This document shows positions 1 through 64,000 of a DNA stretch of 64,000 nt, piece by piece (positions within the stretch are counted from its first letter, which is position 1; every line of letters begins with the position of its first letter). Position numbers and translations under genes: made by a program. Origin of the DNA: Panorpa germanica. Taxonomy: Eukaryota; Arthropoda; Insecta; Mecoptera; Panorpidae. The stretch lies in NCBI GenBank assembly GCA_963678705.1, contig OY783207.1:21550001-21614000 (forward strand), written 5' to 3'. The notes beneath the pieces are model-generated. The model was not told where the DNA came from and did no database searches. It saw only the letters and a program-made list of their open reading frames with translations.

Positions 1-92
1 GAAAATTATCTTCCAGTGCAATGTTGATACTTACTAGTTTATCACAAGCTAATCTTAAGTTCATTTTTTTTTAAAACTTTAAACTTTAAACT

Positions 93-346
93 CCCAGTAA
101 ACATTTTGAAGTCACTTTGACATCATATTGAAGATGCGTCATGATTTTTTTGTCCAGAAAGAGTTCATTTATAGTTCAGTTTCTCACATTTTTTCATATA
201 AAATGTCTACTTTATCGGCTACAGATGGCGAAATTACTCCACCTGTCGGAATACAAATGAAGATAAAGTTGATGCGAACTATAATTGAAGTGAAATAGTG
301 ATAGAAACGTCACTAAATAGGGCACTTCACCAAATTGTTTACTGGG
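93..346. mobile_element. MITE, CCCAGTAAAC family, copy 1
   Basis: A 254-bp non-coding element starts CCCAGTAAACATTTTG and ends with the inverted form CAAATTGTTTACTGGG. An inverted copy of nearly the same length lies at 24503-24755, and a third with the same ends but a different interior at 2486-2790. It has no coding capacity, so it would be a non-autonomous DNA transposon. The superfamily is not determined because the target-site duplication is unclear. Confidence 0.8.
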
Positions 347-1139
347 CTTTAACTTTAATTTTAATCGATACACTACTGGTATTAAAGGGACTTTAGCATT
401 TATTATATATCTGAGTTCTGGTTGTCGTGAATTTAAATTTAGTTCTATCGTATTGGTATCGGTATCGGTGTCCATGATTCACTGAAATACAAACATAAAC
501 TGTATGCAGAACATACTCGTCACAAGCGATGTCGCCGATAGATCTCATTTGAACCGTATTGCAGCGTAAATACAAGCGATCTTAGGTATCCCCTGCAGTC
601 TGAGGCGGCTGTTTGCATTTACAAAGGTTCGGATAGGATATCGTTGTAGTAGTGGTAACGCTTGGATAAAATTCGCCTTTATTCGGTTCTAATGTGCGAG
701 GTAGTGCCGCCCGCATTCAGACGGCTTTGTAGCGTGCAGTCTGAGAGCTCCAGAGAGATCTCATTACATTTACATGGTTCGGATAGGTAAAGCGTAGTAG
801 CCCGTATACGTCAGGCAGAAATTCGCTTAAATACGGTGCCATACTGAGACAGGCCTTAGGTTCCTTTTCTACCTGGGATATGTTAAACTTTGGTAAATAA
901 GAAAACGTCAGGTTAAAAATATTAATTTAAATAATGGACGAAATATTTTTGGTCCTATTTTGATGAAAGTTGATCCTGGAAGAGTTCGATATTAGGTAGG
1001 AACATTTCTTAGATATTATCAGAAAGAGGTATTTATAATTAACAAATAGTAATTTGCTTCGTTTGCAATATCTTTCTGTGACATGTCATGTCATTAGATG
1101 AAAAAATTATTGAAGTAATGTCAAATCACTTTAACAAAC
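347..1139. other. non-coding stretch, no gene seen
   Basis: No conserved ORF or RNA gene is recognisable here. The subregion 580-850 is slightly richer in GC and has two loosely similar halves sharing a GGTTCGGATAGG motif near 629 and 777. This suggests a decayed duplicated or repeat-derived segment. Confidence 0.4.
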
Positions 1140-1454
1140 CTGAAACGTGTGACGTAATCGCGCTATGCTGGCTGTGAGACCTCGAGACAGGGCCCCCATG
1201 TTGATGTGAGGACACCAACGTATGCCCCATGACATGGCTGTCGGAATAACCAGCGTTAGCCTCGTACGTTCCTGTCCCCATAGTCGTCCCCGTGTGACCC
1301 GTATGACCTCCATAAGTAGTAACATATGGAGTAATATGAGTGGTCTGTAGATTACACAGTTGCTGAGTGGATGTGTTCTGTCCACGGAGCCTCCGAAGTA
1401 CTTCTTCCTCAGAATCCGATGAGCTATGACGATCATCATGTGAGAATCCTCGTG
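1140..1454 (-). CDS. internal exon of an unidentified gene
   Basis: On the minus strand this 315-bp block is open throughout and bounded by a good acceptor (CAAATTACAG at its 5' side) and a donor (CAG|GTTTGT at 1139-1138). Both borders are phase 1, so it is a symmetrical exon. The translation is low-complexity and polar: an acidic serine stretch (SSSDSEEE), then a region rich in His, Thr, Gly and Ser with HTGHTGTT-like motifs. The content is clearly unlike the AT-rich surroundings. I do not recognise the gene family. No neighbouring exon was found within the window, so the rest of the gene would lie to the left of position 1 or be separated by long introns. A chance ORF is possible but less likely given the splice signals and base composition. 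Confidence 0.5.
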
Positions 1455-2022
1455 CTGTAATTTGCCGTGACAATAATTAATAACACTTAAATAAAGAAAA
1501 GTTAAACCGTAATTGATTGCGAGTTAAGCGTTGAAACGTCTGCCATTAGGTTTTATGTCTTTCGTTAGGTGAGTCCTGCACGAAATGTTAGTAAATTGTA
1601 CGTATCATGTATCATGATATAAGCCAGGTTGATGCATGCACAAGGAATACCCACGTGGGGTATTAAAGGCCCAATACACACTGGAATATGTTGAGCTCGG
1701 CTTCAAACTGAGCACGCTCGCCAATCATACATGCTTGCAATCATTTAAGAAACAAATGCCGCGACCTTCACATTTTACTTAACTGCGACTTTGTGTCGCA
1801 TTGTGCGGATGTTTAGTTGGAACATTCTTTAGTTTTATTTTCAATAATTGTTTAAATTGTTTACCTCCACTTAATTTCATTTAATATTTTTTTTCTTTTA
1901 TTTAAATAAAGTAAAAATTATTATTAAAGGTATTAAATCATTTCATACAATGGTATAGGGAATATTAATTTTTAATAACATCAAGAAATTCTAAATTTTA
2001 AGCTAATTAGTTCTTGTGCCGT
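1455..2022. other. non-coding stretch, possible solo element end
   Basis: No gene is seen. Positions 1662-1700 (CAATACACACTGGAATATGT and following) resemble 15186-15225 (CATACACACTCGAATATGTT), so this is probably one terminus of an old DNA transposon present twice in the window. Confidence 0.35.
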
Positions 2023-2280
2023 AATGGGCTTGTGTCCCATGTCTTAATTTTTATAAAAGTATACTATATATTGATAAAGTGGGTTACTAGAACCTCAAAT
2101 GTTCAATTATTTTTTAAAATAACTGACGTTAAAATGCATTTCACGTCATACAAATATGGCCGACCATTTCTAGCGCTAAAACTACAATTCAAACTTTTAA
2201 TTGTTATATCTTCGTCAATATTTAGATATTTAATAAAATAGACACGTCAACAATTGAAAAATCGACCACTAAAATATGAC
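2023..2280 (+). mobile_element. MITE, ATGGGCTTGTGTCC family, internally deleted copy
   Basis: It begins AATGGGCTTGTGTCCCATG preceded by TA, follows the family consensus for about 100 bp, then jumps from the GTTCAATTATTTTTTAA block straight to AACTGACGTTAAAATGCATT. It ends without the distal terminal repeat at the ATCGACCACTAAAA motif. The full-length reference copy is 48914-49544. Confidence 0.85.
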
Positions 2281-2485
2281 AAGTAACATTAATTTTAAAT
2301 TTACAGTTATCTACAATATTTTAGAATAATACAAATTTGTGTTTTCACCAGTAGCGTTCCGAGATAAATGGATTAACCCCGCATAACACCCCGTTAATAT
2401 TATATTTATATTATATATGTGTTAATTTTGTAATATAATTATATATGCGTTTCGTACATCGTTAAATGTTAAACTGAACTATATG

Positions 2486-2790
2486 CCCCAGTAAACATTT
2501 GGTGAAATAGAATGGCTAGGTGAAGTTCTAGTCACTCGTACATTTCAATTCTAATGTTTCACAAGTTGGAACAACACACAGAAAGTCAATTTTAGTTCAA
2601 ATTGATTCCCTACCTGTCACAGGAGTCGCTTTTATTCAACAGTGAGCAGTCGTTGCGTCGTTTGTAACTCACAAAAGAGACTTTCCCTATGAACGACTGA
2701 ATACAACGCGACAAACGCGTTCATGACAAAAAAAAACTCATGAAAAGTATTAGAAATGAAATAGAATTTACTCCAAAATGTTTACTGGGG
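2486..2790. mobile_element. MITE, CCCAGTAAAC family, variant interior
   Basis: The ends are CCCCAGTAAACATTTGGTGA and CTCCAAAATGTTTACTGGGG, matching the termini of 93-346 and 24503-24755. The interior is different apart from a GACAAAAAAAAACTCATGA stretch. This is typical of non-autonomous families that share only terminal sequence. Confidence 0.75.
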
Positions 2791-3137
2791 TATAATGACA
2801 TCCAAGTTAGGGCTTGACTCATGCACAACAAAAGGCAATATTTCTTTTAAATCATGCATCCTAACAAATAAATTAACAATTCTTTATTATAAATGTTTGA
2901 ATAATTTACCTAAGATATTACCTAAACTTTTTGAGGCCGTGCTCTTGATTGGTAGAGGTTCGTCACAACAGGAAAATCCGATTGTATTAAAACACCATTT
3001 CTTGTTAATGTACAGTAAAAATACAAGCATCAATGCTACTAGTGCGAATGCAGCTCCAACAATAGCAGTGGCTTCCACGGGAACTGAAACAAATACAATA
3101 CAAATATTTATATTTATGATATTTATACTAATTACAA

Positions 3138-4252
3138 AATGGGCTTGTGTCCTATGTCTTAATTTCTATAAAAGTGTACCATATATTGATAAAGTGGGTT
3201 ACTAGAACCTCAAATGTCCAATTATTTTTTACTAACTCCTTATATGTTAAGAGATATTAACAATTAAAAAAGTCATTTTGTCTCTTTAATTATTAAAGGG
3301 ATTCAACGTTGTACACATTCCAAGTGCATGTGACATCACAATCCTTGTGTAAGGTTACCAACCTTACAGCTCATAAATCTCTGCTATATGTATTTATATA
3401 TCAAAATATCAAATATTATTTACAGCTATTTCAAGGAACAATCAAATTTCAATATTATGTCTGCCGTAACAGGGTTAAATAAAATAAAAACTTATTATTC
3501 TTTGACTTGACTTGATTATTTGACTACCAACAGCTACAAAATATTACCACAGCACTGACCTACTCAACAAATAACTGACGTTAAAATGCATTTCACGTCA
3601 TAGAAATATATCCGACCATTTCTAGCGCTAAAACTACAATTCAAACATTTAATTGATATATCTCTGTCAACATTTAGATATTTAATAAAACAGACACGCC
3701 AATACACATTTATTAACATCAATTTCAAGCAACAATTGAAAAATCGACTGAAAAATTGTAGTTTTAGCGCTAGAAATAATCGGCCATATTTGTATGACGT
3801 GAACTGCATTTTAACGTCAGTTATTTGTTGATTAGGTCAGTGCTGTGATAATGTTCTGTAGCTGTTGGTAGTCAAATAATCAAGTCAAATCAAAGAATAA
3901 TAAGTTTTTATTTTATTTAACCCTGCTAAGGCAGACATGATATTGAAATTTGATTGTTCCTTGAAATGGCTGTAAATAATATTTGATATTTTGCTATATA
4001 AATACATATAGCAGAGATTTATGAGCTGTAAGGTTGGTAACCTTACACACAGATTGTGATGTCACATGCACTTGGAATGTGTACAACGTAGAATCCCTTT
4101 AATAATTAAAGAGAAAAAATGACTTTTTTAAATGTTAATATCTCTTATAAAGAGTTATTAAAAAATAATTGAACATTTGAGGTTCTAGTTACCCACTTTA
4201 TCAATATATAGTACACTTTTATAGAATTTAAGACATAGAACACAAGCCCATT
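3138..4252. mobile_element. inverted dimer of the ATGGGCTTGTGTCC MITE
   Basis: One copy runs forward from AATGGGCTTGTGTCCTATG at 3138 to about 3749. A second copy begins at once in reverse and ends AACACAAGCCCATT at 4252. The two halves are inverted copies over about 500 bp, with the junction near 3750 where the distal ends of both copies are missing. The result is a fold-back of about 1.1 kb that could form a very long hairpin. No coding capacity is seen. Confidence 0.88.
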
Positions 4253-5300
4253 CCGGACCTCCTATTGGAACACCCTTTATATGATTACACGAAAAAAAAA
4301 AAGAAATTATGCTTGATAACTTTAGTGATTGATCTTTATATAACATGAATGTAGTAGATACGTTTAGATGTAAATGGTACATAAATACGTTTTGTGGGAT
4401 TATATGACATTGTACGTGTTCAACTATTAGGCATTATTGCAAGAAATATTTGAAGAGTCGACTTCTCCCGTTTGACCTGCGCGCAGATAGTGAAAACAGT
4501 AAAAACAGCTCAAACGAAAATAAACATTAGAACGCAATATATTTCACTTAAAACGTGAAATTAGCTTCCTTGTGTTGAGTAAAACTTAGAAACCTTATGA
4601 ATTGTTAAAGCGACAAGAAAAGCCCCAACGAATGGGGTATCAAAACAAAGATCCTGATAAAGGACAAAGTGAAAACAAACCCCTGGATAACTCTTGAATA
4701 GGCGGTGCAGGGCTATGGTGTGAGAATGAAGATGAACGGTGGAGAATGGGATAGGTGGTGGGAGGGAGTGACAGCATGCCAACCACTTGCTGGATTCTGC
4801 AGGGAAGTTCGGAAGGTCTGCTGCTGTACTGGTCTGGTTGTGGGAAATCGCAATACACATAAATATAGAAGCGCTGCTTTATAGGTGGTGGCGGTCGCCG
4901 GTGGCTGCCTGACGTGGCACAGAAACATGAAACGAATGTAGGTCAAATGCGTACGTATGTCTGTGTGTGTGTACTGTTTGTCCATGCGTGTGAACTTACC
5001 ATAAATTTATATTGGTAAAAACTTTATTGTAATATACAAAATTAATATAAATCGTACCCTTGAGGGGTTCAGTTTTGTGTAAAGAGTTAATGGACATTGA
5101 CATTTTCCATGACAACAAATGGCGTACATCGTACGACATCAACGATAATGTTGCTGAAAAACGCACTGCGACAAACTGAAGAACAAAGTCAATGATAAAC
5201 ATGGAACATGAAACAGAAGACATGGTTTGAGCAAAGGGCGAACGTAAATGTAATGTTGATGGGGTGTTTTGGTGACCTGCAGCTTCGCCTGGCTTCACAC
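4253..5300. other. non-coding stretch, no gene seen
   Basis: Several minus-strand reading frames of 70-100 codons overlap between 4561 and 5298. None shows family motifs, and three different frames are open over the same DNA, which argues for chance. No RNA gene is seen. Confidence 0.4.
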
Positions 5301-6030
5301 GATATTGTACTGCACGTTTTTTACAGTATTCGATTCTAAACGTATAATCAGCGGGATCACACGGTCAATTTTTATTAGTAAAAACGTATAGTTGCAGTTT
5401 TCATAAGACAAAATAAATGTACTAAAATGAAGTTTGCTATATGTTTAAGGTAAGTAGAGAAATAAAAAACAGTTTTATCAATTTCATTAATTTTGAATAG
5501 GACGAATAAACAGAGTTCGGACTTTGAAGCGAAGGTATTGTTGTTAGATTTGTACTGCTAGAATTTATAGTAGCCGAATTATTGTTCATTTGGAATTCTT
5601 GGATAAAATATTGTTTGTGACACCGTTTGAGTTGCAACGCGATTATTATATAGTTCAATAGTTCTATCCCGCAAACCTGGCTTTTGTTCCACCAAAGAAA
5701 TCAATAAATCATTATCTATAAATCATCAAACATTTTCTAATAATAAACTTGAAATATGTGCAAATGATACTTCAGCACTAAACACTTTTTCGGTTATTAT
5801 TCGATAAATGTCACGCCGTTTGACAGATACCGTATAATATTATGCACCACTGCAAGCCGAATTTGCTTGACAAGTCTCGCGAGTATTCGATAAACGTGTT
5901 TAGCTGTGTACGTTTTTTGCAGTACAAACATCATGTGAATGGTTCTTTATAAATAATTGCGCCACTGTTTATTCGATAACATTTATACTGCAAGAAAAAC
6001 GTGTACTACAATGCTTTGTGTAACCAGCCC
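5301..6030. mobile_element. probable MITE with long terminal inverted repeats
   Basis: The left end (ATTGTACTGCACGTTTTTTA and following, about 5306-5345) matches the reverse complement of the right end (about 5985-6027, CATTGTAGTACACGTTTTTC when reversed). A subterminal inverted copy of the same motif with a CGTTTTTTGCAGTA core lies at 5900-5930. There is no coding sequence. The exact borders are uncertain. Confidence 0.55.
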
Positions 6031-8159
6031 TGCACTATATAGTTTAATATTGACTCTTTACTTCATAACATATTTTTTTAAGATTTTAATTACCAGAGAC
6101 TATTACAATCTGTCCTGTTTAGAGGACATTCAGTGATATAAAGTGTTAGGGTCGACTCATCCCTCAATTTCAATAGATTCTAGAATCTGATTACTTCGTT
6201 AATAGGTCTTGAGGTAACTTCCTTTTCAGTCTGCGTACTACCGAATTATTGGACATGACACAGCTGGTCAAATTGTTTGGATGTTCAAGTATTCCTTCTA
6301 AGATTTGGTTCTAAGTACTATTTCTTCATTAAATGTGGATATTTTCAGATCGCGATGTATTACATTATTAGGTACAAACCATGGAGCATTTGTGACAATC
6401 CTTAGCATTTTAGATTTAGATCTTTGAAAATAGAGCTAGATGCAGTACCTCATAGCTGGATACAGTTAGACCTTATTGGTTTAAGTATGGATTTGTAAAG
6501 TAGGAGTTTATTGTCGGTACATCTTCAGCAATTGTAGACTTAGCTGCTTTTTCTTTCTAAATACATTCTTCTTCCAAATAAGTCTCCTGTCTAAGTGCCT
6601 CACCTACTTGACATGGTCAGCCTGTGGTATTTTGTTTAGTTTGATATTTGAGCAGTTTTGCTTCGCTGGTCTTGATTCTCCAATTCTTCACCATGAAGAT
6701 TATTTGTCCTGATTTTTCTGTAGTATCTCTTCTATACTAGAGGATAAGTTTAAATTGTGTTAGCAGGATAAAATGAAAGTGAAGGCAAGCGTCCTCTAGG
6801 CCACATCGAATACATTGGAATTAAAGTGTAAACATTAAAATGAGGAAAATACTGAGACAGCAACTAAGATCGAGTAATTTTCTGAAGCAATGATCGTTGA
6901 AATGCTGCCAATGTTGGCAGTAATGAAACGTAGGAGAAAAGTGAAGCGCGAGGAAAGCGTATGCAGCATTAACAAAAGAGTTGTTTATTAAACCAACTCG
7001 CACTGAAACGCAATAAGTCGCATTAATAACGACTTCCCCTTCGCTTTCCTTCTCTATCACATTATATTTATTATAAATCTAATGCCTTCTTCTACTGCTT
7101 TCCGTGCTGAACTGTGTCGCTTATCATTACCTTAATTATACGGATACATATGGTATTTATGTAGTATGCTACTAATAGTATACTGATGACAAGTCGCATG
7201 CTATTTATAAGACATTTATTTACATTCACAGATGTTAATAGCACATCATATTTCACCCGCAGCACAGATACCGTGCTATAAGTTCGACCGGGTTGCGCAT
7301 TCTGAAATCAATCAATTTTCTTGAGAATAGTATGATGTTATGCTACCTACTAGCATGCGTTTCAGCATCATAAAGATAAGCGTCCACCGATCTCCATTAG
7401 AAGCATTAACTTATCGTTTCAAACACTCAGGTTCTGTTCATTATATTTGAGAAAACACTTCATATTTTTAAATTTAGAGTTTAGTTCCTTGTTTTTTCTA
7501 GTCTTATCTTAATTATAACTAATACCTATTAAAGTCATTAATTTAAATGTAACAAGTATGTATGTTGGTTTGATAACAGATATCATATAATGTATCTAAC
7601 ACATTGAACAATCTACGTTTCATAAGGACAATGTGTTAAAAACATTCCACGACTAATAACTACGGAGCCTTGTATCTAAATCAGAATGAACTGGTCTGCG
7701 TCTGCAGTACTGCTCCTCTCACCCTCTTCCCCACAGTACTCCCCGTCGCTATGGAGTATCGGAGCCGTACGACGGGCGCCAACTGCCCTGGATTCGTGAA
7801 TGAGTTGATTCAAGAAGGGATGAATGCACTTGTAATATTGAAATTATATTACACATGTATGGAAACACGTAGCAACAGTTCGCTGGCTGAAAATTTACAT
7901 CATCGAAGGCTTCCGTTGGACCGGAGTGAAGTGAGTGGATTAGGCGGGTTATTTGAAATAAATAAATTAATATTTTCGTTAGTACAGAGACTACAGAGCA
8001 TACGAATATGATAGTATGACCGCCAATTCAACATTTGATTGATTTTAATGAGCGATGAAAATTTGGCCGTGTTTATTAAGACATTTATTTATTTACACCA
8101 TTTTATTTTGTTGCCTTTATCGTATGTAGCAGTAGTCAACAAAGTTCAACTCCGAGTCT
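6031..8159. other. non-coding stretch, no gene seen
   Basis: No ORF with recognisable motifs. A plus-strand frame at 7670-8011 is slightly richer in GC around 7690-7800, but it has no similarity I can name and no clear splice context. Confidence 0.35.
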
Positions 8160-8452
8160 AATGGTCTTGTGTCCTCATTTTTTAGTGGTCGATTTTTCAA
8201 TTGTTGATTGAAATTGATGTTGATATTGATAAATGTGTATTGGCGTGTCTATTTTATTAAATATCTAAATGTTGATGGAGTTTTAGCGCTAGATATGGTC
8301 GGCCATTTGTATGACGTGAAAATGTATTGTATAGGTCAGTTATTTATTGAGTAGGTCAGTGCTGTGGTAATGTTTTGTTGCTGTTGGTAGTTGAAATAAT
8401 CAAGTTAAGTTAAGAATAATAAGTTTTTATTTTATTTAACCCTGTTACAGCA
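8160..8452 (-). mobile_element. MITE, ATGGGCTTGTGTCC family, truncated copy
   Basis: It begins AATGGTCTTGTGTCCTCATT, continues through the family motifs TTTTAGTGGTCGATTTTTCA and GTAGGTCAGTGCTGTGGTAA, and stops inside TTTATTTAACCCTGTTA. The second half of the element is missing. Confidence 0.85.
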
Positions 8453-9689
8453 TCTTCGTATTGCTTAAGTAAAATATTACATTCAAGTACATTCGTATTT
8501 TGTCTTTAGCGAGTATACACAACCTGTCCCAAAATTTCCCAAGGTGGACCTGCCCATGACTTCTCGAGAAAAAAAAATGTATCTCATTTTGTTTTGAAAT
8601 TACAAAAAAAAAATTAAAATCTTGCGAAAATTGAAACACCTTAAGATGATTTTAACTGCTATGACCACAATTTTGAAAATATTTTTGATTTTTTTTTGTA
8701 TCGGTAACCTAAGTAGCACTGCTATCCATCACAATCATTAAAAATCCCAGAATGCCTGTAGCTTTTACACAAAAATCAATCCAAATTATTTTTCTCTCTA
8801 AATTTTTTATAGATTTTATAGATATTCAGTCCACTTTAACTCATCGTGGTGCAAAAAAAAAGTATGAACACTACTATGGTAAGTTTTTTTTAAAATTGGC
8901 GCAACTATTCAAGATTCCAAAATGGTATAATACTCCAGGAAAACTAGTAATAAAAAAAAATTATGCATATTATTTCTAAACAAGAACCAAATTTAATAAA
9001 TTGTTGTTGTTGATAGTTATCACTTTTACAACACCCAAAATAGGTTTTTTATTGTTAAATAAATTTATTACATTATTTACATTACAGTAAATGTTCAAAT
9101 TGTTTCCCATCGGCTTTAATACAGGCATGACACCGCCTTAAAAGAGATAGTTTTATTCGGCGTACATATCGTCTTCTTTTGATATGATCTGCAATCTAAG
9201 CGATTTTTTGACGAAGCGACCTTTCTCGGGCAAAAGTTTCAGGTTTGGAGAAGCTTCAGCGTTACTGTCATGTATAAATGTTACTGTCATTTATTTACAA
9301 GTCATTAAGGGATAGAGTCCGGAAGCAGGTTAATCCGTCACTGATCCTGATTTAATTTGATGATCTTGGGGGTACCAGACAATTTTACCATTATTAAGTT
9401 TAGTTTTTATATTATTTAGGAATCGATAGATTCATCAATTACTTCGAAACCAACCTGGAGCGTCCTGATAAGAGTCTCATCACCTCATTGCATAACAAAC
9501 ATGACCTAGTATCACAGATTATTCAAAACATAAAGTTGATAGAGCACAAGCGACTATCCGAGAGATTTATATAGCAAAGAATCATTTGATACTCCGTAAA
9601 ATAAATGATTTATCTTGAGTTGACACGTCTGTTGCTGGTATAGCCGTTGTTTTGGGGACCCCATAGACCATAGACGAGTCTGACATGAG
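8453..9689. other. non-coding stretch, no gene seen
   Basis: AT-rich sequence with short A and T runs. No conserved ORF, RNA gene or element terminus was recognised. Confidence 0.35.
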
Positions 9690-9975
9690 GAACACCCCTC
9701 GGCGCCCACGCATAGTGGGTACAGCCTGTCTCGTGTGCCGCTACCGCTCTACCCGCGTTCGCGTTCTCGTTCGCGTTGTCGATCGATTTGCCCCGCTCTG
9801 TGGTGTGCTACTCTCTTTCTCTCTCTCTGTGTACACCGTCCTCTGTCGGTGTGGATGGCCAAGTCCATGGTTCTTGTCGTTCGCCCTGTTGCCCTGTGTG
9901 AACCGTAGTCGACAACGCCGGCGGGATGGGGAGGAGGGCATAGCAGCGCCTGTTGTGTATGCAACGTGCATTATT
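9690..9975. promoter_or_regulatory. CG-rich island, possible promoter or first exon
   Basis: This stretch of almost 300 bp stands out from the AT-rich surroundings by its many CpG dinucleotides, for example CGCGTTCGCGTTCTCGTTCG near 9760. It also has a GAGA-type tract (CTCTCTTTCTCTCTCTCTGT). Several reading frames are open on both strands, as expected of GC-rich non-coding DNA, and none has recognisable motifs. Such islands often mark promoters and 5' exons, but no attached gene could be identified. Confidence 0.4.
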
Positions 9976-10239
9976 CACTAAATCGGAGCAACTGCATGTT
10001 GTATAACAAGTTACAACACGAATAGCTTTACCATGATCTGCTCTGACACGGATTTGGACTCGCACTGATCGCAAAAACGATTTAAGTACAAGTTGTTTTC
10101 AAATACGATAACTTCTTTTTCTTCTTTCTTCACTTCTTTTAAAAGAGGAACGGGGAAAAGATACAAAATAATTGCATGTAACATCAGAATATTTATTAGA
10201 ACCATTCACTTAGGCTCTCACATTGGAATAGATTGCATC

Positions 10240-10335
10240 CGACTTTGGAAGAGTATTATAAGAGTGTGTAGGATGTACTGGGGTTCTTTCGCATTAGCAT
10301 ACTTTATTATGAACGCAAGATTCTACTTTAAAGTT
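10240..10335 (+). repeat. solo terminus of a MITE
   Basis: GTAGGATGTACTGGGGTTCT followed by TTCGCATTAGCATACTTTAT matches the terminal repeat of the element at 32708-33058, and less well 58860-58925. No partner terminus was found nearby, so this is a fragment. Confidence 0.55.
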
Positions 10336-10789
10336 TATCAATACGACACCTGTTGTAAATGTTGCAATGTGTAAATGGAAATGTTGTAAAATTATGAAGA
10401 ATAAAATAAAAGTGAAATTAAACAATAAAAATACTAGAATTCAATATAATTCAATACTTAGTTCAAGAATTAATCTTGAATATTTGGTTGGACAAAAAGT
10501 GTCAATATCTTCCAAGCTGGAGCAATTGGATTTACATTTTAGGCAAGAGTTTATAGAAACATTATTCAGGTACACATAACAAAAAAAAATTTAAAAAAAG
10601 TTAAGATTTGTAGCAACAGGAATGAAAAGACTGTCACAGGGAGCAGAGTTTCTCGGTTTAACAGTAATGTTTTCTAGTTTCGCGAGAATGCGAGGCCTCT
10701 CCAACAGCGAGGTCCCGGGCGGTTGTCCTGCTTGCCATCCCCTAAGGCCGCCTCTGATTTCATGCTATGCACTACACAATAACCGTGTG

Positions 10790-11095
10790 ATAGGCCACGT
10801 TCACACTTGCGTGTCCAAGTCCAAACATTTGGTTTTTATGTTTGAAGACACATGTGTGGACAAAGTTCGTGCTTGTTCGGCTAATATTTGGAATCCGTGC
10901 ACAACAACAACCATTTTGGATTTAGTATCGTTAAAATAGAATAGATCAACTTATTTTATTTAAATGAATGTGTCAGATAAGACAAATGTTCGGGTGTTGA
11001 ATATTTGTCATTTTTAGAACAAGTGGTCCACTTAATCTCAAATAATTTGTCAACACCACAAAGAATCGAACACGCAAATGTGAACGCGGCAATAG
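10790..11095. mobile_element. MITE with GGCCACGTTCACACTTGCGTGT ends
   Basis: The left end at 10793 (TAGGCCACGTTCACACTTGC) is repeated inverted at the right end (CACGCAAATGTGAACGCGGC, about 11070-11090). The same terminus with about 80 bp of internal sequence recurs inverted at 59300-59385. There is no coding sequence, although a chance frame overlaps its left half. Confidence 0.65.
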
Positions 11096-11308
11096 GTGGT
11101 CAACTGCATAGCAATTCAATTTCTTGGTGAGGTTAAGTAGTCGTAAGTATGACGAATTATTAAAAGAAAATTAAAAGTCGTATTCAAAAGCCACACTTTA
11201 CCGGTACAAGGTACGTAATTAGTAATTAAGAAAGCATCCCAATTAACCACCCAAAATGCCACTGATCCTCAAAACCCTTCAGTGCTCGCAAAGCGTTTAT
11301 GTTCTGCA

Positions 11309-11362
11309 CGGCGCACCACGCCGTAGAACCGTAGACCTCGTAGAGCCGTAGACCCGTAGAAC
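11309..11362 (+). repeat. CGTAG-core short tandem array
   Basis: Six tightly spaced copies of a motif with a CCGTAGA-like core, at a spacing of about 8 bp: CGCCGTAGAACCGTAGACCT, then CGTAGAG, CCGTAGAC and CCGTAGAA. Related arrays lie at 21248-21290 and 27943-28060. Confidence 0.7.
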
Positions 11363-12357
11363 CAGGGAGTCATAGTCTTCCGTTTCAGAGAACTTTCAAG
11401 TAAAATTATTTCGCTTTTTAATTAGATTTTCTGTTGCCCTATTTTAATTAAAATTATAAAAAACAATTACAATTGAAATGACTTTGATCACATGTTTCTG
11501 TGTTTGTAATTTACTGGACCGGAATTCAGGAATTTCATTTTAAATTGCAAAATAACTCTCTTTGTCCTCTTGTCGTTTGAAAAGGAAGGAGAACGGGCGA
11601 AGGGCAAAGGAGAGGTGCTTGAAAACGTCTCCAAAAGTGTGAAGAATTAAATAAACTGCTCTTTGCTGATATTTGGGGGGAAAAATATCATTTTACCAGG
11701 AAAAAATCCGGAATTTTTTCGTAGGTCAGTGATCGGCACGTGCTTGCGCCTCGGGAGCCACGTGCAGCTTTTCGTATGTGAATAGCAATATGGCTACATA
11801 CAATTGACGAAAAAAAGGTTATTCTAGATGTGACATGCCATATTTTGCTTACTTTTCTGATTTCATTTGATTAGATACGAGTACAATTGATTTTATGTGA
11901 AGATAAAAAACGTAATTTAAGATTTGGCTTTCCAAAGAAATCTAAATCGTTGAAAACCGTTATTGGTTCTTTTAACTGTCGTAGGTCATTCTATTTTTAT
12001 TAATAAGGCATCTTATATATATGTAGGTGTTGGAACATTTTTACGACCTTAAAAGATATTTATTTGCAACGGTATTACCAAGTGGACACAAACTCAAACC
12101 TAGTTTTATTGTTTTTAAAAGTTTTTACAAAAAAAAAAAATATATAAGTGATTTATTATTAAAAAGTTACTGAAAAGTTAATAGTGCACTTGTGGCTACC
12201 AGCATGAACAATGACACGGATTATTTATGATGTAGTGAATAAAAAAATGATGGATCAAACTCTACGACCATTTGGGAAGATTAACATTGAGTGTGCCTTA
12301 CTTGTTGTACTTATTTTTTAACTATTCTTTTCTCTTTTGATCACTACATCTTATACA
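11363..12357. other. non-coding stretch, no gene seen
   Basis: No conserved ORF. Short purine-rich (11580-11620) and T-rich runs only. Confidence 0.35.
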
Positions 12358-12795
12358 GTAAGATCCCAGAGCCTATGGCGGAAGTTAGGTCCCACGGGTG
12401 AGGTCCAGCAATAGCGAATGTTGGTTTTTCACAATATTCTGTAAATAAATATAAAAACCAAACTACTGAGATATCCGAGGTGGCCGGTGTGCTTAGTGAT
12501 AGACAGGTAATAAATTGTAAATATGTAAATTGTAAATGAAATGTATTAACAAGCGCGAAAAAAGGGTCGTTGTCCTAAGAAGCCCGTAAATTATTAATAA
12601 TAAAAATATATAAAAACCAGCTATCATACTTTCATGCAGGTTTATATGTACCTTTTGGACCTACTACCTGTTAAAAGGCCCACTTTTAAAGTAGCAAGTA
12701 CACATACGTTCTTAACTACATATTACATTACTTAATCACAAAACTCAATTTTGCTAAAACGACGTAGATCTAGGGGCTCTGGAATCTTGGATTAT
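12358..12795. mobile_element. probable MITE with AGATCCCAGAGCC ends
   Basis: The left end AAGATCCCAGAGCCTATGG (about 12361) is mirrored by AGGGGCTCTGGAATCTTGGA at about 12772-12791. A related solo terminus, GAGATCCCAAAGCCGGTAG, lies at 63757. There is no coding sequence. Confidence 0.5.
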
Positions 12796-15700
12796 TATAG
12801 TTATCAAAAATAAGCAGTATAAGAAAAATTGTAGACAGTAGATAAAATAAATTATTACAATTGTATGCTTTGATGTGGATATTTCTTCATTAGATTATAA
12901 AATATACAATATGTTTTAATATCTCATTTATTATACAACACATGTAGTACATTAACAATATAGCTGTCACTTTAAGGCTTCTTCTATCGCAGTGTACTGA
13001 GTAGCTAACAAAGATGAAATATATCTATCCAGTACAAAATATAGTGATAGATTATTCAACCATCCCAATGCGTTGGCGAATCAACTGAACGTGTGTGAGA
13101 ACAGGGAACCCTGCAGATTAAGGCGATATCAACCAGTAGACTTAGCTTTAGGTCCTCGATAGGGAATAGTGTACAGTGTATGACATATTATACTAGTTTA
13201 TTGTATATAAAAACAAGAGGGCATTCACTGGAATGTTTCTCTTACATGCCTTAATTAATTAATCATGTAAGAAGCTTATTGCCTACTTAGGCAGATTGCT
13301 GAAACCATAGGAGAAATAAAAAAAAAAAAAAAAACTGAGTAGCTGAACACGTGGCAAACTCACGTGGTCTGTTTGAGCATAAACAAGAGCTGACATTGTT
13401 TTAACTCGATAACGGCAGATTATTGTGGGATCAGATAGTGGGCAGATAGGGAACAACACACATATTACACGAATTGATGTAGAATGAAACGCTCGTTTTG
13501 GCGTGTGACGCCGCGACGTTATCAACGTCTTTAGAGTGATAAAGTTATCAGAGCTAAGCAAACCACAGTGATTACTCCAAATTAGCAGATTGTAATTAGG
13601 TATAAACGATTTAAACGTTTGATTGGTCTTATCAAAAACACTGCTATTATAATCTGATTATTCATAATACTTAAGTGCCTGTGTAAGAACTCCATAATTC
13701 GTGTTTCAAATAAAATATAATACCGCGATAAACACAAATATTTAGACAAAACTAGCGGAATGAAACACATAATATGGATCTTAAACGAAGCTCTTCAAAG
13801 ACACTTAACTTAACACATGGCAGTAGCGTAGCTGAAAATTTCACGCCCCTATGCAAGTTCATTTTTCCCACAATCTGTTATATAGGGGGACGTTACATCG
13901 AGGTTATGTAAAAATTAAAATTCTATTTTTTCGCTATTATATTTTCAAATTGACTTTTGCATCTTCTTTATGCTCATTGCAGTACTTTGGTCATGTTATT
14001 TCTTTTATTATCTTTCATAGGTATAATTGTTATAGATAAGAAATCCTTCTACCTCGTTCATGTTCATGCCCACGATCTGTACTAGAGAAATAAAACAATC
14101 GAACGAAACTGGCGGTAAATCCAGAACTCTAACAATTGAGTTATTCCAGTCAGTGTTTAATTTACAGCTACAGTCGAAGACATAACCGTTTTTAAATAAG
14201 TTAATTTGAATAAAGGCGGTGTATTTGTATTCTATATGTACTCGTATATTTCAGTTTTTCTCTTAATCAGATTTGATTTCAAATATCTTTAACCCGAAAT
14301 AACAACGATTTGCGATAGGGGTTCTTTTCTGTACTTCTGAAGTCATATCATTATTTATGTTAAAGTAGGAGCCCAGGTAAATAAACCTTTTCGAAATTAA
14401 TGATTCCAAAGCCACGGAGATTATACTACAACTATACCGGTTGCTATATATAGTTATCGCAATAGTAAGTTAACTTAGAGTTAGTTAAATTACAGTTAAA
14501 AAGAAATAACGGTAAATCATTCTACCGACCTTAGAATACGAACTAAATCGGCCGTTAACAGATTTGCCGTTTTTTATCTTTAGCTGTTCAACTTAACTAA
14601 CTATTACGTTAACTATAAGTACAGCAATGGCTTCAAGTGCAATACCTACCTGCACTTAGTTTTATAAGGTTTCAATATTGACTAAAATCGTTTTGTTTAT
14701 CGAGTCTAAACAAAAATAAAAATGATTTTTTTTCTAAATACAATAAGTTAAAATATTAAAGCGATATTCGATTTTAATTAGCTTATTCAACAACTAAAAC
14801 ATTGAAACTCTTTGTCTTCTAATCGTAGTCCGAAAAAGGCAAAACTGTAAATTGCAGGCCAAATAGTCACACAACGGGATCACGAACGTGGACACCATCA
14901 CAATATTCAATAAGTCTTGTTCCCTCAGGAACTACGTAGGGTATTCTAGTCCACGCTACCCTAAATATTATATTGTGAGATCCAATAACAAAAGCAATGC
15001 CTTTTGTGTATCTAACATCAGAGGTTCATTTGAACGGGTCCAGTTTAATATTACAAACACTAAAAAGGTTTTTGAGACGCATTGTTGCCTCTAACCTTAT
15101 AAGATGAGGTGAAAGGTCCACATCACATAATTCGAATTGAATTAAATACAGTTCATTCTATAGTTCATACCAGTCTTTACTAAAGCCCCCATACACACTC
15201 GAATATGTTGGGTTGCAACTGGCTCGACCAACACCAAGTGGATGAACATGGTGAGAAAGGCAATTTGACGATCACTCTGCTTCATATGCCATCCCACGAA
15301 CTTATTTTGTAATATGTTAGCTACTGGAGTTAAAGAGAACTAGAATGTTGACTCACATTTTCTCAATTTCACTCTTTAATATTTATATTTTTTTGCGCCG
15401 CAGTTTGAAACCTACACACAAAGTAAAAGCCATTAAATTATTCTATGAAAAAAATGAAACAAAAGAAACATAAAAATCCGTTATTACGTTGCCATCATAA
15501 GTAATGCAACCACGTGGCACGTGGTGGTTGTTGTGGTGGTGGCGTGAGCGAAGGCGTGCAATTGGATTCTAGACAAATTGATTCCAGGTCAATCAACGCA
15601 ATACTTTCCCTTCGCGGTAGAGGGGTGCGCGGAAGTGGCCGCACTTTTACCTAAATGACTTTGTAACGAGAACATTCCATGTACGAATGATATTACTGTC

Positions 15701-16299
15701 AATTCGGAATTTGGTAAACACTTAAACGACGAGCAAAAACTGCTTAGTTAGGAAATCCTACTGGCGATCCTTTTATTGTTTTATTACTTTAGAAATATCT
15801 TATAGATAAATGCATGGTGAGAAAATGACTCTTGAAGTTGACCGATTGATAGACCGTTTCGGACTCGTGGTGAATAAAATATTTCACATAGTGAACAATG
15901 AAAGTGAATGAGAAGCATATACATTTGACGTGTGATTGCACTGTCCTTTTTTACTAACATAAAGTGTGACAAAACGTGACAAGTAGGAAGAAGGGAAGAG
16001 TAGTAATGAGCTTAGTGACATAACAGCTAATCTGAAATTCTACCAACAAAAAGAAAAAACAAGACCAAAATGTACAATTATAACTAAATTCAATTTATTA
16101 CATGTGGGGGCTTAATTCTTTGTTAAATGTGATTAAAAGTTATGTCATAACAGAGGGGTGGGGTTCACAATGTGTGACATAAAAGGAGGGAACGGGGTTA
16201 GAAAAAAAAGAATTTTATGTGGCCTAATTTATGGATGACTTCTAATTCTGTTACATTGTCATGATATAAAAGCAAAAGACATTAAAAAAAAATTTCTAG
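12796..16299. other. long non-coding stretch with one fold-back
   Basis: No gene is recognised. The only structure seen is an imperfect inverted repeat at 14446-14617: the left arm contains AGTTAACTTAGAGTTAGTTA and the right arm contains its imperfect complement CAACTTAACTAACTATTACG. A solo terminus CATACACACTCGAATATGTT lies at 15190. Poly-A and poly-T tracts occur at 13320-13336 and elsewhere. Confidence 0.4.
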
Positions 16300-16337
16300 G
16301 TTTGGTTGTTATTAAGTTAAATTGATTATATATATAT

Positions 16338-16684
16338 ACTAGCTGTCCCGGCCACGCGTTGCTGTGACTAACGTTTTTGTCATATTACATTACATAGCGC
16401 CATCTATTGAATATTTACTCAATCTAGTCAACAGAATATTTACTCAATCTAGTCAACAGATGTCGCCATCATCGTCGCCAGATGTCATCGTTTGGAGCTA
16501 ACAGATAATTAATAGACAAATAATTTGCAATAAGATAATATTGCAATCAAAAATTGAGATGTAAGCTATCCTATCTTTCAAGTTGGATCAAACTGCACAC
16601 GGTGTACAAATTTGATTAAAATCGGTTAAGTAGTTTAGGAGTCCATCGCGGACGAACAACGTGACACGTAATTTATATATATTA
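16338..16684 (+). mobile_element. retroelement-like insert (CTAGCTGTCCCGG type)
   Basis: It starts ACTAGCTGTCCCGGCCACGC and ends with CATCGCGGACGAACAACGTG followed by TAATTTATATATATTAAGAT. This start and the TTAAAATCGGTTAAGTAGTT segment belong to a non-coding repeat type that I recall as common in insect genomes, usually with a simple AT tail. It also contains a short internal duplication, ATATTTACTCAATCTAGTCA, near 16410 and 16435. The exact family is not determined. Confidence 0.55.

Positions 16685-16685
<1 letters not shown>

Positions 16686-16743
<58 letters not shown>
16686..16743. repeat. (TA)n microsatellite
   Basis: About 29 uninterrupted TA units form the tail of the inserted element. 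Open frames here that encode alternating Tyr-Ile are an artefact of the repeat. Confidence 0.95.
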
Positions 16744-16747
<4 letters not shown>

Positions 16748-16875
16748 ATCATAAATTTATTAGGCAGCGATGTTATACACATATATAGACTGCAACACCA
16801 CAACATAGCAGAAGGGCAGATAAGATTCAGTATCGAAAATAGACCGACGTTAAATAAGTTAAATAAAAAAAAATC

Positions 16876-18239
16876 TTTTACTAATATATTCATTTAGTTT
16901 TTAACATTATAAAATTAAACTTTAAAAAATTTACGTCTAAAGATAAAATTTGTTATGTAATCTTACATTATGTTAACCAAAAAAAATTATGTAAAATGTA
17001 AACTTTATTTTGTTAAATATACCTTACATTTACTTAACTATTTTTAGCAGGATAATATATACAACACATTTTAGGTATTGTAAATTTTTAATCAAACTTA
17101 TGTGTTGCTTCTGAAATCGAAGACTTTAATTTTAGTAATTTACATACACATTATAATAATTACACTGTTTAACTTAAATCATACTATCTTACCTGAAATC
17201 AGAGAAACGACATTTAATGGTTATAATTTAAATTGTCAATTCCTTTTTATCTAATTTTATGCACAGTGAGTTCTATCGACTCCAAATGAAAATAGGTATA
17301 ACTAATATATACCGTTAGCTCATCTGACCAGAATACAGTAATAATATCTCTGGTCAGTGTTACCAATTAAAGAAATATAATTTCTTTACATATATAAATA
17401 TCAGAAATCTTAATTTCTGCAAAATTTCAGCATAGATTGTCACCATTTTTCTAATAGTTGATAATCACCAACTGCCAGGCGTTTACAGTAGCTGCAACAC
17501 AATTTGTTCACGTGGAATAGTACAGGCTATAGTCGTATCGTATGTTCGTATTTTGGGCCATGTTTATTTTATAGTTATCGATTAGCCTTTATAAGTACCT
17601 GCCCATTCTCCTGTCACTAGTAGGATGTACCCCGGCACGCGTTCATTAGCCACCGACGCGGCCTCCTGGAGGACCGATATATCTGTGTATTGTCGCACAA
17701 GTTTACTTGTCACGACATGCAGCCCCCCTTTTGATGTTTTTATGTTATTTATTAATACAGATTAGCTGGGGACCAAAACACAGAGCAACAAACAACTCGG
17801 CCTGGAGCACTAGGTCGCAATAGAGCGATTGCATGGCTTACCACATACCACCCAATGGAAAATGCTTTCATTTCCCATGTTGGTAATTGACCGCTAAAAC
17901 TAATTACCAAATACTCCATGCTACACTAACACCCCCCCCCCCTCTTCATCCACTGAGGGGACGTCAAACGATAAACATTACATTAGAAGTAAAACTGAAA
18001 AGGAAATGCAAACAAACATTGATAAACATTAGTAAATTCCAAAACACACACACACAATGTTGTTTGTTTGATTATTAATTTATTCACAAATAATGTAAAG
18101 CACTGTGATGTGCGTGACGTGACGTGACGTGACCGTGGTCTTACTGCCTGGGGGGAGATTACTGGGTCGTGCTTTTTATTTACGTTGAAGTATTGTTGAA
18201 AAATTCAGTTCCACTACATTTATATAATTCAGTTGTGCT
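16876..18239. other. non-coding stretch, no gene seen
   Basis: AT-rich sequence without recognisable genes. A C-run lies at 17931-17942 and a short GTGAC/GACGT tandem at 18109-18132 (GTGCGTGACGTGACGTGACG). Confidence 0.35.
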
Positions 18240-19165
18240 TAATTACATATTATCTACTCCTTCTCACTCCTTCCAAAAGAAACAATAAAAATACAAGCAA
18301 AACAGATACATTTAAACCTCTATTGCTTCTCTTTCTTCCTGCTATTCCATCTTCTGTTTCTAATCTGTCCTTCGTTCTCTTTCCTCGCTCCTTCTCTCTA
18401 TCTCCGCCATCCACCGCTTCCCTTCACTGCCTCCCTTTAATAACTGCACAATCTTCTTTTCACTATTTACTATTTTCTCATATGAATACTTAATCTATCC
18501 TCAGCAGCACACTCTGCATATCCTTTGCTCTCTATTTTCCCAGTATCTGCTGACTTTCTGTTCGTTACTCAATCTAAATCTTGCGATTTTTCTTATGTTT
18601 CTTGTGTATTTTTCTCGTATGTATTCCGCTATCTCTCTCTCACAAATCCTTTTCTATCTTTCATTGTATTTGCTATTATTAATTTTTTCCATTCTTTCTT
18701 GCTGCTGTATATCTCTGTATCTGCTCATTAGCTTCTCTTCCACACTTGTGCCTTCTTCTGTTGCCATTCCTTTCAAAGTACTCCTTTCATCTTTTCGTTT
18801 CTCCTCCTCCCTCTCCTTTCTACTCTTCTCCATTATTTTCGTTAGGAAATCGCCTTCATCATTTCTTATTTTCTCCTCGAATTCACTTCTTCCTGCTTCT
18901 ATTCTTATCCTGTCTCATTTTAACTCCTTCATTACCATATATCCCGATGTGCACCTGTCCAGCTCTAGTATCTTTCCTGGATTTTTTCCAATTTCGTCTG
19001 CTCTATCCCACTCCATATCTCTGCTTCGTACAGCATCATGCTCTATCAAACATCTCTTTTTTATATCCGCAAGAAAACACATTTTCCCCTACTCTCTACA
19101 CCTTTCTCATCACTAAATCCGCCTTCTTCGCTACCTCCCTTATCTGCGCCTGTTCTCCGTTGGTC
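18240..19165 (-). pseudogene. degenerate LINE ORF2 3' end
   Basis: On the minus strand the sequence reads as the C-terminal part of a non-LTR retrotransposon polyprotein. It includes a decayed motif around LEKIQERY (about 18960-18985), a purine-rich charged linker, then FRLSNEQKVSRYWENRE and the start of the cysteine motif RICRVC near 18520. Stops and frameshifts break every frame. The same DNA, shorter, lies in a spastin intron at 57435-57990, where the motif is better kept (CRMCGTEIEILEHIMFSC). The long CT-rich plus-strand frames across this region are antisense artefacts. From memory, this type of ORF2 tail is common in Hymenoptera and some other insects. Confidence 0.7.
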
Positions 19166-19267
19166 TTTTAAACGTGTACCTTAGATACCTAAATTCCTCG
19201 ACCTCCTCAGTATCATCTACTTTAAATTTAAAATATAGCGGGCCGATCCTCGAAGCAGCGCTATATT

Positions 19268-19412
19268 TTCTGGGTTTGATTGTTATCAAAATGAAATTGG
19301 TTATATGCTCTTATATTTATAAAACTTATAAAGGACACATAAATACCGCAAACATTAAAGGAGGTCGTTACTTTTTAAGATCAACGTTAAATAAATATAA
19401 AATTAAATACTG
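19268..19412 (+). repeat. diverged SINE body, copy a
   Basis: It contains GGGTTTGATTGTTATCAAAATGAA and ends with GATCAACGTTAAATAAATAT, matching in order the start and end of the SINE body at 22340-22500 but with heavy divergence. Confidence 0.5.
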
Positions 19413-19519
19413 AATAACTACAACCTCAAATTGATTTTTTTATGAAATAGTTTTTCCTTATCGTAAAATTTAAAATGACATAACATGACTAAAGAAATTT
19501 CACTTTAAGAATTATGTAA

Positions 19520-19700
19520 ACTAAAATGTTATGTAAATTAAATTGATTATGTACATACATAATTAGGAAGCAGTGTGCCTCACAAATATGAGGCTACAAT
19601 ACCATAAATACTGCCAATAAAGTAGGATATCGTCGGTGATAGGTCTTAGCAGCAAAAATAGGCCGACGTTAAATAAATTGAATTAAAAAAATATCGTTAA
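19520..19700 (+). repeat. diverged SINE body, copy b
   Basis: It contains AAATTGATTATGTACATACA, AGGAAGCAGTGTGCCTCACA, GTAGGATATCGTCGGTGATA and a GGCCGACGTTAAATAAATTG end followed by an A-rich tail, all in SINE order. No tRNA-like head is visible in front of it. Confidence 0.65.
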
Positions 19701-19904
19701 TTAAATAATCGCTAGAAAAATGATTTTCTTGAGAACTTCCTTAAAGCAAGAAAAACAAACACAACCATATAAATGTTATGCGTTTGTATAGAAATATACA
19801 TATTTACGAATAAATCGTCCACATTTCCAGAATTAATTTATTTAATATGAAAAAGAAAATAACATAGCGATAAGAATGAAGGCCGTGACCTTGATTTAAA
19901 TTAA

Positions 19905-20075
19905 TTCGTATTCAAGGTGACATCCGCCGCCCGTCGAGGACCAGGGTCCAGGGTCCAGGTCGTTACGTTCTTCACCTTCGCGAGAATGTCTGCGACCCGC
20001 ACCCACCGCACGTCTAACGCACCGGTATGCGGAATGAAGGGGGGTGTCCAACCGTCGCCCTCACCTTGATTTAGA
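19905..20075. promoter_or_regulatory. CG-rich block of unknown role
   Basis: GC-rich and CpG-rich island in AT-rich DNA, with a 7-bp tandem (CCAGGGT, three units, about 19941-19961). It is flanked by similar motifs: GTGACCTTGATTT on the left and CTCACCTTGATTT on the right. A minus-strand frame is open across it (19901-20086) but shows no family motif. It may be a 5' exon, promoter or element fragment. Confidence 0.3.
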
Positions 20076-20321
20076 AAGCAACACAAACCGAGAGTCGTCT
20101 CATAGTAAGAGAAGCCATGGAATTTTCCGCGACGTTGGGTTACTAATTGTCTTAATCACATTCGCCAAATCGAGTGGATAGAGGAGGAGGTGGGGCTGAT
20201 AATAGATGGAAAATTATCATCGGTTTTATCTGTTAAAGATCACAGTATATCTGACCGTCTAAAAAAATGTCCAGCTTTTTCTCTGAATAATTTTAATAAT
20301 CTAACTCCTACTCCCAGTGTA

Positions 20322-20948
20322 AATGGGCTTGTGTCCTCATTTTTTAGTGGTCGATTTTTTATATATTGATTGAAATTTATGTTAATAAATGTGTATTGGC
20401 GTATCTATTTTATTAAATATCTAAATGTTCACGGAGATATAGGAATTAAAAGTTTGAATTGTAGTTTTAGCGCTAGAAATGGTCGGCCATATTTTTATGA
20501 CGTGAAATGCATTTTAACGTCAGTTATTTGTTGAGTAGGTCAGTGCTGTGGTAATGTTTTGTAGCTGTTGGTAGTCAAATAATCAATTCAAGTCAAAGAA
20601 TAATAAGTTTTTGTTTTATTTATATTAATAATATTGAAATTTTATTGTTCCTTGAAATAGCTGTAAATAATATTTGATATTTTGATATATAAATACATAT
20701 AGCAGAGATTTATGAGCTGTAAGGTTAGTAATCTTACACAAGGATTGTGATGTCACATGCATTTGGAATGTGTACAACGTTGAATCCCTTTAGTAATTAA
20801 AGAGACAAAATGACTTTTTTAATTGTTAATATCTCTTAACATATAAGGAGTTATTAAAAAATAATTGAACATTTGAGGTTCTAGTAACCCACTTTATCAA
20901 TATATAGTACACTTTTATATAAATTAAGACATAGGACACAATCCCATT
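20322..20948 (-). mobile_element. MITE, ATGGGCTTGTGTCC family, full-length
   Basis: It begins AATGGGCTTGTGTCCTCATT and ends CATAGGACACAATCCCATT, 627 bp in reverse orientation relative to 48914-49544. All internal landmarks are present: TTTTAGCGCTAGAAATGGTC, the GTAGGTCAGTGCTGTGGTAA block, ACAAGGATTGTGATGTCACA and ACCCACTTTATCAATATATA. There is a short deletion around 20620-20630. Confidence 0.93.
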
Positions 20949-22259
20949 CAAGCCGGTGTCTAACTTTGTACATTTTTTTCGACTACTACCCAGCATCGCT
21001 TGCCCGAACTAATCTTATTCATTTTTTGTCTCCGTCAATGTTAATCAAACATCAACATTTAATCAAAAGATGGACCTTCTAACGTTCAATTGTTCGCGGA
21101 TTAACATTTTTATTTGATTTATTCAAAATAAATACAATCGGTCATTCAGGCGCTGATCCCATTGCACTACGCTTGATCTCTTTGTTGAAATCCCGGAGCA
21201 ATGCCCTTCAGTAGCTGTAGAACCATTGTGAACGTAGGCTAAAAGGTAGTTCCCGTAGCCCGTAGCGCGTATCCCGTAGCCCGTAGCTCCGTATAAAGTC
21301 GTGCTACACAGTTACGGCGTAATAGCCATTCGAACGTTGTCGGGCATCATCGGGTCCCGTACGGGAAATGGAAAGTTCTGGAGTCCCATTCCAATATAAC
21401 CCTTACACACACACACATACACAATAAAATATTGCATGATGGGTAATTATTATACAATGTTCACCAAAGTAACACAATTGTTCTTATTTGTTTGAACATT
21501 CCGTTCGGTTTATAGAAATGGGAAAATAATGATTAATAATTTTCCTGGAATTGAAATAACAAACAGGATGTAATTCGGGAAATTCCAAACTGTTTTCCTT
21601 GAGTGTTGATCTCATTGAAGAAAACAAACAAAATGTCAGATTACTTGAAATATTTTAACTGTTCTATAAATATTATTGATAGGTGATTCAGTAAGCCCCC
21701 TCATATTCCCCACGCACTCCTCCTCATAGACTGAAGAGTTCAATTATTGACGATCCGAGTCAAAATACAAGCGAATGTTAAACTTTATCCTCGTTCTAAT
21801 TATAATTCGTAACAAAGTTATATCATGGATGTATTTGTAACATGTACTTAGCCCGCATTGTAAGTCAGGTACCGTGTAATCAATTAACATCACTAATTAG
21901 CTATAGTTTTACTTTATTACAAGTACGTTATGAAGAGAATTGCTATGCTCTCTTTCATGGCCTTAGCAAAACCTTATTAATGGGCCCCAAACTTCAGTTC
22001 AAGCAAAGCAATGGCTTGGCAACTGTTTTATCAGATTTGTCCATTGTTTTGAAAATCACAAAAGTAGCGTTACTGAAATTACTGTAACTCATAAACTAAT
22101 GGCCAGAATGTCAAGAAATTTTAACACATATCGTTTGAAGGTTGGCACTATCTAAAAATCATGTGGATTTGTTAAAAGTGGTCACTTTGTCAATCCATCT
22201 ATATCTCATCCTACGAACTTATTGAATGATGTGTTATATTACTAAGAAGTATTTTGTTC
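20949..22259. other. non-coding stretch with CGTAGC array
   Basis: No gene is seen. The notable structure is the tandem-like run at 21248-21290 (CCCGTAGCCCGTAGCGCGTA and following). CA-repeats lie at 21408-21424. Confidence 0.4.
21248..21290 (+). repeat. CGTAG-core short tandem array
   Basis: Five CGTAGC-like units at 7-9 bp spacing in a CG-rich patch. It shares its core with the arrays at 11309 and 27943. Confidence 0.65.
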
Positions 22260-22500
22260 TCTTTTAATTTGAACATGGGCCTATGAGGTAAAGACGACAC
22301 TGCTGTGTCTTCGGGTTCAATTCCCGGACCAGAGTTATAGTTTCTGTGTTAGGTTGTTATTAAGTTAAATTGATTATGTACACATACATAACAACAAACT
22401 TATTAGGTAGCGGTGTTGTTCACATATATGAGTTCTGGACACCACAAAAACTATCAACATAGTAGGAGGTTGTCGGTAAATAAATTAATTTTAAAAAAAA
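22260..22500 (+). mobile_element. tRNA-derived SINE
   Basis: The head has a pol III B-box-like segment, GGGTTCAATTCCCGGACC, preceded by GTAAAGACGACACTGCTGTG, as in a degenerate tRNA T-arm. The body follows from GTTGTTATTAAGTTAAATTG, through TTATTAGGTAGCGGTGTTGT, to TAGTAGGAGGTTGTCGGTAA and an A-run at 22493. It matches the minus-strand fragment at 48790-48912, which has the same head, and the bodies at 16300, 19268 and 19520. It is not a functional tRNA gene, because no cloverleaf with a plausible anticodon arm is visible. Confidence 0.75.
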
Positions 22501-24502
22501 CCTATAGGATTAGTATACACAGGTAGAATAAAATGTGCAAAATAAGGGAAACTACACGAAAATCTTATTCAGCAATAGCTACGCCTTTTAATATTATCTA
22601 TATGGTTTATGAAAAATATATAACTTGTTTTCTGTAGAAAAATAGAGACCAGTGCTCCCCCTGACAATTTTAAAATAAACTCATGAAAAACTTATCATGA
22701 CACCCTTAAATCGTCTTTTTCAGTGAGCAATACGTAGAAATTCATTTATTTTAGTTTCTACGTAAAATCAATTGTATCTAGTTACAATTTCATTTCAGCG
22801 TGTCAGAAATTACCTTTATTTTTTTAGTCTATCTTTAATTTTCAACAATTAAATTTAAATCTATTTTACCGTTATTGACTTGAACTTAAAAATTACTCAG
22901 ATAATGAGAAAAATCTATCAACCCAGATCTGAGTGCAAAAACCCATGCGTAGGAGCACCACCAACGGCCATTACACTTTCCAAAGTTGAGTGACTGATGG
23001 TACGACATTTGTGTCAACGAAATCATTGGCCCATGTTTCTTTGAGTATAGCCGGCTTCAAACGATGCGGTGAACGTTTGATTCAAACGTTTACCTCCAAC
23101 GTGTGAGTCAAATATTGGAAGATTGACATGGTAAATATCGTGGCACACGGTGGAACGAATGTTTGATCCGATGATTTATTTAATTTATTAATTTGTTAAT
23201 ATTATGGACACTGACACTGTTTAACAAAAACTTTCAAGTAAATAAAGAAACTTTCAAGTATAAACGCTTCCTTTGTTGGACGATTCGTGCAGCAGTGCAT
23301 GTCATGTAGATCAAGTGTGTGGTAAGGGTAGAAAAATCCCTTTTGATGCGAGTCAAAATACCGACAACAGCCCGAACTCTTCCCACTTGAACGTTTAACA
23401 CATGACATTGGATACACTTAGTTCCAGCATCGGCTGCACGGTGCGTCCAACGTTGGAAGGTGTTCGTTGCGTCGTTTGGCGCCGGGTTATGACCAGAGTC
23501 AACGCTGTAACAGTTACTGGTGGCATTTTGGAACATTTTCTTGTACTCGAATTGGAACAATTGAGCGTACGTCACATGCTCATTTTTCAGGACTGTGCTA
23601 CGTCACACACAGCTCACGCAACGGTACAACTGGATGATGTGGCCTCCATGATCCACTGATTTGACTAGATTCGCGAATTTTTGTTCGAATCGATAAGTTT
23701 GGGAAGTTTAGTCTCCCAACTGCGGTTGTTGCGACTTGTTATGATCGTAGTACAAGCGTTTAGCTAAGTAAACACAAATCTCCGACGCCAAACACCAAAC
23801 CCTCCATCCCCCCTTGCCTACGTCGTCCCTCTCCCATAGAACATGCAATTGATGAATTCGACGACTACGTATTCTTCACTCGTTTAAACTATTGCATAAC
23901 AGTAGAAATAGTTAAATGAAAACGTTAAGCTGTTTGACCTTGTTTAACTTAATATAAATTTGAGTAATTTTCTATTTTTAGCAAATTGAGGAAGAAACAA
24001 ATAAAGTATTGGAAGTACTTGTATGCACATTCCAGGATGACACGTAAGCATGTAAGTAAATTATTAGAAATCAAGTTTATGATAGTTTGTAAACACTTAT
24101 CGACTTACAATTTTTGCAACTCTTAGGGGTCCTCCATAAACGACGTGGTTCCATTTGGGCCCCTTCAGAACCACACCCCTTGTTCCATATATAACGTAAT
24201 TTTTTAGTACGAACCGTGTAGGCTATGCCAATTTTTTCGTAATTCACCAACGCGTGAAAAAAATATGTTAAAAAAAAGACAGTGAGCGAAGTGAAATGAT
24301 AGCTAAAAAAATGTGTTGTTCCCAAAAATCCATGATAATTAAAAAAAAAGAAAAGGTCGTTTAATAAGAAAAACTTTAATAAGTAATCAAGCTTTGAATA
24401 AAAGTTTTCAAACTATGGAAATAAATATCCATATGCTGTCACTTATTCTGTAAACTGTGTCCATTCTCCAAAATAAAATAAAAGAAGAAAATGACGTAAC
24501 TT
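22501..24502. other. non-coding stretch, no gene seen
   Basis: Opposed open frames overlap at 23234-23659 in a slightly GC-richer patch with motifs such as TTCAAACGATGCGGTGAACG, but no protein family is recognised. This may be a decayed transposon. Positions 22763-22798 contain one unit (AATCAATTGTATCTAGTTAC and following) similar to the 36-bp repeat at 36763-36906. Confidence 0.4.
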
Positions 24503-24755
24503 CCCAGTAAACAATTTGGTGAAGTGTCCTATTTTGTGACGTTTCTATCACTATTTCACTTCAATTATAGTTCGCATCAACTTTATCTTCATTTGTACTC
24601 CGACAGGTGGAGTGGTTCCGTCATCTGTAGCCGATAAAACAGACATTTCATATGAACGATTGTGAGAAACTGAACTATAAATGAGCTCTTTCATGACAAA
24701 AAAATCATACGCATCTCCAATATGATGTCAAAGTGACTCCAAAATGTTTACTGGG
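24503..24755. mobile_element. MITE, CCCAGTAAAC family, copy 2
   Basis: A 253-bp element from CCCAGTAAACAATTTGGTGA to CCAAAATGTTTACTGGG, an inverted and close relative of 93-346 along its full length. There is no coding sequence. Confidence 0.88.
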
Positions 24756-26288
24756 TTGACTCTAACTCCTGCACTTACGTGGTTCTTTATAACACTCTAC
24801 TTAAGCACGCGGACTTCACACCCCCCACCCCCACCCCACCACTTGACAAAGTTACGTGGTTTATAGCCCTTATTAGTGAAGTATCGAGAGGCCTATTTCG
24901 ATTTCAATGAGTAAAAACTATGTTCTTTCATATAATTTCAATATTCTTGATTAACATCTGTTAATGAACAAACGAGAAACACTTATGCTTGCATACTGTG
25001 AGAACAATGAGACAGTTATATAATTCTTATTTTTCGAGTTTTTAAGTATTAATTACCGTCAAGTTTTAACAGTGTAAAGATTTATATATTAAATTATAAC
25101 ATTTAACGTTGTAAGATTAATCGGTTCCGTAATACCGAACTAGTTACTCTACTACAAGTGGGGTGAACCGAATATTATCATAAAATAAAGTTTTCACAAA
25201 AGAAACTTTCGATTCGATTGGCTTATTTCGTAAATCAACCATTTTTTTTACTTTTTATTAGCACGGGTTACGTAAAAATAAAATAAACATAACTTTCGGA
25301 AAAAGTTGGGATGTTATAGATTTATAAGGTCAAACATCTTAACATTATTCACTCGGTCTACTTCCTTTCACGAACGGAACAATACAACATCGTTCTCGTA
25401 CCAAGTGGCGCAGTTTTTGTTTATCGGAGACGTAGATCTGTGTGAAAGAAAAGAAAAATTATTAAATTTTAACCGGATATCCGGTTGTAAACAAAAACGT
25501 TCATATACGTATTAAAAATGAAAATCATAAAAAAATAATATAACAAGATTGTATAGAAAAATTCATTAAAATATTCCACGTGTATTAAGTTTCAATTTCC
25601 ATGAATTTTCAAGGAAATGAACGTTTTAATAAAATACTGAGGTAAAAGAAAAACAAAGAAAATCAAAATGATATTTGTAACATGAGAAATCATTAGTCAC
25701 TAAGGTGAAAGAAGTTGACAGATGGCGCTCTGTGGCTTTGTGTATATTTGTAATTCTTATAGAGCATTTATTGTTGGCAAAGAAATTTAATATTTGTTAA
25801 TAATATTCCTGATACTCCAAAAAAAAATTATTTTAAGGTAGTCCACTAGTAAATTACTTATCTACAGAGTTTTATAAAATTTAAATAAAATGATAAATGT
25901 TTGAACCAGCTGTGAAGCGAGATATTAATAAATAAAGTGCGCTTCATTAAAATGCAGGAGGCCTACCAAGTATTTAATAAAGTATATCTCTAAAATGGAT
26001 CTACAGATTTAAAAAAAATCCTGATATATTGTAGAATAATAAATTAGGAAAATGTTGACTGTTCTTCAGATTGTTACACCAGTTAGTAAAAAGGTTTGCG
26101 ATAATCATTGTAGCCATTTTTGTCCCAGTTGTGCACCGTAAATTCTCCTTTTACCACTATTTATTATTAACTATTAATTATTATTTCATAACTTTTGTAT
26201 TTTCAACATTTGTGTCGAATAATTACCGTTCCGTTTATTATGACATGCCTGAATCCGTAAAATATTCTCCACTTTCAAGTACACAAAT
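24756..26288. other. non-coding stretch, no gene seen
   Basis: No gene is seen. A C-rich run (CACCCCCCACCCCCACCCCA) lies at 24820-24840. Confidence 0.35.
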
Positions 26289-26908
26289 AATGGGCTTGTG
26301 TCTTCATTTTTTAGTGGTCGATTTTTCAATTATTGATTGAAATTGATGTTGATAAATGTGTATTCGCGTGTCTATTTTATTAAATATCTAAATATTAACG
26401 GAGATATAGCAATTAAAAGTTTGAATTGTAGTTTTAGCGCTAGAAATGGTCGACCATATTTGTATGACGTGAACTGCATTTTAACGTCAGTTATTTGTTG
26501 AGTAGGTCAGTGCTGTGGTAATGTTCTGCAGCTGTTGGTAGTCGAAATAATCAAGTCAAGTCAAAGAATAAAAAGTTTTTATTTTACTTAACCCTGCTAA
26601 GGCAGACATAATATTGAAATTTGATTGTTCCTTGAAATAGCTGTAAATAATATATGATATTTTGATATATAAATACAGCAGAGCTTTATGAGCTATAAGG
26701 TTGGTAACCTTACACAAGGATTGTGATGTCACATGCACTTGGAATGTGTACAACGTTGAATCCCTTTAATAATTAAAGAGACAAAATGACTTTTTTAATT
26801 GTTAATATCTCTTAACATATATGAAGTTATTAAAAAGGTTCTAGAAACCCACTTTATCAATATATAGTACACTTTTATAGAAATTTAGACATAGGACACA
26901 AGCCCATT
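26289..26908 (-). mobile_element. MITE, ATGGGCTTGTGTCC family, near full-length
   Basis: It begins AATGGGCTTGTGTCTTCATT (preceded by TA) and ends CATAGGACACAAGCCCATT, in reverse orientation relative to 48914-49544. There is a small deletion near 26835. There is no coding capacity; the open frames inside are chance. Confidence 0.93.
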
Positions 26909-28547
26909 CTTCTCGAGTAACTCTTTTTTCCTTTAAGCTCTCACTCCAAAATATCAAAAAAAATACTCTAATAAATGTATGTAGTGAAAATGAAGATAAT
27001 TAAATATGCGCTTAGCCTAAAAACAGATTTGTGATAGAGCAGTGGTGAAATTAACATAAGACAAATATTCAATGAATATTAAGGAAGTTGAAACGGAACA
27101 AATTGTCACTAGATTTAAATACGAAGAGAATTTCAAAGAATGGCAATAAAAACATTTCAGTTAAGATAAAGCAAATTGTTATTGGTTAAAATTGAATCTG
27201 AAATATATATGATATAATAATAAAATATTTAAAATAACACACTTAGTCAGTAATAACAGTCAGAATTATCCTATTACTACGTTATTAATTTTACACGTCA
27301 TATGTAAGTAAACATTTACACATTTACACATTTAATAAATGAACAAACTGCTTAGTGCTTACCATTTAAGTAATTGTCCGTTCCAGCAATCATCATAACT
27401 TGTATAAGGTAAAAAACTAATTAAAAAACACGATAAATATAACACGGAGTAAAAAATGTTTATTTTAAAATTTATTTATTTATTATAATAAAAATTAATC
27501 ACATGGTTTAATTAAATATCAATTTATATATTCCTATCTAATATTTAAATTTTAATTACTTCATTTTCATACTCTAGAATCATTATGCATTGATAAAAAC
27601 TTCAATATTGTTTCATGTTTTCTTTTGAAATCATTAATTTCGGTATTCCATGAGAATAATTGTTTATCTACAGTTCTTAATCACAAATAAATGCAACTTA
27701 AACAATTGAAACATGTTTAATCTGGTTCTCGTTCAATAAATAATATATAATCAATATACATTTGGATTTTAGGTTATTTCAGTTTTTATTTTGTTTATAT
27801 TTATATTTTTTATTTAACATTTAATGCACAAAATTTGAACACATCATTCTCGCTCGACATTCTTGCTTTGTCTGATTTTCTGTGAAATGCTGTGAAACCG
27901 AAACAAACACGCGACGCTGCGGCCTGCACCTGCATTACACAACACCGTAGCGTTCGTAGCGCTCGTAGCGGACGTAGTGCCAGCATTAATTAAATCCAAG
28001 ACGTAGACGAAGAGCTCTACGACACGTAGTTATGTTCCGCGCTGCGTAGAACAACAAAAATTCACAATGAAAATACTATAAATAAAAATGATGCTGCCTA
28101 AAATTGAAGATGTATATCAGAATGAAATTATTTATTTTCCAAAGAAAATTGTTAGATGCAATAATTTTAAATATTAGCTATTTAGTATTTATCATGGAAG
28201 TATTTGGTACACATAATGAAAAATCTGTTTAGAAAAGTTCAACAATTTTCTATTCGCTTTTTCTGGTTTACATATACTGCCATCTATTATTTACTTGTTT
28301 AACTAACTGTAAAAACAAAGTGTGTTTCTTAGAAGTAGGAATCTGCCCGAGAGCATGACTTGTCGTTTGATTTACTCTTAATACTGGTAACACTACTATC
28401 TGTGAAACACTGAATAATTATTTAATGTTCTGTGTGAAGTTATACAAAATCTTTAAGTTGACGTTAAATACATCATAACCAAATATTCACAGTCATCGTC
28501 ACCAAAAGTGTTTATTTTAAAATAAAAATTGTTATTTAGGCAAAATT
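26909..28547. other. intergenic region upstream of Rpt5
   Basis: Very AT-rich DNA. The CGTAG-core array at 27943-28060 is the only GC-rich patch. The sequence just before the Rpt5 start (TTATTTAG|GCAAAATT) could be a splice acceptor, so a 5' untranslated intron is possible. Confidence 0.4.
27943..28060. repeat. CGTAG-core repeat array with inverted units
   Basis: Forward units (CCGTAGCGTTCGTAGCGCTC, then GTAGCGGACGTAG) are followed after an AT spacer by mixed-orientation units (GACGTAGACG, AGCTCTACGACACGTAG, CTGCGTAGAAC). It shares the CGTAG core with the arrays at 11309 and 21248. Confidence 0.6.
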
Positions 28548-29831
28548 ATGGCAACTTCAACAGCGACGCCTTGGGAAGATGAAGGTGATGATCAATTAAG
28601 CTCAGAAGTTTTACGAATGTCAACAGATGAAATAACAAGTCGTGCTCGTTTGCTGGACAATGAAATTAAAATTATGAAAAGTGAAGTAATGAGAATTTCA
28701 CATGAACTTCAAGCTCAAAATGATAAAATTAAGGAAAATACTGAAAAACTGAAGGTAAATAAAACATTACCTTACCTTGTGTCAAACGTTATTGAATTAT
28801 TAGATATAGACCCACAAGAAGAGGAGGAAGATGGTGCCATTGTGGTGCTGGACTCCCAGAGGAAAGGTAAATGTGCTGTTATTAAAACATCTACAAGACA
28901 AACTTACTATTTGCCAGTGATTGGACTTGTTGATCCTGAGAAGTTAAAACCTGGAGATCTTGTTGGCGTGAATAAAGATTCGTATTTGATTTTGGAAACC
29001 TTGCCAGCTGAATACGACGCCCGTGTAAAAGCTATGGAAGTTGATGAACGTCCTACGGAGCAGTATTCTGATATTGGAGGTCTTGACAAGCAAATCCAGG
29101 AGCTAATTGAGGCAGTAGTGCTGCCTATGACACATAAGGAGAAGTTCGTCAATTTAGGAATCCACCCTCCAAAAGGTGTATTACTTTATGGGCCACCAGG
29201 TACTGGTAAAACCCTTTTAGCCCGAGCATGCGCTGCTCAAACAAAATCAACTTTCTTAAAACTTGCTGGACCACAACTAGTTCAAATGTTTATCGGTGAT
29301 GGAGCTAAGTTAGTTAGAGATGCATTTGCACTTGCTAAGGAAAAGTCTCCTGCGATTATATTTATAGACGAACTCGACGCTATTGGTACCAAACGTTTCG
29401 ATTCAGAGAAAGCTGGAGATCGTGAAGTTCAACGTACTATGTTGGAACTTTTGAATCAGCTCGACGGGTTTAGCTCTACAGCTGATATTAAAGTAATTGC
29501 AGCAACGAACAGAGTCGATATTTTAGATCCTGCTTTATTAAGATCAGGTAGATTGGATAGAAAGATTGAATTCCCACATCCAAATGAAGAAGCAAGAGCA
29601 CGTATTATGCAAATTCATTCTCGAAAAATGAATGTTAGTCCTGATGTCAACTTTGAGGAGCTTTCGAGATCAACAGACGATTTTAACGGGGCTCAATGCA
29701 AAGCTGTCTGCGTCGAAGCTGGTATGATAGCGTTAAGGAGGTCTGCTGTTGCTGTAACACATGAAGACTTCATGGACGCTATAATGGAAGTACAAGCCAA
29801 GAAGAAGACAAATCTTAATTATTATGCTTAA
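28548..29831 (+). CDS. Rpt5: 26S proteasome regulatory subunit 6A (Rpt5/PSMC3)
   Basis: A single uninterrupted frame of 427 residues encodes the AAA ATPase subunit Rpt5 of the 19S regulatory particle base, which unfolds ubiquitinated substrates and feeds them into the 20S core. An N-terminal helical coiled-coil segment (about residues 25-70) precedes the OB-fold region (about 75-165). The AAA domain follows, with Walker A GPPGTGKT at 215-222, Walker B IIFIDELD at about 270-277, and the SGRLDRK arginine-finger region at about 333-339. The protein ends LNYYA, giving the HbYX motif that docks into the 20S alpha ring. Length and ends fit the family, so the first ATG (context AAAATTATGG) is taken as start. 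A possible splice acceptor (TTATTTAG) 9 bases upstream suggests a 5' untranslated intron. The coding sequence has no introns. The gene converges with SEL1L. Confidence 0.97.
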
Positions 29832-29936
29832 TTATTGTATTGTTTAACAAATATATTAGTAACTCTGTAACTTCGATTTAAAACATAATTAAATTTGTTT
29901 TCTAACGCTCAATTTGTATGCCTTTAATTTGATATA

Positions 29937-29942
29937 AATAAA
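29937..29942 (+). terminator. polyadenylation signal of Rpt5
   Basis: AATAAA lies 106 bases downstream of the Rpt5 stop codon. It is the first good signal on this strand. Confidence 0.55.
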
Positions 29943-31106
29943 ACTCAAGCTTATCACATATAAATAAGTTATAATTATAATATACTCATTTTAATAAATT
30001 TACCATTTCACAAAATTCTTTATATAAATTGAAACGAAATTTATTACACCTGAGAAATTGACCAGAACATATTACCAAAAAAAGTCCAATAATTAAAAAC
30101 TAACATTCAATCCCATACATTTATATTTTTCACATTAAACATCAAATCGTTTCTCTTGAGTAGACGACCTTACAAGTAATATTGCATAAGTAAATTTGAT
30201 ATAAAAACCATTGAAATAATATATGGGCTCACAATATAATACTAAACAGTACCAGGAACCGGAAAAGTAACTTAACGTAACCTAAGTAATGATTCAAATT
30301 ATATTTATGTCGTTATGCGCTACGGCGTTTTTATCTAGTTTTACAAAAACCTTAAATCCTAAACAACCTTAAAATAAAGGAATGATTTTTCATATTATCA
30401 AATATTAAGAAGGTACCGGAACCCGTTCATGGCTGTAAAAAAAAAACTGTTTAGCATTTTATAAATTCCATTATTAGGCTATGGATAATATATAATTTAA
30501 ATCATTATCTTTAAGTTATCCGGTTCCTGTTCAGTAACCCAATAACAACCATAGGTAGCATATACTCGAAGTTTATGTCGTAATTAGATTAGCTAAGCGA
30601 CATGTATACATTATTTTTATTATATACAAGAATGTACGGACGGTACAAAAATCAATTCAGAGTACAATTTTATACATATACTTTTTAATAAATAACTTAT
30701 AAATTGATAATACAAATAGAATTATGAATAGTATATATTGATTTATGTAAAGTTACATCAAAAGAAATAGTGTATTTAAAATTAATGTTTTTTTTACATT
30801 TTTCAACAGTCTATTTTTTCATTTAATCACTAGGTGCTTTTAAGTCAAGTAACTACACTGAAGTCTTGGAATCAATATATTTGTTAAATAAATTTAAATC
30901 AAAATGATTCCTTCCATATTTTACAGTTTGAGCTTATGGAAATAATAAACATACGTTATTTAACAAAGTGTTTTATCATAAATATTAAAAAAAACAAAAG
31001 TACTTAAATTTTATTTCTGTAAAATACAGTTATGTATGACTATAGTTAGAACCATATTCTTGTGTCGTGATTTTTTTAATTTCATTTTTCTTTTTTTACG
31101 AAACTT
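29943..31106. other. convergent intergenic region
   Basis: AT-rich DNA between the 3' ends of Rpt5 and SEL1L. No gene or element is recognised. A short motif, GGTACCGGAACCCG, and related GGTTCCTG segments recur (30250-30540). Confidence 0.4.
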
Positions 31107-31112
31107 TTTATT
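31107..31112 (-). terminator. polyadenylation signal of SEL1L
   Basis: AATAAA on the minus strand about 35 bases beyond the stop codon; a second copy lies at 31119-31124. Confidence 0.5.
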
Positions 31113-31146
31113 ATTGTTTTTATTGCATAAAATGCAGCGAATGTTG

Positions 31147-35832
<4,686 letters not shown>

Positions 35833-36762
35833 ATAATTTTAATTATTCTTAACATTTAGTTTTTACTTCTTTAATCGACAAATTAAAGTCTTACGTGTCT
35901 TTTGGAAACGTCACTCTTATAATGATAAATATTGAGTCGTCTTTGATCGTTTGACGTTTTGGGTATTATTTTCATTTGAGAGATTAGAATATAAGAGTAT
36001 TTTCATAATATACACACAGATCAAATTTCGATTCAATTATTTAACAAATTACAAGAATTTCATCATATTTTATTTTATTATTTTTAGCAAGAATTAATTA
36101 TTTCAAATCACATAATAATAATTTTACAATCTTTTTTACAACAAACAGTTCATCCAATAATATAACAGCACGAACAGATGTAACAATATAAAGAAAAGTC
36201 AGATGGTGTGGTGGTAACACTGTTGAAATGAAGACACGCGCTGATTTTTAAGTGGTCCAATTTGATTCCAATCAATCTTATATTTTTTTAAATAAAAGTT
36301 GTTAAAAATACAGATTATGTGTTAAATCGAAAGTTCAGCTTCTTTTTAATTTGATTAATTTTACTTATTTACTTAATTATTTATATCGTTAAATAGTTTA
36401 TTGTAATAGTAAAAGAAAATGTTTAAAATCATATATAAGGTTATTTCATATCAAACCGAAGTTTTTCGGTAAAAATTTTAGTTGATGATTCCGATTTTTT
36501 TTAAATTTTACAGGCGCATTCTACAGCAATGGAATACTAAATAATGAATTAGATGTTTCGCGAAAAAGATTGCGTTTTTTTAAGAAGATATTTAGGATTG
36601 CAAGTTGCAAGAAATTATAGAAAACGTCACTCGTGCGAATATTAAAACTGCTGTATTCAACGACTAATGGTAGTCGTGCAAAAAAAATGCAACAGGTCGC
36701 CCTTTAAAAAAATTACAGCGGAAATAGAAACACATGTGATGCTCTTTTTTAACTGCAATGCC
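35833..36762. other. intergenic, upstream of SEL1L
   Basis: AT-rich DNA containing the presumed SEL1L promoter region immediately right of 35832. No gene or RNA is recognised. Confidence 0.4.
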
Positions 36763-36906
36763 GTGAAATTAATGGCATCCAGTCACAATTGTCTTTCAGT
36801 TAAATTGATTGTATCTAGCCACAATTTCCTTTCGGAGAAATAAACTGTATCTACTCACAATTGGCTTTCACTGAAATCCATTGTGTCTAGTCTCAATTGC
36901 CTTACG
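36763..36906 (+). repeat. 36-bp degenerate tandem repeat, four units
   Basis: Four units of exactly 36 bp run 36763-36798, 36799-36834, 36835-36870 and 36871-36906. Each has the pattern AAAT..AT.GTATCTAG.CACAATT followed by CTTTC. The units differ at roughly a third of positions, but the period is constant. A lone related unit lies at 22763-22798. The array lies about 210 bp upstream of the first 7SL gene. Confidence 0.85.
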
Positions 36907-37119
36907 GAGTAGGTCAAGTTGGCTTTGCGAGGCTCTAGGCACGCGCCTTGTGCAGCTACAGTTAAATACCTGGTTCTTTCTAAGTTTTACAATTTGCAAG
37001 AAGATATGATTGCAATCACAATAAGCTAAATATTCAAAAATGCTTAAGTTTTATTTAAGAAGACTGCTTACGATGGAAACATCTCAGATGTTTACTTTAT
37101 GTTGACGATATTGTCTTTA

Positions 37120-37435
37120 TCTTTCGACCGGGAGCGTGGCGCCTCCTGTAATCTGAGCTACTCGGAGGTCGGGTTTTGAGGATTTCTTGAGGTCGGGAGT
37201 TCTGGTGCTGGGTGGCGTATGTTGACTGGACGTCCGCACTAAGCTCGCCATCAACATGGGTACCCTGGGGGAGCTTGGGGTATTCAGGTTGTCTAAGGAG
37301 GGGCGAACCGGGCCAGGGAGGACACTCAGCAGCCAAGAGTCCCCGTGGTGAGCAGTAGTGGGATCGCGTCCGGGAGTACGTGCCCAGTTTCAGCCCGATC
37401 AAGACAGAGAGACCAAAATCTTTTGCTACTTTTTT
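37120..37435 (+). ncRNA. 7SL: SRP RNA (7SL), complete copy A
   Basis: The sequence follows the metazoan signal recognition particle RNA from end to end. The Alu domain carries GGGAGCGTGGCGCCTCCTGT then AATCTGAGCTACTCGGAGGT. The S domain has GACGTCCGCACTAAGCTCGC, GTCTAAGGAGGGGCGAACCG and the helix 8 SRP54-binding segment GTGAGCAGTAGTGGGATCGC. The 3' strand of the Alu domain (AAGACAGAGAGACC) follows, with a pol III terminator of seven T at 37431-37437. The 7SL RNA is the scaffold of the particle that targets nascent secretory proteins to the ER. The exact 5' end is estimated. The gene lies about 400 bp upstream of a U6 gene in the same orientation. Open frames on the minus strand here are antisense artefacts. 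Confidence 0.93.
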
Positions 37436-37779
37436 TAAAATATATTTTTTTATTATTAACAATCAAATTAATTTATTTGTTATTATTTATTGAAATTTAA
37501 AGACAATTTTCAAGACACGAGCAACTATACATATAACTCTACCTAATAGTTTGCGTCTTGGATAATATTATGATTGACTTCAAGATGGCGCAACTATATT
37601 TTTGAAAATCAATACTAATTTCGATGCATTGTTATTCCCTAATTAACAAGTTTTCTAATTGTATCTTAAGCTAGGTGAATAACTTAAATTATAATAGTTA
37701 TAGTACAATTACTTTTTTGACCACAAATATGCGTATTTAAATAAAATTTTAGATTTGAAATTTGAATAACAGTCACTAC

Positions 37780-37812
37780 TTTTGTACACGGAAGATGTGT
37801 CCTATATATACA
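37780..37812 (+). promoter_or_regulatory. U6 copy A promoter block (PSE-like plus TATA)
   Basis: TTTTGTACACGGAAGATGTG runs into TCCTATATATACAATTT, 21 to 53 bases before the U6 start. The block is almost unchanged in front of U6 copies B (40978-41012) and C (44377-44412), while the flanks further upstream have diverged. The spacing fits the TATA box (about -25) and the proximal sequence element of insect U6 genes; its function here is inferred. Confidence 0.7.
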
Positions 37813-37832
37813 ATTTCTAAGCAATTACTCTT

Positions 37833-37849
37833 GTTCTTGCTTCGGCAGA

Positions 37850-37889
<40 letters not shown>

Positions 37890-37939
37890 GGCCCCTGCGC
37901 AAGGATGACACGCAAAATCGTGAAGCGTTCCACATTTTT
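37833..37939 (+). ncRNA. U6: U6 spliceosomal snRNA, copy A
   Basis: A full-length 107-nt U6 gene from GTTCTTGCTTCGGCAGAACA through the ACAGAG box (GATACAGAGAAGATTAGCAT) and GACACGCAAAATCGTGAAGC to CGTTCCACATTTTT. The sequence is essentially the insect U6 consensus. U6 pairs with the 5' splice site and with U2 and U4 at the core of the spliceosome. The pol III terminator is the T-run at 37935-37941. Confidence 0.97.
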
Positions 37940-38190
37940 TTGTCAATTTTCATTTTGTGTCAAACAAAACGTGTAACAAATGTACATTGTTAAGATTATT
38001 ACAAATTTTGACAAGATATAATAGAATCTTAGTTTTTGTAAATTGATCATCACTTGAAAATTATAATAATTTATAGTGGGTAAAGTAACCCTTAGCAGTG
38101 GGTAGAAGATCCGAAAAAATTAATGTCTAGGGTTCCAGGTGCAGAAAGTGGGGGATCACCAAATTAACCTGCTGCTATATATTTTTACAG

Positions 38191-38242
38191 AAGGAGAGCG
38201 GGTTTGCGATGTCAACGGGATGCACCATCGCCAGGAACCTTG
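38191..38242 (+). pseudogene. copy of pickpocket exon 8, frameshifted (unit A)
   Basis: This 52-bp segment sits between a perfect acceptor (TATTTTTACAG) and donor (GTAAGTAG). It is nearly identical to exon 8 of the pickpocket gene (43999-43946) but lacks two bases in the ATGCACTGCATC segment (here ATGCACCATC), which shifts the frame. No other pickpocket exons flank it. It was carried along with the duplicated 7SL-U6 unit. Confidence 0.85.
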
Positions 38243-38448
38243 GTAAGTAGTATTCGCAAATAGAGTAGCTCAGGTTTTTTTATCCTACAATCAGATGCAA
38301 ATCTGGTGGTAGGTGCGCTAGGCGTGATATGTGATGTAAGAGAAGATTATTTAATTCCAGAGAGTTCAGAATTTTACCTTTGCAAAACATGGAGTGCGAA
38401 TTATTTTTATTATCAGAAAATTAGTCCAATTAATCTTCAATATGCGTC

Positions 38449-39059
38449 AATGGGCTTGTGTCCTATGTCTTAATTTCTACAAAAGTTTACTATATATTGA
38501 TAAAGTGGGTTACTAGAACCTCAAATGTTCAATTATTTTTTAATAACTACTTACATGTTAAGAGATATTACCAATTAAAAAAGTCATTTTGTCTTTTTAA
38601 TTATTAAAGGGATACAACGTTGTACACATTCCAAGTGCATGTGACATCACAATCCTTGTGTAAGGTTACTAACCTTACAGCTCATAAATCTCTGCTATAT
38701 GAATATATATATATCAAAATATCAAATATTATTTGCAGCTATTTCAAGGAACATTCAAATTCCAATATTATGTCTGCCTTAGCATGGTTAAATAAAATAA
38801 AAACTTATTATTCTTTGATTTGACTTGATTATTCGACTACCAACAGCTCCAGAAGATTACCACAGCACTGACCTAATCAACAAATAACTGACGTTAAAAT
38901 ACATTTCACGTCATAAAAATATGGTCGACCATTTTTAGCGCTGAAACTACAATTCAAACTTTTAATTGCTATATCTCCGTCAATATTTAGATATTTAATA
39001 AAATAAACACGCCAATACACATTTATTAACATCAATTTCAATCAAGAATTGAAAAATCG
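38449..39059 (+). mobile_element. MITE, ATGGGCTTGTGTCC family, 3'-truncated
   Basis: It starts AATGGGCTTGTGTCCTATGT and follows the full-length copy 48914-49544 to AGAATTGAAAAATCG, where it stops before the distal terminal repeat. It lies between duplicated units A and B. Confidence 0.92.
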
Positions 39060-39484
39060 CCCATTTCCGTTTATTGCATTGTGTTTTTGATGCATTAATT
39101 TTACTGCGCCACTTTGCGCAGAAACTCGTAACCCTATGTAACGCATCTTTGGAGTACATAAGTACGATTGATCATCAGCATATGTCGCCTATAGATGGTT
39201 CTATACGTAGATCCGATATGTTTATATTGTAGAGTATTAGGGAGGGACTCTGGCTGCAAATGATCTGTTTGTAATGTAGAAATGTATGACTAGAATTAAA
39301 ATGTTTGAATTAAATGTAACTTTAATAAGTACATCTTTTACAACAAACATCATTGCCAAACCGTATCAAACGCTCTGTGGATATCCAGAACAACACATGC
39401 ACAGTCTGTGAACACCCCTCTGTGAGATCGTTTGCAGCGTGCTCAGTGACACGGATAGTTCCGTGAGTTGCACTACGAGTCTAG

Positions 39485-39895
39485 TTTGAATATGTTAAAT
39501 TTCAGAAAAATGGTTTACCGTTCTTGGCGAAGAGGATTGAGATTGGTTGTCATGTCATTGGTGAGGACAGTCATGGCTTGGATGCGTGATTTGGGACACC
39601 CGTTTAGATTGTGGCTGTAGTTGTACGCGAATGAGTGCATATCCGTGGATATTGCACCGCTCGTGCCAGTGGTGAACAGTGTTCGGTTCACCATAATACT
39701 TCCTTTCGCTTTGGGATATTCTCCCCCAGCTACATACCTAAAGTTCCACCTTTCCATGTACACAAGCAGGTACAATTACTGCAAAAGCTTTTCAAGTTTA
39801 TGGCCAATATAGGCTGGCATCGCACACTTCTAGGAGTGGAGGGAAAATCAATTAAGATTTACTGCACACAGTGTACTGTATAACTCGTACTCCGT
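39485..39895. repeat. 5' segment of duplicated unit B with open frame on minus strand
   Basis: This segment is shared, inverted, with 45500-45893 and in shortened form with 41455-41640. On the minus strand 39775-39515 is open for 86 codons (for example TGTSGAISTDMHSFAYNYSH), ending near a possible donor GTAAAC. In the 45.7 kb copy a deletion near AAAGGAACCGAACACTG breaks the frame. No protein family is recognised. It may be an exon fragment of an unrelated gene captured in the duplication, or a chance frame. Confidence 0.5.
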
Positions 39896-40283
39896 TTAAG
39901 AAATAAACGAAGCATCGAGTATGCAGCTGGCCTGTTGATGAGGGTAATTAATCTTGCAGTTTTACGCTGGAGTGACTACCCTAAAACAATTTTTTCTTTA
40001 TGGTAGAAAGATAGAGGCAACTCTAGAAATAGACAGAACGAACACAGACAACGCTAACAATTTTATCTTAAAACAATACTTGTCGCAATGTTAAAATAAC
40101 TAAATATTTTATAAAATTCAGAAGACATCAGTACTTTAATTATTCCTATAAAAAAAAGTTAACTATTTGGGTTGAAATTAACTAAAAGAGTTTTTACAAG
40201 TGAAGTTTTATTTAAGAAGATTGCACAATGCACATGATGTAAATATATCAGATGCTTCTTCGTGTAGAAGATATTGTATTCAA
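39896..40283. other. spacer of duplicated unit B
   Basis: AT-rich sequence shared, inverted, with 45110-45500. Its right end (GTTTTATTTAAGAAGATTGC) is also shared with the region upstream of 7SL copy A (37045-37070), which suggests a conserved 7SL upstream segment. Confidence 0.55.
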
Positions 40284-40644
40284 CCTTTGACTGGGAGCGT
40301 GGCGCCTCCTGTAATCTGAGCTACTCGGAGGTCAGGTTTTGAGGATTTCTTGGGTCTCGAGGTCTAGGTTGGGGCCACTCAACAGCTGACAAACACCCGC
40401 CCCCACTTGCATCCGCCATTGCAAGCGACAGGACCGTGGGAGAGGCCAACTGGGGGGGTATTTTAGGCTGTCTTTGGTTACTTAGCTCCGTCTTAGGACA
40501 TTGTGAAAAACAGCCCTTAGCTCCTTCAGTCGTTGATGTGCAGTAAGTGTTGCGTGGTGGGTTCGAGTCCGAGAGTGCCCTTATATAACCTGAGCCCGAT
40601 ACACAAATACAAGAGAGACCAAAACCTTTTGCTACTTTTTTTTT
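40284..40644 (+). ncRNA. divergent 7SL-like RNA, copy B
   Basis: The 5' Alu-domain strand (GGGAGCGTGGCGCCTCCTGT and AATCTGAGCTACTCGGAGGT) and the 3' strand (CAAGAGAGACCAAAACC, then CTTTTGCTAC and a T-run at 40635-40644) match copy A. The middle S domain is strongly remodelled and about 45 bp longer. Only GGGGTATTTTAGGCTGTCTT and a GTGCAGTAAGTG segment can still be aligned to A, and the SRP54-binding CAGTAGTGGGATC is altered. Near the end lies GTGGGTTCGAGTCCGAGAG, which looks like a tRNA T-arm/B-box. The copy is nearly identical to copy C. It is either a variant SRP RNA or a pseudogene; the kept terminator and U6 spacing leave expression possible. Confidence 0.75.
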
Positions 40645-40977
40645 AATCTTATTTTTTTTTATCATTTCACATTTAGTAAAATAATTTATTTGTTATTAAT
40701 TATTGAATTTTGAATTTTTCGAACAATTTTTTTTTCAAGAAATCACATTTTGCGTTGATAAAGTTGGCACTCTCATTGTATAGATGGCGCAACGATATTT
40801 ATGGAAATTAATAGAAATTTCAGTGCATTGTTATCCCTTAATTAACAAATTTTTAAATTATATATTAAGTCAGGTGAATAATTCATATTATAATAATTAC
40901 AATACAAGTAAATTTTGTATCATAAATATATATACTTAAATAATATTATTGATTCAAAATTACAGTAACTCTCAGTA

Positions 40978-41012
40978 TTTTTGTACACGGAAGATGTGTC
41001 CTATATATACAA
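40978..41012 (+). promoter_or_regulatory. U6 copy B promoter block
   Basis: TTTTTGTACACGGAAGATGT and CCTATATATACAATTTG, in the same position relative to U6 as in copy A. Confidence 0.7.
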
Positions 41013-41031
41013 TTTGTAAGCAGTTACTCTT

Positions 41032-41048
41032 GTTCTTGCTTCGGCAGA

Positions 41049-41088
<40 letters not shown>

Positions 41089-41138
41089 GGCCCCTGCGCA
41101 AGGATGACACGCAAAATCGTGAAGCGTTCCACATTTTT
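41032..41138 (+). ncRNA. U6: U6 spliceosomal snRNA, copy B
   Basis: Identical to copy A over the whole 107 nt, including the ACAGAG box and the 3' T-run at 41134-41140. The flanking 140 bp downstream are also nearly unchanged, so the duplication or gene conversion was recent. Confidence 0.97.
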
Positions 41139-41339
41139 TTGTCAATTTTCATTTTGTGTCAAACAAAACGTGTAACAAATGTACATTGTAAAGATTATTA
41201 CAAATTTTGACAAGATATAATAGAATCTTAGTTTTTGTAAATTGATCATCACTTGAAAATTATAATACATAATGTCTAGGGTTCCAGGTGCAGAAAGTGG
41301 GGGATCACCAAATTAACCTGGTGATATATATTTTTATAG

Positions 41340-41393
41340 AAGGAGAGCGAGTTTGCGATGTCAACGGGATGCACTGCATCGCCAGGAATCCTG
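41340..41393 (+). pseudogene. copy of pickpocket exon 8, reading frame intact (unit B)
   Basis: This 54-bp segment has the same length as the true exon, with acceptor (TTTTTATAG) and donor (GTGAGTAG). It keeps the CDVNGMHCIAR motif; the last codons read RNP instead of RNL. It lies on the opposite strand to the pickpocket gene and has no partner exons nearby, so it cannot serve that gene in its present orientation. Confidence 0.82.
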
Positions 41394-41454
41394 GTGAGTA
41401 GTATTCGTAAATAGATTAGCTTAGGTCCCCCGGTGAGCACACTTTAGTGATCAA

Positions 41455-41723
41455 TATCTAGAAAGGGATATTCTCCCCTTTCTGCATACCTGACTTCCAA
41501 CTTACCGCGTGCACATACAGATGCAATTTCTGTACTTAAATTTAGAGAGTTATGGCCAAAATAAGACTGATATCGCAAAGGCTCCAAGAGTGGAGAAAAA
41601 TCAATCTTGATTATACTGCACCCAGTGTAGTGTACTACTCGCACTTGGAACGATACAGAGAAGATTAGCATGGCCACTGCGCAAGGATGACACGCAAAAT
41701 CGTGAAGCGTTCCACATTTTTTT
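41455..41723 (+). pseudogene. rearranged unit with 3' fragment of U6
   Basis: 41455-41640 is a diverged copy of 39705-39895 (GGGATATTCTCCCC and AATCAATCTTGATTATACTG match). At about 41645 it joins directly to the last 79 nt of U6 (TTGGAACGATACAGAGAAGA to the T-run). The fragment lacks the U6 5' hairpin and has an A in GGCCACTGCGC, so it is a U6 pseudogene. The 7SL and promoter parts are missing. Confidence 0.88.
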
Positions 41724-42204
41724 GTCAATTTACTTTAAAAATACATAACATTACCAATTTAAAAAAGGTTTCCATCCATATTTTCTATAATTAATTCTCA
41801 TAAGGGTCCCTTAGGAATAAATGAAATAAATTTTTAGGTTATGAATTTCTTTTGTTCCCACATTTTTAATATGGTCATATTACTACATATCACCAGTATA
41901 CATATTCAATTATTGGTTCAGGACAGTAAAAATGTTAACTCTCCTGGCACAGACGATATTCAATTGAAATTGAATTTTTCAAAATCATGTTGCTTTGCTA
42001 ACAGACAAAGTCAATATGTGCTTTTGTTTCAAACACTTCCTAGCACGATGGAAACACAGTAGTTATATCTTTTAATAAGTACGCAAAATCCAAAATCTCG
42101 TTTAGTCTCCGAAGTATTTAGCTTTTACCTATTATTTGCAAAGTCATGTTATAGAAAAAGTTATCAATGAATATTTTACATTATAGAATTTTCTAGAACA
42201 TTGG

Positions 42205-42370
42205 ATTTCTTTAATAATTAAAGAGACAAAATGACTTCTTTAATTCTATATATCTTCTAAAATATAAGGAGATATAAAAAATAATCGGACATTTGAGGTT
42301 CTGGTAGTCAACTTTATTAATATATATAGTTACAATTTTATAGAAATTAAGTTATGGTTCACAAGCCCAT
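42205..42370 (-). mobile_element. MITE fragment, ATGGGCTTGTGTCC family
   Basis: Terminal 165 bp of a diverged reverse copy: TTAATAATTAAAGAGACAAA, AACATTTGAGGTTCTGGTAG and GTTCACAAGCCCAT at the end. It lies just beyond the 3' end of the pickpocket gene. Confidence 0.75.
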
Positions 42371-42470
42371 ATCTCCAACATCTTGCAACTTATTGTACAT
42401 TTTTCATTTTGATACATAAGACCTTTATACATAAGTTCTTAGCTACGTATAGCATAGCCAGTCAGTGTAC

Positions 42471-42476
42471 TTTATT
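42471..42476 (-). terminator. polyadenylation signal of the pickpocket gene
   Basis: AATAAA on the minus strand 9 bases after the TAA stop codon at 42487-42485. Confidence 0.55.
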
Positions 42477-42484
42477 TATATTAA

Positions 42485-44300
42485 TTATGGTGCATAATAC
42501 ATCTGCTTTTTATATTTTTGAAAATCAAAATAAAGTTTCAATGTATTAAAATACAATATTTCTATAAAACTCATAACACTACATCCAAGAAAGAAACCAG
42601 CTATTCCGCCCCAAGATGCTGCAAAGAAAATATGACCATGAAATATTGTGTGTTGGTAAATGGAATAATCACAATATCAACTAATTTTCTAATTTTGTAA
42701 ACTTTGTTACTTAGAAGGTCGTTTTGTCCGTAGATGACATCTCTCTTGAGTCTCATCCTAGGAGTCCTGACGAGTTCCCAACGGAAGTTGGTGCCTTTGA
42801 ACCACTGAATGGCCTTCTCCTTATGCTTAGTGAAATGAGTGTCCTCACAGTTTTGAACACAGGCCACAGAGTCTGCGTCCTTTGAAGACATTGCAGTTAT
42901 TTTTGCTGAATGAAATATAGTTAACTTTATTTAAATAGTGTAACTGTACGCCTAAAATGTATGCAACAATAATATCTTTGCAAAGAAATATGATTTGTAG
43001 TTTTGTGTTTCTTGATAAATATATTTACAAAGTTGATATTTTGTAAACAATCATTTTTGAAAACTGTTTCTGAATTAATTCCTCAATTTTCTGGGAAACC
43101 GTTATTTTGGTAATAAAATGGCACTCGTTGCTGAATAATTATTAATCCGTGATATATAGAATGCTGAAATTTTGGAAATGTATTGCGCAATTGCGTAGGT
43201 AAACTCATTGCGCAGACTTAGAGGTTCGGTAGGGAACTTTGGATAAATTTCAAACTTTAGATTGTGCAATAATTAAAATACAACATACTTAATAATTTGA
43301 CGATTCATCAGCATAAAGATATTTTATTCAAACTCTTTACAAAAAATTATTTTACAATTATATATTATATCTTCATTGTTTCGGTGTCTAGCTTATACTT
43401 AAACTTTAAACCGTGTCGTCGTTTTAAGAATCCTATCCCTATTAACCCTTTTATGAGTAAAGGGTCAACAATGACTATTTTTATCCTTTTTATTTTATTT
43501 CTTCAAATATAGCGAGTTATTAAATATAATTGTACATTTGAAGTTCTGGTAGCCAACTTTATGAGTTCCGTTTTATATAAATTTAGACATTGTATTGTAT
43601 TAAGACATAACGCTATCAAAAAATTAAAAACATATAATCAAAATTCAAGTCTAAAAAGAAAATTGTGTACCGCCACATAATCATAGATGTTATAAAATTA
43701 ATGAAACAGTTTATTAATTTAACGTGTAGCGAACGTAAAAGTATTATTTCAATATTTAGACAAATGTGAAATATTAATTAAGGTAGAATATGTCTGTAGC
43801 TTTATAATAAAAATAATTCGCACTCCATGTTTTGCAAAGGTAAAATTCGTCTCATATCACGCCTAGCGCACCTACCACCAGATTTGCATCTGATTGTAGG
43901 ATAAAAAACTTTACCTGAGCTACTCTATTTGCAAATACTACTTACCAAGGTTCCTGGCGATGCAGTGCATCCCGTTGACATCGCAAACTCGCTCTCCCTC
44001 TGTAAAAATATATAGCACCAAGTTAATTTGGTGTGGCCCCACTTTCTGCACCTGGAACCCTAGACATTAATTTTTTCGGATCTTCTACCTACTGCTAAGG
44101 GTTATTTTACCCACTATAAATTATTATAATTTTCAAGTGATGATCAATTTACAAAAACTAAGATTCTATTATATCTTGTCAAAATTTGTAATAATCTTTA
44201 CAATGTACATTTGTTACACGTTTTGTTTGACACAAAATGAAAATTGACAAAAAAATGTGGAACGCTTCACGATTTTGCGTGTCATCCTTGCGCAGGGGCC

Positions 44301-44340
<40 letters not shown>

Positions 44341-47300
44341 TCTGCCGAAGCAAGAACAAGAGTAACTGCTTACAAATTGTATATATAGGACACATCTTCC
44401 GTGTACAAAAATACTGAGAGTTACTGTAATTTTGAATCAAAAATATTATTTAAGTATATGTATTTGTGGTACAAAATTTACTTGTATTGTAACTATTATA
44501 ATTATATTATTCACCTGACTTAATATATAATTTAAAAATTTGTTAATTAAGGGATAACAATGCACTGAAATTTCTATTAATTTCCATAAATATCGTTACG
44601 CCATCTATACAATGAGAGTGCCAACTTTATCAACGTAAAATGTGATTTCTTTGAATTCGAATAATTGTTCGAAAAATTCAAAATTCAATAATTAATAACA
44701 AATAAATTATTTTACTAAATGTGAAATGATAAAAAAAATAAGATAAAAAAAAAGTAGCAAAAGGTTTTGGTCTCTCTTGTATTTGTGTATCGGGCTTAGA
44801 TTATATAAGGGCACTCTCGGACTCGAACCCACCACGCAACACTTACTGCACATCAACGACTGAAGGAGCTAAGGGCTGTTTTTCACAATGTCCTAAGACG
44901 GAGCTAAGTAACCAAAGACAGCCTAAAATACCCCCCCAGTTGGCCTCTCCCACGGTCCTGTCGCTTGCAATGGCGGATGCAAGTGGGGGCGGGTGTTTGT
45001 CAGCTGTTGAGTGGCCCCAACCTAGACCTCGAGACCCAAGAAATCCTCAAAACCTGACCTCCGAGTAGCTCAGATTACAGGAGGCGCCACGCTCCCAGTC
45101 GAAGGTTGAATACAATATCTTCTACACGAAGAAGCATCTGATATATTTACATCATGTGCATTGTGCAATCTTCTTAAATAAAACTTCACTTGTAAAAACT
45201 CTTTTAGTTAATTTCAACCCAAATAGTTAACTTTTTTATATAGGAAAAATTAAAGTACTGATGTCTTCTGAATTTTATAAAATATTTAGATATTTCAACA
45301 TTGCGACAAGTATTGTTTTAAGATAAAATTTTTAGCGTTGTCTGTGTTCGTTCTATCTATTTCTAGAGTTGCCTCTATCTCTATCTTTCTACCATAAAGA
45401 CAAAATTGTTTTAGGGTAGTCACTCCAGCGTAAAACTACAAGATTAATTACCCTTATCAACAGGCCAGCTGCATACTCGATTCTTCGTTTATTTCTTAAA
45501 CGGAGTGAACACTGTGTGCAGCAAATTTTAATTGATTTTCCCTCCACTCTTAAAGGTGTGCGATGCTAGCCTATATTGGATATAAACTTGCGCAGTTTTT
45601 GCAGTAATTGCACCGGCTTGTGTACATTGAAAGGTAGAACTTTAGGTATGTAGCTGGAGGAGAACATCCCAAAGGTAAAGGAACCGAACACTGTTCACCA
45701 CTGGCACCAGCGGTGCAATGTCCACGGATATGCACTCATTCGCGTACTACCACAGTCACAATCTAAACGGGTGTTCCAAATCACGCATCCAAACCATGAC
45801 TGGGCCAACTGGAGGCTCTATGCTGAAACCTATCTTAACCCTCGTCGCTAACAACGGTAAACATATTTTTATGAAATTTAACATATTTAATGTAGACCAA
45901 GATGTCACAAAGTTTGAGCTCTCTGTGGCATGTGGGAAACAATTTATCCTAATTTAAAGAAAGTCACAATGGGACCTATCCCGCTCAACGAGGATTAATT
46001 AACCTCCTTTTTTTAGGTTTCTTGCGAAATAAACTTATCTAGTTGCAACCGTACCTATTGCCGTTAAATTCGAACAGTGCAGAAATTTAATGCACTTATT
46101 AATTTATTATAAATTAAATAAGTACAAATAACATGAGGTAGCGGTATAATAAAACATGATATAATGTAGAAAATAACTCTCAGCAGAAGACAAAAATTTC
46201 AAAGTTTCAAGCAATTCAAAAAGTTTACCATTCTACATAGAAATCGCTATAATTATACTGACAACATTAAATTTCAAGGTCATGTACCTTGTTTCGGAAT
46301 AAAATAAGGAACGCAGCTGCAGAAACGCTTGCAAATCTGCGCTCTGGCTTCCATCCTGCACAGATTATAAGAGTAAATGTTGAATCTTCCTGGAAATGGC
46401 TCATCAGTAAATCTGAAAATTGTAATCACAGGAATAATTAACAAAAAGTATGTACATCGCATTTTCAACCAAATGCGACTTTATGCCTCGTACACATTGG
46501 TGCAACTTAAATATTCGACATCTAACATTTTTTGGAAGAAGTTGTACAACACGTCCACATTGGTGTGACATGTAACGTAATACATCGGTATTTTTTATAG
46601 TTTGTACAAATTCATTCTACAAGTTTGGTACGTTTAGAAGGAAGTAATAAAAATAAGTTCTTTAAGAATAAGGTCTGTTCTACCAGATTTGTTTTTTCAA
46701 TAAATTCAATGCTTTGATTGCTTTCCATGAACATTTACCGCAAAACAAAGATAATATTTTATTTATTTAATTGTTTTTTACATTGGATTTGGAATCTTGT
46801 CATGTCGGTAGTACTTGACGAATTTGTTCAAGATGACATCGCAAATCGCCATCCTTTATGCTTTCTCGACAAGCTTTGGAAACATATCTGTATAATAAAA
46901 ATACTCTGCAAACTTTTAAAGAATAGCATAAGTAGAGTTTTTATTAGTGACGCATGTTGAAGTCGCACTAGTCAGGACAATAAAATTACAACACATTTAG
47001 TACACTCCTATGTAAATAACGTCAACTTATGAATGTTGGATGTCGCATGATTAAGTCACGTCAATGTGTACGAGGCTTTAGAAACAATAGAAAGAAATCA
47101 AAAAACTTTGATAGAATGTTAATATCACCGGATCAAATATCCGTGATTTAAGAAAAACTTTACAAAAAATGTAGAAATATTATTGAAAAATTTTGAAGAA
47201 CATTTTATTTTGTTTTCTTTTAAATTTCTCGGCATTGGACGGCTCTATGGCTTTGGTAGTTATTATCAAAAGTAAAGAGAACACAATTTTGAACGAATTT

Positions 47301-50300
47301 CTTTTGCGCAACTTTTCTCTAAATTCTGTAACAAACGCGTTAAGTCCGTCTTAAGATAAAACTGTTATCGTTGTCTTTGTTTGTTCAATGTGTTCGTATG
47401 GTGTTGTCTCTGTCTTTTTAGGACAAAAACAAGATAATCTTATCATGACTTAAAGGGGCAAACCGCACCTGCATTTCCTTTGAGAGATGTACATGTCCTT
47501 CGCTCTGTTCGTGCAGATAATGGGCAGTGACTGCAATTCCAGGAAGCAGTAGTAGCTCGTGTCACATCGCATAATCTTGCGCATCCCCGCTATTTCAAAC
47601 GGACTGTGCACGAACACCTGCGAGAATGTCCAAGAACACGAATCTTTACCACTAAATTACTTATTGAAATGTTCACCTTGTCTACCTGAATTGAACTAAT
47701 TAGAATTCAATGTCACTAACACAAATAGTTCATAAAAACGAAATGCCATCGAAGTGCTCATCGTTTTAGCAAGACAGTTGGTTTGGAAAACGAAATATGA
47801 GTGAAATGTACCAATGCTGTACATATTGAACGCTAGAAACATCTAGAACATCTATAAATTTTATATAAAAAAATACATCCTACACATTAATTTGACATAG
47901 AAAGCGATAAAAATGTTTGTGATGATGGACGGGATAGAGAAAATGGATGACAGCAGTGATGGCGGAAAGGAAAAGGATATACGCGTAAATAAATACTAAC
48001 ATCAAAGCCAGCTTCAATTTCCAAGACTTGCGCAAAAACTTCCCCATCCAGTGCATGCACAGTGTATAAGGGTCGTTGCGTAATCCCCTTGTGACGATTC
48101 GTTGGATTTAAAATGTATCTGTAAAATGTAACGATCAAAATTTGTATTTGTTGTTTAAATTTAAGGTCTCTTCATGTGCAAATATTGAAATTTAACTAGA
48201 AAATATAGCAATATTCATTTTCTAAACTTATTTTTGCGGTTCTAACGGCTTGCGTTTTTAGATTTTGATTCGCGTTTATAATTACTTACATAAAACGATT
48301 TAAACATAAAAAAACATGTTTTTTTTTGATAATATTTAACCTGCTGTATAGTATAACCATCTATATTTCGCGAGTCAAAAATAGCTAAGTATCGGTTCAC
48401 CTTAAGATATTATTTTGCATTATTTTGAATTTTGAATAGCGATTGAGATCCTGCAAGTGCTGTATCCACCAGAAAGTCATATATGTAAGTATAGATAATT
48501 CGTAGTGATCCACGTTAATGTCAGAAAAGTGTAAATAGAGACTGGATTAGGCGATCCCATGCCCATCTAATATTATGTGCGAAAAATAATGAAATACGTT
48601 GATTACTCCGGTGACTGATAGTCAGATATGAGCGAGTTAATCGTGAAGCAGATGCCCATTTCAGTGACAGTTTTCTGGAACGTCAACTCCCGGCCGTCCG
48701 CGGTTGTGATGGTGTGCTCCATTGTTGATGTTATTTCCAATAAAATCTAGAATGTAAAGAACATCATAATAAAATAAGGTAAGATTAAGTTAACATGATT
48801 ATGAGAAGCCATAACTAATTTAACTTTGATAACAACAAAACACAGAAAATGTTTTTGTTCACTGTTCGAAGATCGAACTCGAAGACACAGCAATCTGTTC
48901 TGTTCTTCGACCTAATGGGCTTGTGTCCTATGTCTTAATTTTAAAAGTGTACTATATATTGATAAAGTGGGTTACTAGAACCTCTAATGTTCAATTATTT
49001 CTTAATAACTCCTTATATGTTAAGAGATATTAACAATTAAAAACGTCATTTTGTCTCTTTAATTATTAAAGGAATTCAACGTTGAACACATTCCAAGTGC
49101 ATGTGACATCACAATCCTTGTGTAAGGTTACCAACCATACAGCTCATAAATCTCTGCTATATGTATTTATATATCAAAATATCAAATATTATTTACAGCT
49201 ATTTTAAGGAACAATCAAATTTCAATATTATGTCTGCCTTAGCAGGGTTAAATAAAATAAAAACTTATTATTCTTGGACTTGATTATTTGACTACCAACA
49301 GCTACAAAACATTACCACAGCATTGACCTACTCAACAAATAACTGACGTTAAAATGCATTTCACGTCATACAAATATGGTCGACCATTTCTAGCGCTAAA
49401 ACTACAATTCAAACTTTTAATTGCTATATCTCCGTCAATATTTAGATATTTAATAAAATAGACACGCCAATACTCATTTATTAACATCAATTTCAATCAA
49501 CAATTGAAAAATCGACCACTAAAAAATGAGGACACAAGCCCATTAATGGAATTGTAAAATGGAATATCCCTAATTATACCTTTAGATAATCATTACTCGA
49601 AATCCCTGGGTATAAAGGAACATCTTCAAAACTATCAAATTTTGCATTTGCTAAATTGCGTAGAAATATCTCCAACTCAGTCTTATTAGATGCCATCGAA
49701 TTACTGAAATAAATAGAAATAAAAGTTGAGTAAATTTGTGCAAGACAAGATTTTCAAGACAGAAACTTATCCAGATGAAGTGGCAGGCGTCAGACTTACT
49801 TGATGTACTGCTGTAATAATATTTCATCAATTTTATCATGCGGACAAATTGTGACACTTGGGAAACTGGAGTTCCAGCTGTAGTAGTCTCTCTCAACGGA
49901 GATGACAGTTGGTGACATCCAGTGACGGACCAAGGTTGTCATGCCGGCGTATATCGCTGTGCAGATTGCGCAAACAATCGCTAGAGTCCACATAATGCTG
50001 AAATACGAATTTAGCATTAATGCAATGCATCTGTTAAAAGAATTACTCCAATAACTTTTAATTTTTATTAATGGGCTTATGAACCATGTCTTAATTTCTA
50101 TAAAGCTGTGCATTGATAAAGTTGGCTACATGCTACATGTTACGTCAGAAATATGGCCGAAATCTGTAGCGCTAAAACTACAATTCGAATTTTTAATTGC
50201 TTTATCTCCGTTAACATTTAGGTATTTAATAAAATAAAAACGCCAATGTTCACATTTATTAACATCTATTTCAATCAACAATTTAAAAATCGACTCCTAA

Positions 50301-50506
50301 AAAATGAGTTCACAAGCCCATTATACTTTAATAATTTTAGGATATACATACGTTTCAGAAGGATGACGATTTTTCTGCGCCAGCTGGAAATATCCGTGTG
50401 CTGAACTTTTGGTAAAAACTTCAACGATATATTCAAAAAGAAATCCACGGTACAAACGCCAAACAGAATATCGCGGTTTCTTCTTCTTTTGCGGCACAGG
50501 AATCAT
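42485..50506 (-). CDS. ppk: pickpocket-type DEG/ENaC sodium channel, 10 exons
   Basis: Exons on the minus strand: 50506-50352, 49997-49800, 49703-49580, 48746-48607, 48118-48001, 47617-47469, 46412-46288, 43999-43946, 42905-42711, 42618-42485. All have GT/AG borders and fit in phase to 1392 nt (463 residues). Features in order: the gating His-Gly (SSAHGYFQL, 37-38), TM1 (IMWTLAIVCAICTAIYAG), the post-TM1 motif PTVISVERDYYSWN with FPSVTICP, and the extracellular FLRNLANA, TEMGICFTINS, YTVHALDGEVFAQV and HSPFEIAG. The Cys-rich region follows (LCRMEARAQICKRFCSCVPY; CDVNGMHC; CVQNCEDTH), then TM2 with GGIAGFFLGCSVMSFIEILY, whose GCS is the G-x-S selectivity filter, and a short C-tail. It would be an amiloride-type cation channel subunit in the plasma membrane, used in insects for touch, taste, water or pheromone sensing; the subtype cannot be told. 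An upstream exon before 50506 cannot be excluded. Intron 7 contains 7SL-like and U6 genes; introns 1, 3 and 6 contain MITEs. Confidence 0.93.
43075..43290. repeat. diverged repeat shared with 60440-60710
   Basis: Segments TTTCTGGGAAACCGTTATTT and GGTAGGGAACTTTGGA, with AATAATTAAA after them, occur in the same order as in 60450-60705 (TTTCCTGGAAACCCGTAATT; GGTAGGGAACTTTGGAGAAA). It is an old dispersed repeat in pickpocket intron 8. Confidence 0.5.
43505..43600 (-). mobile_element. small MITE fragment
   Basis: AATTGTACATTTGAAGTTCT, GGTAGCCAACTTTAT and TTTAGACATTG are diverged terminal motifs of the ATGGGCTTGTGTCC family in reverse orientation. Confidence 0.5.
44251..44357 (-). ncRNA. U6: U6 spliceosomal snRNA, copy C, inside pickpocket intron 7
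   Basis: Full-length 107-nt U6 on the minus strand, identical to copies A and B, with its terminator at about 44256-44250. It lies in the intron of, and in the same direction as, the pickpocket gene, about 250 bp upstream of exon 8. Confidence 0.97.
44377..44412 (-). promoter_or_regulatory. U6 copy C promoter block
   Basis: On the minus strand this is TTTTTGTACACGGAAGATGT, then GTCCTATATATACAATTTG, as in front of copies A and B. Confidence 0.7.
44745..45109 (-). ncRNA. divergent 7SL-like RNA, copy C, inside pickpocket intron 7
   Basis: Reverse-strand counterpart of copy B with only a few base differences (for example TCTAAGCCCG in place of CCTGAGCCCG near its 3' end). The Alu-domain ends are the same as in copy A, the S domain has the same remodelling as in B, and a T-run terminator lies at its 3' end (44753-44746). 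The 388-bp spacing to U6 is conserved. Shared novelty with B indicates that B and C derive from one altered 7SL copy, or are kept alike by gene conversion. Confidence 0.75.
45110..45893. repeat. 5' flank of duplicated unit C (inverted)
   Basis: Inverted copy of 39485-40283. Similarity stops near 45893 (39485 in unit B), just after AAACATATTTTTATGAAATT. The plus-strand frame that corresponds to the open frame in unit B is broken by small deletions. Confidence 0.75.
46483..47078. mobile_element. MITE in pickpocket intron 6
   Basis: A 596-bp element with terminal inverted repeats of about 45-50 bp. The left GCCTCGTACACATTGGTGCA with CGACATCTAACAT corresponds to the reverse complement of the right GCCTCGTACACATTGACGTG with CGACATCCAACAT. 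No coding sequence; the 80-codon plus-strand frame inside is probably chance. Confidence 0.8.
48790..48912 (-). mobile_element. tRNA-derived SINE, 5' part
   Basis: On the minus strand: GATTGCTGTGTCTTCGAGTT, CGATCTTCGAACAGTG, TTTTCTGTGTTTTGTTGTTA and TCAAAGTTAAATTAGTTATG. This is the same head and body start as 22260-22400. The upstream (right) end is cut by the MITE that begins at 48914. Confidence 0.65.
48914..49544 (+). mobile_element. MITE, ATGGGCTTGTGTCC family, full-length reference copy
   Basis: 631 bp from AATGGGCTTGTGTCCTATG to ATGAGGACACAAGCCCATT, flanked by TA on both sides (CCTA|ATGGGC and GCCCAT|TAAT), which suggests a TA target duplication as in Tc1/mariner-type elements. No coding capacity. 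It lies in intron 3 of the pickpocket gene. At least ten other complete or broken copies occur in the window. Confidence 0.95.
50070..50322 (+). mobile_element. MITE, short variant in pickpocket intron 1
   Basis: AATGGGCTTATGAACCATGT to GAGTTCACAAGCCCATT, 253 bp, flanked by TA on both sides. The ends and several internal blocks (TAGCGCTAAAACTACAATTC) match the 631-bp family, but the middle is missing. Its GTTCAC end recurs in the fragments at 42370 and 56605, so it is a subfamily. Confidence 0.9.
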
Positions 50507-53500
50507 GCTTACAGGAAAACTGTACTCACTAAGTTTAAATTATTACTGGTTTTTGGAAACACAATTACACTCGATTTATACAATTTATTACAAAAGAATT
50601 TATTTAAATAATTTAGTATTTGTCGCCGATAATATAGATTACAGATCTAATGGAGAACCATGACACAAAAACTAATGCGATTTTGATTACATTCCTAAAT
50701 AATCTGATAGTTATGATAATTGTGAGAATATGCAATATGTTATACGATATATTGATATTTAGACGTGTGCATGAAATCTAAGGGGTATATTAATTATGTC
50801 ACACACAAAGAGACATCACATCTAGTCTAAAATTTGACCTAAAAAAAAGCAAGACTATAATAAAAATATAAAACTAAAAAACTATTTTTTTCTTCTAAAA
50901 CTATTTTAAAGTCTGTTTTTTTTGGTGAAATTAATTTTTTTAAGAAATGTAATCTGTATACAAAGATATACCATAGGTTGAATATTTGGTTTAATTGAAA
51001 ATCAACCCCATCAGTCAGACACTTTCATGTTTTCTTTTCCATTCAAAATTTTAGTCAAAGCTACACAAACTACGTCTTTATTTTATCTTTCTTATACACT
51101 GTAAAGTTAGCCTGAGATGACTCATGGGGTTTCTCAAATAGTCAATGTGTTACTTAATTTCTATAAAATTGTACATACTGATAAAGTTGGCTACCAGAAC
51201 ATCAAATGTCCAATATATGTTTAATAACTCGGTACATTTTAGGAGATATTACCAATTAAAATATTTTTTTTGTCTCTTTAACTATTAAAGGGATCCATAA
51301 AATTCGAATGCATGATACGACACATTCGACGATTTGCCATCAAAATCATGTTTTGTTTTATTTTAAAACAGTTCTGTTTTTCTAAAACAGACTATTCACA
51401 CTGAACATGTTGAATGTTCACACACTGAATGTTTTTCTGTGTGTTTCATAATAATTATAAGCAACAACTGACAAGTGCAAATGCTCACAAAAAACAAAAC
51501 TGCGTGTTCAAACCAAGCAGACTAAAAAACAACAACAAACGTGTTTTCCTTTCATCCAGATGGGAATGTGTTTTGTTTACTAAAACAGCTACAAAAGACA
51601 AAAATGTTCAAAGAAATATCTCTTTGATGTAAACATTGATGTTCTGAAAAACAAGTATTTGTTCGTGTTGTTGTTAGTGAACTGTCTCTCTCATTTACTA
51701 CTAAAGACTGGGCCGTCTATTCCATGAAGTTTATATAAACTCGATTATTTATTTCTTCTGTGACGTACTATGTACAGCTAAAACATGCGGCAAAACTGTT
51801 ACTCATATTTGAAATAGATATAACTATTTCGACTAAATGTTATACATACCACTTGGATTGTTGAAACTATTGAAACTATTTTTATATATCGTGATCTCAT
51901 TGCTCCGTGGTGGTGCTTAATCGATACATCTAATAAACCCAACCTTTATGAAATCAATGAAAAGACTTATTTATTTTCAATGAAATTTATTATCTAGTTT
52001 CAACAAGGATGGGAAACTACACGTATAGTATAAATCAAAAATATTATTGGAACGGACATTATTTTATCATTAAAACTATTGTGACTGTTGTACTAAGATC
52101 TACAATGGACAGATTTGCTACATCAATAGAATAACCAAACAGATTATGACAAACGTTTTTACGTTGTATGCCAGAACCTGCTTAGCTGCTCTACTGTACA
52201 AATAAATAAAGCTAGGTTATATAATACAGTAGTATATAGGTTTTTTATGTCTACAAAACCATTTTGCATCAATATTCACAAATATGCATATTTAAATATC
52301 ATTTATAAATAATTTAAAATTTATTTATCACAACTATAATAAAACAGTACGCTACGCTATATTTAAATCAAAGAACAATTATTGAACACCTTGTTTTCAC
52401 ACGTATTTGTATAAAATTACATTTACAAATTTATTATTTATTTTTAAATGTATTATTTAAACATTCACAATTTTATAAAAGTAGCAAATATACATTTACT
52501 TAGCAAATATTATTTAAATTATAAATAAATTATTTTAAAAACTGATATATTTGTAATAATACTAAAAAAAAAAGTTGGATATTTAAAGAAACCTCTTTAT
52601 TTTTTTTTTCTTTGCGAAAAACTGAATGTAACTAAAATGTTGCTTTACCTAAAGTAAAGTAAACCATAGTAAATAAAAAATCAAATTTGTGTTAATTATA
52701 CTAATTGTAAAGCTGATTTCCACATTGATATAGTTTTCATTTTTTCTTTGAATGGATTCAGTGTCGAGCAGTAATATATAAATTATGATATTATTATTTT
52801 TTTAAATTTCTTTATATTTCACAAGTTCAAACTTGAATTAAAGGTTAAAACTAAAACTATATTTACTATTAAAACTAAATTCAATATGTAGGAACGACGC
52901 TTAAATCATATTCCCAGCTTCTATTTTAATTTTTAATGTTAGTTAATAGTTATTATATGCTATAGTATATAATATTATATAGTTTCGGAATAAGTACTAT
53001 TTGCTACATTATGACATACTTTAATTTGATTTTGAATTACTTTTTCAATTATATACATATATTATACATTTTGATAATTTAGTTTTTGGAAAAATAAACA
53101 TTGCTGCTGCATTTATTATTAGTGCTGCTTTTAATAATAATAATGGAAATGATGTCTATGTATGAAGTTTAAAAACATTAATTAAGATTTATGTTTTAAG
53201 TTAGAAAGTATAAAACGACACCTCAAACTAAAATTAAAACTTTTACTGGGAATGATTAGACATATTGCCGTAAACTATATAATTTAAATTAAAATTAAAA
53301 CAGTGGCTGGAATTATACTTTAGAGTATACCTTCGAAATTATTACGTAATGACAAAATATTATATTGAATATGGTGAAAGTGGACTACTCATTTTACTTC
53401 GCTGAAAACTATATTCTACATTATATTTAAAAATAATAAAAAATTCTCTAATTTCGCAAGAAGTATTATTACATACATATCAGTTGCTTAGCGTATGAAT

Positions 53501-55685
53501 ATATTTAAAGATATTTATATATTAATTTGCAATTTTAAGTATCCTTTTTTAAATGATTACGTAAGCTCGATAAAAGCTTAGTTTTTTGATTGTGCTTTAA
53601 ATATTTGACATGAACCGAAACTATGAACAAACAGATTAATAAAACTTTATATTGAAACCATTAGCGTACTAAACAACTATATTTACTAATTTACTATTTA
53701 GTACGCTTTGCTAATTATAAAATTTTCTCATATTTTATTAATAACTTTTTTAAAATAACATTATTTTAATTTTTAGGTAATATTTTACAAGTAATTTACG
53801 GTGTGTCTATAAGTGTGTTTACATAAAACAGCAATTTCTACATGTTATACAGTACTATTAATCCGTACTAAATGAAATTCTTCTACATAACAATGCGCAA
53901 GCGTTAGCTGACAATATTTAAATTGCGGTAGAGCTCCTTTTATTTGCTTTTCCTTCTGTATATTCTCAACAATTTAAAATTAAACATTGATATAGCAAAT
54001 GCGTTTACCAGAAAATGTTAAGTAAATGACACATACATTTAAATCAACAGTAGATGAAAACATTGAGCTCATACCAAATATACTTGTGGGAAATTATGAC
54101 AAAACAGTTTTATAAAAATTAATTTCTTCCATATATAAATTAGATATATTATTTAGTCTCCTTAAACAATCACAAGAAGTTATGTAATTTACTTTATTAC
54201 ACTTTAAGAACATAAGTAATTATGTTATATTTATTATATTTAATAGACGACAGTGTTCGCATTTTCCTTTACTTTTATTTAATTGTGTTGAATTTTATTT
54301 TTCACACAAAGCTGACCATGAAAATTTACAAAAGCTCTTCAATTTTAACACCAATAAATACAAAAAGAATTGTAATAGCGGTATTAATGTTAAATGTGTT
54401 AAATTGTATTGTTGTATATACGTGTTACAGATTAAAAATTATATTATCTTATAAATAGTAATAAAATTTGATTTTAATGAAACCTACTATAAATTTCTCT
54501 ATACCGACTTAAATTATGTTTAAAATAGTTAAAATTAATCTAAAACTGCAAAAAGGTCATGTTATGACTGTCAATAATCAAACAAAAGACATTTTTATTT
54601 TTGTAATTATCCGACAAAGTTCTGATTTATGAATTTTAATAAATAAAGTAATAGTAGGAATTCTGATATCATCATCGTCATTAGGTTTTAACAAAATAAT
54701 TCATTACATTAATACCTTCAATAAAAAGTCAAGTGATGTATACGTAGAAAATTATTATTTGTTTAAAATGCATGCTATTAGGAAATATCTTTTTAAAATT
54801 GTATATGTATTTTTAAAAGACATACAAAATTAAATATTAGTTATTTAAAAAAGTAGATTAAATATTTGGAATGGTAAATTATAATCATGTTGATCATGCA
54901 TTTATTTAAAATACAATTTCTTTCGTTATTTTATAATATACACAAATTTTGTCTGTAGTGGTATTCTAGACCACATTAACCAAATTGAATTGACAAAAAT
55001 TATTTTTTGTGTATAGTTGGATGACGAAAGAAAGTTATGTGTTATCCGATTAATTTTATTTTGATTTGTAGCTTTTAGCATTATATTTTAAGCAGACACT
55101 TTGGAATATCATAAAAAAATATTTGTTATAACTTTCGATGTATCTAAAATTATTTAAATAAATTGAGCTTTTATTATTATTTTTATTTTGGTGCATTTTA
55201 TAAAACTAATATCATTTATGTAACTTATGTAAATTTATTATCAAAAATGTTTTATTGTTTAAATAAATGAATGATTACGTCTTTGTTAGAAGTTAGAAAC
55301 AAACTATCAAAATCGTAGTGTAATTTATATACAAAGTTAGAAACAAATTTTTATGTATTTTCAAGTTCCTTCTCAAATTATCCATATAATATAAATATTT
55401 GCAATATCTAGAAATATTGTAACACTAATTTCATTAGCGAATATGGATAAAAAATATTTTATTTTATTTATATAATGACTAAGTTATTAAAATATGAATA
55501 ACAAAATTTAAAAAATATCAGCAAAATAATGTTTCGTGCAAAAATTAATAATAATAAATTCTAAACATGATTACAATTATATACATATAAAATCTAATAA
55601 CGTCCAAATAATCATTTCTAACAAAAATATAATTAAAAGCTAAACAAATTTCACTGGTATTGAACTTAAACTAGAATTGTTTCAT
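50507..55685. other. gene-free AT-rich desert
   Basis: Over 5 kb without a recognisable gene. A MITE fragment lies at 51140-51295 (ACTGATAAAGTTGGCTACCA and the TTAACTATTAAAGGGATCC end). From about 52200 onward the sequence is extremely AT-rich with TTTAAAT and ATTTAT runs and no structure I can name. Confidence 0.45.
51140..51295 (+). mobile_element. MITE fragment, ATGGGCTTGTGTCC family
   Basis: Internal 5' part of a diverged copy: TTAATTTCTATAAAATTGTA, AAAGTTGGCTACCAGAACAT, TTTTTGTCTCTTTAACTATT. Both terminal repeats are lost. Confidence 0.65.
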
Positions 55686-60221
<4,536 letters not shown>

Positions 60222-60299
60222 CTACACAATTATTTGGACACAATATTTAAAATAAAGAAATTAAAAATAATATATATGTACATGTAACATCTTATATTA

Positions 60300-61168
60300 T
60301 AATGTCCGAGGTGTATGTTTGTTTTCTTATATTCTTATATTCTTATATGTTTACGCGATTCGTATGGTAGCTCGAAAACGGCTCCATGGAAGTTTTTAAA
60401 AATTTCCTATTTCGTAGAGAAAAAAATTCTAAGACTTTTGGCGTCCTCGGATTTTTCCCTGAATTTCCTGGAAACCCGTAATTTTGGAAAAACTGGAAAA
60501 AAAGTGAACCCTTTTTTGCTGTATTACTTTTAATTCGTAAAAGATAGAAAGTTGAAATTTTGCATGTGTATTAAGGTATTCAATGCTGACATTTTTCAAA
60601 AATTAGAAATTCAAAAAGTGAAAAAGGGGGGGTTGAAGAAATTCGGGGGCCCGGTAGGGAACTTTGGAGAAAGTTCATATTCTGGATTCTAGAATAATTA
60701 AGTATATTATTAATAAAAAAAAATTCAAAATTTCAAAATTTTATTTGGGGGCACGGGGGCAGTATTTTCCGAGAGTAAAAATTGTGCTAGAAAGTTGAAA
60801 TTTTGTATATAGGCTAACTTTGGTAACTTATTTACGAATCGAAAAAAAAAATCCCAAATTTTGAAAAAAAGTTGGTCAAATAAGGCATAAATTGAAAATA
60901 TTTTTTATTTTGATAAAAAAATAATATTTTTTTAGTCAATTTATATGTGTGTATATGTGCGCGAGTTTATTTATTATTTCAATTTAAAAATAGAACAGTT
61001 AAATATGAAATTTAATTACGAATTATTTTATTGGATTTAAATGATACACGCCAAAAAGTCTTCGCTTTGCGACGGGGGTAAACGTTGCTGGAATTTAAAT
61101 TTTTACATGAAGTTCAAGCCACACATAAAAGACAGACGTCGCTTGCGACGGGGGTAAAAGCTAGTATT
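60300..61168 (-). repeat. dispersed repeat with GACGGGGGTAAAAGCTAGTA end
   Basis: A non-coding element ending GCGACGGGGGTAAAAGCTAGTA, with a second GCGACGGGGGTAAACGTTGC about 80 bp earlier. Reversed, it starts TACTAGCTTTTACCCCCGTC, a start that I recall from repeats in many insect genomes. The inner part, with G-runs near 60629, 60646-60652 and 60747-60758, has a diverged relative at 43075-43290. Confidence 0.5.
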
Positions 61169-63097
61169 AGTATAATGTTATGCAAAATGGCAACCATTTT
61201 TGACCAAGTTCATGCTTTACATATTAGTAATTATTTACATCTTATTTACTATTAGATAATGGATTTGTTTGTTTTGTCACTGTATCGTTCTATCAAATAC
61301 GACTGATCATTTTGTATTAGTCATCCTACAGCCAAACATTCGTGTTCGGGTACGTATGCTCCATATAAGTGGTGTAAGCACGCATGATTGCATACATAGT
61401 TCGTGCTCACGGAGTAAACATTCATATATCCGTACAAGAAACACAAACGTTCGTCTGGTACTGTTAAATAAAACACATCAAAGCGAATCTGACAATTGGC
61501 AAAATGCAGGAATGAGTCTCCATACATTTGTGACCTTTACAATAAGTTTAGAATCGGGCTGTAAAAGTTTCGCGTAATAAATAGGATATTTATCTTTGCC
61601 ACCATATGCTAGGCAACATTTAATGTAGTGTAAATGGTAGAAGAAGATTTTTCTTACAGTTTTAAGGAAAAGAAAATGAATATTCAATCCATTTGATTTC
61701 TCCACCACCAATAACTAACCCAGTTCATAGACAACAAAACTAAAGGCATAATCAATATTTTTTTGTTTAGCGAATTCTTTCTGCCGGTATTTTCTTCCTT
61801 CATTTAAGTAGGATATTCGAATCATACATACGAAATGTTTTAATATAATTCCCAATGACCTTGAGTGGCACTCTATTTTTGTATTTGCAATTCCGAATTC
61901 TTTTGAAAAGCAAGAAAACCGGATGGAGAGAGTCGAGGACGCTGAACTAGCTAAGACTGATGAATTACAAAACACATTTATTTTACCCGTTATAATATTT
62001 TTGGTTATTTGGCAATATATTTATAATGATTTCACAAAGAAATATCAATTTTTCAGTTAAATAATGTATAACGCTTTTCTAACTATAGCATTACTTAAAT
62101 TTCTTCTTTAGCGTTAAACTTTGAATTATTTATATTTATTTTATTTCGTAAACAACATTCTTGTAAGTGTTTTACTATCCGTATTTTAAAGTGTTATAAT
62201 GTAATGTCTGTACATAAAAACTTCTTGGCACACTAACTGCAATTTATATTCAGAATTGATAAATTGAAAATTGTGCTTAGTCATAGTGAATAAAGCGGGC
62301 AATATCGTAATGTGAAAGATACAATAGAAAAGACAGCCTTTATGATAAAAAACAAAGCGTGCGTTATCTACAGCACTGGGACTTCAATATGACTTAAAAT
62401 GACAAATCAAACAAATCTTTTATCTTCAACAGTTGTAAATTACAAGCAAGTTGTAATATAATAAATAAAATGTTGTCAAACCCTGAACTTTTTATTAAAA
62501 CCGTTGAAAAACTTTTATGAGTAACTGACAACCGGAGAGGAGTGAAGGGGATGGGAATTTTCACAAGGTCAGCGCGTAGGCTTTACGAAAATTCATTTTA
62601 AACATAACAGAAAAGTTTATAATTGGATTCGTTTTTTCCTTCATTTCTTTTGATGTTAATATAATTTTAAAAATGTCAGAATTATATAAAAGCACAAATC
62701 TTATAAATCGTATATAAAATATATGTATATACGAAGTAGGTTCAAAAAGTTTAAGCTCTGAGAGATATTAGTATTTTAATATTTAAGGCAAAAATTTCAC
62801 TCAGAACTTTTGACAATTTGACATTTCTGTTTAATAAGATTAAATCATTAAATAATTATGATGAAACTTGCCAATTTTTGATAGTGCCTAGTAGCATGGG
62901 AATAACTCACAATTTACCATCGCGTTAAACAAAACCAGTAAATATCACGAAAATACAGGGAAAATGTAATGGAAATTTATTAACAAATGTCTGTCTATGT
63001 AAATGGTTAACACTTACACAGCATTTTTGCAACGTTTCTTGTACTGTCTGTAGCGGTATATTTGTTAAATGAGTGTATCACATACAATACTTTTAGA
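61169..63097. other. presumed spastin intron, no exon seen
   Basis: I searched the minus strand for the spastin MIT domain and hairpin exons and saw neither. Frames at 61269-61577 (plus) and 61715-61975 (minus) have no recognisable family. Confidence 0.4.
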
Positions 63098-63585
63098 CCC
63101 CGAACCAGGGTACTATCACTTAGTGTAAAATTCATCACTGTCGCTTTAGGCGTCCTCAATCCGTCATTTTTGGAATAGTGAACTAAAATGCTCGGCGACT
63201 CAACATTTGAAGGGAATAAAGGGTAAAGGGAGTGCACTGAGCTAAAGTTCAGTGCAGTTCAGTGATACCACATATTAAAACATAATATTTTTGTATAGTA
63301 CTAAACAAATGCAAGTAATTGTATACAAAGTGATACAAAGCATAACACAAAATAAAACTACAATATCAATATATATTTATGTATATATATAAATATTATG
63401 TTCAAATATGTGGTATCACTGAACTGCACTAAACTTTAGCTCAGTGCACTCCCTTCACCCTTCATTCCCTTCAAATGTTGAGTCGCTGAGCATTTTAGTT
63501 CACTATTCCAAAAATGGCGGACTGAGAGCGCCTAAAGCGACAGTGATGAATTTTACACTAACTGATAGTACCCTGCCCCGAACAC
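63098..63585. mobile_element. fold-back element with arms of about 190 bp
   Basis: The left arm 63098-63287 (CCGAACCAGGGTACTATCAC onward, through AGTGCACTGAGCTAAAGTTC) is repeated inverted at 63393-63585 (CACTGAACTGCACTAAACTT through GATAGTACCCTGCCCCGAAC). The loop is about 100 bp of AT-rich sequence. The arms are about 95 percent alike by eye. It is non-coding; the short frame in the left arm is chance. Confidence 0.88.
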
Positions 63586-63589
63586 ACTA

Positions 63590-63725
63590 CGATTAAAACC
63601 GCGTTGAAACCGCGTCGCGTTCATTTGTAAGAGCTGGACCACACTGCGATTTAATTCGCAAGCGGTTTAAATACCGTGGTTTTATTTCTGTATACCAGCA
63701 CACACTGAGATTAAAAAACCGCGTG
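63590..63725. repeat. AACCGCG-rich inverted repeat
   Basis: GATTAAAACCGCGTTGAAAC on the left, TTTAATTCGCAAGCGGTTTA in the middle and GAGATTAAAAAACCGCGTGG on the right share an AAACCGCG core, in part inverted. It directly abuts the fold-back element and may be a separate small MITE. Confidence 0.45.
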
Positions 63726-64000
63726 GTTGGTTTATTTTTAATATGTTTATAGAGTGAGATCCCAAAGCCGGTAGACATCACTCATTTTCTGATGAACAAA
63801 ATGTGTAAGATTGAGTAGTGTTAGTATGTACAATGATCGTATGCCTGCCTGCTAACTTGACCAGGCGGCCATTTTTCAGATATCATGTAATCAAGGTTTA
63901 TGTCTCACTCACTCTCATGCGCACGGATAATGCCATCTTGCTCCTACTCATAGTGTAATTAAAATTGGGTCTAGGGGATGATAAAATGACGTCACAAATT
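63726..64000. other. window end, no gene seen
   Basis: It contains a solo element terminus GAGATCCCAAAGCCGGTAG at 63757 that is similar to 12361. No exon is recognised. Confidence 0.35.

Follow-up and report, generated by a model that had tools for sequence, protein, structure and literature searches.

Three homologous units, here called A, B and C, each join a 7SL (SRP) RNA gene, full length or degenerate, to a U6 snRNA gene in the 64-kb window, the whole stretch of insect DNA that was analysed. 7SL and U6 are two unrelated essential pol III RNAs. We consider it probable that the array arose by duplication, inversion and deletion of a 7SL–U6 block at the DNA level, that its U6 genes were homogenised and that the 7SL S domain was lost in B and C; as part of the same reading, unit A would supply the functional SRP RNA. 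One 7SL and three U6 genes of the array are full; its other copies are degenerate to varying degrees.

Organization of the array

Self-alignment of the window identified A (37046-38413), B (39479-41426) and the inverted C (45897-43804) as collinear homologues, with identities of 90.9% over 2016 columns for B-C, 83.9% over 1028 columns for A-C and 80.0% over 885 columns for A-B (E=0.0 for all three pairs); looser scoring lengthens the A-C match to 1434 columns at 78% and the A-B match to 1294 columns at 75% (Table 1). The first-pass annotation had proposed a triplicated 7SL–U6 unit with one inverted copy, and the self-comparison of 36-46 kb that it suggested recovered the three units in the order and orientation it gave; a truncated fourth unit, D, had been overlooked. 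The collinear alignments also support its view that the pair was copied together as one block. The distance from the 7SL end to the U6 start, previously put at about 390 bp, comes to 409 bp in A, as against 399 bp in both B and C, given the 3' ends adopted in this analysis. For the upstream arm of about 720 bp that B and C share, permissive alignment found no match at unit A.

In unit D, the arm copy (41465-41645) joins U6 nt 31-107 directly. This U6 passes the RF00026 gathering threshold, but its complete 5' end is absent and only nt 31-107 match; the U6 promoter 19-mer is also absent from unit D. The U6 stretch is identical at 86 of 87 positions, compared with 73% in the adjoining arm (p=9e-9). 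The match continues for about 10 bp past the point where U6 is annotated to end, or for 15 bp under looser scoring, which points to a copy made at the DNA rather than the RNA level.

Long copies of the dispersed repeat lying between A and B are found at 3138, 20322, 26288 and 48914, with mutual identities of 89-94%. No other RNA families were found beyond unit C (45900-49000). A protein-coding gene in 36-48 kb was considered and rejected: the 66 stop-to-stop frames listed, each 50 aa or longer, include none that looks coding when judged by eye only. The unit A 7SL ends in TTTT, with a T7 run just downstream, and a dicistronic 7SL–U6 transcript was rejected because of this run.

Table 1. Features of the 7SL–U6 array and its surroundings, in window coordinates
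Feature	Position	Strand	Evidence
Unit A, 7SL upstream block common to B and C	37046..37126	+	A-B 64/78, A-C 65/78 aligned identities
Unit A, full-length 7SL (SRP) RNA gene	37127..37423	+	Rfam RF00017, 255.2 bits, model 1-299
Unit A, U6 promoter block: shared GTACACGGAAGATGTGTCC element and TATATATA	37783..37832	+	48/50 identical to B, C
Unit A, U6 snRNA gene	37833..37939	+	Rfam RF00026, 118.4 bits
Unit A, shared 3' flank; 38276-38413 common to C only	37940..38413	+	Alignments
Dispersed repeat, about 600 bp, between A and B, outside the array	38449..39063	+	Self-alignment
Unit B, upstream arm common to C, absent from A	39479..40202	+	B-C 643/696 aligned identities, 9 gap runs
Unit B, degenerate 7SL; ends kept, S domain and central helix 5 drifted	40290..40632	+	Rfam 28.7 bits (cut-off 70)
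Perfect B box GGTTCGAGTCC within B 7SL copy	40560..40570	+	Pattern match
Unit B, U6 snRNA gene	41032..41138	+	Rfam RF00026, 118.4 bits; identical to A
Unit B, shared 3' flank; stops just short of the unit D match	41139..41426	+	Alignments
Unit D, diverged copy of B/C upstream arm (matches B 39713-39891)	41465..41645	+	73% to B, 68% to C
Unit D, 5'-truncated U6, nt 31-107, one substitution C62A	41645..41721	+	Rfam RF00026, 90.1 bits
Unit C, shared 3' flank, inverted	43804..44250	-	Alignments
Unit C, U6 snRNA gene	44251..44357	-	Rfam RF00026, 118.4 bits; identical to A, B
Unit C, degenerate 7SL	44757..45099	-	Rfam 28.7 bits (cut-off 70)
Perfect B box within C 7SL copy	44819..44829	-	Pattern match
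Unit C, upstream arm	45187..45897	-	Alignment with unit B
Weak remnant of upstream arm (matches B 39982-40074)	47348..47442	-	73% over 95 columns, E 5e-11

U6 genes and their flanks

The U6 genes of A, B and C all score above the gathering threshold, are full length, carry a T-run terminator and have a TATA upstream. They are identical at 107 of 107 positions, and a near-identical promoter block (-50 to -1, 48/50 between A and either B or C) precedes them, both as first described. The promoter 19-mer, with up to three mismatches allowed, occurs only before these three genes. The common downstream sequence was likewise confirmed: the first 128-148 bp 3' of U6 are identical at 127/128 positions between A and B, plus a 20-column gap, and at 146/148 between A and C. 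In this flank A thus matches B or C at 98.6-99.2% of positions, whereas it does so at 80.6-83.4% in the spacer between 7SL and U6 (A-C, 146/148 versus 267/320, p=1e-7; A-B, 127/128 versus 262/325, p=6e-9). The idea that this small pol III cluster evolves in concert is therefore supported, from this one genome, for U6 and its untranscribed 3' flank, but does not hold for the 7SL half, the middles of which are heavily diverged.

A U6-type promoter common to the 7SL genes was also considered and rejected, as the ungapped matches at A and B lie within expectation, with 15-161 of 200 mononucleotide shuffles scoring as well. At the C 7SL, 18-, 21- and 24-mers score higher (3, 1 and 13 of 200 shuffles as good, respectively); these matches lie 130 bp from the 7SL start, and the equivalent site in B is unremarkable.

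The 7SL copies

Unit A holds the sole bona fide 7SL here, above the RF00017 cut-off of 70 bits over the whole model and with a fold of z -3.31 against 200 shuffles. The earlier claim of a 7SL or 7SL-like gene in every unit is thus sound for A, but B and C fall well short of the cut-off. Besides A, B and C, no further SRP RNA match was listed at E<=1 in the 64 kb. The B and C copies are two substitutions apart over 343 nt. Their ends remain close to A (61/63 identical over the 5' 63 nt and 30/33 in the 3' block), and together, at 91/96, they are better conserved than the spacer at 262/325 (p=0.0005). The UGUAA loop motif is retained. Perfect B boxes have only two matches in the window, both inside these copies, with 0.05 expected.

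The middle of the copies has fared differently from the ends. The B 7SL folds no better than shuffles (z 0.01 against 100), and the 80 non-terminal pairs of A divide into 40 unchanged, 14 broken, 5 changed yet paired and 21 gapped; the 5 kept out of 19 changed pairs compare with 5.25 predicted by random change. A structured S domain (helices 6-8) was not found in B or C, with pairs counted in B, from which C differs by 2 nt. At the terminus, by contrast, B retains all 23 of the pairs present in A, and the three that changed still pair (3/3, chance 0.021). Both copies have the UGUNR motif and the terminal stem of an Alu domain, and their MFE folds retain the Alu hairpins and this stem; in the ensemble, the stem and the hairpin at nt 26-31 have probabilities of approximately 0.4-0.5 in B (stem approximately 0.44) and 0.85-1.0 in C.

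The middle of B is nevertheless homologous to that of A (z 4.4, 0/1000 shuffles as good; z 5.8, 0/200). BLAST did not detect this homology at E<=1, so it rests on global and local alignments. In divergence the middle resembles the first half of the spacer (z 4.9); it exceeds the second half (z 15.0). Accelerated evolution of the S domain was accordingly rejected. Insertion of a tRNA-like SINE, a reading invited by the perfect B box, was rejected as well, since the B middle is collinear with its counterpart in A at a score that no shuffle reached; the part that holds the B box is aligned with GGATCGCGTCC in unit A. Since the drift of the S domain and central helix 5 roughly equals that of the more diverged spacer half, B and C are unlikely to supply normal SRP RNA.

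Discussion

In the explanation that we favour, the ancestral block would have consisted of 7SL, a spacer of about 400 bp, U6 and the 3' flank, copied by DNA-level segmental duplication. B and C would form an inverted repeat with 2.5 kb between its arms, and D would be a fourth copy from which, relative to B, the roughly 1.16 kb separating the arm from U6 nt 31 is missing. Gene conversion inside the cluster, coupled with purifying selection on U6, probably homogenised U6 and its immediate 3' flanks, although recent duplication together with selection on flank elements could mimic part of this pattern in the one genome considered. B and C are most likely dying 7SL copies; we infer their lack of function, and whatever transcription is ascribed to any copy is predicted from sequence. 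Simple decay, however, does not predict the kept 7SL ends, the near-identity of B and C within the RNA or the perfect B box.

One rival, possible but not the reading we prefer, is that the kept ends are pol III promoter and terminator elements, or short conversion tracts from A, around a functionless RNA. The A box of human 7SL lies at nt 6-15, according to the available portion of one source (PMC7245038), within what is here the conserved 5' block; the conserved 3' block contains T-runs, and the identity pattern around U6 suggests that conversion does occur in this array. Nevertheless, conversion would need two separate short tracts that match both strands of one helix (5' 63 nt, 3' about 30 nt), and the region just upstream of 7SL is only 63/77 identical (p=0.006 against nt 1-63).

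Functional paralogues reduced to the Alu domain are an unlikely alternative. B and C would then encode a putative pol III RNA of about 340 nt, the ends of which would form an SRP9/14-binding Alu domain and the former S domain a free drifting arm, possibly acting like Alu RNA or BC200 in translation control or SRP9/14 titration. Near-identical ends around a diverged centre, the intact terminal pairing and the confinement of perfect B boxes, within the window, to B and C all favour this, as does the retained loop, since UGUNR is given as the SRP9/14 binding site in the accessible text of PMC8185352. B and C differ at 2/349 positions in the RNA segments, compared with 63/1034 in the arm and spacer (p=1.5e-6). 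Against the spacer alone, however, the B-C conservation of promoter and RNA is modest (p=0.02) and a conversion tract could explain it; the overall fold of B equals shuffles, and its terminal stem and hairpin form at only about half probability or less. As B and C are nearly identical, the three pair changes count as one small sample, from one alignment and one genome. The fullest version of this idea, more doubtful still, is an insect Alu-domain-only SRP RNA that evolved in place without retroposition, keeping the SRP9/14 end and pol III promoter, gaining a new perfect B box and dispensing with the S domain. Such an RNA would be the invertebrate equivalent of BC200/Alu RNA, independently arisen, within a self-homogenising, U6-linked array.

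An origin of the units in faulty assembly, through uncollapsed haplotypes or misjoins, is very improbable, as B and C lie in opposite orientation and diverge by 9%, with 13 gap openings between them, the spacer of A differs from theirs by 17-19%, a different, dispersed repeat separates A from B, and D is truncated differently.

Relative to known systems, the array resembles multicopy snRNA clusters under concerted evolution in its identical coding regions, very similar flanks and local clustering. It differs from them in that the unit adds 7SL, one copy is inverted and U6 but not 7SL is homogenised. Like the 7SL-derived SINE1 elements (Alu, B1 and hagfish SINE1-1_EBu), B and C keep the Alu domain and have lost the S domain, a combination that the consulted part of PMC7245038 reports in two independent lineages. 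Unlike these SINEs, B and C are two copies duplicated as DNA with their flanks, and their S domain drifted rather than being deleted; within the 64-kb window, no other SRP match that could represent a dispersed 7SL-derived SINE copy was listed at E<=1. If transcribed, B and C would work similarly to BC200/Alu RNA, an Alu-domain RNA with SRP9/14 (PMC8185352, in the excerpt at hand), but their origin would be independent, in an insect and in place, and they are known from sequence alone. A further comparison is the 7SK-like RNA snRNA:7SK:94F of D. melanogaster, where an insect again has a diverged second relative of an RNA that pol III normally makes; it is a different RNA, for which the authors, in the section available of PMC8406779, argue for a probable pol II precursor. 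Among the matches listed, no report on a 7SL–U6 unit was found in titles and abstract openings. Pattern scans of the non-eukaryotic collections viral_contigs and genome_contigs and a distant search of phage records gave 0 matches.

If the 7SL–U6 pairing is conserved in relatives, two unrelated essential pol III RNAs would evolve jointly, homogenisation acting on one half while the other can diverge freely. If the B and C RNAs are made, they would be a natural case of an SRP Alu domain parted from its S domain, beyond the known 7SL-derived SINEs, and the function of a free Alu domain would therefore be testable in an insect. Should neither hold, the array would still be a clean example of a small pol III cluster with graded degenerate copies.

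Organization of the array

Three homologous units, A, B and C, each consist of a 7SL or degenerate 7SL sequence, a spacer of ~400 bp, a U6 gene and a 3' flank, with C inverted; unit D is a partial fourth unit. In the Rfam search, four U6 sequences reached the gathering threshold, three of them full genes (118.4 bits each) and one truncated (90.1 bits); the U6 sequence, with its CACATTTTT end, is taken to match that of Drosophila and is therefore termed insect-like. Besides the SRP RNA of unit A, the only SRP matches at E ≤ 1 in the whole window were those in B and C, each scoring 28.7 bits versus a cut-off of 70. Weak matches to FTX_1, mir-1183, RAGATH-30 and HYMAI, each below its own cut-off, were taken as chance.

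Coordinates of the features in the window
Feature	Position	Remarks
Unit A	37046-38413	plus strand
SRP RNA, unit A	37127-37423	255.2 bits; only full SRP RNA listed
Unit B	39479-41426	plus strand
Unit C	45897-43804	minus strand
Unit D	41465-41645	position is that of the arm sequence, which is joined directly to U6 nt 31-107; one U6 substitution, C62A
Arm remnant	47442-47348	inverted; 73% identical to a portion of the arm in B and C
AAA and proteasomal ATPase OB domains (Pfam)	28521-29828	stop-to-stop frame, 436 aa
Dispersed ~600-bp repeat, long copies	3138-4252, 20322-20948, 26288-26908, 38449-39063, 48914-49545	from self-alignment
36-bp tandem repeat	36763-36903	3.9 copies; shortly upstream of unit A
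Self-complementary palindrome	63106-63575	~470 bp; 85.5%

An arm of ~720 bp upstream of 7SL is common to B and C and has no match in A, and the stretch 38276-38413 is common to A and C and absent from B. A dispersed 600-bp repeat sits between A and B; its long copies are 89-94% alike, fragments also occur (e.g. 8159-8447), and a head-to-head pair of copies forms a 1.1-kb palindrome at 3138-4252. The window is DNA of eukaryotic type, and its G+C content, in 2-kb steps, is 23-37%. Eight of the 16 long frames listed were tested against Pfam and one matched; it is presumably Rpt5/PSMC3 (Rpt5-like), a single open frame that is apparently intron-free.

The 7SL copies of units B and C

Both ends of the B and C copies resemble A (61/63 over the 5' 63 nt and 30/33 in the 3' block), and the diverged middle of 215-258 nt matches it weakly (z 4.4 globally and 4.0 locally, scores that none of 1000 shuffles equalled; z 5.8 in a second run, with 0 of 200). 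To judge from these alignments, the middle is still homologous to that of A; its similarity comes close to that of the first spacer half (z 4.9) and falls below that of the second half (z 15.0) or the block upstream of 7SL (z 11.1).

The A 7SL has a much better fold than its shuffled versions (z -3.31), and the B copy does not (z 0.01). For pair counts, the Rfam structure was transferred from A to B via one alignment. A forms 23 terminal pairs, of which B has 20 unaltered and three changed, all three still pairing (chance 0.021); the other 80 pairs comprise 40 unchanged, five changed but paired, 14 broken and 21 gapped, 20 of these on one side and one on both. Random change would leave 27.7% paired, so that 5/19 is the neutral value. 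From these small numbers the Alu end of B and C seems constrained while the S domain drifts freely, although the terminal stem, with an ensemble probability of ~1.0 in C, reaches only ~0.44 in B. The UGUNR motif, by which SRP9/14 recognizes the Alu domain according to PMC8185352, is kept as UGUAA in both copies.

B and C differ at 2/343 nt of the RNA and at one position in the 87 bp upstream. The difference is 2/349 for RNA segments versus 63/1034 for arm plus spacer (p=1.5e-6), and 3/436 for promoter plus RNA versus 10/338 for the spacer alone (p=0.02, modest); this likeness of promoter and RNA could reflect conversion or selection. A perfect B-box consensus, GGTTCGAGTCC, occurs in B and C, the sole two matches in 64 kb, where 0.05 are expected (0.0014 for the RNA alone); A has GGATCGCGTCC at this place. 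Because the box was noticed before being tested and its two copies are one event, we treat it as a suggestive signal.

Probable homogenization of the U6 block

Each full U6 gene is preceded by the 19-mer GTACACGGAAGATGTGTCC, then TATATATA. The 19-mer was not found elsewhere in the window at up to three mismatches, and the 7SL genes gave no convincing match to it. Between A and B, identities are 64/78 in the 7SL upstream block, 69/74 in 7SL nt 1-75, 262/325 in the spacer, 48/50 in the U6 promoter, 107/107 in U6 and 127/128, plus a 20-column gap, in the near 3' flank. The A-C pattern is similar (spacer 267/320, near flank 146/148), and further into the 3' flank the counts are 140/150 (A-B) and 142/150 (A-C). 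The near flank thus exceeds the spacer, at 80.6-83.4%, with p=6e-9 (A-B) and p=1e-7 (A-C). Since it lies past the terminator and is not known as a promoter, its near-identity suggests that the U6 block was converted, or replaced at a late stage. Each of the three units also has, in its 3' flank, a stretch of 52-54 nt (~38191-38242, ~41340-41393 and ~43999-43946) with exon-like splice signals, ACAG/ATAG before and GTAAG/GTGAG after; in A this stretch lacks 2 nt relative to B and C, so there is no single shared reading frame.

In unit D the match runs on past the annotated end of U6 for ~10 bp, or 15 bp under permissive scoring, and the U6 stretch is 86/87 identical versus just 73% for the adjoining arm (p=9e-9). 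Because the 3' flank of D is not homogenized, the simplest story would be that selection kept U6 until a recent deletion; conversion of U6 after the deletion is a possible alternative. The inverted arm remnant suggests that the array once reached beyond C; Rfam found no RNA families in 45900-49000.

Discussion

With a single genome to go by, the 7SL sequences in B and C may be either Alu-domain RNAs or dying genes. Retention of the Alu domain with loss of the S domain has a precedent in 7SL-derived SINEs (PMC7245038). Among the matches listed from the open PMC literature, outside which most subscription papers lie, there is no report of a linked 7SL-U6 unit, a silence that is weak evidence of novelty. 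Any gene conversion, expression or function in the array is inferred from the sequence. The best-supported steps are that a 7SL-U6 block was duplicated and inverted, that a deletion gave unit D, that U6 was homogenized and that B and C lost the S domain of 7SL.
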